64,000 nt of DNA from positions 113,241,789 through 113,305,788 of the forward strand of contig NC_050101.1 of the NCBI RefSeq assembly GCF_902167145.1, given 5' to 3'. Below, piece after piece: positions 1-64,000 of the stretch (position 1 is its first letter; the number at the start of each line of letters is the position of its first letter). A model generated the notes under the pieces. That model saw only the letters and a list, made by a program, of their open reading frames with translations, was not told the DNA's origin and ran no database searches. The stretch is from Zea mays (lineage: Eukaryota > Streptophyta > Magnoliopsida > Poales > Poaceae). A program made the translations under genes and the position numbers.

Positions 1-396
1 GCGCAGATCGCGCAGCCGACCGTTGGCCCGGCCGACCGTTGGCTCACCGGACAGTCCGATGCACACCGAACAGTCCGGTGAATTATAGCCGTACGCTGTT
101 AATTCCTTCCCGAGAGCAGCAAGTTTGCCTGAGCCAGCCTGGCGCACCAGACACTGTCCGGTGCACTCAGACAGAGCTGGCTTTGGCTGAAACAAAGCTA
201 TCTCTCTCCAATTTGTTTTCTCCTGTTTCCAGCACTTAGACACAATACATTAGTCTCTAAAACAATGTACTAAGTCTGAGAAACATACCTTTATACTTGA
301 TTTGTACTTTGTCCACCATCTGACACTTAGGCACTTGTGTTGGACACTAAATCACCAAAACACTTAGAAATGGCCCAAGGGCACATTTCCCTTTCA
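1..396 (-). repeat. Element 1, 3' LTR (partial)
   Basis: Matches 7609-8024 closely. On the minus strand it begins TGAAAGGGAAATGTGCCC at 396, directly after the purine tract that is complementary to 397-411. It lacks about 20 bp of one palindromic repeat present in the other LTR. Confidence 0.93.
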
Positions 397-1182
397 ATCT
401 CCCCCTTTTTGGTGATTTATGCCAACACAACATAAAGCAAGTAGAACAAGTACAAAATCAATTCAAATAAGAACTCAAATTTGTTTTGAATCAAATTTGG
501 CATATATGGATCATTCTTTGCCACCACTTGGTTTGTTTTTGCAAATCGGTCTCAATTTCCTAACTCTAAGTCAAACACACTTGTAGAGACATAAAGAGAG
601 TTGTTCCAATAGAAATTGATCACAGTATCAAAAACTCCCCCTATTTCCCATAATCAACCATTCTCCCCACAAGAGACTAACTTTTGATAATAAGAAGCAA
701 ACAAGAGTATTTTGACAAACAAAAACTCTAACTCTACTTTTTCAAAATTCTCAAGTGGTAGCTGATCCATTTATTGCTTTAGCCTTATTTTCTCCCCCTT
801 TGGCATCAAACACCAAAACGGGATCAATTTTGGCCCTTTAACCCCATTGCCTCACCAAAATCTTCAACTAAGAGTAAAAGGCAATGAGATCATAAAGATA
901 AACTTGGAATAAGTTACCCTCTCATCGGAGTGCAGTGGAAGTCTTGCATGGTCCAAGTCCACCTTTTCCCTTTCAATCCTCCTTCGAGACTAAATCAAGC
1001 AAACTCAAGCACATGGTTAGTCTCAAAGGGTCAAGTTGTAACACATCTCCCCCTAAATATGTGCATCACTTTGCAACGGACTTGTGAGGTCCGGGGAGTG
1101 CTTGTACAACTTGAGCACCATAAATAAGCAACAAAATGCATAAGGAACATGATCAAAGGCATAAACACAAGTATGCTATAAA
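397..1182 (-). other. Element 1, 3' non-coding region with multiple purine tracts
   Basis: This 786-bp stretch between the pol stop and the 3' LTR has no convincing gene. On the minus strand it carries several AGGGGGAGA-like purine tracts (complements near 397-411, 632-645, 790-802 and 1050-1062). The one touching the LTR is the expected plus-strand primer. Repeated tracts here are a known Sirevirus trait. Confidence 0.8.
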
Positions 1183-4100
1183 TCAATCCAAGTTCCGCGA
1201 ATCTAAGACATTTAGCTCACTACGCAACCTGCAAAAGGTCTGCTCATCTAAAGGCTTGGTAAAGATATCGGCTAGCTGGTTCTCGGAGCTAACATGAAAC
1301 ACTTCGATATCTCCCTTTTGCTGGTGGTCTCTCAAAAAGTGATGTCGGATGTCAATGTGCTTTGTGCGGCTGTGTTCAACAGGATTATCCGCCATGCGGA
1401 TAGCACTCTCATTATCACATAGGAGTGGGACTTTGCTCAAATTGTAGCCAAAGTCCCTGAGGGTTTGCCTCATCCAAAGTAGTTGCGCGCAACACTGTCC
1501 TGCGGCAACGTACTCGGCCTCAGCGGTGGATAGGGCAACGAAAGTTTGTTTCTTAGAACTCCATGACACCAGGGACCTTCCTAAGAATTGGCACGTCCCC
1601 GATGTACTCTTCCTATCGACCTTACATCCAGCATAGTCGGAGTCTGAATATCCAATCAAGTCAAAGGTAGACCCCTTTGGATACCAGATCCCGAAACAAG
1701 GTGTAGCGACTAAATATCTAAGAATTCGCTTCACAGCCACTAAGTGACACTCCTTAGGATCAGATTGAAATCTAGCACACATGCATACGCTAAGCATAAT
1801 ATCCGGTCTACTAGCACATAAATAAAGTAAAGACCCTATCATAGACCGGTATGCTTTTTGATCAACAGACTTACCTCCTTTGTTGAGGTCGGTGTGTCCG
1901 TCGGTTCCCATCGGAGTCTTTGTGGGCTTGGCGTCCTTCATCCCAAACATCTTGATCAAATCTTGTGTGTACTTCGTTTGGGAGATGAAGGTTCCATCCT
2001 TGAGTTGCCTCACTTGGAACCCAAGGAAGTAGCTTAACTCGCCCATCATCGACATCTCGAATTTCTGAGTCATCACCCTGCTGAACTCTTCACAAGACTT
2101 TTGGTTAGTAGAACCAAATATTATGTCATCAACATAAATTTGGCACACAAAAAGATCACTATCACAAGTCTTAGTAAAAAGAGTTGGATTGGCTTTCCCA
2201 ACCTTGAAAGCATTAGCAATTAAAAAGTCTCTAAGGCATTCATACCATGCTCTTGGGGCTTGCTTAAGTCCATAGAGCGCCTTAGAGAGCTTACACACGT
2301 GGTCGGGATACCGTTCATCCTCGAAGCCAGGGGTTGCTCCACGTACACCTCCTCCTTGATTGGCCTGTTGAGGAAAGCGCTCTTCACATCCATTTGGAAC
2401 AACCTGAAGGAATGGTGAGCGGCATATGCTAGCAAGATACGAATGGACTCTAGCCTAGCCACAGGAGCAAAAGTCTCCTCAAAGTCCAAACCTGCGACTT
2501 GGGCATAGCCTTTTGCCACAAGTCGTGCCTTGTTCCTTGTCACCACCCCGTGCTCGTCTTGTTTGTTGCGGAACACCCACTTGGTTCCCACAACATTTTG
2601 CTTGGGACGAGGCACCAGTGTCCAAACTTCATTTCTTTTGAAGTTGTTGAGCTCCTCCTGCATGGCCAACACCCAGTCCGGATCTAGCAAGGCCTCTTCT
2701 ACCCTGAAAGGCTCAATAGAAGAGACAAAGGAGTAATGCTCACAAAAATTAACTAATCGAGATTGAGTAGTTACTCCCTTGCTAATATCACCCAAAATTT
2801 GGTCGACGGGATGATCCCTTTGAATCATTGCTCGAACTTGGGTTGGAGGTGCCGGTTGTGCTTCTTCCTCCATTACATGATCATCTTGTGCTCCCCATTG
2901 ATCACACGCCTCCTGTTCATCATCTTGAGTTGGGGGTTGCACCATTGTTGAGGTAGAAGGTTGATCTTGCTCATCTTGTTTCTGTGGCCGCACATCTCCA
3001 ATCGCCATGGTGCGTATTGCGGTCGTTGGAACTTCTTATTCATCATCAAAATCAACAACTTGCTCTCTTGGAGAGCCATTAGTCTCATCAAATACAACGT
3101 CGCTAGAGACTTCAACCAAACCCGATGATTTGTTGAAGACTCTATACGCCTTTGTATTTGAGTCATAACCTAACAAAAACCCTTCTACGACTTTGGGAGC
3201 AAATTTGGAATTCCTACCCTTCTTCACTAGAATGTAGCATTTACTCCCAAAAACTCGAAAATACGAAACATTGGGTTTGTTACCGGTTAGTAGCTCATAC
3301 GACGTCTTCTTGAGGAGGCGATGAAGGTAGACCCTGTTGATGGCATGGCAAGCCGTGTTCACGGCTTCCGACCAAAAGCGCTCAGGGGTCTTGAACTCTC
3401 CAAGCATCGTCCTCGCCATGTCTATAAGCGTCATGTTCTTCCTCTCTACCACACCATTTTGTTGTGGTGTGTAGGGAGCGGAGAACTCGTGCTTGATCCC
3501 TTCTATCTCAAGGAACTCCTCCACTTGAAGGTTCTTGAACTCGGACCCATTGTCGCTCCTTATCTTTTTCACCTTGAGCTCAAACTCGTTTTGAGCTCTC
3601 CTTAGGAAGCGCTTGAGGGTCCCTTGGGTTTCAGATTTATCCTGCAAAAAGAATACCCAAGTGAAGCGGGAAAAGTCATCAACTATAACAAGACCATACT
3701 TACTTCCTCCTATACTTAGATAGGCGACGGGTCCGAAGAGGTCCATGTGAAGCATCTCCAAAGGTCTTGATGTGGTCATGACATTTTTGGTGTGATGAGA
3801 GCTCCCCACCTGTTTGCCTGCTTGACAAGCTGCACAAGGTCTATCTTTTTCGAATTGCACATTAGTTAAACCTATCACGTGTTCTCCCTTTAGAAGCTTG
3901 TGAAGGTTCTTCATCCCCACATGTGCTAAGCGGCGATGCCACAGCCAGCCCATGCTAGTCTTAGCAATTAAGCATGCATCTAGACCGGCCTCCTCTTTTG
4001 CAAAATCAACTAAGTAAAGTTTGCCGTCTAATACACCCTTAAAAGCTAGTGAACCATCACTTCTTCTAACGACAGACACATCTACATTTGTGAATAGACA

Positions 4101-4370
4101 ATTATATCCCATATTGCATAATTGACTAACAGATAACAAATTATATCCAAGAGACTCAACTAAAAACACATTAGATATAGAGTGCTCGGATGAAATAGCA
4201 ATTTTACCTAACCCTTTTACCTTGCCTTGATTCCCATCACCGAATATTATTGAATCTTGGGAATCCTTGTTTTTGACGTAGGAGGTGAACATCTTCTTCT
4301 CCCTCGTCATATGGTTTGTGCATCCGATGTCGATAATCCAGCTTGAACCCCCGGATGCATAAACCTGCAA
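1183..4370 (-). pseudogene. pol: Element 1 pol (protease-integrase-RT-RNase H), broken
   Basis: Copia-order polyprotein. The aspartic-protease site sits near 4326-4331 but reads D-I-G instead of the usual D-S-G. It is followed by the HHCC zinc finger and the DDE integrase core ([10 protein letters not shown] block), then RT with YVDD at 2125-2136, then RNase H with all four acidic positions visible, ending at 1183. An in-frame TAA at 3036-3038 splits the integrase from the RT part, and a 1-nt loss near 2329-2333 shifts the frame inside RT (overlapping open frames 2220-3008 and 1183-2298). The pol frame is +1 relative to gag. It is clearly a real pol gene but cannot make a full polyprotein; the protease substitution alone should block Gag maturation. 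Confidence 0.92.
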
Positions 4371-4377
4371 GGCAAAT

Positions 4378-6738
4378 TTAGGCTTGGGTCTTAGGTACCC
4401 AACTCTTGTTGGGTCCTACAAGGTTAGTCACAATTGTCTTAGGGACCCAAATGCAAGTTTTGTCTCCCTTGCATTTTGCCCCTAATTTTCTAGCAACTAT
4501 CTTCCTATCCTTTCTACAAATAGTAAAGGAAGCATTTAAAGCATGATATATTGTAGAAGGTTCATTAACTTTCCTAGGAACATTAACAACATTTCTCCTA
4601 GGCATATGAACAAAATACCTCCTAGACATATCTTTACCATGCATATAGGAAGAACTAGAAGCAAACATGGCACGAGAGTCAAAAGCATCATAAGCATTAC
4701 AACTCTTATAAGACTGTCTTCTATCATGGTACATAAAAGCATGGTTCTTTTTAGCACTACTAGCCATAGGGGCCTTCCTTTTCTCCTTGGCGGAGATGGG
4801 AGCCTTATGGCTTGTTAAGTTCTTGGCTTCCCTCTTGAAACCAAGTCCATCCTTAATTGAGGGGTGTCTACCAATCGTGTAGGCATCCCTTGCAAATTTT
4901 AACTTATCAAATTCGCTTTTGCTAGTCTTAAGTTGGGCATTAAGACTAGCTACTTCATCATTCAATTTAGAAATTGAAACTAGGTGTTCACTACAAGCAT
5001 CAACATTAAAATCTTTACACCTAGTGCAAACCATAACATGTTCTACACAAGATGTTGATTTATTAGCTATTTCTAACTTAGCATTCAAGTCATCGTTTAT
5101 GCTTTTTAAACTAGAAATAGAGTCATGGCATGTAGACAATTCACAAGAAAGCATTTCATTCCTCTTTATTTCTAAAGCAAGGGATTTTTGAGCTTCTACA
5201 AACTTATCATGTTCATCATATAAGAGATCCTCTTGCTTTTCTAGCAATCTATTCTTATCATTCAAAGCATCAATCAATTCATTTATTTTATCCACCTTGG
5301 TTCTATCTAGACCCTTGAATAAACATGAATAATCTATTTCATCATCATCACTAGACTCATCATCATCATAAGTACCAGTGCTACGAGCGCTTACCTTCTT
5401 TTCCCTTGCCATGAGGCAAGTGTGATGCTCGTTGGGGAAGAGGGATGACTTGTTGAAGGCAGTGGCGGCGAGTCCTTCGTTGTCGGAGTCGGACGACGAA
5501 CAATCCGAGTCCCACTCCTTGCCAAGATGTGCCTCGCCTTTTGCCTTCTTATAGTTCTTCTTCTTCTCCCTCTTGTTCCCTTGTTCCTGGTCACTATCAT
5601 TGTCGGGACAATTAGCAATAAAATGACCAACCTTACCACATTTGAAGCATGAGCGCTTCCCCTTTGTCTTGGTCTTGCTTGGCTGCCCCTTGTGACCCTT
5701 TAGCGCTGTCTTGAAGCACTTGATGATGAGGGCCATCTCTTCATCATTGAGCCCGACCGCCTCAACTTGCGCCTCCTTGCTCCTCGTTGCTTTGAGAGCA
5801 ATGGGTTGAGGCTCATGGATTGGACCGTTCAACGCGTTGTCGACATATCTCGCCTCCTTGATCATCATTCGCCCGCTTACGAATTTCCCAAGAACTTCTT
5901 CGGGCGACATCTTGGTGTACCTAGGATTTTCACGGATATTGTTCACCAAATGTGGATCAAGTACAGTGAAGGACCTTAGCATTAGACGAACGGCGTCGTG
6001 GTCCGTCCATCGTGTGCTTCCGTAGCTCCTTATCTTGTTGATGAGGGTCTTGAGCCGATTGTATGTTTGGGTTGGCTCCTCTCCCCTGATCATTGCGAAT
6101 CTTCCAAGCTCGCCCTCCACCAACTCCATTTTGGTGAGCAAGGTGACGTCGTTCCCCTCGTGTGAGATCCTGAGGGTGTCCCAGATCTGCTTGGCATTGT
6201 CCAAGCCGCTCACCTTATGATACTCGTCCCTGCACAAAGAGGCTAACAACACAGTAGTAGCTTGTGCATTTCTATGAATCTGTTCATTGATAAACATAGG
6301 ACTATCCGAGCTATCAAATTTCATTCCACTCTCCACAATCTCCCATATGCTCGGATGGAGAGAGAACAGGTGACTACGCATTTTGTGGCTCCAGAATCCG
6401 TAGTCCTCTCCATCAAAGTGAGGAGGTTTGCCAAGTGGAATGGAGAGCAAATGAGCATTTGTACTTTGCAGAATACGAGAATAGTCAAAAGAAAAGTTCG
6501 AATTAACCGGTTTCCTTCTCTCATAGTCGTTGTCGTCGTTGTCCTTTTGGGAAGAAGTGGACTCGTCGCTGTCGTCGTAGTAGACGATCTCCTTGATGCG
6601 TCTTGTCTTCTTCTTCTTCTTCCCATCCTTTCGTTTGTGGCCCGAGCCCGAGTCGGTAGGCTTGTCATCCTTCGGCTCGTTGACGAAGGACTCCTTCTCC
6701 TTATCATTGATCACGATTCCCTTCCCCTTAAGATCCAT
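4378..6738 (-). CDS. gag: Element 1 gag, uninterrupted
   Basis: An open frame of 786 codons beginning MDLKGKG, 50 nt after the 5' LTR. Visible parts in order: a Lys-rich, acidic N-terminus; the copia capsid region starting at LLSIPLGKPPHFDGEDY (about residue 98); a CCHC zinc knuckle CFKCGKVGHFIANC (about residue 363) that would bind genomic RNA; and a long Asn/Lys/Leu-rich coiled-coil C-terminal half, typical of the large Sirevirus Gag. It ends TAA just before pol. Gag forms the virus-like particle in the cytoplasm. No break is visible, unlike its pol partner, so it could still supply Gag to other copies if expressed. Confidence 0.92.
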   Translation of the reverse strand: MDLKGKGIVINDKEKESFVNEPKDDKPTDSGSGHKRKDGKKKKKTRRIKEIVYYDDSDESTSSQKDNDDNDYERRKPVNSNFSFDYSRILQSTNAHLLSIPLGKPPHFDGEDYGFWSHKMRSHLFSLHPSIWEIVESGMKFDSSDSPMFINEQIHRNAQATTVLLASLCRDEYHKVSGLDNAKQIWDTLRISHEGNDVTLLTKMELVEGELGRFAMIRGEEPTQTYNRLKTLINKIRSYGSTRWTDHDAVRLMLRSFTVLDPHLVNNIRENPRYTKMSPEEVLGKFVSGRMMIKEARYVDNALNGPIHEPQPIALKATRSKEAQVEAVGLNDEEMALIIKCFKTALKGHKGQPSKTKTKGKRSCFKCGKVGHFIANCPDNDSDQEQGNKREKKKNYKKAKGEAHLGKEWDSDCSSSDSDNEGLAATAFNKSSLFPNEHHTCLMAREKKVSARSTGTYDDDESSDDDEIDYSCLFKGLDRTKVDKINELIDALNDKNRLLEKQEDLLYDEHDKFVEAQKSLALEIKRNEMLSCELSTCHDSISSLKSINDDLNAKLEIANKSTSCVEHVMVCTRCKDFNVDACSEHLVSISKLNDEVASLNAQLKTSKSEFDKLKFARDAYTIGRHPSIKDGLGFKREAKNLTSHKAPISAKEKRKAPMASSAKKNHAFMYHDRRQSYKSCNAYDAFDSRAMFASSSSYMHGKDMSRRYFVHMPRRNVVNVPRKVNEPSTIYHALNASFTICRKDRKIVARKLGAKCKGDKTCIWVPKTIVTNLVGPNKSWVPKTQA

Positions 6739-6774
6739 CTCTTCGGGCGGTTAGTCCCTTTCTAGAAGAGAACG

Positions 6775-6786
6775 GCTCTGATACCA
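6775..6786 (-). other. Element 1 primer-binding site (initiator Met tRNA)
   Basis: The minus strand reads TGGTATCAGAGC two bases inside the 5' LTR end. It is complementary to the 3' end of plant initiator methionine tRNA, the usual primer of copia elements. Confidence 0.9.
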
Positions 6787-6788
6787 AT

Positions 6789-8024
6789 TGAGAGCACCTA
6801 GAGGGGGTGAATAGGTGATCCTGTAAAAACTTGAACTTAATGCCACAAAAACTTGGTTAAGCGTTAGCACAGTATTGCCAAGTGGCTAGAGAAGAGTCTT
6901 AGCGAAACACAATAACCACAAGAGAATCAACACAGGTAGACACAGTGGTTTATCCCGTGGTTCGGCTAAGTACAACACTTGCCTACTTCCACGTTGTGGC
7001 GTACCAACATACGAGGGTTGCAATCAACCCCTCTCAAGCGGTCCAAAGACCCACTTGAATACCACGGTGTTTGCTTTTCTTTTCTATATCCCGTTCGCGA
7101 GGAATCTCCACAACTTGGAGTCTCTCGCCCTTACAAAGATGTTCACAAAGAAGCACGAAGTAAGGGAGGGATTAGCAACTCACACAAGACACAAAGATCA
7201 CAGCAAATACGCACACACAAGACCCAAACTTAAGCTCAAAAGACTAGTACACTAGAACGGAGCTCAAATCACTAGAATGTCGAACAAGTGCGCAAGAATG
7301 GAGTGTGAGTGATCAAGAGTGCTCAAGGAATGCTTGGTTGCCTCCTCCATGCGCCTAGGGGTCCCTTTTATAGCCCCAAGGCAGCTAGGAGCCGTTGAGA
7401 GCAATCCGGAAAGGCAATTCTTGCCTTCTGTCGCCTGGCGCACCGGACAGTCCGGTGCACCACCGGACACTGTCCGGTGCGGATTTCCTTCCTTATTTGG
7501 CGAAGCCGACCGTTGGCAGCCTTGGAGCCGTTGGCGCACCGGACACTGTCCGGTGCACACCGAACAGTCCGGTGCCCCCTCCCGACCATTGGCTCGGCCA
7601 TGTGTCTCGCGCAGATCGCGCAGCTGACCGTTGGCCTGGCCGACCGTTGGCTCACCGGACAGTCCGGTGCACACCGGAAAGTCCGGTGAATTATAGTCGT
7701 ACGCCGTTAATTCCTTCCCGAGAGCAGCAAGTTCGCCAGAGCCAGCCTGGCGCACCAGACACTGTCCGGTGCACCACCGGACAGTCCGGTGCACCCAGAT
7801 AGAGCTGGCTTTGGCTGAAACAAAGCTATCTCTCTCCAATTTGTTTTCTCCTGTTTCCAGCACTTAGACATAATACATTAGTCTCTAAAACAATGTACTA
7901 AGTCTGAGAAACATACCTTTATACTTGATTTGTACTTTGTCCACCATCTGACACTTAGGCACTTGTGTTGGACACTAAATCACCAAAACACTTAGAAATG
8001 GCCCAAGGGCACATTTCCCTTTCA
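6789..8024 (-). repeat. Element 1, 5' LTR (1,236 bp)
   Basis: Bounded by TG...CA on the minus strand (TGAAAGGG at 8024, CTCTCA at 6789). It carries clustered palindromes built on CACCGGACAGTCCGGTG (about 7440-7790) and a TATA box at 7366-7372. The internal end is followed by the primer-binding site. Confidence 0.95.
7366..7372 (-). promoter_or_regulatory. TATA box of element 1 5' LTR
   Basis: The minus strand reads GCTATAAAAGGGACC, a strong TATA box. The same motif sits at 54801-54807 in element 2 and, as TATAAAT, at 56705-56711 in element 3. Confidence 0.75.
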
Positions 8025-8290
8025 GGCATCCAATCAGAAAGTAAGTCATAGATAGATACCTTAGTTTGATGTACATAGGTTTCTGTTAAAATATATTTGA
8101 CTCAAACACAAACCAGGATTGCCAGCGGTGCCTCGAGCATCACTTCGCAGTTAGAAATATTCTTGTACCATGATTTTAATTTGATGTGAAAACTCTGTAG
8201 TTTGTGTTTGAGTCTGAACAAACTGCAGGTGATTGCCGAGCATCTGTTTTTATCAAAAATTAAGGAAGTGATTCATATATTGATACACGC

Positions 8291-8467
8291 TTCGCACTGA
8301 CCAAATTTATTTAAAAATAAGTATTTCACTTCCATGAGTCCTCCTGATGTTCCTGAAGTGCAGATATCTCAAGATCTTGTTGTGAACATTGCACTAGCAT
8401 TGTGCTAGCATCAATGAGGCACTTGCCTGTTAGGATTTGTCTGTTAAAGAAATTTGGTCAGTGCGAA
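8291..8467. repeat. 18-bp perfect inverted repeat enclosing 141 bp
   Basis: TTCGCACTGACCAAATTT at 8291-8308 is exactly mirrored at 8450-8467, and pairing continues inward for a few more bases past one mismatch. It could be the ends of a small foldback or MITE-like element, but no convincing target duplication flanks it. Confidence 0.5.
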
Positions 8468-8564
8468 CACGACACTGACGCTTGTGATTTGCTTGTTAGG
8501 ATCAAGAATCCTTTGCAAAAGCCTTCGAATCGGCGGCGGTGACAGAAGCCGGTCTCGGGCCACG

Positions 8565-9268
8565 ATGGCGTCGAGCGCTGGCGGCGCGTCGTCGTCGCTG
8601 GTGAAGAACGAGCCGCACATTTATGCTGTCAAGATCTACCTCAAGAGCCTAAACATCCAAATGGAGAAATAGCTAGCCAAGACATGGAGAAGCACAAGGG
8701 GTCGTACAACCAGGGACTGGGGGAGGACTGGGAGATCGACCTCGCCAAGCTTCTATCAACCAAAAGAAAATCATGCTCCTCAATAGATAGCAGAAAATCC
8801 TATTTGAAATGAGTTTGTGAATAAGTGGTAAGGCATACCACTTTTAGTTTCTTTTCTTATTTGTCGTCATCTTAATTGACCATGGTAGATACAACATCGC
8901 TTCGCAGGCGCACGACGATCGTGGGCGATTCATATTGCGGGTGGTTCCAGACGTGGGCACCGGGCGTGAGATTTTTAATGCCTACTGCTTGCTCCACATG
9001 ATCATTTATCACTGGCTCCAGCATGTCATGCTGCTCATGCTGCTGCAAGGTAGGATTGTGCTCTGAACCTGTATTGATTTCACCTTTTGATGATTGTAGT
9101 TGTCCAAAACTGACTCAAGATCATCCGTCCTCTTCCCGTTTGATGGAATGCCTAACCCGTACCTTTTTTTATACCTAAAACTGATCGTGTAGGGTGGCAA
9201 ATAAGAAGCTTGTCCACGTGTTCATAGGTGAAGGACAAATTAATCTGAATGGAGCTCGATGGGTGCAG
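8565..9268 (+). pseudogene. Possible fragments of a low-copy host gene (unrecognised)
   Basis: Three exon-like pieces on the plus strand. A GC-rich ATG start at 8565 opens 35 codons (MASSAGGASSSLVKNEPHI...) and stops at 8672. A partly open stretch lies near 8960-9048 and runs into a GTAGG donor-like site. Then 9194-9268 is an open 25-codon segment (VANKKLVHVFIGEGQ...) framed by TGTAG before and CAG|GTAGTA after, as an exon would be. The pieces are not in one frame and I do not recognise the protein. It may be a degenerate gene or a captured fragment; it could also be chance. Confidence 0.3.
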
Positions 9269-9288
9269 GTAGTACCAATTGCACATCT

Positions 9289-9548
9289 GGTGACCCCCGC
9301 ATTAAATGCGCATGCGATACGGTCGGTGGTAAGGTGATTTGGCCGAGGTTGCTGTACGACAAAGTTTGCCCGAGCTTGGCCTCGGGCGAGCCGGGGGTGC
9401 GCCCATTGCCTGTGGAGGCCCTCGGGCGAGGCGTGAATCCGTCCGGGACTACTGTTCTTGCCCGAGGTCGGGCTCGGGCGAGACGAGATCGCGTCCCTTG
9501 GTAGATGAGGCTTTAACTTTGAGCTGTGCTTACCAGCCTTTACGGTCT
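9289..9548 (-). repeat. Element X 3' LTR, outer truncated fragment
   Basis: Aligns with 47939-48203 of the right LTR, with mostly C/T and G/A differences. The outer approximately 915 bp of the LTR is missing. The inner 71 bp continues at 21515-21585 beyond the Huck-like insertion. Confidence 0.9.
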
Positions 9549-10040
9549 TGTCGGGGACCATAATTAGGGGTACCCTCAAGGCGCCTAATTCTCAGCTGGT
9601 AACCCCCATCAGCATAAAGCTGCAAAGGCCTGATGGGCACGATTAAGTCAGGGATCAGTCCACACGAGTGACTCGATCACGCTTCACCCGAGCCTAGCCT
9701 CGGTCAAAGGCAGCCGACCTCGAGAGACTTCCGTCTCGCCCGAGGCCCCCTTTTTATGGCGGACACATCACCGGCTCGCCCAAGGCCTTGGCTTCGCTCA
9801 GAAGCAACCTTGACTAAATCACCACACCGACTGACCAAATTGCAGGGGCATTTAACGCAAAGGTGGCCTGACACCTCTATCCTGACACGCGCCCCCGGCA
9901 GAGCCGAAGTGACCGTCGTCACTCCACCGCCCCACTGGCCAGTCTGACAGAAGGACAGCGCCGCCTACGCCACTCCGACTGCAGTGCCACTCGACAGAGT
10001 GAGTCTGACAGGCAATCAGGCCTTGCCAAAGGCGCCACGG

Positions 10041-10382
10041 CGAACTCCGCTCCGCCCGACCCCAGGGCTCGGACTCGGGCTAAGACCCGGAAGACGGCGA
10101 ACTCCGCTCCGCCCGACCACAGGGCTCGGACTCGGGCTAAGACCCGGAAGACGGCGAACTCCGCTCCGCCCGACCCCAGGGCTCGGACTCGGGCTAAGAC
10201 ACGGAAGACGGCGAACTCCGCTCCGCCCGACCCCAGGGCTCGGACTCGGGCTAAGACCCGGAAGACGGCGAACTCCGCTCCGCCCGACCCCAGGGCTCGG
10301 ACTCGGGCTAAGACCCGGAAGACGGCGAACTCCGCTCCGCCCGACCCCAGGGCTCGGACTCGGGCTAAGACCCGGAAGACGA
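10041..10382 (+). repeat. 57-bp tandem repeat, six copies, in the Huck-like 5' LTR
   Basis: Units start CGAACTCCGC at 10041, 10098, 10155 and so on. Because 57 is divisible by 3, several frames on both strands stay open and translate to 19-residue repeats; none is a recognisable protein. The 3' LTR carries the same six copies. Confidence 0.95.
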
Positions 10383-10918
10383 CGAAACTCCGCCTCGCCC
10401 GACCCCAGGGCTCGGACTCCGCCCTGGCCTCGGCCGAACGACTTCCGCCTCGCCCGACCCCTTGGCTCGGGCTCGGCCACGGCAACAGAAGGCAGACTCA
10501 ACCTCGGCTTCGGAGGAACCCCCACGTCGCCCTGCCTAGGGCACAGACCGCCACGTCAACAGGAGGCGCCATCATCATCCCACCCCGAATCGACTCGGGT
10601 CACGGAGAACAAGACCGGCGTCTCATCCGGCCAGCTCCGCCAGAGAGGCAATGATGGCGCTCCACAAGCTCTATGACGACGGCGGCCCCCAGCTCTCTTA
10701 CGGAAGCAGGACAACGTCAGCAGGGACTCGACCGCTCCAACAGCTGTCCCTCCATCAGGCTCCGCCGCACCTCCGACAGCCACGACATCACGCCAGCAGG
10801 GTGCCCAGATCTCTCCGGCTGCCACATTGGCATGTACCTAGGGCGCTAGCTCTCCCTCCGCTAGACACGTAGCACTCTGCTACATCCCCATTGTACACCT
10901 GGATCCTCTCCTTACGAC

Positions 10919-10925
10919 TATAAAA
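10919..10925 (+). promoter_or_regulatory. TATA box of the Huck-like 5' LTR
   Basis: Reads CGACTATAAAAGGAAGG and should set the start of the genomic RNA about 30 bp downstream. The same site is at about 21204-21210 in the 3' LTR. Confidence 0.75.
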
Positions 10926-11230
10926 GGAAGGACCAGGGCCTTCTCAGAGAAGGTTGGCCGCGCGGGACCGAGGACGGGACAGGCGCTCTCTTGGGGCCGC
11001 TCGCTTCCCTCACCCGCGTGGACGCTTGTAACCCCCTACTGCAAGCGCACCTGACCTGGGCGCGGGACGAACACGAAGGCCGCGGGACTTCCACCTCTCT
11101 CACGCTAGGCTCCGGCCACCTCGCCTCTCCCCCCTTCGCGCTCGCCCACGCGCTCGACCCATCTGGGCTGGGGCACGCAGCACACTCACTCGTCGGCTTA
11201 GGGACCCCCCTGTCTCGAAACGTCGACAGT

Positions 11231-11248
11231 TGGCGCGCCAGGTAGGGG
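11231..11248 (+). other. Huck-like primer-binding site
   Basis: TGGCGCGCCAGGTAGGGG lies two bases after the LTR end. Element X has the same 18 bases at the same place (47004-47021, minus strand). I cannot name the tRNA with certainty. Confidence 0.7.
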
Positions 11249-11288
11249 CCTGCTGCGTGCTGACGAACAGCTCCCCATCAAGCTCCAG

Positions 11289-14200
11289 ATGGGCAGTCTC
11301 CAGCAACCTCTCCGGCCCGGGACGGTGCTTCGTTTCGGGACTCTCGAGTTCATGTCCTTCGACGGCAGCTACGACATGACACTTCTTCCACCGCCGCGCG
11401 ACTACGACAATGGCGGCCGACAACCCGCCCGCCGGCGGCGGAATCGACGACGTCTTCCCCGCGTGGCGGAAGAGCAATGTTCGGGCTCGCTCCGTTCTCT
11501 CCCCCGCCAACGGAGGAGGAGGCGGAGCCGTCAAGGCCAGACGGGAGGCCACGCTTCGTCGGCCGTCGAGCGAATCGACGCCCCCGACGCCCCGACGAAA
11601 GGCACGCCGGACGTCGACCTCGCGTTCGAGACGGAGGCGAGCGCCGTCCCCCCGTGGCACGCTGACCTTGAGCAAGAAGACGACGCCGGCGCGCTCGTGG
11701 AAAGCCTGCAGGACGTCGCCCTCGAACCAGAGATGATGGCGCAACCAGTCCCCGATGTGGCTACGTCGCTCCTCGTCGACCAAAAGGTAACGACTAACTC
11801 CCATCTTGCGTCATTTCGACTCGGCCTCAACCCGCCAAACGACCTCGTTTTGGCGGGCGCTCTCATTGAGGCGAGTGCAACCCCACTGAGGTTCTGTATG
11901 CGGTCGCCTTGGGACCGACTGACGGACGTCTCGACCTACGGGCCCTCTGGGTCCGAGGAAGATGACGATCCCAGCATCGGTTGGGATTTCTCCGGACTTG
12001 GCAACCCCAGTGCCGTGCGGGACTTCATGACCGCATGTGACTACTGTCTATCCGACTGTTCCGATTGAAGCCGCAGCCTTGGCGACGAGAGCTGCGGCCC
12101 AAGCCGCGAATGTTTCCACATCGAGCTAGGGGATCCCACCGAAGGCAACCATCTTGGCATGCCGGAGGATGGTGATCTCCCCAGGCCGGTGCCTCGCGCC
12201 GACATCCCACGGGAGCTAGCTGTGGTCCCCGCTCCGGTGGGGGGTTACGACCCACAACTCGAGCAAGTCCGCGAGGCGCAGGCCAGGCTCAACGAGGGAA
12301 CAGGAGCGCTTGAGCCGATCCGTCGGGACGTCGGACAGGCATGGGTGGGCCACCCCTGGCCGGAGAAATACGTCATCTGCCCCAAGGTCTCCAGCACCGC
12401 GTCGCCAACGATGTCAGGATCAGGCCGCCGCCCGCATCCAGCGGGGTCGGTCAGAACCTGGCAACCGCAGCGATGCTCATCCGCGCGATGCCGGAGCCGT
12501 CAACCACCGAGGGTCGGCGAATCCAGGGAGAACTCAAGAATCTCCTGGAAGGCGCTGCGGCCCGGCGGGCCGAGAGCACTGCATCCCGGAGGCAAGGATA
12601 TCCCTCGGAACCTCATGCCGCGACTTCCCGATTCATGCGGGAAGCCTCGGTCTACACCGGGCGCACGCGCAACACCGCGCCTGCGGCCCGGGCCACCTCG
12701 GCAACGAGCACCATCGACGCGACCGTCGGGCTCACCTCGACGAAAGGGTGCGCCGAGGCTACCACCCCAGGCGTGGGGGGCGCTACGACAGCGGGGAGGA
12801 TCGGAGTCCCTCGCCCGAACCACCCGGTCCGCAGGCCTTCAGTCGGGCCATCCGACGGGCGCCATTCCCGACCCGGTTCCGACCCCCGACTACTATCACA
12901 AAGTACTCGGGGGAAACGAGACCGGAACTGTGGCTCGCGGACTACCGCCTTGCCTGCCAACTGGGCGGAACGGACGACGACAACCTCATCATCCGCAACC
13001 TCCCCCTGTTCCTCTCCGACACTGCTCGCGCCTGGTTGGAGCACCTGCCTCCGGGGCAGATTTCCAACTGGGACGACTTGGTCCAAGCCTTCGCTGGCAA
13101 TTTCCAGGGCACATACGTGCGCCCCGGGAACTCCTGGGACCTTCGAAGCTGCCGGCAACAGCCGGGGGAGTCGCTCCGGGACTACATCCGGCGATTCTCG
13201 AAGCAGCGCACCGAGCTGCCCAACATCACCGACTCGGATGTCATCGGCGCGTTCCTCGCCGGCACCACTTGCCGTGACCTGGTGAGCAAGCTGGGTCGCA
13301 AAACCCCCACCAGGGCGAGCGAGCTGATGGACATCGCCACCAAGTTCGCCTCCGGCCAGGAGGCGGTCGAGGCTATCTTCCGAAAGGACAAGCAGCCCCA
13401 GGGACGCCCGTCGGAAGAAGCTCCCGAGGCGTCTGCTCCACGCGGCGCCAAGAAGAAAGGCAAGAAGAAGTCGCAATCGAAACGCGACGCCGCCGACGCG
13501 GACCTTGTCGCCGCCGCCGAGTATAAGAACCCTCGGAAGCCCCCCGGAGGTGCAAACCTCTTCGACAAGATGCTCAAGGAGCCGTACCCCTACCATCAGG
13601 GGCCCGTCAAGCACACCCTCGAGGAGTGCGTTATGCTTCGGCGTCATTTCCACAGGGCCGGGCCACCCGCCGAGGGTGGCAGGGCCCACGACGACGACAA
13701 GAACGAAGACCACCCAGCAGGGGGGTTCCCCGAGGTCCGCGACTGCTTCATGATCTATGGAGGGCATGCGGCGAATACCTCGGCTCGGCACCGCAAGCAA
13801 GAGCGCCGGGAGGTCTGCTCGGTGAAGGTGGCGGCGCCAGTCTACCTAGACTGGTCCGACAAGCCCATCACTTTCGACCGGGCCGACCACCCCGACCATG
13901 TGCCGAGCCCGGGGAAATACCCGCTCGTCGTCGACCCCATTGTCGGCGATGTCAGGCTCACCAAGGTCCTGATGGACGGGGGCAGCTGCCTCAACATCAT
14001 CTACGCCGAGACCCTCAAGCTTCTGCGCATCGATCCGTCCTCCGTCCGAGCAGGCGCTGCGCCCTTCCACGGGATCATCCCTGGGAAGCGCGTCCAGCCC
14101 CTCGGGCGACTCGACCTCCCAGTCTGCTTCGGGACACCCTCCAACTTCCGAAGGGAGACCCTGACGTTCGAAGTGGTCGGGTTCCGAGGAACCTACCACA

Positions 14201-14535
14201 CCGTGCTAGGGAGGCCATGCTACGCGAAGTTCATGGCCGTCCCCAACTACACCTACCTGAAGCTCAAGATGCCGGGCCCCAACGGGGTCATCACCGTCGG
14301 CCCCACGTACAAACACGCGTTCGAATGCGACGTGGAGTGCGTGGAGTACGCCGAGGCCCTCGCCGAGTCCGAGGCCCTCATCGCCGACCTGGAGAACCTC
14401 TCCAAGGAGGTCCCAGACGTGAAGCGCCATGCCAGCAACTTCGAGCCAGCGGAGACGGTCAAGGCCGTCCCCCTCGACCCCAGTGGCGACACCACCAAGC
14501 AGATCCGGATCGGTTCCGGGCTCGACCCCAAATAG
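11289..14535 (+). pseudogene. gag: Huck-like gag-protease, broken
   Basis: Begins MGSLQQPLRPGT 60 nt after the LTR; element X has the matching MDNLQQPLRPGT at 46963. The N-terminal part runs in one frame to a TGA at 12066-12068 and continues in that frame to about 12340. The MPEPSTTEGRR block then lies in another frame (from about 12341), and the capsid region (ELWLADYRLACQLGG, about 12930) in a third. From there a long open frame reaches 14535, covering capsid and the protease with DGGS near 13975-13986. So there is one stop and about two frameshifts in the first half and an intact second half. It would have supplied particle protein and maturation protease. The exact frameshift positions are inferred from comparison with X. 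Confidence 0.8.
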
Positions 14536-14690
14536 GAGGCAGTGCTCGTCGACTTTCTCTGCAAACGCCGACGTCTTTGCGCGGAGTCCCTCGGATGTGC
14601 CCGGCATACCGAGGGGTGTCGCCAAACACTCGCTGGATATTCGGGCCGGGGCCCGATCCGTCAGGCAGCCTCTGCGCCTCGATCATCAAG
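14536..14690 (+). pseudogene. Stub of reverse transcriptase and deletion junction
   Basis: After the TAG at 14533-14535 the sequence continues into the linker before RT (SPSDVPGIPRGVAKHSLDI, frame-shifted near 14560). It stops matching RT at about 14680, where sequence lying beyond integrase in element X (about 26985) follows directly. Compared with X, about 2.9 kb holding RT, both RNase H regions and integrase is gone. Confidence 0.85.
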
Positions 14691-15103
14691 GAAGGGTCGG
14701 CCTCGCCATGGCGGAGCCCGACCCTCCCTCGGGGGCTAAAAAGGGGGAACCCCTCTTCGTCAAGATCTTTTTAAATCAAAAAAAAGGGGACCTCTTGCGT
14801 TCTCCTAGTTACGTTCTCCTGGCTATGTCAGAAGCCGGGTCTCGAGGAGCGAATGCGGGTACATGAAAATGGCAAGGCCGATTGAGCCAAGGAATTCCCG
14901 TACCTCCGGGTTAGGGATACCTCACTCATCACCTGCCACGAAGGATGGCCCAACTCGAGAAGCCACTCTATTATTGACGAGGTAGGACGAACATGCAGAC
15001 GGAAAGAAAGGAGAGTACGACTCCATGCAAGAAAGACAAAAGTGTTCATGCCTCAGCGGCCATGGTGAGACACACGTTCAACAAGAAATTGTTCAAACGA
15101 GAA
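14691..15103. other. Non-coding stretch after the deletion, 3' side of the antisense gene
   Basis: 413 bp, similar to 26575-26985 of element X (CTCGGGGGCTA and AGGGGGGAACCCC-like blocks). It probably contains the 3' end of the antisense transcript. No gene is visible. Confidence 0.6.
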
Positions 15104-18100
15104 TCAGGCGCCGCCTTGGGAAGGAGCCGCGCCTTCATCTCCACCCCCGCCATCGGTGGGGTCCATCTCGGCCTCCGGTGACGTCGCAGGAGGAAGGACC
15201 TCCGCCTCAAAGGTGGTCGCCAGCACCGCGCTCGGGCCGGCGGCAACCGCGTCAAGCCGCTGCACCTCCGCCAGTGCAGCATCGTCTTCGTCAGGAAGAC
15301 AGTACCCCTCACTAACCCGCTCCAGATCCACAACGTAGTGAGAAGCGAGCACGGCGAAGGCCCGCCGGACGCCGTGATGTAGCGCTTCGCGGACTCTGCC
15401 GCGGGCGTGACCACCCAAGGCTCGAAGACGGCTCTGAGGGGAGCTTCCTGAAGGGACGTCAACGGAGCCGAGGGCACGATAAAAGTCCGAGACGGCCTCG
15501 GACATGGCCGCGAGGTTCGCCTCCCTCTGCTCGGCGGCTCCGGCAAGCGCCTCAGCAAGCGCCTTGGCGGACTCGTCAAGGGCGGACTCAAGCTCTGCAA
15601 GTAGCCAGGAGAAATACCTCAAGCACAAGCAAGGGAAACGGACAAGAAAAGGAACTAGGAAGGACCAAGACGTACCTCCGGCTCGGGCACGGTGCTCCGA
15701 GGCCGCGACTTGGGTCGCAGCTAAGTCAGCCGCGAGGGTCTCGGCTCGGCTTTCGGCCTCGGCGGCCCGGCCTTGAAGTCGGTTCCGTTCCTCGACGACC
15801 TGGGCGAGCTTCGATCGCTGCTGTTGCGCCTCCGCACGCGCCGCTGCCGCCTCGGCTCTCAGGTCGGCGCATAGCAGCTGGAGGTCCGCCACCTTGGCAT
15901 CTTGCTGAGAAAGGCGCGTGGTAGCCTCGGCGAGCGAAGACCTCAGGGATCGCAGCGAGCCCCAGACATCAACCTCACGGCGGATGAACAACGACTTAGC
16001 GGCGCTCCGGTCCGTCAGATCCTGGGAGAAGGAAACAGGGCGTCACAGCAAGTATCACAGAGAAGGAAAAAAGGTATGCCCGAAACCGCTACCTGGAGGA
16101 TTTTGGGGACGTCTCTGCAGAAAACCTCCAGCGACGACCGGAGCGACCCCACCGTCGCCTCTGCGCACTCGCGGAGCTCACCCCAGGACTGGTCTTCCTG
16201 CTCATCATCGAGAACGAAGACGGGGTCCGAGGCCTCGCGGGTCCGGAATCGGAGCAACGGGCGCCGGGCCTCGGAGTCCCGCCGCACAGCGATGAGGCTG
16301 TCGCCCGGCCGGATGGATTGCGCGACCGCGCCCACCTCTTCTGGGGTCTTGGGCACCGGCGCATCAGCCATCCTGGCGCTGGCGGCGGCTGGACACCCTT
16401 CGACAAGGACGGCGGCAACCTCGGCGGTGGCAGGCGCCGGCATGACCGGCACGACGGGCGAACTCAGAGCCGTGCGGGCGTCGGCCGTCTCCTCAACCAC
16501 GATCGCCGCCTCGGCGGAGGAGCCGGCCTCGGGAGCCCGCTCCTCCGAGATTGGCGACGCCCGAGCCCCCGATGTCGGAGTACCCTGCGAGAGGGTCGGC
16601 TGAATGGCGCTGGCCGCACAGTTCGACGCCGTCTTGAGGACCTTCCGGGGTGCCAGGTCGGTTTGGCCGTGACTTCGCTTGCTGGATAAAAAAGGAAGGG
16701 GATCACAACCGAAACATACGAATGGGAGGCCAAGACGAAGGCATTCCGAGGTACTCACCCACTCCGGGCCATGATCCACCGCGCCTGGGGAGAACCTTCT
16801 TGGATCCCGGCTCTCGAAACGGCCGCCGAGGTCCGCTTCGCCGGCGCTTGGGGCGCCTGGGGGACAGGTTCCCCGGGCACAGCAGCGATGACCTGAGGGT
16901 CACTCCCGTCCGCCACCAGCACAAGCGGCGGCCTCTGGGGAACAGACGCCTTGGTCTGGACCTCCGGAACTACTTCAGCTCCTCCGGCGGAGGGGTCAGG
17001 TGGCCTCTCGGTTCGCCCCCGCGCCTCGGGTCGGGAGCCCGACGCCCCGACTTCGGGGGCTGACGGAGTCGGTTCGCTCGGGGGCTGGCTCGACGGCTCT
17101 TGGCCACACCCCAGGCCGAGGCTGAGGCCGAGACGGGCGGCCATGCCGTCATCATCATCATCATCGTCGTCGTCATCGTCGTCGGGCGTCTCCGGCGACG
17201 GCTCCCTCGGGAGTCCGTCCCTCTCCTGCTGGCGGCGGCGCTTCTCCAAGGCGTCCCGAGCCCGCCTCCGCTCGCGGGCCTGGGCCTTCTCCGCGTCCTT
17301 CTTTTTCTTCTTCTCCTCCGCGGCAACCCGCCGCGCTGCACGGTCCACCGCGTCCTCCGGGACCCGTGGCAGGGAGGGTTTGTGACACCCCACATCCTAA
17401 AAGGAGGGGAGAAAGGAACCCGATCATAAGGACCCGGAGCAACCAGATATACGAAGAAGGGAGGAGCAAACGCTCACCAAAGTCACGCACCCCTGATCGG
17501 GGCGCATCCGAAGCTGGGAGTATGCGTGGGGGTCCGGCTTCCCCATCGCGGCCGACACCCGCCATTGGAGGGCGTCGAAAGGGAGAGGATCAGGGGACAT
17601 CCGTGAGCCCTCCCAGTCGGCTTCCGGGGTCATCTCCCAGAGCGACAGCCGCCGCTCCGCCAATGGGAGCACCCTCCGACGGTGAATGGCGGCGATCACT
17701 CCCGCAGCAGTAAGTCCCCCCTCCCGCAACTCCTTCAGGGCCTGGAGAAGGGGCTCGAGATTTTTCTGCCTCTCGTGCGGGGTCCCGTGGCGCCAGGCGT
17801 CGGTGGCAGCTGTAACTACTCGCTGGGAAAATGGTGGGAGCAACTCACCGTCGTTCCGGAGGTAGAACCACCGGCGCTGCCACCCCTTGTTCGAAGACGC
17901 GAGAATGGCAGGAATGTACTGCAACGCCCGCGACTGCCTCAACAAGAGAATGCAGCCGCCGGCCCGCACCGCTGCACGGATCCTCCTCTCCCCCGTCGAC
18001 AAGGCGAAAGGCTCGGCGAGGAAGAAGTAAGTCCACAAATCCCAATGGGGAGCAATCCCCAAGTACCCTTCGCATAACGCTACGAAAATAGCGGCCTGCG

Positions 18101-18395
18101 AGATGGAGTTGGGGGAGAGGTTGTGCAACTCCACCCCGTAGTGGAATAAGATGGCCCGCATAAAGCGGCCCGTCGGCGCACCAAATCCCCGCTCATGGAA
18201 GGAGACGAAGCTCACAACATACCCCGGCGGTGGGGACGGAGCGGCTCCGCCCACGGGGGGAATCCACTCTGGCCGCTGCTTGTCGGTGAGGGGGCGGAGC
18301 AAACCTTCGCCGACCAGCTCCTCCAGATCACTCGCCGTCACCGTGGAGAAGGGCCACGGATCGCGCGGGGGGATTATGGTCACTCGGTCCGCCAT
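15104..18395 (-). CDS. Antisense five-exon gene of the Huck-like element (993 aa)
   Basis: Read on the minus strand, opposite to its host element. Exons 18395-17478, 17396-16759, 16681-16093, 16021-15676, 15594-15104. Introns are 71-81 nt with GT-AG ends and phases 0, 2, 0, 1; the exons total 2,982 nt with no internal stop. Start MADRVTIIPPRDPWPF in a good context (GTGATGG). Residues about 1-300 resemble the plant 'putative gypsy type transposon' family (PPGYVVSF...ERGFG, GVELHNLSPNSI, PHWDLW). About 333-366 is Lys/Arg-rich, a possible nuclear signal; about 378-389 is an Asp run; about 735-825 is an Ala/Glu/Arg coiled coil. The C-terminus (SRLRALGGHARGRVREALHH) is the part best conserved with the X copy. 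Function unknown; antisense ORFs occur in other Tat elements. Exon calls are inferred from sites and from the X homologue. Confidence 0.82.
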
Positions 18396-18533
18396 CACCA
18401 AGATGGAGAAGATGGCGGCGCGGGGGGCAGGGAAGGCGGTTTCTCTCTCCTCCGACTAAAGTTTCCCGGGTGGCGAAAACCTGAAGGGAAAAGAAGGGAG
18501 CAGAGTGAAGAACCGTCACCGGGCCCCCTCTCA

Positions 18534-18541
18534 AGTATATG
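18534..18541 (-). promoter_or_regulatory. TATA-like box of the antisense gene (Huck-like)
   Basis: The minus strand reads CCTTCATATACTTGAG about 140-146 bp before the ATG at 18395. Element X has CCTTTATATACTCGG at the equivalent distance from its ATG. Confidence 0.5.
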
Positions 18542-18885
18542 AAGGCCAGGGCGAAACCGTTTCCAGCACGCCGCCTGGACCGGACGCAGGATTCGAAAAA
18601 CGCGAAGCGGCACAGCCGTTCCTCGAAACGGCTTGCACACGCGTAACGGCCGCCCCGCCGACCACTCGCCCCGTCGCATTAACTCCGCGGCAGGACACGC
18701 GGCGCTTCTGGCAGGAGGAGCGCGCGACGCTTCACCTTCGCCGTAATAACCGCTTCAGAAAAGGTACGCCACGTCGTCCGATTTCGTATCCTTTTCCGTT
18801 TTCCTCTTTCTCTATCTCTTGCAACAGGGACCGGGAAAGGGGGATACCCCGAAAGGGATCCTTCTCCGCGAAGGAACCGGGCTCC

Positions 18886-19105
18886 GAGCCCCCCATTACT
18901 GATCAGGGGTTCGAAGGCTAGCCCCCCGAGGGTTCAACAGTCGCCTCAGATCGCGTGGGCCCGACACCCACTACTGGTCAGGGGTTCGAAGGCCAGCCCC
19001 CCGAAGGGCTCCATGGCCGCCTCAGGCTACTCGGGCTCCGCGCCCATTACTGATCAGGGGTTCGAAGGCTGGCCCCCGAAGGGTTCACAGTCGCCTCAGA
19101 CACCG
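18886..19105. repeat. Three tandem copies of a roughly 75-bp unit
   Basis: ACTGATCAGGGGTTCGAAGG starts at 18898 and 19049, with ACTGGTCAGG... at 18973 (spacing 75 and 76). Element X has two copies in the same relative place (22351-22370 and 22425-22444, opposite strand). Confidence 0.75.
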
Positions 19106-19706
19106 AGCGAGGGATGACCAGGGGTACGTTCGATACATAACCGAGGCTCGGGCTGCGCTCCCGAGGTACCCTAGGACATTTCCGAGACCAGCGGGAACGA
19201 TCTTGTAACGGAATCCCATCGGAGGGAGGCATCGAGCCCTCGGACCCCGTCGCCAGGGGACCGGGTCCGGCAAATCACCCGCAGGTACTTTTGGGCGTGC
19301 CTCTGGGCCCCTAGCCGACCCCCAACGAACGGGGCACGGACGTCCACTCGGATTACCCGCTTGCAGCTCACCGGAGACACCATGTTCGGTGCCCATCGAG
19401 GGTAACATGGCGCACTCCCCCCCTCCTCCTTGCGGAAAGGCGACGTAGGGGCGTATGTAAAAAGCCGAGTCTGTCCCTGATCGTCCTCTCGCCCTGTGCA
19501 GAGGCTCGGGGGCTGCTCTCGCAAAAACCGGCTCCGGCCAAATCGTTGACAGCGTCAACATACCAGCCCGAGAGCTTGGGCCCCGACCGTACACCCGGGC
19601 TACGGCCAGTTCGCATGAGGGAACGACCAGACCAGCCGAAGCGTTAAGCAAAGTATTAAGACCTCGAAAGAGTGTAACCACTCCTCCGAGGCCTCGGGGG
19701 CTACAC

Positions 19707-19736
19707 CCGGCGGGTGCGCTCGCGCGCACCCACCGG
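19707..19736. other. Conserved hairpin near the Huck-like 3' LTR
   Basis: Arms GGGTGCGC (19712-19719) and GCGCACCC (19724-19731) around a 4-nt loop, extended past one mismatch by CCGG on both sides. In the antisense strand the loop is GCGA (GNRA type) and the mismatch becomes a U-G wobble, giving a 13-pair stem. It lies 97 nt from the LTR. Confidence 0.6.
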
Positions 19737-19817
19737 AACGAAATGCAACCGAGAAAGGCTGGTCCCCTTGCAAAAAAGTGCGACAAAAGCCTCCAAGCGA
19801 GTGCTAACACTCCCTTC

Positions 19818-19833
19818 GAGGCTCGGGGGCTAC
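19818..19833 (+). other. Polypurine tract of the Huck-like element
   Basis: GAGGCTCGGGGGCTAC abuts the 3' LTR. Element X has GAGGCTCAGGGGCTAC in the same position on its strand. Confidence 0.6.
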
Positions 19834-21514
19834 TGTCGGGGACCATAATTAGGGGTACCCTCAAGGCACCTAATTCTCAGCTGGTAACCCCCATCAGCAT
19901 AAAGCTGCAAAGGCCTGATGGGCACGATTAAGTCAGGGATCAGTCCACACGAGTGACTCGATCACGCTTCACCCGAGCCTAGCCTCGGTCAAAGGCAGCC
20001 GACCTCGAGAGACTTCCGTCTCGCCCGAGGCCCCCTTTTTATGGCGGACACATCACCGGCTCGCCCAAGGCCTTGGCTTCGCTCAGAAGCAACCTTGACT
20101 AAATCACCACACCGACTGACCAAATTGCAGGGGCATTTAACGCAAAGGTGGCCTGACACCTCTATCCTGACACGCGCCCCCGGCAGAGCCGAAGTGACCG
20201 CCGTCACTCCACCGCCCCGCTGGCCAGTCTGACAGAAGGACAGCGCCGCCTGCGCCACTCCGACTGCAGTGCCACTCGACAGAGTGAGTCTGACAGGCAA
20301 TCAGGCCTTGCCAAAGGCGCCACGGCGAACTCCGCTCCGCCCGACCCCAGGGCTCGGACTCGGGCTAAGACCCGGAAGACGGCGAACTCCGCTCCGCCCG
20401 ACCCCAGGGCTCGGACTCGGGCTAAGACCCGGAAGACGGCGAACTCCGCTCCGCCCGACCCCAGGGCTCGGACTCGGGCTAAGACCCGGAAGACGGCGAA
20501 CTCCGCTCCGCCCGACCCCAGGGCTCGGACTCGGGCTAAGACCCGGAAGACGGCGAACTCCGCTCCGCCCGACCCCAGGGCTCGGACTCGGGCTAAGACC
20601 CGGAAGACGGCGAACTCCGCTCCGCCCGACCCCAGGGCTCGGACTCGGGCTAAGACCCGGAAGACGACGAAACTCCGCCTCGCCTGACCCCAGGGCTCGG
20701 ACTCCGCCCTGGCCTCGGCCGAACGACTTCCGCCTCGCCCGACCCCTTGGCTCGGGCTCGGCCACGGCAACAGAAGGCAGACTCAACCTCGGCTTCGGAG
20801 GAACCCCCACGTCGCCCTGCCTAGGGCACAGACCGCCACGTCAACAGGAGGCGCCATCATCATCCCACCCCGAATCGACTCGGGTCACGGAGAACAAGAC
20901 CGGCGTCTCATCCGGCCAGCTCCGCCAGAGAGGCAATGATGGCGCTCCACAAGCTCTATGACGACGACGGCCCCCAGCTCTCTTACGGAAGCAGGACAAC
21001 GTCAGCAGGGACTCGACCGCTCCAACAGCTGTCCCTCCATCAGGCTCCGCCGCACCTCCGACAGCCACGACATCACGCCAGCAGGGTGCCCAGATCTCTC
21101 CGGCTGCCACATTGGCATGTACCTAGGGCGCTAGCTCTCCCTCCGCTAGACACGTAGCACTCTGCTACATCCCCATTGTACACCTGGATCCTCTCCTTAC
21201 GACTATAAAAGGAAGGACCAGGGCCTTCTCAGAGAAGGTTGGCCGCGCGGGACCGAGGACGGGACAGGCGCTCTCTTGGGGCCGCTCGCTTCCCTCACCC
21301 GCGTGGACGCTTGTAACCCCCCTACTGCAAGCGCACCTGACCTGGGCGCGGGACGAACACGAAGGCCGCGGGACTTCCACCTCTCTCACGCTCGGCTCCG
21401 GCCACCTCGCCTCTCCCCCCTTCGCGCTCGCCCACGCGCTCGACCCATCTGGGCTGGGGCACGCAGCACACTCGCTCGTCGGCTTAGGGACCCCCCTGTC
21501 TCGAAACGCCGACA
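19834..21514 (+). repeat. Huck-like 3' LTR (1,681 bp)
   Basis: Near-identical partner of 9549-11228. Six 57-bp repeats lie at 20326-20667. It is followed by the GGTCT target duplication at 21515-21519. Confidence 0.95.
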
Positions 21515-21585
21515 GGTCTGTTTTGAAGATGTTTTCCAGCCATGCTTAGGAGTATTGGAGGTACCCCTAATTATGGTACCCGACA
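21515..21585 (-). repeat. Element X 3' LTR, inner fragment
   Basis: On the minus strand it starts TGTCGGGTACCATAATTAGG at 21585, matching 48195-48265, and resumes at 9548 beyond the nested Huck-like element. Confidence 0.9.
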
Positions 21586-22941
21586 GTAGCCCCTGAGCCT
21601 CGAAGGGAGTGTAGGCACTCGCTTGGAGGTTCTGCCGGATTTTTTGCAAGGGGACTAGCCTTTCTCGGTTATATTTTATTCCGATGGGTGCGCGCGAGCG
21701 CACCCGTCGGGTGTAGCCCCCGAGGCCTCGGAGGAGTGGTTTGACTCCTCTGAGGTCTTGATTCTTTTTGTGATTCCTCGGTCGGCCTTGTTGTTCCCTC
21801 ATGCGGCCTGGCCGTAGCCCGGGTGCATGGTCAGACTCCAAGTTTTTAAGCTGGTTTGTCGACGTGGTCAACAATTTGGTTGTAGCCTGGTGCGAGAGCA
21901 GCCTCCGAGCCTTTGCACGGAGCGAGAGGACGATCGAGGACCGTCTCGGCTTTTTATTGTACGCCCCTTCATCGCCTTTCCGCAAGGAGGAGGGGGGAAC
22001 GTGCCATGTTACCCTCGGTGGGCGCTGAACATGGTGTTTCCAGTGAGTTGCTATTGGGTAATCCGAGCGGACACCCGAGCCTTGTTCAATAAGGGTCGGC
22101 TAGTGGCCCGGAGGCACGTTCCAAAAGTATCTGCGGGTGATTTGCTAGATCCGGACCCATTTGATAGGGTTCGAGGGCTCGGTGCCTCCCTTCGGTGGGA
22201 TTCCATTACAAACCGTTCCCGCTGGTCTCGGAAAAGTCCTAGGGTACCTCGGGAGCGTAGCCCAAGCCTCAGCCATGTAACGGACGTACCCAGGGTCATC
22301 CCTGACTCTACATGCTCTGGGTTGGCTGTCGAACCCTTCCGAGGGGCCAGCCTTCGACCCCCTGATCAGTAAAGGGCTCGGAGCCCGAGTGCTCTGGGCG
22401 GTCGCCGAACCCCGCAGGGCGCAACCTTCGAACCCCTGATCAGTAGGAGGGCTCGGGGCCCGTTTCCTTCGTTGAGAAGGATCCTTTCGAAATATCCCCT
22501 TTCCCGATCCCTATGGCAAGAGAGAGAGAGGAAAAAGGAAAAAGGATATAAATTTAAACAATGTGGCACACCTTTTTTGAGGCGGTCATCATGACGGAGG
22601 CAAAACGACGCCCGCTTCGCCTGCCAGAGGTGTCGCGTGCCCTGCCAGGGAGTTAATGCGACGGGACGAGCGACTCGCGGGGTATCTGTTGCGCGTGCGC
22701 GAGTCGTTCGAGGGATGGAAAAACCGCTTTGCCTTCGAGTTTGAAATTCTCGAAGGGTTCGGGCGAAGTTTTGGGTGTATCTCGCCCGGGCCTTTATATA
22801 CTCGGAAGTGGGGCCGGCAGTTGTTTCTTACCCTGCCATTTGTGCTTGCCTTCTGTCTTTGTTTTCGCAACTTGAGGGAGTAGACAGAGAAGAGAAAACC
22901 GCGCACCTCGTTCCCTCTGCTCCCACCGCTCCCGTTCGGCG
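21586..22941 (+). promoter_or_regulatory. Element X purine tract and upstream region of its antisense gene
   Basis: Starts with the complement of the polypurine tract (21586-21601). Next come the conserved hairpin (21681-21710), two copies of the TGATCAGT-containing repeat (22351-22444), a GA-rich run near 22519, and a TATA box TTTATATACT (22794-22800). The ATG follows at 22942. The order is the same as in the Huck-like element. No other gene is visible here. Confidence 0.6.
21681..21710. other. Conserved hairpin near the X 3' LTR
   Basis: Plus strand: CCGA, T, GGGTGCGC, loop GCGA, GCGCACCC, G, TCGG. It has the same loop and core stem as 19707-19736, but with an A-T pair where the Huck-like copy has G-C. 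It lies 95 nt from the LTR. Confidence 0.6.
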
Positions 22942-25900
22942 ATGGCTAATAAGGCGACCGTCATTCCGCCGCGGGACCCGTGGCCTTTCTCCACCGTCAC
23001 TGTGGAGGATTTGCAGGCCCTTGTTATCGAGGGTTTGCTCCATCTTCTCTCCGACGGGCCGCAGCCTGAGTGGTTGGCCCCTGGGAGCGAGGCCGACCCG
23101 ACTCCGCCACCGGGGTACGTGGTCAGTTTCACCCCCTTCCATGAGCGGGGGTTTGGGATGCCGGAGTGCCGCTTCATGCGGGCGCTCCCGCACTACTACG
23201 GGGTGGAGCTGCATAACTTCAACCCCAACTCCATCGCGCAGGTGGCTATTTTCGTGGCGGTTTGTGAGGGGGTTTCTGGGGATTGACCCCCACTGGGACC
23301 TATGGACCCATCTCTTCTCCGCAGAGTTCTTCGCCGCGTCGACAGATGTGAAGAAGGTCCGTATGGCGGTGCGGGCTGGCGGCTGCACCCTCCAGCTGAG
23401 GTCGGGGCGAGCACTGCAGTACATCCCTGCCTCCCTTGTGTCTTCGAACAAGGGGTGGCAGAACCAGTGGTTTTATCTCCAGAATGATGACGGGATGCTT
23501 CCGCCGTTTTCTCAACGAGTGGTGACCGCTGCCGGTGACAACTGGCGCTGGGGGGCCACACGCGAAAACCAGGAGAAGCTCCAGCCCATTCTCTGTGCTC
23601 TGCAGAAGTTACACACTGAGGGCCTTACCGCCACGGGGGTCGTCACCGCTATCCACCGCTGGAGGGTGCTCCCATTGGTAGAGTGGCGGTTGCGGCTTTC
23701 GGAGATGAAGCCGGGGGTTGATTTGGAGGGTTCACGGATGTCCTCGACCTCCCTCTCCACCGACGACCTCCTCAGACGGGTAGCGGGCACGGTAGGGAGG
23801 CTGGACGCTTGCATCCTTAGCCAACCCCCGATGCGTCCCGACCATGGGTATGTGTCCCTGGTAAGTGTCCAACCCTCCTTCTGTTTTGTGCCGTGTTTCT
23901 TACATCTTTAGTTCTTACTGTTGGGATTTTCGTTCGTCCCCAGGGGTTGAGGAATTTTAAACTCTCCCGGCCACCGGTCCCGGAGGACGCAGCGGGTCGG
24001 GCCGCGTGTAGGCTCGCCGCGGAGAAGGACAAGGAGAAGAAGGACGCGGAAAAGGCCTGAGCTCGCGAGAGGATGCGAGCTCGGGAAGCTTTGGAGAAAC
24101 GCCGTCGGAGGCAAGCAAGGGACGGGCTCCCGTTGGAGCCGTCGCCGGACACACCTGACGACGATGATGATGACGATGATGATGATGACGAAGATGATGA
24201 CATGGCGGCCCGGCTTGGCCTCAGTCCGGATCCGAGGCTAGGCCAGAGGTCGTCGAGCCAGCATCTAGGTGGGCTGGCGTCACCAACGTTCGGGGCCGGG
24301 ACGCCGGGGTCCTGGTCCGAGGAGCGGAGGCAGGCCGAGGGGGTACTTGACCCCTTGGCCGAGATAATTGGGGTGACTCTAGGAGGTCAGACCGAACCGC
24401 ATGTCCCCCAAGAGCAGGTGCCCGTGCCGGCCGTACGGGAAGTTGGTCCCCCGGCTGTCGCGATGTCGCCTGGGCAGGCCGCCGCCTCGGCGCCTCGGGC
24501 GTCCGAGGTGGAAGTGACGTCGAAGCCGGCCGCGGGACAACCCTCGGCAGCGCCTGCGGAGACTGGGGCCCGACGGGTCTCCCCTCAGGCACGATTGGCC
24601 TTGCCCCGGAGCGGGTAAGTATCTGAGGGTACTCATGTTTCAGTTATTTTGCTATGTGTCTTGAATTTACCCCTTCTCCTTTTCAGCAAGTGGAGGCAGG
24701 GCTCGGCTGGTCTGGCCCCCTCGAAGGCCCTTAAGACGGGGCCGGCCTCTGCAGCCGGGGTTGCGGTGCGCCACGCTGGTTGGTTGGCCTCCGCGCAAGG
24801 CGCCCTCCGGCGGGGGGCCCAGGCGGCACAGGCTGCCATGGGGCAAGCCTCCCAGGTTGAGCCCCCTATTGGAGCGGCCGTCATACCGAGGGAGGTCGTT
24901 GACACAGCCGCGGCCCCGAGCCCGCCTGTCTTGTTGTCGGCGCCGGCATCGATTCCTGCCGGGACCGTCGCTAATTCGCCCGCAGAGCCGCCCGTCACCA
25001 CCGATGTTGAGACGGCTGAGGCGCCTCCGCCCTTGGTCATCCCCGATCTCCCCGTTTTCGACCACGAGGAGGGGGCGGCCGTCGTCGCCAAAGTCGGTGA
25101 GCGGAGGCCTGTCACCTTGGCCGAGGAGAGGCCCGAGACGTCGACTACGGTGGTACCCGATGCACCGACTGTAGGGGGACCCGACGCCTCGGCCGAGGGG
25201 CGCGCAGAACCATGGCCCGTCTTGGGGAGCAGCGGCCTTATCCCCACGCAGCTCAATCCCAATGAGTGGTGTGGGCAGCCGCTCCTGTTCTGGAGCCGCG
25301 ACACCTTGGAGCCTCTCCTCTCCCTCAACGATGAGTTGGAGGAGCAGTTTTGGGATAATTTCCGTGAATATACCGAGGCGACGATGAGGTCACTTTGGTC
25401 GACCATGGAAATTCTTTCCAAGGATGTTTCCAGGGTCTTCCAGGTAAGGTTTTAGACGTACACCTCACGTGATCAGGGCATTCTTTGTGATATCATGTTT
25501 TCCTCTCTCAGGAGCTTGCGGACGTGAGCATCGCTAAGTCGTTGTTCATCTGCCGCGAAAGCGACGTTTGGGAGTCGCTGCGGTCCCAGTGGGTCGCGCT
25601 TACTGAGGCCAATGAGCGCCTTGCCCAACGGAGCGCCGAGGTGGCGGACCTTTGGCTGCTCTGTGATGAGCTGAAGTCGGAGGCAGCGGTGGCGCGAACA
25701 GAGGCGGCGTCGGTACGAATGGAGGCTTCGTCGGCCCGGGAGCAGGTGGCTTTCCAGGCCGAGGAGATGCAGCAGCGACAGCTGGAGCTTGGCCAGGTCA
25801 CCAGCGAGCGGGACCAATTCTGGAGCCAAGCTGCCGAGGCCATGAGCCGGGCTGAGGCCCTTAGAGGACAACTGGCTGAGGTTACGGAGCGGCTAGCCGA

Positions 25901-26574
25901 GGCGACCGCTCGGGCCGGGACCCTTGCGGAGGGCCTGGTCGTGGCCGTCGGGTCTGCCCAGTCCGCCCAAGCCATGGCCTCACAGCAGCATGCCCGTGCT
26001 GAAGGTTTGTTTTGTCTACTTTGTGATTTTGTTTTTGTCTTCATTTTTCTCCTCGTGTCTGAAGAATATTGTCCGGCTGTCTTCCGGGTTCGAGACGGCT
26101 CTTAACGAGTCTGTCAAGAACTGCAAAGCGCTTGCCCAAGCGACTGAGCATAAGGAGGCCGACCGTGTGGCCATGTCCGAGGCCATCTCGGCCTTCTGCC
26201 GGACCTTTGGCCTCAGCGACGTTCCCTCGGGCAGCTCCCCCCAGAGTCGCCTGCGGGCCTTGGGCGGCCACGTGCACAGCAGACTCCGCGGGGCGCTGCA
26301 CCATGGCGTTAGGCGAGCCTTCACCGTCCTCGCTTCCCACTATGACGTGGATTTGGAGTGGGTCAGCGAGGGCTATTGCTTACCCGATGAAGAGGAGGTC
26401 GCCCTATCCGAGGTCCAAAGGCTTGACACGGCTGCCGAGGGCCCAGGCGCGGCATTGGCTTCCTTCTTTGAGGTGGAGATCCTTCCGCCTGTGTCGCCGT
26501 CCGAGGCCGGTCCAGATTCTGCCGCGGGCGGGAACGATGCCGAGGGTGCTGCTCCTTCCCCTGCCGACACCTGA
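22942..26574 (+). pseudogene. Antisense five-exon gene of element X, decayed
   Basis: Homologue of the gene at 15104-18395, here on the plus strand because X lies on the minus strand. Exons 22942-23860, 23944-24614, 24687-25443, 25512-26004, 26087-26574; introns of 83, 72, 68 and 82 nt at the same positions and phases as in the Huck-like copy. It starts MANKATVIPPRDPWPF. Lesions: an extra G in the run 23268-23272 shifts exon 1, a TGA at 24058-24060 interrupts exon 2, and the last acceptor dinucleotide (26085-26086) is CG rather than AG. First-exon and C-terminal blocks (SGSSPQSRLRALGGH, SEGYCLPDE) are conserved while the middle diverges except for the Asp-rich run near 24158-24203. It is upstream-controlled by its own TATA box. 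Function unknown. Confidence 0.82.
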
Positions 26575-27044
26575 GCCTGTAGGGAACAATTTGTTTTAAG
26601 TATGTGTATGTTTCTTGCGGCTGCTGAAGCCTAAACATTTTTAATGTCAGAGTATAAAGCTGCATTTTCTTTCCTCTTGTTTCGAGCGTTAGGACTTGTT
26701 CGGTAGCAAAATCACTTATCCGAGCATGAGTTACTTTTCGCGGAAGGTAATGAGTGAGGTATCCGTATCCCGGAGGCGTAGGAGTCCCTCGGCTCGGTCG
26801 GCCTTGTCGTTCAAGGTCTCTCTAGCTCGTTTTTAGGATTCCGTTATCGATATAGTCGAAAGGCACGAAAGTCGTTTTGGTAGAAAACTTTTTCGAGGAA
26901 AATTTTGACGCAGAGGGGGTTCCCCCCTTCTAGCCCCCGAGGAAGGTTTGGTTTTTGCTGAGGCAAGGCCGATCCTCCCTTGACGGTTACACTTTTTATT
27001 TATACATGTAAAGGGATTGAGATACATGAACGACTTGAAACACT
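26575..27044. other. Spacer between the X antisense gene and integrase end
   Basis: 470 bp separating two convergent genes (antisense gene from the left, pol from the right). No open frame of note. It should contain the 3' ends of both coding units. Confidence 0.6.
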
Positions 27045-28156
27045 TTAAGGGTAAAAGCGACGTAGTTGTTCGATGTTCCAAGCGTTGTTGTAGACCTCGC
27101 CTTGATCGTTGGCCAGCTTGTATGTCCCGGGCTTCAAAATTTTGGCGATGATGAACGGCCCTTCCCAGGGAGTAGTAAGCTTGTGGTGCCCTCGGGCGTC
27201 TTGTTGCAGCCGAAGCACCAAATCTCCCACTTGGAAGCCTCGGGGTCGAATCCTTCGGGCGTGGTAGCGTCGCAGAGACTGCTGATACCGCGCCGAGTGT
27301 AGTAAGGCTACGTCCCGAGCCTCTTCCAGCTGGTCCAGTGAATCTTCTCGGCTGGTCTGGTTGTTTTGGTCGTCGTATGCCTTTGTCCTCAGGGAACCGT
27401 ATTCTAAGTCCGTGGGTAGGACGGCCTCGGCCCCATAGACTAGAAAAAACAGCGAGAAACCCGTGGCCCGGCTCGACGTCGTCCTCAGACTCCAAACCAC
27501 CGAGGGTAGCTCTTTTATCCACCGCTTGCCAAACTTGTTGAGGTCGTTGTAGATCCTCGGTTTTAGTCCCTGCAAAATCATGCCATTAGCGCGCTCCACC
27601 TGCCTGTTTGTCATTGGGTGAGCTACGGCGGACCAGTCCACACGGATGTGGTGGCCTTCGCAGAAGTCTAGGAACTTTTTCCTAGTGAATTGCGTGCCAT
27701 TGTCGGTGATGATGGAGTTTGGGATCCTAAAGCGGTGGATGATATTTGTAAACAACGCTACCGCCTGCTCGGACCCGATGCTGGTTAGGGGTCGGACTTC
27801 GATCCATTTGGAGAATTTGTCGATGGCGACCAGCAGGTGCGTGAAGCCTCCGGGTGCCTTCTGCAAGGGACCGACGAGGTTCAGACCCCATACGGCAAAC
27901 GGCCAAGTGATAGGTATTGTCTGTAGAGCCTGAGCGGGCAGGTGCGTCCGTCTCGCGTAGAACTGACACCCTTGGTAGGAGCGTACAATCCTAGTGGCGT
28001 CGGCCAGTAGAAACCTTGTCGGAATGCGTTTCCTACGAAGGATCGAGGTGCTGCATGGTGACCGCAAGCCCCCGAGTGTATTTCTTGTAATAGCTCTAGT
28101 CCTTGGGCGACGGATATGCATCGTTGGAGAATGCCTGAGGGGCTGCGGTGGTACAA
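27045..28156 (-). pseudogene. Element X integrase
   Basis: Minus strand. The HHCC zinc finger region (HSGACGHHAAP... CQFYARR) is split by frameshift between two frames near 27950-28120. The catalytic core follows: the first acidic residue, in WGLxLVGP, is Asn (codon 27879-27881) instead of Asp; the second (IITDNGTQF) and the Glu (QVERANG) are present. The C-terminal region ends LRRFYP at 27045. In life it would insert the cDNA into chromosomes; the Asp-to-Asn change plus the frameshift make this copy inactive. Confidence 0.85.
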
Positions 28157-28351
28157 CTATTTTTCATCACCCAGTAAAACGAACGACTTGGCGCGTTGAG
28201 CCAGTCGCCGAGCTTCGGCCTTGTCGAGGGGCAGCTCTCCTCGGAGGAGATATTCCCGGTACGGGGTCCACCAGCTTAGGTTTGGCGTGACCCCATTCTG
28301 CTCTATCTCGACGCACAGGGCCTCACCCTCGGCGGCCGAGGGTACCTCGGG

Positions 28352-29238
28352 CTAGACCGAGGTCTCCTCAGGCTCAGGTGCGTCGTTGAGTTTGACGGAT
28401 GGTTGATATATATCCCTGGAGAAGACATTCGGGGGAACCGTCGTTCGTCCTGAGGCTATTTTAGCCAGCTCATCCGCAGTCTCGTTGTACCGTCGAGCAA
28501 CATGGTTGAGTTCCAGCCCATAGAACTTATCGTCCAAGCGCCGAACTTCATCGCAGTAGGCCTCCATTTTTCGATCGTGGCAGTGACAGTTCTTCATGAC
28601 TTGGTCAATAACGAGCTGCGAGTCGCCACGAGCGTCGAGGCGCCGAACCCCTAGCTCAACGGCGATGCGCAACCCATTAACCAAGGCCTCGTACTTGGCC
28701 ACGTTGTTTGACGCTGGAAAATGGAGGTGTATCACGTAGCGCACATGTTTCCCGAGGGGCGAGATGAAGAGCAAGCCAGCACCTGCTCCGGTTTTCATAA
28801 GCGACCCATCGAAGTACATGGTCCAAAGTTCGGCCTGGATTGGAGTAGTCGGCAATTGGGTGTCGACCCATTCAGCCAGGAAGTCTGCCAAGACTTGGGA
28901 TTTTATGGCCTTTCGAGGAGCGAATGAAAGTGTTTCCCCCATGAGTTCCACTGCCCATTTTTCTATCCTACTCGAGGCCTCTCAGCACTGGATGATCTCT
29001 CCCAGGGGGAAGGATGACACCACAGTCACCGGATGAGACTCGAAGTAGTGTCGCAGCTTTCGCCGTGTTAGAATCACCGCGTACAGTAGCTTCTAGATTT
29101 GCGGGTAGCGGATTTTGGTCTCAGATAGCACCTCGCTGATGAATTAGACTGGCCTCTGGATGAGCAGTGCATGCACCTCTTCTCGTCTCTTGACTACGAC
29201 CGCAGCACTGACCACTTGAGTGGTTGCGGCTACATAAA
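28352..29238 (-). pseudogene. Element X dual RNase H region
   Basis: The first, gypsy-type RNase H (about 28960-29238) is full of stops. The second, 28352-28951, is open for 199 codons and shows the archaeal-type pattern: WTMYFDGS, NNVAKYEALVNGL, DSQLVIDQV and NETADELAKIAS. Two RNase H domains in tandem are characteristic of the Tat lineage, where the second probably restores activity lost from the first. Between here and integrase (28157-28351) only degraded linker sequence is seen. Confidence 0.8.
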
Positions 29239-30020
29239 TCAAGAGACTCTCTCCCGCAGCGGGGGCACCAAGATGGGCGCATTAGTAAGAAGTGCCTTTA
29301 AGTTTCTGAGGGTTTCTTTGGCTCCGAAGACACACTTCTCGGGATTGAGTTTTACGCTCTTCGCTTTTAGGCACCTGAATGTCACTTCAAGGTCAGAGAG
29401 AAGGTCGGAGGCTTTCCTTGTTTTAACAACGATGTCATCGACGTAAGCCTCGACCGTTCTGCCGATATGTTCTTCGAACACATGGTTCATGCACCTTTGG
29501 TATGTTGCACCTGCATTCCTCAAGCCAAATGGCATAGTAGTATAACAATAGATGCCAAAAGGTGTGATAAAAGAAGTCGCGAGCTAGTCGGATTCTTTCA
29601 TCTTGATTTGGTGATAGCCTGAATAGGCATCGAGGAAGGATAGGGTTTCGCACCCAGCGGTGGAGTCCACAATTTGATCGATGCGGGGCAGAGGGTAGGG
29701 AACCTTTGGACATGCTTTGTTTAACCCAGTGTAGTCTACACACATCCTCCATTTCCCACCTTTTTCCCTTACAAGTATAGGGTTAGCTAACCATTCTGGA
29801 TGGAATACTTCTTTGATGAACCCTGCAACCATTAGCTTGTGGACCTCCTCGCCTATGGCCCTGCGCTTTTCTTCATGAAAACGGCACAGGTGCTGTTTCA
29901 CGGGTCGGGCACCGGCTCGAATGTCCAATGAGTGCTCGGCGACATCCCTCGGTATGCCTGGCATGTCTGAGGGACTCCACGCAAAAATTTCGGTGTTTGC
30001 ACAGAGAAAGTCGACGAGCT
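29239..30020 (-). pseudogene. Element X reverse transcriptase
   Basis: Minus strand. Fingers and palm are visible: WRMCVDYTGLNKACPK, SFLDAYSGYHQI, then MPFGLRNAGATYQRCMNHVF and YVDDIVVK (about 29440). A TAG near 29584 separates the two halves, and further stops follow. The region just upstream (MPGIPRDVAEHSLDIRAG) is the part that survives in the Huck-like element, which fixes the edge of its deletion. Confidence 0.82.
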
Positions 30021-31399
30021 CTGCTTCCTATTTGGGGTCAAGCTCGGAGCTGATCCTGACTTTCTTGCTGGCGTCGCTGCTGGGGTCAAGGGAGACGGAC
30101 TTAACCGCCTCGGCTGGTTCGAAGTTTCTGGCGTGCTACTTCGCGTCGGGCGCCTCTTTGGAGAGGCAATCCAGGTCGGCGATGAGGGCTTCGGACTCGG
30201 CGAGGGCTTCGGCGTACTCCACTCATTCCACGTCGCACTCGTAAGCGTGGCGGTATGTGGATCCGACGGTGATAGTTCCCTTGGGGCCTGACATCTTGAG
30301 CTTGAGGTACGTGTAGTTGGGGACGGCCATGAACTTGGCGTAGCACGGCCTTCCCAACACCGCATGATAGGTCCCTCGGAACCCAACTACCTCAAAAGTG
30401 AGGGTTTCCTTTCGGAAGTTGGAGGGAGTTCCGAAGCAGACGGGCAAATCAAGTTTCCCAAGGGGCAGGACACGCTTGCCGGGGACGATCCCGTGAAAAG
30501 GTGCTGCACCGGCCCGGATCGTGGACAGATCGACCCCCAAGAGCCCCAGGGTCTCGGCGTAGATGATGTTGAGGCTGCTGCCTCTGTCCATGTGGACCTT
30601 GGAGAGCCTAGCATTGTCGATGACAAGGTAGACGACAAGCGGGTACCTTCCTGGGCTCGGTACGCAGTCGGGGTGGTCGCCTTGGTCAAAGGTAATGGGT
30701 TTGTCGGACCAGTCTAGGTAGACTGGCGTCGCTACCTTCGCCGAGAAGACCTCCCGACGTTCCTGCTTGCGGTGTCAAGCCGAGGCATTCGCTATTTGCC
30801 CATCGTAGATCATGAAGCAGTTGTGGACCTCTGGGAACTCCTCTTCCTTGTTGCCCCCTTCTTGTTGCCTTGGTCCTTGCCACCTTCTGCCGAGGGCCTG
30901 GCCTTATTGAAGTAACACCGGAACATGTCGCACTCTTCAAGGGTGTGCTTGACGGGACCCCTATGATAGGGGCACGACTCCTTGAGCATCTTGTCGAACA
31001 CGTTGGCCCCTCCGGGAGGTTTCCGAGGATTCTTGTGCTCGGCAGCAGCGACGAGATCCGCATCAATGGCGTTGTGTTTTGCTTGCGCCTTCTTCCTGGT
31101 CTTCTTCTTCGTGCCATGCTGGACGGACGCCTCGGGGACGTCTTCCTTCTGTCTTTCCTGAGGCTGCTTGTCCTTCCGGAAGATGGCTTCGACCGCCTCC
31201 TGACCAGAGGCAAACTTGGTGGCTATGTCCATCAATTCGCTCGCCTTGGTGGGAGTCTTGCGTCCCAGTTTGCTTACCAGGTCCCGGCAAGTGGTGTCGG
31301 CGAGGAATGCTCCGATGACGTCCGAGTCAGTGATGTTAGGTAACTCGGTGCACTGCTTTGAAAACCGTCGGATGTACTCTCGTAGGGATTCCCCTGGCT
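30021..31399 (-). pseudogene. gag: Element X gag 3' part and protease
   Basis: Continues the gag cut by element Y. ESLREYIRRFSKQCTELPNI through KDKQPQERQKEDV is open for about 200 codons, then frameshifts. The protease region (30223-30591) reads MDRGSSLNIIYAETL, with Arg where the Huck-like copy has Gly in its D-G-G-S site, and stops early. The homology with 13150-14535 of the Huck-like element is strong throughout. Confidence 0.82.
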
Positions 31400-31404
31400 G
31401 CTGG

Positions 31405-34400
31405 TGTGACAGAACCTCCCAAGTAATTAGGCCCACCTACAGTTGTCCTTGTCTCACAGACATCAGACAACCCTGTAGGTGCCCCTGAACTACTTGACAA
31501 GCTCGGTATCTTTCCTTACCTTACCAGGAACGTCTCACCCATCTTGTAGACATTACAGAACATCGGAGATGAAGAAATGCGGAAGCGAATTACATAATCT
31601 TACATTTATTTCGAAAGCAAGCTTTAGGTTATTACAGACCAGACTATAAGTGAGTGCAGAGTAGTAATATTATACAAGCCAGGGGAGGCACAAACTCCTC
31701 CCGATAAGTTTAATAAACAAAAGATCCTAAGTGGAGGACCGAGTCCTCCCGCACTTCAGTCTTCTTTTTCCTCATTTGGTACCACCTTGGAGCAGAAGCA
31801 ACAAAAGTTTGTCGCTTCCTCACCTAAAAACAACAAAGGGATAAACCCTGAGTATGGAATACTCAGCAAGTCTTACCCGACTAAGGAAAAGACTCTCAAG
31901 GGGATGCTGGATAAATAGGAGTCAAGGAGAGGCTTTAGCAAAAATCAACTTATACTTTTGCAGAAGTAGCTTACTAAAGTGAGTCCTTACTTTCAATCTT
32001 TTAACGCCATGTTAAGTATTAATAGACTCCATTTGCATCTAGTCTAGTTTCACATCACATCAAGACAACATCATTTTTATCCATCGTGTTCGCCTCTTGA
32101 CTCTAGGTTGTAGAAAAGTGACCAAGTCTTCATAACCGCGAAGGTACGGCGATCCGAATCGATTATACTCAGCTGAGAATCTCCAATCACACGACATATG
32201 TAGCACTTAACCCTTGCATATGTCAACCCGCCACCGGGGTTCTTAAGACCGGATCAGGTTCACGCAAACCGAGAGCACAGCTACACCACCGTCCAGCCTC
32301 TTGCCACGGAGGGTACACGCTACTCTCGCCACCGCTCCACGCCCATTTCGTGTTATCTTATTCCGGCCTTAGTCTGCCCGAGGCAAGGCTTACCCATGAC
32401 GAGGCATGTGACCAGTTAAAGGGTCCTCGGTCAGCACGCCTACATACGCGTTAATCCTTAACCAACCTGGGTAGAACATCACCTGTTCCTACCCCAAGTT
32501 TCCATTTAAGTATTTCCACCCTTAGGAATGTGTCTGTTCCTTAGGATGAAAGAGCATCACGGGGAACTTTGCAGTAAGATCCCACTATTGCTCCAAATGA
32601 AAATATTCTTGCAGGTAGAAGCCATCCTCTCCATGGTTAAATTGAGGACAACTTCTATCCACAAGATCTAAGCAAGTCTAAGCATTTTTGTAAATCATAT
32701 TTTGATACTTCACCGAAGTATCTATAAAGGTATGGATATCAAGGAAAAGCAATGCATCAAAGGGTTTCAAGTAACTCCTACGAACCTAATGCACATTTCA
32801 CTAGACTTAAGTGTGCAAAAAGTATTTAAAAACACAAGGAAAGGGGTTGCATGCACTGGGGCTTGCCTTCGTTCACTGGTGAATCAGGCTCAGATCCACA
32901 GATGTCAAAGTAGAAATGATTCCCGGCCTGAGACTCCGAAGGTGGTGGTGTCTCCTCTTCAGTTACTTCTACCTCTTCTTCTCGTTCTAATGATAACCAT
33001 ACATATGTATAAGAATGGATGCCATGGGATGCTCATGAGGATGCAAAGACAACATAAACTTATTATTTATGTCTTGAATACAACTTGCCTTCACGGAGTT
33101 CCGGGAACTTAGGGTTTCCGGAGTCGGTAAAGGAGTTCATGGAGCAGGGGGGTGGTTTTGGGTTCTAGTTATCAAACAATGTTCAAATCAAACCAAACTC
33201 TACCCATGGCTTCTAAATAATGTGAAAAGCTCTCATAAAAAGTTTGGGAAATTTTGGACTTATTATTTATTTTCTAAAAATCCAGAATCAATGGTTTAGG
33301 CTATTTTAAATACCCTAAAATTCCCTGTTTGATCTAAAAATCATGAATTTATTTTTATTAAATACTAGGGAAAATAAGGAACCTAGGAAAATTGGTTTCA
33401 CAATTTTATCATTTTTCTATAATTTTCTACAGATTTCTAAAGTTCCACTGAAAAAGAAAAGGAAAAACTCTAAACAGTACTGGGCCAATTCAAGTCCAGG
33501 CGGCCCAAGCCCGAGTGGATTCGTGCGCGCGCCCGCGCCCGCGAGGGAGATTTTGCGCAGAGGCCCTCGATGTTTTGACTAAACCAGAACAGGGTCGTTC
33601 ACTATTGCGCAGAGTCACTGACACCTACAAAAGGCCCCTGTGCTTCTATCAATTTGCAACCGGAAGTCCCCGACGGCGCTCGCGCACCGCCGCGCTCCGG
33701 CGAGCATCTACACCAGCTGATTGGGGCTATGGCTGGGTTCTCCGAGCGGCGGACATGAAATTGGGACTAGCCTAACCATTTCCCCTAACTTAATTGCACA
33801 AATAACCAACCCCCGAGCTCTGGCCACGGTGACCGAGAGCAGAGCGGCAAGATCGCCGTGTTCCCGGCGACCAGAGAGCTCGTAGTTTAATTCAATGGCT
33901 CGGCAAGCATCCAAGGCACGTGAGAAAGCTTAAACGAGGAAGCAGGGGACGGGAGCTGACCGGAGTTGGGCTGGCGACGGTGAGCTCGGTTTCACGGTGG
34001 CGAAAGCTTGAATTGGGGGAAACTCCAAATTTGAGCAGATGAGTGGACGATTGTGGCCGATTAGCGGTGGCTAGCTAGCAGACTACCCCACGGAGCTGGA
34101 CACGGGCTCAATTTATAGGAAGGATGGGCGGTGGTCGCGAATTTGGTCGAGACACGCGGCGGTCGGAGGTGGAGAAGAAGCACTGGCCGCGCGAGTTCGT
34201 GGCTAACGGCGTGGCAGTAACTCCGGTGAGCCACGGAGACTTCAGAGAAGGTCACGGCGACACGGTAAAAGAGTTGAGCCACGCGGCGCACGGCCAGGAG
34301 GCGGCGGTCACCGGCGAGGTAATCCACTCGGCCGCAAAGAGGGAGAGAGAGCCACGGAGGTCACCGGAGTGATCGCCAGCGCACGGGCGGTGAAGATCTT

Positions 34401-35426
34401 TTACCCCGCGAAGTTATCCACATCCCCGAGCACGAATCGTGACGCCGGCGACGTGAATCACGGCGGAAAGCCACCGGCGGTGAAGACAGCCGTGCTGGCG
34501 ACCTTATCTGATTCAGTTACTGTACCATGGGAACCACTGATTCAGAGCGACTGACAGAGCACTTTGGAGCTCCAATTTCTCTCAATTCCATGTGGCAACA
34601 GGTCCAAGTTTCTGCATCAAAGTTGTAGTGCTACATACCAGCTACAACTCGACTATAAGGTTTAAACTTATTTGAGCACTGGATCTTAGTCTAGATGTCC
34701 CTTAATGTTGGATCAAGGTCACTGTCCAACTGAAGTTCAGTCTCTACCAGTCTGACAGTCCAACTTCAGGAGTGATTATCTTCAGTTTTTTCTTAACAAC
34801 AATGCTCACACCTTTAAGCAAAGTTGTTCTCCTATAGTTGAGCTTCAATTTTGATGTGGTGACCTAGGGCAAAAACCCTATGCTTTGCAAGTTACAAAGC
34901 CCTAAAGTGGAGCCTTTAACACTGAATTTCAGACTTAGTGTAGAACTCAAATGAGGTCCATTTTGCACTTAAGTCCAAATCTCAGGGTTTTGCTTGTAAA
35001 TTCACATATTTGTGAACCAATTGGCTTTAGATGCATAAACATAGTAGTTTTTACATTTTAGTCCAAAGGTTCATCACTTTTGCACATAAGCCCCTAGGGT
35101 TTGGACTTAGAGTTTTCAAGGGTTCCAATTAGGGTTTTTGGTATTCCAGGGGTATAAGTATAATTCAACTTTATTCTTAGGGTCATTTTATGACTGTTAC
35201 CCTAAAGTCTTTTGGTTTTCTTAACTTGGGTAAAGTTTTACCCCTATAATCCCTATTTAGGGTTAAGTTCCTTAACCAGGGTCCTATTTGTTAAACATTT
35301 AAAACAATACAACTTGTTTGAAATTTTTGCCTAGTGAATGCACTCTAGGTGTGTCAAACATATGCAATGCCAATGCTCATGATGCCATGCTCAAGTTTTA
35401 GTTATAGTAACACCAGGGGTGTTACA
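31405..35426 (-). repeat. Element Y 3' LTR (4,022 bp)
   Basis: Almost identical to 41065-45087. It contains only small chance ORFs. The U3 TATA box complement (ATTTATAGG) is near 34111-34119. Confidence 0.95.
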
Positions 35427-35440
35427 TCCTTCCCCCCATA
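35427..35440 (-). other. Element Y polypurine tract
   Basis: The minus strand reads TATGGGGGGAAGGA directly before the 3' LTR start TGTAAC. Confidence 0.75.
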
Positions 35441-35577
35441 AAAGAATCTCGTCCCGAGATTAAAAATCCTAAGGTAGGTAACGGTAAGGGAAACACATCA
35501 CATTTTTATTTCCTTAATTTTGGTACAAGGCAGGGGTAATGTGGGGGTTACTTCTTTATTACACAGCTATACAGACT

Positions 35578-38500
35578 TTACAATTTACATGAGGCTAAAA
35601 AGCCTGGGAAATTCTTATCTAAAAAGTCTTGGGTTTCCCATGTAGCCTCATCTTCAGAATGCTGGTTCCACTGTATTTTATAGAATTTGAGAGTCTTTCT
35701 TCGGGTGACCCTGTCCTTTTGATCCAGAACTCGAATAGGATGTTCCGAGTATGTTAAATCTGGTTCCAGGACAACATCAGTCACATCAACGGTTCGATCA
35801 GGAACCCGAAGACACTTCTTCAGTTGTGACACGTGGAATACATTATGCACAGCATACAATGTTTCGGGGAGCTGAAGTCGGTATGCCACTGGTCCACATT
35901 GCTCAAGCACCAAAAATGGACCAATGTACCTAGGTGCAAGTTTTCCTTTAACCCCAAAACGCGATATACCCTTCATTGGTGAAACCTTTAAGTAGACATA
36001 ATCGTCTACCAGAAAGCATAAGGGTTGTCGTCGTCGGTCTGCATGACTCTTTTGTCGAGCCTGAGCTTTCTTCATATTATGAACAATTTTCTGAACCTTT
36101 TCTTCGACCTCTTTCACCATATCAGGCCTAAAGAAATATCTTTCTCCAGGTTCAGACCAATTTAGCGGAGTTCGACACCGTCGTCCATATAAAGCTTCAA
36201 AAGGTGCCATCTTGATACTTTCTTGATAACTGTTATTGTATGAAAACTCCGCTAGGGGCAAACATTCATCCCATTTTGGTGAGAAGTCCAGGACACATGC
36301 CCGCAGCATATCTTCAAGTATTTGGTTCACCCTCTCAGTCTGCCCACTGGTTTGAGGATGATAAGCCGAACTGTGGAGTAATTTAGTACCCAAGGAGTTG
36401 TGAAGTGCTTCCCAGAACTTGGCTATAAATTGAGGTCCACGATCCGACACAATGGTTTTCGGAACACCATGCAGACTGAGAATACGGGCAATGTATAATG
36501 CTGCATAAGTGGCTATTGTATATGTGACTTTAACCGGTAAGAAGTGGGCAATCTTCGTGAGTCGATCAACTATAACCCAAATAGAATCATACCCTTTGGC
36601 CGTCCTGGGTAATCCCACAATAAAGTCCATACTGATGTCTTCCCATTTCCATGTTGGGATTGGCAAAGATTGTAATGGACCAGCAGTTTTCATGTGTATG
36701 GCCTTGACACGTCTGCAAGTGTCACATTTCGCCACATAGCGTGCAATTTCGATTTTCATCTTTGTCCACCAATAATGTTGCTTTAAGTCTTGATACATCT
36801 TAGTGCTTCCGGGATGAATAGAATAGCGACTAAGATGTGCTTCATCCAGAATTTGCTCGCGGAGCTCTTCGTTCTTTGGCACTACTATGCGGTTTTTAAA
36901 CCATATCACACTTTGATCGTCTTCCTTGAAACACTTGGCTACTCCAGCCTTTATCTTCTCTCGAATGTGCTTCATACCCAGATTATCCTTTTGAGCATCA
37001 ATTATTCTTTGCAAAATGATTGACTCAAGCTTTAGTTGATTTAGAGTCCCTTGTTGAATGATCCCCAGGTTTAGCTTTTTCATTTCTTGACACAAAGTGT
37101 TCTCGGAGGTCTTTGCCATAAGACAGTGGCAGGAAGTCTTACGACTCAATGCATCTGCCACCACATTGGCCTTGCCTGGGTGATAATGGATCTCCAGTTC
37201 ATAATCTTTAATGAGCTCAAGCCATCGTCTTTGCCTCATATTTAACTCTGACTGGGTGAAAATGTACTTCAAACTTTTATGATCTGTATATATGTGACAG
37301 ATATTACCTAGCAGATAGTGACGCCAAATCTTTAGGGCATGAACCACAACAGCTAGCTCCAGATCATGAGTTGGATAGTGCTCCTCATGTCGGCGCAACT
37401 GCCTTGAAGCATACGCGATCACTCAGCCCTCTTGCATCAGTACACAGCCGAGCCCACTGCCAGATGCATCACAATATACATCAAAAGGTTTAGTGATGTC
37501 CGGTTGAGCTAATACCGGAGCAGTGGTCAATAGTGTCTTCAGTTGCTCGAAGGCTTCATTGCACTTAGAAGACCAATTGAACTTAATGTCATTCTTCAAC
37601 AAACTTGTGATTGGCTTCACAAGCTTAGAAAAATCTGGTATGAATCTGCGATAATACCCAGCTAGTCCAAGAAAACTCCGGACTTGGTGAACAGTGGTTG
37701 GAGGTTTCCATTCCAGAATATCTTTGACCTTGCTAGGATCTACCGCAATTCCTTTAGCTGATAATACGTGCCCCAAAAATTGAATTTCTTCCAGCCAAAA
37801 TGCGCACTTACTGAATTTGGCATATAGCTGATGTTCCCTTAGGCGCGTCAATACAATCCGTAAATGCTGAGCATGGTCCTCTTCATTCTTGGAATATATC
37901 AAGATATCGTCGATGAAGACTACCACGAACTTGTCCAATTCAGGCATGAACACCGAGTTCATTAAATAAGTGAAATGGGCAGGAGCATTTGTGAGCCCGA
38001 AAGACATTACCAAGTATTCAAACAATCCATATCGCGTAGTAAACACGGTCTTCGGTATATCCTCGGGCCGAATACGGATTTGATGATAGCCCGACCTGAG
38101 ATCAATTTTGGAAAATACCCTTGCCCCAGTCAGCTGATCAAATAAGATGTCGATCCTTGGAAGAGGGTACTTATTCTTAATAGTGACCTCATTTAGGGGT
38201 CGATAATCCACGCACATTCTCAAGGTTTGATCCTTCTTCTTAACAAAAATGGCGGGACAACCCCAAGGGGACGAGCTTGGCTGGATAAATCCCTTATTTA
38301 GTAGATCTTGTAATTGAATCTTCAGTTCCGCCAACTCATTAGGGGGCATGCGGTACGATCTTCGGGAGATGGGAGCCGTACCGGGCTTTAGCTCAATTAC
38401 AAATTCTACATCTCTTTCAGGGGGCAGTCCAGGCAAATCTTCCGGAAATACATCTGGAAACTCACATACTACCGGAATGTTCTTGATCTCCGGTACAATG

Positions 38501-40047
38501 GCTTCAAATATTCTACCAGAAGCTTTGGCTGGATTGGTTGCGGGGAGAGTCAAAAGAATCTCTTCTTGGTTATAGCTCAACCTGACGGTTCTGAGTTCAG
38601 TGTTGAGGATTGCCTTGTGTTGGGTTAACCAGTTCATACCCAAGATTACATCTATATCCTGGCCTTTCAGAACGATCATATTAGCAGGAAAGTTCCGTCC
38701 GGCCATTGTTATTGGCACTGCATAGGCCACTTCTTTAGTATAAATGTGTCCCCCAGGTGAATGAATTTTAAATCCCTTCTTTGATTCATGGTATGCAATA
38801 TGATATTGTTCAACAAACTTCTTGCTAATAAATGTATGTGAAGCACCAGAATCAAAAAGAATAATTGCTGGGTGACTGGCTACGGGAAACGTACCCATCA
38901 TCACCGGTTCTCCTTCCGGTGTGGTAGCCACTTGAGTGTAATATATACGCCCTGTCTTCTTTGTATTCTTCCCCACAACATTTCCTTTGGGCTGAATTGA
39001 TTTCCCAGATCCTTGCGAAGCATTAGATTGATTTTGCCTAGGATATGGGCAGTCTTTGATAAAGTGTCCCGACTTGCCGCAATTAAAGCACCCAGTTGAA
39101 GAACTAGGCAAGGCAGGAAATCGAGTGCCTAGGGCACCCGGCTGTTTTGGGGTAGTGGGGGTATTATTGGGGCGGATAATGATAGGCTGTTTGAAGGGAA
39201 ATGAAGGTGGACGAGAAAAAGGGCGATTTTGGCTTGAAGGTCGAATCACAAACCGTGGTTTCTTCGCCTGGCCCTGATTAGGCCTCTCACCACCAAATCC
39301 CTTATTCTTCCCAGAATTTGTGTATTTGGCTTCAACAGATAAGGCTGTGCTGACAGCCTTTCCATAAGTGAGGTCTATGCATGTGGCCATTTTCCTTTGT
39401 AGCCGATCATTCAGTCCCCGCATAAAACAGTTCTTCTTCTTCAAATCTGTATTCACCTGATCGATAGCATACTGCGACAGGTGATTGAATTTGTTGAGAT
39501 ATTGAGTAATGGTATATCCGCCTTGTTGTAACTTCATAAACTCCTCTTGTTTCATATGTAGCACTCCTTCGGGGATGTAGTGTTCACGGAAGGCTGCTTT
39601 AAACTCATCCCAGGTGACTTGATGGTTGACTGGTTGGATAGCCACAAAATTTCCCCACCAGGTACTGGCAGGACCACGGAGTTGTTGTGCGGCGAACAAC
39701 GGCTTTTGTGTCTCTGAACATCGAAGAAGACCAAATTTTTGCTCGATAACCCGAATCCACTCGTCAGCTTCTAAGGGATCTTCTGCCTTGACGAATAGAG
39801 GTGGACGAGTTTCCGAGAAATCCAGATAAGTGGTCTCACGGGGACCCTGCGGATAACCTCTTCCCGCCTGTTGCTGGAATTGTTGCTGACCCGCCATTTC
39901 CCTAAGGAAGCGGGTATTATCGGCGGTGGCATTCACCAAGGCGGCGATCGCCTCGGCTAACGTGGGAGGAACTGGAGGTGGGTTTGGGGTAACATCCCGT
40001 CCCCCAGAAGTTCCTGCTGCATCCTGTCCTCGAGTCCTGGTCGGCAT
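35578..40047 (-). pseudogene. Element Y gag-pol polyprotein with chromodomain, one stop codon
   Basis: One frame from [13 protein letters not shown] (ATG at 40047; an upstream non-ATG extension is unlikely to be used) to 35578, broken once by TGA at 37423-37425 inside RNase H. Order: capsid ([10 protein letters not shown]), CCHC knuckle [14 protein letters not shown] (about 39070), protease FDSGASHTF (about 38850), RT with FIDD at 37906-37917, RNase H (DHKSLKYIF), integrase with zinc finger and DDE residues (MDFIVGL, SDRGPQF, GQTERVN), and a chromodomain near the C-terminus (about 35600-35740; FYKIQWN, EATWE). Chromodomains direct insertion to marked chromatin. Gag and pol are fused in frame, as usual for this clade. 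The TGA is a single-base lesion in an otherwise complete gene of about 1,489 codons. Confidence 0.94.
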
Positions 40048-40241
40048 CTGTGGCAGAAACATTTGAAGTAAACATAATGTGCCAGAGAAAACCTTCCATT
40101 TTACATTACTATAAAAAGTAATGATACAGACTCGATATTTCATAACAGGATACAATACCCATTATACAAAGGTTCAACCTATTATACAACAGTACACCCT
40201 ACAATACCCTACAATACACTACTTTTACTTCTATTACACCC

Positions 40242-40826
40242 TTATTCCTGCTTGCCATCAGTCTTGGCGGCCTCATCGTCAGGTGTGGGAGTCCAGACAT
40301 CAACCAACCTCAAAGAAGGAGGGGGCTCAAAAAGGTCTAACTCCCCACCCAGCGCACGTCCCGCAACGTGAGATGGTCCAGCTTCCGCCTCAGCAGGTTG
40401 TGCAGGCTCACTTGGGTGTAGTTGTGAGTATAATATATGGACTTCCTCGTGCAACGTGTTGCAGTAAACCTGCAGGTTATCAACAGTCGAGCTAAGTTCT
40501 TTAACTCGGGCCTGAGCCCTTGCTTCCTTAGCACACATTAGCAAACGAGACTGTACGGCCCAGTCAAGTGCTAAGTCTCGATCAGCGAGTTGATCCTGCA
40601 GATGTCGGATGTCCCTTCTCAGTTCGTTGATTCTATCACCGTCAGCGACCCAAGCATCAGTCCTATGTTGAAGCGCTGCTTGAAGTCGACTCACACGAGC
40701 TTCATGGTCTCCGATGGGGTCGTTGCTTCCACTGCTGCTACTTTCATGTCGGGGAGCCAATTGATGCCGAGGCACCCCAATTGGTCCCGTAGACTTGCGT
40801 GCCGTTAGCCTGGTACGTGGCGGCAT
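40242..40826 (-). CDS. Extra coiled-coil ORF between primer site and gag of element Y (194 aa)
   Basis: Sense to the element, starting MPPRTRLTARKSTG at 40826, 238 nt inside the 5' LTR, and ending 194 nt before gag in a different frame. A basic N-terminus (about residues 1-40) is followed by a heptad-like, Arg/Leu/Glu-rich coiled coil (about 55-150: RVSRLQAAL, INELRRDIRHLQDQL, ARVKELSSTVDNLQ) and an acidic Pro-rich tail. I do not recognise the protein. Extra ORFs are known in some plant gypsy elements. As the first ORF on the genomic RNA it would be translated before gag. It could be a small RNA- or Gag-binding protein, but that is inference. Confidence 0.65.
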   Translation of the reverse strand: MPPRTRLTARKSTGPIGVPRHQLAPRHESSSSGSNDPIGDHEARVSRLQAALQHRTDAWVADGDRINELRRDIRHLQDQLADRDLALDWAVQSRLLMCAKEARAQARVKELSSTVDNLQVYCNTLHEEVHILYSQLHPSEPAQPAEAEAGPSHVAGRALGGELDLFEPPPSLRLVDVWTPTPDDEAAKTDGKQE

Positions 40827-41050
40827 CTTTTCTAAGGGGGAAAATGTTATTAGAATAGTGCTTAGCATGATGCATGTATAATTACAGAATCAACCTTAGT
40901 CGATTCAACCTTCTATATGTTGCACTCTTCCTATCTGGTCTTTAAGATAGACTTCTTCAGAATACTTAGGTAAGAAGAGAAAAGAATTTTAGGTAAGACT
41001 TTCGAAAATTCTTTTGAAGATGCCTCATAATATCTGCCAAGAAGGGCTAC

Positions 41051-41062
41051 GCTCCGATATCA
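41051..41062 (-). other. Element Y primer-binding site, degenerate Met type
   Basis: The minus strand reads TGATATCGGAGC two bases after the 5' LTR end; 10 of 12 bases match the initiator-Met site seen in elements 1 and 3. Confidence 0.5.
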
Positions 41063-41064
41063 GC

Positions 41065-44000
41065 TGTGACAGAACCTCCCAAGTAATTAGGCCCACCTAC
41101 AGTTGTCCTTGTCTCACAGACATCAGACAACCCTGTAGGTGCCCCTGAACTACTTGACAAGCTCGGTATCTTTCCTTACCTTACCAGGAACGTCTCACCC
41201 ATCTTGTAGACATTACAGAACATCGGAGATGAAGAAATGCGGAAGCGAATTACATAATCTTACATTTATTTCGAAAGCAAGCTTTAGGTTATTACAGACC
41301 AGACTATAAGTGAGTGCAGAGTAGTAATATTATACAAGCCAGGGGAGGCACAAACTCCTCCCGATAAGTTTAATAAACAAAAGATCCTAAGTGGAGGACC
41401 GAGTCCTCCCGCACTTCAGTCTTCTTTTTCCTCATTTGGTACCACCTTGGAGCAGAAGCAACAAAAGTTTGTCGCTTCCTCACCTAAAAACAACAAAGGG
41501 ATAAACCCTGAGTATGGAATACTCAGCAAGTCTTACCCGACTAAGGAAAAGACTCTCAAGGGGATGCTGGATAAATAGGAGTCAAGGAGAGGCTTTAGCA
41601 AAAATCAACTTATACTTTTGCAGAAGTAGCTTACTAAAGTGAGTCCTTACTTTCAATCTTTTAACGCCATGTTAAGTATTAATAGACTCCATTTGCATCT
41701 AGTCTAGTTTCACATCACATCAAGACAACATCATTTTTATCCATCGTGTTCGCCTCTTGACTCTAGGTTGTAGAAAAGTGACCAAGTCTTCATAACCGCG
41801 AAGGTACGGCGATCCGAATCGATTATACTCAGCTGAGGATCTCCAATCACACGACATATGTAGCACTTAACCCTTGCATATGTCAACCCGCCACCGGGGT
41901 TCTTAAGACCGGATCAGGTTCACGCAAACCGAGAGCACAGCTACACCACCGTCCAGCCTCTTGCCACGGAGGGTACACGCTACTCTCGCCACCGCTCCAC
42001 GCCCATTTCGTGTTATCTTATTCCGGCCTTAGTCTGCCCGAGGCAAGGCTTACCCATGACGAGGCATGTGACCAGTTAAAGGGTCCTCGGTCAGCACGCC
42101 TACATACGCGTTAATCCTTAACCAACCTGGGTAGAACATCACCTGTTCCTACCCCAAGTTTCCATTTAAGTATTTCCACCCTTAGGAATGTGTCTGTTCC
42201 TTAGGATGAAAGAGCATCACGGGGAACTTTGCAGTAAGATCCCACTATTGCTCCAAATGAAAATATTCTTGCAGGTAGAAGCCATCCTCTCCATGGTTAA
42301 ATTGAGGACAACTTCTATCCACAAGATCTAAGCAAGTCTAAGCATTTTTGTAAATCATATTTTGATACTTCACCGAAGTATCTATAAAGGTATGGATATC
42401 AAGGAAAAGCAATGCATCAAAGGGTTTCAAGTAACTCCTATGAACCTAATGCACATTTCACTAGACTTAAGTGTGCAAAAAGTATTTAAAAACACAAGGA
42501 AAGGGGTTGCATGCACCGGGGCTTGCCTTCGTTCACTGGTGAATCAGGCTCAGATCCACAGATGTCAAAGTAGAAATGATTCCCGGCCTGAGACTCCGAA
42601 GGTGGTGGTGTCTCCTCTTCAGTTACTTCCACCTCTTCTTCTCGTTCTAATCATAACCATACATATGTATAAGAATGGATGCCATGGGATGCTCATGAGG
42701 ATGCAAAGACAACATAAACTTATTATTTATGTCTTGAATACAACTTGCCTTCACGGAGTTCCAGGAACTTAGGGTTTCCGGAGTCGGTAAAGGAGTTCAT
42801 GGAGCAGGGGGGTGGTTTTGGGTTCTAGTTATCAAACAATGTTCAAATCAAACCAAACTCTACCCATGGCTTCTAAATAATGTGAAAAGCTCTCATAAAA
42901 AGTTTGGGAAATTTTGGACTTATTATTTATTTTCTAAAAATCCAGAATCAATGGTTTAGGCTATTTTAAATACCCTAAAATTCCCTGTTTGATCTAAAAA
43001 TCATGAATTTATTTTTATTAAATACTAGGGAAAATAAGGAACCTAGGAAAATTGGTTTCACAATTTTATCATTTTTCTATAATTTTCTACAGATTTCTAA
43101 AGTTCCACTGAAAAAGAAAAGGAAAAACTCTAAACAGTACTGGGCCAATTCAAGTCCAGGCGGCCCAAGCCCGAGTGGATTCGTGCGCGCGCCCGCGCCC
43201 GCGAGGGAGATTTTGCACAGAGGCCCTCGGTGTTTTGACTAAACCAGAACAGGGTCATTCACTATTGCGCAGAGTCACTTACACCTACAAAAAGGCCCCT
43301 GTGCTTCTATCAATTTGCAACCGGAAGTCCCCGACGGCGCTCGCGCACCGCCGCGCTCCGGCGAGCATCTACACCGGCTGATTGGGGCTATGGCTGGGTT
43401 CTCCGAGCGGCGGACATGAAATTGGGACTAGCCTAACCATTTCCCCTAACTTAATTGCACAAATAACCAACCCCCGAGCTCTGGCCACGGTGACCGAGAG
43501 CAGAGCGGCAAGATCGCCGTGTTCCCGGCGACCAGAGAGCTCGTAGTTCAATTCAATGGCTCAGCAAGCATCCAAGGCACGTGAGAAAGCTTAAACGAGG
43601 AAGCAGGGGACGGGAGCTGACCGGAGTTGGGCTGGCGACGGTGAGCTCGGTTTCACGGTGGCGAAAGCTTGAATTGGGGGAAACTCCAAATTCGAGCAGA
43701 TGAGTGGACGATTGTGGCCGATTAGCGGTGGCTAGCTAGCAGACTACCCCACGGAGCTGGACACGGGCTCAATTTATAGGAAGGATGGGCGGTGGTCGCG
43801 AATTTGGTCGAGACACGCGGCGGTCGGAGGTGGAGAAGAAGCACTGGCCGCGCGATTTCGTGGCTAACGGCGTGGCAGTAACTCCGGTGAGCCACGGAGA
43901 CTTCAGAGAAGGTCACGGCGACACGGTAAAAGAGTTGAGCCACGCGGCGCACGGCCGGGAGGCGGCGGTCACCGGCGAGGTAATCCACTCGGCCGCAAAG

Positions 44001-45087
44001 AGGGAGAGAGAGCCACGGAGGTCACCGGAGTGATCGCCAGCGCACGGGCGGTGAAGATCTTTTACCCCGCGAAGTTATCCACATCCCCGAGCACGAATCG
44101 TGACGCCGGCGACGTGAATCACGGCGGAAAGCCACCGGCGGTGAAGACAGCCGTGCTGGCGACCTTATCTGATTCAGTTACTGTACCATGGGAACCACTG
44201 ATTCAGAGCGACTGACAGAGCACTTTGGAGCTCCAATTTCTCTCAATTCCATGTGGCAACAGGTCCAAGTTTCTGCATCAAAGTTGTAGTGCTACATACC
44301 AGCTACAACTCGACTATAAGGTTTAAACTTATTTGAGCACTGGATCTTAGTCTAGATGTCCCTTAATGTTGGATCAAGGTCACTGTCCAACTGAAGTTCA
44401 GTCTCTACCAGTCTGACAGTCCAACTTCAGGAGTGATTATCTTCAGTTTTTTCTTAACAACAATGCTCACACCTTTAAGCAAAGTTGTTCTCCTATAGTT
44501 GAGCTTCAATTTTGATGTGGTGACCTAGGGCAAAAACCCTATGCTTTGCAAGTTACAAAGCCCTAAAGTGGAGCCTTTAACACTGAATTTCAGACTTAGT
44601 GTAGAACTCAAATGAGGTCCATTTTGCACTTAAGTCCAAATCTCAGGGTTTGGCTTGTAAATTCACATATTTGTGAACCAATTGGCTTTAGATGCATAAA
44701 CATAGTAGTTTTTACATTTTAGTCCAAAGGTTCATCACTTTTGCACATAAGCCCCTAGGGTTTGGACTTAGAGTTTTCAAGGGTTCCAATTAGGGTTTTT
44801 GGTATTCCAGGGGTATAAGTATAATTCAACTTTATTCTTAGGGTCATTTTATGACTGTTACCCTAAAGTCTTTTGGTTTTCTTAACTTGGGTAAAGTTTT
44901 ACCCCTATAATCCCTATTTAGGGTTAAGTTCCTTAACCAGGGTCCTATTTGTAAAACATTTAAAACAATACAACTTGTTTGAAATTTTTGCCTAGTGAAT
45001 GCACTCTAGGTGTGTCAAACATATGCAATGCCAATGCTCATGATGCCATGCTCAAGTTTTAGTTATAGTAACACCAGGGGTGTTACA
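41065..45087 (-). repeat. Element Y 5' LTR (4,023 bp)
   Basis: Drives the genomic RNA leftward. TATA box CCTATAAATT on the minus strand (complement 43771-43780). The GC-rich segment 43150-44200 and the AT-rich remainder contain no recognisable gene. Confidence 0.95.
43771..43780 (-). promoter_or_regulatory. TATA box of element Y 5' LTR
   Basis: The minus strand reads CCTATAAATTGAGCCCG. It is the only strong TATA motif I saw in the GC-rich part of the LTR, and it is repeated in the 3' LTR. Confidence 0.65.
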
Positions 45088-45092
45088 GCTGG

Positions 45093-46963
45093 CGGCAACT
45101 TCGGAGATCCCACGAGTTCCCAGGGCACACATACGTACCTTGGAAATTCCCAGCGAAGGTCTTGACTAGGTCGTCCCAGTCGAAGATCTGCGTAGGAGGC
45201 AGATGCTCCAGCCAGGCCCGGACAACGTCGGAGAGGAAAAGGGGGAGGTTGCGGATGATGAGGTTGTCGTCGTCCGTCCCTCCCAACTGGCACGCCAGCC
45301 GGTAATCCGCGAGCCACAACTCCGGCCTCGTCTCCCTTGAGTACTTGGTAATGGTAGTCGGGGCCCGGAACCGGGCCGGTAACGGCGCCCGTCGTATGGC
45401 CCGACTGAATACCTGCGGACCTAGTGGTTCGGGTGAGGGGCTTCGATCCTCCTCACTGTCGTAGCGTCACTCGCGCCTGGGGTGGTAGCCTCGGCGCACC
45501 TTCTCCTCGAGGTGGGCTCGACGGTCGCGGCGGTGTTGCTCGTCGCCGAGGCGATCCCGGGCGACAGGTGTCCTGTCTCATGTGTGCTCGGTGTGGACCG
45601 AGGCCTCGCACATGCGTCGGGAGGACGCTGCGTGATGCTCCGAGGGGCCTCCCCGCCTTCGGGAGGCAGAGCTCTCGCCTCGTCGGACCGCGGCATTTTC
45701 TAGGAGGTCCTTGAGTTTGCCCTGGATACGTCGCCCCTCGGTGGTGGATGGCTCCGGCATTGTTCGAAGTAACATCGCCGCTGCAGCTAGGTTCTGGCCG
45801 GCCCCGCTGAAGGCCGGGGGCAGCCCTGCCCTGGCATCGTCAATGATACGGCGCTGGACGTCCCGGGCCCGATGACGCGCTCCTCTGACGAGTGCTCGGC
45901 CTGCCCACTCCTGCTCGATGTTTTGTCAGAGCTGCACAAGTCACCCCATTTCTTCGTCGAGCTTGGCCTGCATCTCGCGGAATAGCTCGAGCTGTGTGCC
46001 CTGACCCCCCGCAGGGACTCGGACCATAGCTAGCTCCCGTGGGATCTCAACGCGAGATGCAGGCACAGGGGCGTCGTCATTTCTTGGCATGCCGAGGTGG
46101 TTGTCTTCGTCGTGATCCCCCTGATCGATGTGGAAACACTCGCGACTCGGGTCGTAACCCTCGTCGTCAAGGCCGTGGCCATCGTCAGAGTAGCCGGAGA
46201 GGCAGTGGTCACATGCGGACATGAAGTCTCGCATGGCACTGGGATCACGGAGTCCGGAGAAATCCCAACTGAAGTCGGGGTCGTCCTCTTCCTCGGAACC
46301 CACGGGTCCAGAGGTTGAGACGGTCATCAACAGGTCCCAAGTTGACCACATATGGTACCCCGGAAGATCAGGATATGCCCTTGCGAAAGCGCTGACCGAA
46401 GTGGGGTCGCTTGGTGGATCAAAGCTGAATCTAAAAGGAACAGGATGGGAAACGGATGGTACCTCCTGGTTGATGGACGGTGGTGAAGTCGCATCGAGGA
46501 TGGAATGCGCTGTTATCTCAGGTGCGAGACTAACGCCCAACAAGTCCCTCGCAAGGGTGCTGGCGTCATTAGTCCGCCTGGGGTTGGCACGTTGCTAGGA
46601 AGCGACACCCGTCGTTGTCCCAGGTGCGAGGATAACACTCAACATGTCTCCCGCAGGGGTGCCGGCGTCGTCGACTCACTCTGGTCCGACAGTTGACGAT
46701 GTGCCGCCTCTTGCCTGGCCATGGTTGCTCCGTCTCCTCCTCCTCCAGCAAAGAGGGTGGTAGGGCAAACCCGGGTGTTCCTCTTCCGCCACGGGGATAT
46801 GTCGTCGTCGAGTTCGCCTCCACCGGGCGAGCCAACGACCATCGTTGTTGTCATGCTGCGGGGGGAGGAGTACCATGTCGTAGCTGCCGTCGGGGGACAT
46901 GAACTCGAGACTCCCAAAGCGGAGTATCGTCCCGGGCCGAAGAGGTTGCTGAAGATTATCCAT
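45093..46963 (-). pseudogene. gag: Element X gag, 5' part, cut by element Y
   Basis: Starts MDNLQQPLRPGTILRFGS at 46963, matching the Huck-like gag start. The N-terminal region is scattered over several frames: 46676-46963; 45941-46543 with FSWDFSGLRDPSAMRDFM; 45578-45775 with MPEPSTTEGRRIQG. The capsid block MWLADYRLACQLGGTDDDNL (45083-45319) runs straight into the Y insertion at 45093 and resumes at 31399. The disruption was inside an already coherent capsid frame, so Y entered after X was established. Confidence 0.82.
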
Positions 46964-47003
46964 CTAGAACTCAACGGGAAGGTATTGCCAACACACAGTC
47001 GGG

Positions 47004-47021
47004 CCCCTACCTGGCGCGCCA
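47004..47021 (-). other. Element X primer-binding site
   Basis: The minus strand reads TGGCGCGCCAGGTAGGGG two bases after the LTR end, identical to the Huck-like site. Confidence 0.7.
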
Positions 47022-47023
47022 AT

Positions 47024-48265
47024 TGTCGGCGTTTTGGACCCGCGAGGACCCTCAACCGACCAGTGAATGTGATGCTGCGTGTCCCTGTCCAGATGGATTG
47101 ATGCAAGATGAAACACGAGAGGGGGGATGAGGCTTATATTATCTTGCACCGGGGTGCTCGTAGTAGGGGTTACAAGCTTCGCGGGAGAGGGTTTGGCCTT
47201 GGAGTGAGTCGTCTGAGCTAGCCTCCTTCGCATCCGCCCTCCTCACCCTGGGAAGGTCCTGGGCATCCCCTTTTATAGATACAAGGAGATGATCCAGCTG
47301 TACATATGGGGGTGTAGCTATGCGCTAACGTGGCAGGCAGATAAGTGCTTGAGTCCTGTAGAAGCATAGCTGGCGGTGCGGCCCTGGGTCCTGCTGACGT
47401 TTCTTTGCCTTCGTAGAGAGTTGAGAACAATCGACGTCATGGACGCATGCAGGGAACCATCATTACCTGTTGCCGGAGTAATCTAGATGGGACCCCGGTC
47501 TTGTTCTTTCGTAGCCTGAGGCAGCTAGCTAGGGGTAGGGTAATGATGTATCCCCTGTGGCGTAGTCGGTCCGAGGCCGAGGTCGGGCGAGGCGGTGACT
47601 TCTCCTGAGGCCGAGGCTGAGGTCGGGCGAGGTTGTGACTCCTCCCGAGGCCGAGGCTGAGGCCAAGGCCTAGGGTCGGGCGAGGCGGAGACCTTCTCCC
47701 GAGGCCGAGGCTGAGGTCGAGGCCTGGGGTCGAGCGAGGCAGAGCTCCCTGTTGCGCCCGAGGCTGAACTCGGGGGAGGTCGTGACTTACTGTCGTTAGT
47801 TTTACCCTGGTGGTTGGCACAACAGTCGGAACGGGGTGAATAGTGTTGTTTTCCTGTCAGAACAATCAGTAAAGGGGCGAAGTGACTGCGGTCATTTCGA
47901 CCTTGGCAACTGAGGCGTGCGTGTCAGGATAAGGTGTCAGGTGACCCCCGCATTAAATACGCATGTGATATGGTCGGTGGTAAGGCGATTTGGCCGAGGT
48001 TGCTGTACGACAAAGTTTGCCCGAGCTTGGCCTCAGGCGAGCCAGGGGTGCGCCCATTGCCTGAGGAGGCCCTCGGGCGAGGCGTGAATCCGTCCGGGAC
48101 TACTGTTCTTGCCCGAGGTCGGGCTCGGGCGAGACGAGATCGCGTCCCTTGGTAGATGAGGCTTTAACTTTGAGCTGTGCTTACCAGCCTTTACGGTCTG
48201 TTTTGAAGATGTTTTCCAGCCATGCTTAGGAGTATTGGGGGTACCCCTAATTATGGTACCCGACA
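47024..48265 (-). repeat. Element X 5' LTR (1,242 bp)
   Basis: On the minus strand from TGTCGGGTACCATAATTAGG (48265) to GCCGACA (47024). TATA box complement TTTTATAG at 47271-47278. The outer edge touches the gag of element 2 (codons for HLLSIPLGK), showing X landed in that gene. Confidence 0.93.
47271..47278 (-). promoter_or_regulatory. TATA box of element X 5' LTR
   Basis: The minus strand reads ATCTATAAAAGGGG. It lies in the same position class as the other LTR TATA boxes in this window. Confidence 0.65.
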
Positions 48266-48266
48266 A

Positions 48267-50370
48267 CATTTACTTTCTATTCCTCTAGGAAAACCTCCAC
48301 ACTTTGATGGAGAGGACTACTCATTTTGGAGTCATAAAATGCGTTGTCATCTATTTTCTCTCCATCCTAGCATTTGTGAAATAGTGGAAAATGGAATGCA
48401 TTTCGATAGTACGGATAACCCTGTGATTATTAATGAGCCAATCCATAAGAATTCCCAAGCTACTACTATGTTGTTAGCATCTCTTTGCAGGGACGAGTAT
48501 AATAAAGTAAGTGGCTTAGACAACGCCAAGCAAACCTGGGACACCCTCAAGATCTCACATGAGGGAAATGATGCTACAATGATCACCAAAATGGAACTGG
48601 TGGAAGGCGAGCTAGGGAGATTCGCCATGATCAGGGGAGAAGAGCCAACACAAACCTACAATAGGCTCAAGACCCTGGTCAACAAGATTAGAAGCTATGG
48701 AAGCACAAGATGGACAGATCATGACGTCGTCCGACTCATGCTCAGGTCATTTACAGTTATTGACCCCCATCTTGTGAATCTTATCCGTGAAAACCCCAGG
48801 TACACAAAGATGACGCCCGAGGAGATACTCGGAAAATTCGTGAGCGGGCGCATGATGGTAAAGGAGGCACGATATGTGGATGAGGCCTTGAACAGTCCAC
48901 TACCTATCTATGAGCCGCAGCCCGTTGCTCTCAAAGCAACGAGCAGCAAGGAGGCGCTACCAAGCAGGGTAGCTCAAGTGGAGGCTGTCGGACTTAATGA
49001 AGATGAGATGGCGCTTATCATCAAGCGCTTCAAGACCACACTCAAAGGACGCAAGGAGTAGCCCAACAGGAATAAAACAAGGGGAAAACGCTCCTGCTTC
49101 AAATGCGGTAAGACTGGTCACTTTATTGCAAACTGTCCCGATAATGATAGTGACCAGGGACAAGAAAAGAGCGGGAAGAAGGAGAAAAAGAAGAACTACA
49201 GGAAGGCAAAAGGCGAGGCACACCTTGGAAAGGAATGGGACTCGGACTGCTCCTCTTCCGACTCCGATGACGAAGGACTCGCTGCTTCGGCCTTCAACAA
49301 ATCCTCACTCTTCCCCAACGAACACCATACGTGTCTTATGGCCAAGGAGAAAAAGGTATGTGTTCGGGACACACCCAAGTACACTTCATCTAGTGATGAA
49401 GAATCCTCCGATGATGAAGTAGATTACTCTAGTTTATTTAAAGGTTTAGATAGAGCTAAAGTGGAAAAATTAATGAATTAATTGATGCTCTAAATGAAAA
49501 GGATAGATTGTTAGAAAAACAAGAGGATATTTTATATGAGGAACATGACAAATTTGTTAGTGTGCAAAAATCCCTTGCCTTAGAAATTAAGATAAATGAA
49601 ATGTTATCCTCTGAATTGTCTGTTTGCCATGAATCGGTCTCTAGTTTAAAGAGTTTAAATGATGAACTAAATGCTAACTAGAGGAAGTCAACAAAACTAG
49701 TTCGTGTGTAGACCATGTTGTTATTTGTAATAGATGTAAGGATTTTGATGTTGATGCTTGTGATGATCACCTTATTTCTATTACCAAATTAAATGATGAG
49801 GTGGCAAGTCTCAATGCTCAACTTAAGACTTGCAAAATTAATTTTGATAAATTAAAATTTGCTAGGGATGCCTACACCGTTGGTAGACACCCCTCAATTA
49901 AGGATGGGCTTGGTTTTCGAAAGGAAGCCAAGAACTTAACAAGCCAAAGGGCTCCCATTCCCAACAAGGAGAAAGGGAAGGCTCCTATGGTTAGTAATCC
50001 TCAAAGGAACCATGCTTTTATTTATGATAGGAAAATTGCTAATCGTGCTCATTATAATAGGAGTTATGATCATGATGCTTTTAATTCACATGCTATGTTT
50101 GCCTCTAGTTCTACTTTTGTTCATGGTAGAAGTAGGCCTAGGAAAAGTCATGTTGTGCATCATGTGCCTAGGAAAATGTGCAATGAATCTACTACTGTTT
50201 TCCATGCTTGCAACACTTCTTTTGTTCTTTCATGTAAGAATGCAAAAGTAGTGGCTAGGAAATTGGGATCCAAATGCAAGGGAGACAAAATCTGCATATG
50301 GGTTCCAAAAACTATTGTGACTAACCTTGTAGGACCCAACAAGAGTTGGGTACCTAAAACCCAAGCTTAA
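48267..50370 (+). pseudogene. gag: Element 2 gag, 5'-truncated and broken
   Basis: Starts at HLLSIPLGKPPHFDGEDY, equivalent to about residue 97 of the element 1 Gag. Capsid region is intact to a TAG at 49059-49061. The zinc knuckle CFKCGKTGHFIANC follows in the same frame (about 49095-49136). 1-nt losses occur in the A-run 49465-49469 and near 49678-49682. The C-terminal coiled-coil part runs from 49801 to the stop at 50370 (KSWVPKTQA). The lesions place the three pieces in frames 0, 2 and 1, consistent with two single-base deletions. Confidence 0.9.
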
Positions 50371-50381
50371 ATTCCTTGCAG

Positions 50382-53345
50382 GTTTATGCATCCGGGGGCT
50401 CAAGCTAGATTATCGACAACAGATGCACAAACCACATGACGGGGGAGAATAAGATGTTCACCTCCTACGTCAAGAACAAGGATTCCCAGGATACGATTAT
50501 CTTTGGAGATGGGAATCAAGGCAAGGTCAAGGGTTTGGGAAAGATAGTCATCACCAACGAGCACTCCATATCAAATGTATTTCTAGTAGAGTCGCTTGGT
50601 TACAACCTTCTGTCTGTAAGTCAATTGTGTCACATGGGTTACAATTGTCTTTTTACAAATGTTGATGTATCTGTCTTTAGCAGGAGTGATGGTTCATTAG
50701 CTTTTAAGGGTGTATTAGACGGCAAACTCTACTTAGTTGATTTTTTTAAAGAGGAGGTCGATCTAGATGCATGCCTAATAGCTAAGACTAGTATGGGCTG
50801 GCTGTGGCATCACCGTCTAGCACATGTTGGGATGAAGAACCTTCATAAACTTCTAAAGGGAGAACATGTGTTAGGACTAACCAATGTTTGTTTCGAGAAA
50901 GATAGACCTTGTGCAGCTTGTCAGGCAGGGAAACATGTGGGAAGCACTCACCACAGCAAGAATGTGATGACAACATGAAGACCACTGGAGCTTCTTCACA
51001 TGGACCTCTTTGGAACCGTTGCCTACCTTAACATCGGGGGAAGTAAGTATGGTCTTGTAATTGTTGATGATTTTTCCCGCTTCACTTGGGTGTTCTTTTT
51101 GCAGGATAAATCAGAAACCCAAGGGACCCTAAAGCGCTTTCTAAGGAGGGCTCAAAACGAATTTGAGCTCAAGCTGAAAAAGATAAGAAGCGACAACGGG
51201 TCCGAGTTCAAGAATCTACAAGTGGAGGAGTATCTTGAGGAAGAAGGCGTCAAGCACGAGTTCTCCGCTCCCTACACACCACAGCAAAACAGTGTGGTAG
51301 AGAGGAAGAACAGGACGCTTATCGACATGGTGAGAACGATGCTTGGAGAATTCAAGACGCCCGAGCGGTTTTGGTCGGAAGCTGTGAACACAGCTTGCCA
51401 CGCCATAAACCGGCTCTACCTACATCGCCTTCTCAAGAAGACCTCGTATGAACTCCTTACCGGTAACAAACCCAACGTTTCTTACTTTCGTGTATTTGGG
51501 AGCAAATGTTACATTCTGGTGAAGAAAGGTAGACATTCTAAATTTGCTCCCAAGGCAGTAGAAGGGTTTTTACTAGGGTATGACTCAAATACAAAGGCGT
51601 ATAGAGTCTTCAACAAATCATCGGGTTTGGTTGAAGTCTCTAGCAACGTTGTATTTGATGAGACTAATGGCTCTCTAAGAGAGCAAGTTTATCTTGATGA
51701 CATAGATGAAGATGATGTTCCGACGGACGCAATGCGCACGATGGCGATAGGTGATGTGCGACCACAGGAACAACAAGAGCAAGATCAGCCATCTTCCTCC
51801 ACAATGGTGCATCCTCCAACTCAAGACGGTGAACATGTACCTCAAGAAGAGGAACAGGATCAAGGGGGAGCACAGGAAGAACAAGTGATGGAGGAAGAAG
51901 CACCACGAGTCCCTCCAACTCAAGTCTGAGCGACGATCCAAAGAAATCACCCCGTCGATCAGATTCTGGGTGACATAAGCAAGGGAGTAACAACTCGCTC
52001 ACGTTTAGCTAATTTTTGTGAGCATTACTCGTTTGTCTCTTCTATTGAGCCTTTTAGGGTAGAAGAGGCCTTACAGGATCCGGACTGGGTGTTGGCCATG
52101 CAGGAAGAGGTCAACAACTTCAAGAGGAATGAAGTTTGGAGCCTGGTGCCACGTCCAAAGCAAAATGTTGTGGGAACCAAGTGGGTGTTCCGCAACAAGC
52201 AAGACGAGCACGGGGTGGTGACAAGAAACAAGGCTCGACCTGTGGCAAAAGGTTATGCCCAAGTCGCAGGTTTGGATTTCGAGGAGACTTTTGCTCCTGT
52301 GGCTAGGCTAGAGTCTATTCGAATTTCATTAGCCTATGCCGCTCACCACTCTTTCAGGTTGTTTCAACTGGACGTAAAGAGCGCTTTCCTCAACGGGCCA
52401 ATCAAGGAGGAGGTATACGTGGTACAACCCCCTGCCTTTGAGGATGACAGGGTGATGACACAAAAGTTCGAGATGTCGATGATGGGCGAGTTGACCTACT
52501 TCCTTGGGTTCCAAGTGAAGCAACTCAAGGACGGCACCTTCCTCTCCCAAACGAAGTACACTCAAGATCTTCTCAAGAGGTTTGGGATGAAGGACGCCAA
52601 GCCCGCGAAGACACCGATGGGAACTGACGGGCCTGTCGACCTCAACAAAGGAGGTAAGTCCGTTGATCAAAAGGCATACCGGTCTATGATAGGGTCATTA
52701 CTTTATTTATGGGCTAGTAGACCGGACATTATGCTAAGCATATGCATGTGTGCTAGATATCAATCCGACCCCAGGGAATGTCACCTTGTGGTCGTTAAGT
52801 GAATTCTTAGATATTTAGTTGCCACGCCTTGCTTCGGGATCTGGTATCATAAGGGGTCTACCTTTGACTTAATTGGATACGCAGACTCCGACTATGCCGG
52901 GTGCAAGGTAGATAGGAAGAGTACATCAGGGACGTGCCAATTTCTAGGAAGGTCCCTGGTGTCCTGGAGTTCCAAGAAACTGACATCTGTTGCCCTATCC
53001 ACCGCTGAGGCCGAGTATGTTGCCGCATGACAGTGTTGCGCGCAACTACTTTGGATGAGGCAAACCCTCCGGGACTTTGGCTACAATCTGAGCAAAGTCT
53101 CACTCCTATGTGACAACGAGAGTGCAATCCGCTTGGCGGATAATCCTGTTGAACACAGCCACACTAAGCACATAGACATCCGGCATCACTTCCTGAGGGA
53201 TCACCAGCAAAAGGGAGACATCGATACTTTTCATATTAGCACCGAGAACCAGCTAGCCGATATCTTCACCAAGCCGTTGGATGAGAAAACTTTTTGCAGG
53301 TTGCGTAGTGAGCTAAATGTCTTAGATTCACGTAACTTGGATTGA
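50382..53345 (+). pseudogene. pol: Element 2 pol, broken, with RT active site deleted
   Basis: A single frame throughout, with TAG in the protease (about 50418), TGA at 50976-50978, 51927-51929, 52800-52802 and about 53028. The protease motif reads D-N-R instead of D-S-G. The integrase zinc finger and DDE core (SDNGSEF, QQNSVVERKN) are present. In RT the sequence jumps from PPAFEDD to [12 protein letters not shown] at about 52446. An in-frame deletion of about 80 codons has removed the block that carries YVDD in elements 1 and 3. RNase H follows to DSRNLD at 53345. Non-functional. Confidence 0.92.
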
Positions 53346-54131
53346 TCTATAGCATACATGTGTTTTATGCCTTTGATCATGTTACTTTGAAGCATTTACA
53401 TTACTCGTCGTATATTTGTGGTGCTCAAGTTGTACATGACCTCCCCGGACCTCACAAGTCCATATGCAAGTGCTGCACATATTAAGGGGGAGATGTGTTA
53501 CAACTTGACCCTTTGAGACTAACCTTTGTGTTTGAGTATACTTGATGTAGTCTCAAAAGTGCATTGAAAGGGAAAGGTGAACTTGGACAATGTAAAGACT
53601 TCCACTGCACTCCGGTATTAGTGTACTCACCTCCAAGTTCATACTTATGCTCTCATTGCCTTTTTGCTCTTAATTGACATTTTTGGTGAGGCAATGGGGT
53701 TAAAGGGCCAAGAATGATCCAGTTTTGGTGCTTAATGCCAAAGGGGGAGAAATTAAGGCCAAAGCAAACGGGTCAGCTACCACTTGTGAATTTTGAAAAC
53801 AATAGAGTTAGAACTTTTGATTTGTCCAAAATACTCTTATTGCAAAATTTGGTCTCTTGTGGGGGAGAATTTTTTATTATGGGAAAAGGGGAGTTTTTGG
53901 TACTTGATCAATTTTTCCATTGGAACCTCTCTTGATTTGCCCAAACAAGTGTGTTTGACTTAGAGATAGGAAAAAGGATTTGATTTACAAAAACAAACCA
54001 AGTGGTGGCAAAGAATGATCCAAATATGTCAAATCTTGTGCAAAAACAATTTGGTCCTCAATTGCATTGATGTTGCACTTCTTTTGGTTGCTTTTGGATG
54101 TGTTGGCAAAAATCACCAAAAAGGGGGAGAT
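53346..54131 (+). other. Element 2, 3' non-coding region
   Basis: 786 bp, the same length as in element 1. Repeated AGGGGGAGA-type purine tracts near 53485, 53741, 53862 and 54118, the last directly before the 3' LTR. No gene visible. Confidence 0.8.
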
Positions 54132-55389
54132 TGAAAGGGAAATGTGCCCTTGGGCAATTTCAATAATGTTTTGGTGATTAAGTGCCCAACACGGTTAATT
54201 AAGTTCTTATGTGCTAAGTAAAGTGAAAAGTGCAAATCAAAGAAAAAGGTACGTTTCTAGACTTAGTACATTGTTTTGAGTACAAATGTGTTTTGTCTAA
54301 GTGCTAGAAATAGTGAGAAAAGAATTGGAAAAAGAGTTGGGTATGTGCAGCAAACTCCAGCTCGGCTTGGCACACCGGACTGTCTGGTGGTGCACCGGAC
54401 AGTGTCCGGTGCGCCGGGCCGGTCCGCGTGAACTCGCCGCTCTCGGGACTCAATGGCGGCGTACGGCTATAATTCACCAGACTGTCCGGTGAGCCAACGG
54501 TCGCCAGCGCCAACGGTCGGCTGCGAAATCTGCGGGCGACGCGTGGCAGCTCCAACGGTCGGTGGGGGGCACCGGACTGTCCGGTGTGTACCGGACTGTC
54601 CGGTGTGCACCGGATTGTGTCCGGTGCACCAACGGGCCCAGAGCTGCAATGGTCGTCTGTACCCAATTTGGAAGGAATCGTGCACCAGACAGGCTACAGT
54701 AGTTGTCCGGTGGCGCACCGGACTATCCGGTGTGCCACTCGACAGAAGGCAAGTTTGGCCTTCCAAGTTTGTCTCCAACGGCTCCTAGCTGCCTTAGGGC
54801 TATAAAAGGGACCCCTAGGCACATGGAGGAGACATCTAAGCATTCACTAAGCATTCTAAGACTCCCACACTCTGCCTCCGCGCAATTGATCGACTGTGTT
54901 AGTGATTTGAGCTCCGTTTGAGTCGTGAACTCACTGTGCTACGTTTCGAGCTCAAGTCTTGGCTTGTGTGCGTGTGTGTGCTGCGGATTTGTGTCTTGTG
55001 TGTGTTGCTCTTCCCAACCTTACTCTGTGCTTTCTTTGTGATCTCTATTGTAAGGGCGAGAGACTCCAATTTGTTAAGATTCCTCGCAAACGGGAACAAT
55101 ACTCTAAAGGAAAAACCGTGGTATTCAAGTTGATCATCGGATCACTTGAAAGGGGTTGATTGTAACCCTCGTCCATTGGGATGCCACAACGTGGAAGTAG
55201 GCAAGTGCTACTTGGCCGAACCACGGGATAAAAATCGTGTGTCTTGTGTTGCTTTCTCTGTGATTATTGTGTTCACAAGAACTCGCTTCAAGTTACTTAG
55301 CCGTACTAACACTTATAACTAAGTTTTGTGGCTATTAGTGTTTGATTTTTACAGGATCACCTATTCACCCCCCTCTCTAGGTGCTCTCA
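54132..55389 (+). repeat. Element 2, 3' LTR (1,258 bp)
   Basis: TGAAAGGGAAATGTGCCC to GGTGCTCTCA. It carries the CACCGGAC/GTCCGGTG palindromes (54370-54740) and TATA box CTATAAAAGG (54800-54809). It is similar to 6789-8024 read on the opposite strand. Confidence 0.93.
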
Positions 55390-55968
55390 ATAGCCTCCCC
55401 CACGACCGTGATGTTCTCCCCGCTGTGAACCCCTCCCCCTAGATGGAATAAGCAGAGGTCCAATGCGGATCCGCAGCCCCCGACCCTCCACCTTGGTGTG
55501 CTGGTCACGGCTCTGTGGAGGCAACTTGCTCCCTCGCTCCCACCTCCCATGCTACCACCGCTGCCGCCATCAGCACGCCGCCCAGCCCACGCCCGCCCGC
55601 CTCCAAATGTGGATCTGCCGCCCAGGCCCTCCACCTTGGTGTGCCTTCAGCACACCACCACTGCTGTTTGATTCCTTCTCCTTTTTGTTTAGGACGTCAC
55701 CAAATTACATCCCATATCTCAGCGTCGTGGTCTCCCCGATGTGGATGGGGGAAGGTAATTTGTTTTTTTCTTCGTTAAGAATTGCTAGACTCTAGCCTCC
55801 TGCCTCTTGGAAAATCTAAAAACGATGTATTTAATTATGCATTTTTGTTTGCTTTGCTAAACTATGTACCTCTACGAGCTTTTCCACGGTAGGATTGCTT
55901 GTGAGAGCTACTCGACGAGATGACCTGAACCATTATGACTGCTAGAATGAAGTTGCGCTCTTGGTTTC
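55390..55968. other. Unassigned 579-bp segment between elements 2 and 3
   Basis: Begins GC- and Pro-codon-rich (two imperfect copies of CCCTCCACCTTGGTGTGC near 55485 and 55630) and becomes AT-rich. A 110-codon open frame (55463-55795) has no recognisable domain. It could be original host DNA into which element 3 inserted, or the remnant of another element. Confidence 0.5.
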
Positions 55969-57275
55969 TGAAAGGGAATTAGGCTTACACCTAGTTCCTA
56001 AATAATTTTGGTGGTTGAATTGCCCAACACAAACAATTGGACTAACTAGTTTGCCCTAGTGTATAAATTATACAGGTGTAAAAGGTTCACACTTAGTCAA
56101 TAAAATGACCAAGTATTGGGTTCAACAAAGGAGCAAAGGGACAACCGAAGGCACCTCTGGTCTGGGGCACCGGACTGTCCGGTGTACACAGGACAGTGTC
56201 CGGTGCACCAGAGGACTCCAACTCAAACTCGCCACCTTCGGGAATTTCTAGAGGCACTCCGCTATAATTCACCGGACTGTCCGGTGTACACCGGACAGTG
56301 TCCGGTGCTCCAAGGAAGAGCGGCCTCAGGAACTCGCCAGCCTCGGGAAATCGCAGCGGCTGCTCCGCTATAATTCACCGGACTGTCCGGTGTACACCGG
56401 ACTGTCCGGTGCAACTCCGGAGCAACGGCTACTTCGCGCCAACGGCTACCTGCAGCACATTTAATGCGCGCCAGAAGCGCGCAGAAGTCAGGCACGCGCA
56501 CGCTGGCACACCGGACATTGAACAGTACATGTTCGGTGTGCACCGGACATCCAGGCGGGCCCAGAAGACAGAAGCTCCAACGGTCGGAATCCAACGGCAT
56601 TGGTGACGTGGCTGGTGCACCGGACATGTCCTGTGTGCACCGGACTGTCCGGTGCACCATACGACAGACAACCTCCACCAACGGTCATGTTTGGTGGTTG
56701 GGGCTATAAATACCCCAACCACCCCACCATTCATTGCATCCAAGTTTTTCAGCTTCCACCCACTATACAAGAGCTAGCATTCATTGCAAAGCACACCAAA
56801 AGAGATCAAATCCTCTCCCAACTCCACACAAAGCTTTAGTGACTAGAGAGAGTGATTTGTAGTGTTCATTTGAGCTCTTGCGCTTGGATCGCTTCTTTTC
56901 TTTGGCATTCTTTCTTGTGATCAAACACTCACTTGTAATTGAGGCAAGAGACACCAATTGTGTGGTGGTCCTTGCGGGAAGTTTGATTCCCAAGTGATTT
57001 GAGAAGAGAAACTCACTCGGTCCGAGGGACCGTTTGAGAGAGGGAAGGGTTGAAAGAGACCCGGCCTTTGTGGCCTCCTCAACGGGGAGTAGGTTTGCAA
57101 GAACCGAACCTCGGTAAAACAAATCCGTGTGTCTCACTTCTTATTTGCTTAAGATTTGTTTTGCACCCTCTCTCGCGGACTCGGTTTTATTTCTAACGCT
57201 AACCCGACTTGTAGTTGTGTTTATATTTGTAAATCTCAGTTTCGCCCTATTCACCCCCCCTCTAGGCGACTATCA
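55969..57275 (+). repeat. Element 3, 5' LTR (1,307 bp)
   Basis: TGAAAGGGAATTAGGC to GCGACTATCA. Dense CACCGGACTGTCCGGTG palindromes between 56168 and 56660; TATA box GCTATAAATACC at 56705-56711. Confidence 0.93.
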
Positions 57276-57277
57276 AT

Positions 57278-57290
57278 TGGTATCAGAGCC
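57278..57290 (+). other. Element 3 primer-binding site (initiator Met tRNA)
   Basis: TGGTATCAGAGCC two bases after the LTR end, complementary to the initiator-Met tRNA 3' end. Confidence 0.92.
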
Positions 57291-57323
57291 CAGTGCTTCA
57301 TTAGAGCCTAACCGCTCGAAGTG

Positions 57324-60041
57324 ATGTCGGGAGATCACACCAAGAAGGAGATGGAGACCGGCAAAAAGCCCACTACAAGCCACGGGAGCACTTCATCGGA
57401 AGAGTCCCGCACCAAGAGGAAGGAGAAGAAAGACTCCTCCAAAGGGAAGGAGAAGAAGAAGGACTCCTCCAAAGGGAAGGAGAAGAAATCTTCTTCACAC
57501 AAAGAGAAGAAGGAAAAATCCTCTTCTCACAAGCCTCGTCGGAGTGGGGACAAGAAAAAGAAGATGAGGAAAGTGGTCTACTACGAGACCGACTCTTCAT
57601 CAACATCCACCTCCGGCTCCGACGCAGCGTCCGTCACTTCTAAGCGCCAAGAGCGCAAGAAGTATAGTAAGATTCCCCTACGCTACCCTCGCATTTCTAA
57701 ACATACACCTTTACTTTCCATCCCATTAGGCAAACCACCAACATTTGATGGTGAAGATTATGCTAGGTGGAGTGATTTAATGCGATTTCATCTAACCTCA
57801 CTCCACAAAAGTATATGGGATGTTGTTGAGTTTGGTGCACAGGTACCATCCGTAGGGGATGAAGACTATGATGAGGATGAGGTAGCCCAAATCGAGCACT
57901 TCAACTCTCAAGCAACAACAATACTCCTCGCCTCTCTAAGTAGAGAGGAGTATAACAAAGTGCAAGGGTTGAAGAGCGCCAAGGAGGTTTGGGATGTGCT
58001 CAAAACCGCACACGAAGGAGATGAGCTCACAAAGATCACCAAGCGGGAGACGATCGAGGGGGAGCTCGGTCGTTTCCGGCTTCGCAAAGGGGAGGAGCCA
58101 CAAAACATGTACAACCGGCTCAAGACCTTGGTGAATCAAGTGCGCAACCTCGGGAGCAAGAAATGGGATGACCACGAAATGGTTAAGGTTATTCTAAGAT
58201 CTCTTATTTTTCTTAACCCCACTCAAGTACAATTAATTCGTGGCAACCCAAGATATACACTAATGACTCCCGAGGAAGTAATCGGGAATTTTGTAAGTTT
58301 TGAGTGCATGATCGAAGGCTCGAGGAAGATCAACGAGCTTGATGATCCCTCCACATCCGAAGCTCAACCCGTCGCATTCAAGGCGACGGAGGAAAAGAAG
58401 GAGGAGTCTACACCAAGTAGACAACCAATCGACGCCTCCAAGCTCGACAATGAGGAAATGGCGCTCGTCATCAAGAGCTTCCGCCAAATCCTCAAACAAA
58501 GGAGGGGGAAAGACTACAAGCCCCGCTCCAAGAAGGTTTGCTACAAATGTGGTAAGCCCGGTCATTTCATTGCAAAATGTCCTATATCTAGTGACAGTGA
58601 CCGGGGCGACGACAAGAAGGGGAGAAAAAAGGAGAAGAAGAAATACTACAAGAAGAGGGGCGGCGATGCCCATGTTTGTCGGGAGTGGGACTCCGACGAA
58701 AGCTCTAGCGACTCCTCCGACGACGAGGACGCCGCCAACATCGCCGTCACCAAGGGACTTCTCTTCCCCAACGTCGGCCACAAGTGCCTCATGGCAAAGG
58801 ACGGCAAGAAAAAGAAGGTTAAATCCAAATCATCCACTAAATATGAGTCTTCTAGTGATGATAATGCTAGTGATGAGGAGGATAACTTGCGTACCCTTTT
58901 TGCCAACCTTAACATGGAACAAAAAGAAAAATTAAATGAATTAATTAGTGCTATTCATGAAAAGGATGACCTTTTGGATTCCCAAGAGGACTTCCTAATT
59001 AAGGAAAATAAGAAACATGTTAAGGTTAAAAATGCTTATGCTCTAGAATTAGAAAAATGTCAAAAATTATCTAGTGAGCTAAGCACTTGCCATGACACTA
59101 TTACCAACCTTAGAAATGAAAATGCCAAATTATTAGCTAAGGTTGATTCTCATGTTTGTAATGTTTCAACTTCCAATCCTAGAGATGTTAATGATGATTT
59201 GCTTGCTAGGATTGAAGAATTGAACATTTCTCTTGCAAGCCTTAGAAATGAAAATGAAAAATTGCTTGCTAAGGCTAACGATTTTGATGTTTGCAATGCT
59301 ACTATTTCCGACCTTAGAAGTAAAAATGAAATACTGCATGCTAAGGTTGTAGAACTAAAATCTTGCAAACCCTCTACATCTACCGTTGAGCACACTTCTA
59401 TTTGTACTAGATGTAGAGATGTTGATATTAATGCTATTCATGATCACATGTCTTTAATTAAACAACAAAATGATCATATAGCTAAATTAGATGCTAAAAT
59501 TGCCGAGCATAACTTAGAAAATGAAAATTTTAAATTTGCTAGAAGTATGCACTATAGTGGGAGACGCCCTGGCATCAAGGATGGCATTGGCTTCCAAAGG
59601 GGAGACAATGTCAAACTTAATGCCCCTCCTAAAAGATTGTCTAACTTTGTTAAGGGCAAGGCTCCCATGCCTCAGGATAACGAGGGTTACATTTTATACC
59701 CTGCCGGTTATCCTGAGGACAAAATTAGGAGAATTCATTCTAGGAAGTCTCACTCTGGCCCTAACCATGCTTTTATGTATAAGGGTGAGACATCTAGCTC
59801 TAGGCAACCAACCCGTGCTAAGTTGCCTAAGAAGAAAACTCCTAGTGCATCAAATGAACATAGCCTTTCATTTAAAACTTTTGATGCATCTTATGTGTTG
59901 ACTAACAAATCCGGCAAGGTTGTTGCCAAGTATGTTGGGGGCAAACACAAGAGCTCCAAAACTTGTGTTTGGGTTCCCAAAGTTCTTGTTTCTAATGCCA
60001 AAGGACCCAAAACCGTTTGGGTACCTAAAGTCAAGAACTAA
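57324..60041 (+). CDS. gag: Element 3 gag (905 aa)
   Basis: ATG at 57324 (MSGDHTKKEMETGKK). A very basic Lys/Ser-rich N-terminus (KEKKDSSKGKEKK repeats) is followed by capsid from LLSIPLGKPPTFDGEDYAR (about residue 130), a CCHC knuckle CYKCGKPGHFIAKC (about 408), and acidic Ser/Asp stretches. The C-terminal half is a long coiled coil with repeated LRNENxKLLAK units. Ends KTVWVPKVKN. No stop or frameshift. Gag packages the RNA; the extra-long coiled coil is typical of Sireviruses. Pol follows in the +1 frame without overlap. Confidence 0.95.
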   Translation: MSGDHTKKEMETGKKPTTSHGSTSSEESRTKRKEKKDSSKGKEKKKDSSKGKEKKSSSHKEKKEKSSSHKPRRSGDKKKKMRKVVYYETDSSSTSTSGSDAASVTSKRQERKKYSKIPLRYPRISKHTPLLSIPLGKPPTFDGEDYARWSDLMRFHLTSLHKSIWDVVEFGAQVPSVGDEDYDEDEVAQIEHFNSQATTILLASLSREEYNKVQGLKSAKEVWDVLKTAHEGDELTKITKRETIEGELGRFRLRKGEEPQNMYNRLKTLVNQVRNLGSKKWDDHEMVKVILRSLIFLNPTQVQLIRGNPRYTLMTPEEVIGNFVSFECMIEGSRKINELDDPSTSEAQPVAFKATEEKKEESTPSRQPIDASKLDNEEMALVIKSFRQILKQRRGKDYKPRSKKVCYKCGKPGHFIAKCPISSDSDRGDDKKGRKKEKKKYYKKRGGDAHVCREWDSDESSSDSSDDEDAANIAVTKGLLFPNVGHKCLMAKDGKKKKVKSKSSTKYESSSDDNASDEEDNLRTLFANLNMEQKEKLNELISAIHEKDDLLDSQEDFLIKENKKHVKVKNAYALELEKCQKLSSELSTCHDTITNLRNENAKLLAKVDSHVCNVSTSNPRDVNDDLLARIEELNISLASLRNENEKLLAKANDFDVCNATISDLRSKNEILHAKVVELKSCKPSTSTVEHTSICTRCRDVDINAIHDHMSLIKQQNDHIAKLDAKIAEHNLENENFKFARSMHYSGRRPGIKDGIGFQRGDNVKLNAPPKRLSNFVKGKAPMPQDNEGYILYPAGYPEDKIRRIHSRKSHSGPNHAFMYKGETSSSRQPTRAKLPKKKTPSASNEHSLSFKTFDASYVLTNKSGKVVAKYVGGKHKSSKTCVWVPKVLVSNAKGPKTVWVPKVKN

Positions 60042-60054
60042 AATTGTTTTGTAG

Positions 60055-63000
60055 GTTTATGCATCCGGGGGCTCAAGTTGGATACTCGACAGCGGGTGCA
60101 CAAACCATATGACAGGGGAGAAGAAGATGTTCTCCTCCTACGAGAAAAACAAGGATCCCCAACGAGCTATCACATTCGGGGATGGAAATCAAGGTTTGGT
60201 CAAAGGTTTGGGTAAAATAGCTATATCCCCTGACCATTCCATTTCCAATGTTTTTCTTGTTGATTCATTAGATTACAATTTGCTTTCTGTATCTCAATTA
60301 TGCAAAATGGGCTACAACTGTCTCTTTACTGATGTAGGTGTCACTGTCTTTAGAAGAAGTGATGATTCAATAGCATTTAAGGGTGTGTTAGAGGGTCATC
60401 TATACTTAGTAGATTTTGATAAAGCTGAACTCGACACATGCTTAATTGCTAAGACTAACATGGGTTGGCTCTGGCACCGCCGACTAGCCCATGTTGGGAT
60501 GAAGAATCTTCATAAGCTTCTAAAGGGAGAACACATTTTAGGACTAACAAATGTTCATTTTGAGAAAGACAGAGTTTGTAGTGCATGCCAAGCAGGAAAG
60601 CAAGTTGGTGCTCATCATCCACACAAGAACATCATGACGACCGACAGGCCGCTTGAGCTACTCCACATGGATTTATTCGGCCCGATAACTTACATAAGCA
60701 TCGGCGAGAGTAAGTATTGTCTTGTAATTGTGGATGATTATTCTCGCTTCACTTGGTTATTCTTTTTGCAAGAAAAATCTCAAACCCAAGAGACCTTAAA
60801 AGGATTCTTGAGACGGGCTCAAAATGAGTTCGGCTTAAGGATCAAGAAAATAAGAAGCGACAACGGAACGGAGTTCAAGAACTCTCAAATTGAAGGCTTC
60901 CTTGAGGAGGAGGGCATCAAGCATGAGTTCTCTTCTCCCTACACGCCACAACAAAATGGTGTAGTGGAGAGGAAGAATAGAACTCTATTGGACATGGCAA
61001 GGACCATGCTTGATGAGTACAAGACTTCGGATCGGTTTTGGGCCGAGGCGGTCAACACCGCCTGCTACGCCATCAACCGATTATATCTTCACCGAATCCT
61101 CAAGAAGACATCTTACGAACTCCTTACCGGTAAAAAGCCCAACATTTCATATTTTAGAGTCTTTGGTAGCAAATGCTTTATTCTTGTTAAGAGAGGTAGA
61201 AAATCTAAATTTGCTCCTAAGACTGTAGAAGGCTTTTTACTAGGATATGATTCAAACACAAGGGCATATAGAGTCTTTAACAAGTCATCTGGACAAGTTG
61301 AAGTTTCTTGTGACGTTGTGTTTGATGAGACTAACGGCTCTCAAGTAGAGCAAGTTGATCTTGATGAGATAGGTATTGAAGAGGCTCCGTGCATCGTGTT
61401 AAGGAACATGTCCATTGGGGATGTGTGTCCTAAGGAATTCGAAGAGCCTACAAATGCACAAGATCAACCATCCTCCTCCACGCAAGCATCTCCACCGACT
61501 CAAAATGAGGATGAGGCTCAAGTTGATGAAGGAGAAGATCAAGTAAATGAGGCACCTCAAGATGACGACAATGATCAAGGGGGAGATGCAAATGATCAAG
61601 ATAAGGAGGATGAAGAACAAAGACCGCCACACCCAAGAGTCCACCAAGCAATCCAACGAGATCACCCCGTCGACACCATCCTCGGCGACATTCATAAGGG
61701 GGTAACTACTAGGTCTCGTGTTGCACATTTTTGTGAGCATTATTCTTTTGTTTCCTCTATTGAGCCACACAGGGTAGAGGAAGCACTCCAAGATTCGGAT
61801 TGGGTGGTGGCGATGCAAGAGGAGCTCAACAACTTCACTAGGAATGAGGTATGGCATTTAGTTCCCCGTCCTAATCAAAATGTTGTAGGAACCAAATGGG
61901 TCTTTCGCAACAAGCAAGATGAGCATGGTGTGGTAACAAGGAACAAAGCTCGACTTGTGACCAAGGGATACTCCCAAGTCGAAGGTTTGGATTTTGGTGA
62001 AACCTATGCACCCGTAGCTAGGCTTGAGTCAATTCAAATATTATTAGCCTATGCTACTTACCATGGCTTTAAGCTTTACCAAATGGACGTGAAAAGTGCC
62101 TTTCTCAATGGACCAATCAAGGAAGAGGTCTATGTTGAGCAACCTCCCGGCTTTGAAGATGGTGAGTACCCTAACCATGTTTATAAACTCTCTAAGGCGC
62201 TTTATGGGCTTAAGCAAGCCCCAAGAGCATGGTATGAATGCCTTAGAGATTTCCTTATCGCTAATGGCTTCAAAGTCGGAAAGGTCGATCCTACTTTATT
62301 CACTAAAACTCTTGAAAATGACTTGTTTGTATGCCAAATTTATGTTGATGATATTATATTTGGGTCTACTAACGAGTCTACATGTGAAGAATTTAGTAGG
62401 ATCATGACACAAAAGTTCGAGATGTCTATGATGGGGGAGTTGAAGTACTTCTTGGGTTTTCAAGTAAAGCAACTCCAAGAGGGCACCTTCATTAGCCAAA
62501 CGAAGTATACTCAAGACATTCTAAACAAGTTTGGAATGAAGGATGTCAAGCCCATCAAGACACCCATGGGAACTAATGGGCATCTCGACCTCGACACGGG
62601 AGGTAAGTCCGTGGATCAAAAGGTATACCGGTCGATGATAGGTTCTTTACTCTATTTATGTGCATCTCGACCGGATATTATGCTTTCCGTGTGCATGTGT
62701 GCAAGATTCCAAGCCGACCCTAAGGAAGCTCACCTTATGGTCGTTAAACGAATCTTGAGATATTTGGCTTATACTCCTAAGTTTGGGCTTTGGTATCCTA
62801 GGGGATCCACATTCGATTTGATTGGTTATTCGGATGCCGATTGGGCGGGGTGTAAAATCAATAGGAAGAGCACATCGGGGACTTGCCAGTTCTTAGGAAG
62901 ATCCTTGGTGTCTTGGGCTTCAAAGAAGCAAAATTCGGTCGCTCTTTCCATCGCCGAAGCCGAGTACATTGCCGCAGGCCATTGTTGCGCGCAATTGCTT

Positions 63001-63297
63001 TGGATGAGGCAAACCCTGCGGGAATACGGTTACAAATTAACCAAAGTCCCTTTGCTATATGATAATGAGAGTGCAATCAAGATGGCGGATAATCCCGTCG
63101 AGCATAACCGCACTAAACACATAGCCATTCGGTATCACTTTTTAAGGGATCACCAACAAAAGGGAGATATCGAGATTTCTTACATTAATACGAAAGATCA
63201 ATTAGCTGATATCTTTACCAAGCCTCTTGATGAACAAACTTTTAACAAACTTAGGCATGAGCTAAATATTCTTGATTCTAGGAACTTCTTTTGTTGA
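60055..63297 (+). CDS. pol: Element 3 pol (protease-integrase-RT-RNase H)
   Basis: Open from just after a TAG at 60052-60054 to TGA at 63295; the first ATG in frame (60109) is inside the protease motif and is unlikely to be the true start. Protease [13 protein letters not shown] is intact. Integrase has the HHCC finger ([16 protein letters not shown]) and DDE residues ([26 protein letters not shown]). RT carries YVDD at 62341-62352. RNase H shows Asp, Glu and Asp at three catalytic places ([24 protein letters not shown]), but the fourth block reads [10 protein letters not shown] where element 1 has TKHIDIRHHF, so the last acidic residue is Ala. The TAG before it means pol needs splicing, reinitiation or another bypass to be made. 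Confidence 0.94.
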
Positions 63298-64000
63298 CTT
63301 GCACATATAACTCATTTATATACCTTTGATCATGTCTCTTTCATATGCTATGACTAATGTGTTCTCAAGTCTATTTCAAACCAAGTCATAGGTGTATTGA
63401 AAGGGAATTGGAGTCCTCGGTGAAGACAAAGGCTTCCACTCCGTAACTCATCCTTCGCCGTCACTCCAAGCATCTCTCCATTCTTGGGGGAGAAAGCGTG
63501 AGCACCAAGCAAAAAGACTTCGTCTTTGGTATAATCTTCACTCATTTGTTTATGCCAAAGAAGAAGAGAGTAATGAAAGGGCTCTAATGATTCCGTTTTT
63601 GGCGATTCATGCCAAAGGGGGAGAAAGTATGAGCCCAAAGCAAAAGGACCGCACCACCACCAATTTCAAAAACTTAGTTTTTCAAAGAGTATTTTCAATT
63701 GGTATCCTATTGTGTTCAAAAAGGGAAGAAAGTAGTATTTCAAAAAAAATGATATATCAAAACCCTCTTGAACACTAAGAGGATCTCATTTAGGGGGAGT
63801 TTTGTTTAGTCAAAGGAAAAGCATTTGAAACAGGGGAAGAAAATTTCAAATCTTGAAAATGCTTTGCAAAATCTTATTCATTTACCTTTGACTTTTTGCA
63901 AAAGAACTTTGAAAAGGATTTACAAAATAGTTTGCAAAAACAAAACATGTGGTGCAAGCGTGGTCCAAAATATTAAGAATGAAATAAACGATCTATGCAT
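63298..64000 (+). other. Element 3, 3' non-coding region (to window end)
   Basis: No gene. GGGGGAGAAA-type purine tracts at about 63485, 63616 and 63792, as in elements 1 and 2. The 3' LTR should begin beyond 64000. Confidence 0.8.

Follow-up and report, generated by a model that had tools for sequence, protein, structure and literature searches.

A predicted five-exon TRP28 gene lies antisense to a young, pol-deleted LTR retrotransposon of maize

Results

A five-exon gene on the minus strand

The window analysed here is a 64,000-nt stretch of Zea mays contig NC_050101.1 (forward-strand positions 113,241,789 to 113,305,788), and it contains, on its minus strand, a gene that is predicted to comprise five exons. 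Re-joining these exons gave a coding sequence of 2,982 nt, encoding 993 residues and a stop with no internal stops, and reproduced exactly the GT-AG borders, intron phases (0, 2, 0 and 1), coding length and residue count claimed in an earlier note on this DNA. Exon 1 (17478-18395) begins with ATGGC and runs for 306 codons, which include a TRP28 domain, while exon 2 (16759-17396) encodes a K/R-rich stretch followed by twelve aspartates. By eye, these two features are a putative nuclear signal and acidic tract. Exon 3 (16093-16681), the least conserved of the five, encodes a basic motif and then a Pro/Ala/Glu-rich linker; exon 4 (15676-16021) contributes 115 residues of coiled coil; and exon 5 (15104-15594) encodes the end of the coil and a conserved C-terminal region before terminating in TGA. 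The four introns, all GT-AG, measure 81 nt (intron 1, 17397-17477), 77 nt (intron 2, 16682-16758), 71 nt (intron 3, 16022-16092) and 81 nt (intron 4, 15595-15675). Intron 1 is 41% T and holds an in-frame TGA, and intron 4 is 44% T and open in frame. A TATA-like block, located by eye from the alignment with a second copy of the gene, lies on the same strand at 18534-18541, ~146 nt upstream of the ATG; its counterpart in the second copy is at about 22795, ~147 nt upstream of the ATG there, and the region upstream of the ATG is 70% identical between the two copies.

The host element is young and has lost nearly all of pol

The gene is carried, on the opposite strand, by an LTR retrotransposon of 11,967 bp (element A, 9549-21515). 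For Huck, the family named in the earlier note, published full lengths average 13,407 bp, and one listing has 11,312. Both LTRs of A (9549-11229 and 19834-21515, plus strand) contain 57-bp tandem repeats (9923-10500 and 20208-20785), and the LTR pair, the TG...CA ends and a perfect 5-bp target-site duplication (GGTCT at 9544-9548 and 21516-21520) identify A as a complete insertion. Aligned over 1,682 columns, the LTRs differ by 11 substitutions and a single gap (99.3% identity), which corresponds to an age of about 0.25 My at a rate of 1.3e-8 per site per year. No Rfam match was found in 9000-27000.

Element A lies within an LTR of an older neighbour, element B, in the opposite orientation, and 263 bp of that LTR match the other LTR of B at 97%. 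The longest sense frame of A (12220-14535, plus strand) encodes the gag capsid (PF03732) and, judged by position, part of the protease; gag is broken upstream of this frame, where comparison with B shows an in-frame stop and two frameshifts of one base each, although the gag frame of B itself contains seven stops in the piece compared. An RT-start remnant (14555-14695, plus strand) carries a two-base frameshift. Of pol, queries from B recovered no more in A than this brief beginning of RT and a scrap of the post-integrase region, and the RNase H and integrase frames of B found no counterpart in A at E 0.01. The earlier claims that pol had been lost and that gag was broken are thus both borne out.

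A stop between the protease and the RT start is present in both elements, at 14533-14535 (plus strand) in A, where it ends the longest sense frame, and near 30028 in B. It looks ancestral, as would fit a separate pol ORF or read-through, and because it is common to both elements it was left out of the count of damage in A. Autonomy calls for an intact gag, RT, RNase H and integrase. Since its gag is broken, its RT is reduced to a remnant and neither RNase H nor integrase was found, A is non-autonomous, and this jumping gene of a grass most likely cannot copy itself without help.

A second, decaying copy in the neighbouring element

Element B retains pol frames (rve, RVT_3) and, opposite to them, a homologous antisense gene (22942-26574, plus strand). 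Its exons, read from the alignment, are 22942-23860, 23944-24614, 24687-25443, 25512-26004 and 26087-26574, and its introns measure 83, 72, 68 and 82 nt. This copy is ~30% diverged from that of A and is no longer intact: exon 1 is frameshifted, exon 2 contains a TGA and intron 4 has lost its acceptor AG, a state of decay expected of an older copy.

The open chain exceeds chance, and comparison supports its borders

To gauge how readily such a chain could arise, the longest ORF obtainable in 14770-19833 with at most four GT-AG introns of 60-120 nt was compared with that in 60 dinucleotide shuffles. In all 60 the longest chain fell short of 2,982 nt (mean 1,486, maximum 2,067), and the sense strand yielded 2,352 nt. 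Under a stricter splice-site rule, which the whole five-exon model does not pass, the antisense strand gave 2,223 nt with two introns, compared with a maximum of 1,425 in the 60 shuffles and 588 on the sense strand. When any GT-AG was allowed, the antisense strand also yielded a chain of 3,300 nt, and the open intron 4 creates a 312-aa frame (15104-16042, minus strand) that runs through exons 4 and 5. Because of this alternative chain and the open intron, openness alone leaves the exon borders unfixed. The borders modelled here are instead supported by alignment with the second copy.

In that alignment, 15 of the 16 letters of the splice dinucleotides, and hence seven of the eight splice sites, are kept between A and B, the lost site being in the decaying gene, whereas the remainder of the T-rich introns can barely be aligned. 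Intron cores are 46-53% identical between the copies, compared with 57-71% for the exons, and indels are a multiple of three in eight of nine exonic cases but in only one of six intronic ones. T content is 39-44% in the introns and 11-21% in the exons; T-rich introns are usual in plants. Furthermore, the exon 4 frame of A contains no methionine, either within the exon or further upstream before a stop, yet it has been under selection (see below), so exon 4 is most likely joined to an upstream exon. Collectively, these comparisons give strong signs that the antisense gene is spliced.

The coding sequence has been under purifying selection

Between A and B, dN/dS of the antisense frame is 0.364 (95% CI 0.309-0.435; 990 codons), an estimate that derives from two DNA copies, one of them decaying, at a high dS (0.9). 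In the same DNA, the two other antisense frames and the three sense frames gave dN/dS of 0.60-0.95 and contain 9-36 stops per copy. A per-exon comparison had been proposed in the earlier note, and for this pair omega is below 1 in each exon: 0.29 (95% CI 0.20-0.41) for exon 1, 0.43 (0.29-0.62) for exon 2, 0.65 (0.45-0.92) for exon 3, 0.32 (0.18-0.55) for exon 4 and 0.21 (0.13-0.32) for exon 5. These values support past purifying selection on every exon, although the constraint on exon 3 is weak. The sense gag/protease part gave 0.158 over 452 codons, and by this measure the antisense gene as a whole is under looser constraint than gag, with exon 5 coming near it.

Predicted architecture of the protein

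The only Pfam family above cutoff in the protein is PF04195, at residues 60-128 (68.8 bits against a cutoff of 26.2; E 4.7e-19), which agrees with the suggestion that exon 1 resembles the 'putative gypsy type transposon' family; the C-terminal region encoded by exon 5 matched no Pfam family above cutoff. A coiled coil had likewise been proposed, and its signature is present. Residues 712-877 are free of proline, a run matched in none of 5,000 shuffles, and hydrophobic periodicity over residues 716-870 has a power of 2.36 at 3.5 residues, compared with at most 0.41 at nine other periods. We also considered heptad spacing as evidence and rejected it. The two indels that separate the copies in exon 4 measure 21 and 28 residues, each divisible by seven, but an indel of a single residue occurs in exon 5, and the distances seen in distant models do not agree modulo seven.

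A sequence search of the PDB identified no solved relative for the profile at 0.01, and one match at 0.33 for exon 1. Structure prediction gave a pLDDT of 36 for exon 1, and a pLDDT of 65.5 with a pTM of 0.29 for exon 5. Fold-based assignment of function was set aside, given that fold matches to models of such low confidence would be meaningless.

Relatives of the protein in other grasses

Protein searches scored the candidates that shared the most words with the query, 7,990 for the full protein and 7,987 for an alignment of eight. There were at least 28 matches among the best 7,990 and at least 71 among the best 7,987, while a query with residues 860-975 found no match in the protein search. 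The 71 relatives consist of eight annotated proteins, from Digitaria exilis, Miscanthus floridulus and Panicum virgatum, one ENA record and 62 JGI records. Viral contigs and prokaryote genome contigs gave pattern matches, but no relative was confirmed among them.

Seven of the annotated proteins, 848-1,196 aa long, can be aligned along the chain, though their best local alignments cover only 23-80% of the query. For P0022, P0025 and P0027 the alignment runs directly from exon 1 into exon 2, with no intron 1 segment between them. When four proteins were scanned for TRP28, the domain was confirmed in P0022, P0024 and P0028 and fell below the cutoff in P0023. Several annotated relatives skip parts of exon 1, and the annotated grass relatives may be pipeline predictions. 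The ENA record (P0068) joins a TRP28 domain to LptF/LptG and is perhaps chimeric or misassembled.

The JGI relatives show a different pattern at intron 1. In 48 of them, a set in which the length limits of the protein search favour copies with an open intron 1, the intron 1 stretch consists of 26 open codons with a mean protein identity of 0.78. Among the 29 with a complete exon 1, the identity of this stretch is 0.79, within the range of 0.64-0.91 found for exon windows. Intron 1 may thus be translated, or its retention optional, in some relatives. The junction pattern could be placed on both sides in 49 of the 71 proteins, leaving 22 unplaced. Processed copies lacking intron 1 were considered and rejected, as 48 of the 49 placed proteins show a 30-residue spacing that includes intron 1; the remaining one is a Miscanthus gene model without the intron 1 stretch.

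Discussion

Relation to known antisense genes

The gene encodes PF04195 and lies antisense to gag-pol between pol and the 3' LTR, the two properties that define an antisense TRP28 gene. To place it among known systems, we drew on passages from PMC11963269, PMC7264820, PMC8547701, PMC11728184, PMC6317226, PMC7730604, PMC2774510 and PMC3091746. According to a survey of Retand elements (Vicient 2025, PMC11963269), antisense ORFs with TRP28 occur in 97% of clusters, including clusters without gag or without RNase H and integrase, and as in A they lie antisense between pol and the 3' LTR. The survey lists these ORFs, predicted with ORF Finder, as uninterrupted, counts TRP28 and Smc-type antisense ORFs separately and nowhere uses the word 'intron'; the parts that appear there as separate ORFs are here joined by one predicted five-exon gene.

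Going by their descriptions in the passages drawn on from a 2020 review (PMC7264820), the antisense ORFs of RIRE2, Wallabi, Gran3, Retand (ORF4) and PvRetro13 share the position and orientation of the maize gene; Retand ORF4 has TRP28 and PvRetro13 ORF2 an SMC domain. Gene23 of the maize element Grande (Gomez-Orte 2013, as cited in PMC7264820) is similar, again by description, in its antisense transcription, own promoter and nuclear protein. HTLV-1 HBZ and similar retroviral antisense genes, as described in PMC11963269, are accessory genes for a nuclear protein and offer an analogy only. Ogre of pea and Medicago, described in PMC6317226, is a plant gypsy element with an intron that is spliced, but this intron belongs to the sense strand and separates gag-protease from RT. 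The 2020 review (PMC7264820) holds that antisense and spliced transcripts are possible and worth looking for. None of the matches listed, which comprised titles and abstract openings, mostly from outside the subscription literature, and are not proof of absence, describes a spliced multi-exon antisense gene of the TRP28 type. Antisense genes of the TRP28 kind are already known, and what is new is the predicted spliced structure, by which a single protein would unite the TRP28 domain, a basic/acidic linker, a coiled coil and a C-terminal region that has no name.

A spliced accessory gene and its alternatives

Based on the data presented above, the gene is probably a spliced, five-exon version of the accessory gene that gypsy LTR retrotransposons of the Retand/Tat type carry in antisense. 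Its transcript would start at an antisense promoter located between the gene and the 3' LTR, and the host spliceosome would join the five exons. The genomic RNA would carry the reverse complement of the introns, which cannot be spliced, and we propose, following the sound reasoning of the earlier note, that the introns persist through retrotransposition for this reason. The product would combine the N-terminal TRP28 domain, the basic/acidic linker of nuclear type, the long coiled coil and the conserved C-terminal region, and most likely works in oligomeric form within the nucleus, its target being the nucleic acid of the element itself, at transcription or integration. A broader proposal is that the antisense ORFs of grass Retand-type elements (TRP28, Smc-like coil and others) all belong, as exons, to one ancient spliced gene whose product is a nuclear coiled-coil protein, and that pol-less elements keep this gene as it favours the copy that encodes it; we regard this extension as doubtful.

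An alternative is that the region holds separate antisense ORFs, with exon 1, alone or together with intron 1 and exon 2, encoding a TRP28 protein and the coil region forming a second ORF. The separate counts in the 2025 survey (PMC11963269) fit this reading, as do the open intron 4 of A and the JGI ORFs, which read through intron 1 and, in most of the aligned cases, end at the exon 2 donor. However, a stop in frame interrupts intron 1 of A, exon 4 of A has no start codon and yet is selected, the second copy has introns of similar length with conserved splice dinucleotides, and the grass gene models hold the parts in one chain, and we consider separate ORFs unlikely. The conserved product might instead be an antisense RNA, convergent transcription yielding double-stranded RNA that regulates the element, a role raised as possible for such genes in PMC7264820. 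An RNA role by itself would not be expected to constrain the codons of every exon or to keep indels in frame, which makes this account quite improbable as a replacement for a protein, although RNA and protein roles can coexist. Takeover of the gene by the host is more improbable still: nothing specific favours it, and we rejected domestication on the grounds that the gene sits inside a young, complete LTR pair with a target-site duplication and is conserved between elements rather than at a locus.

Whether the copy in A is still of use to its element is a separate matter, and here we lean slightly towards a passive relic, a reading that concerns this copy alone and is compatible with the spliced accessory gene preferred above. 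The gene would have served an autonomous ancestor, would be open only since A is young, and would now be idle, as the decay of the neighbour's copy might also suggest. At an assumed indel rate, the chance that the antisense gene would have escaped any lesion since insertion without selection is ~0.33, so the intactness of the gene in A says little, given that youth alone could account for it. By our own count, gag and the RT remnant of A have four lesions where the antisense gene has none, a contrast that is not significant (the chance of all four falling on the sense side is 0.081). Against a relic, four sense lesions are rather a lot for an insertion of this age (chance 0.038, with the assumed indel rate and our lesion count), and the decay of gag therefore probably began before the last jump, at a time when the antisense gene remained open. 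The earlier note had proposed that selection may keep the gene. Past selection between elements is supported, while for selection in the pol-less lineage of A itself the lesion counts lend weak support.

If the gene is indeed spliced, then across a highly abundant class of plant elements such genes have been recorded as broken ORFs or as several distinct ones, and the complete proteins are still to be studied. A spliced antisense gene would also illustrate a way in which introns can persist in a retroelement.

Other elements in the window

A further gypsy element (31405-45087) is inserted inside B, with terminal repeats of ~4 kb that are 99.5% identical. Its minus-strand frames at 35581-37422 and 37426-40161 give family matches to gag, protease, RT, RNase H, integrase and a chromodomain. 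Copia-type frames (gag, integrase) lie at 57312-63294 on the plus strand, with RT in 60055-63294, and at 3039-6750 on the minus strand, and stretches of the two regions match each other at 74-83%.
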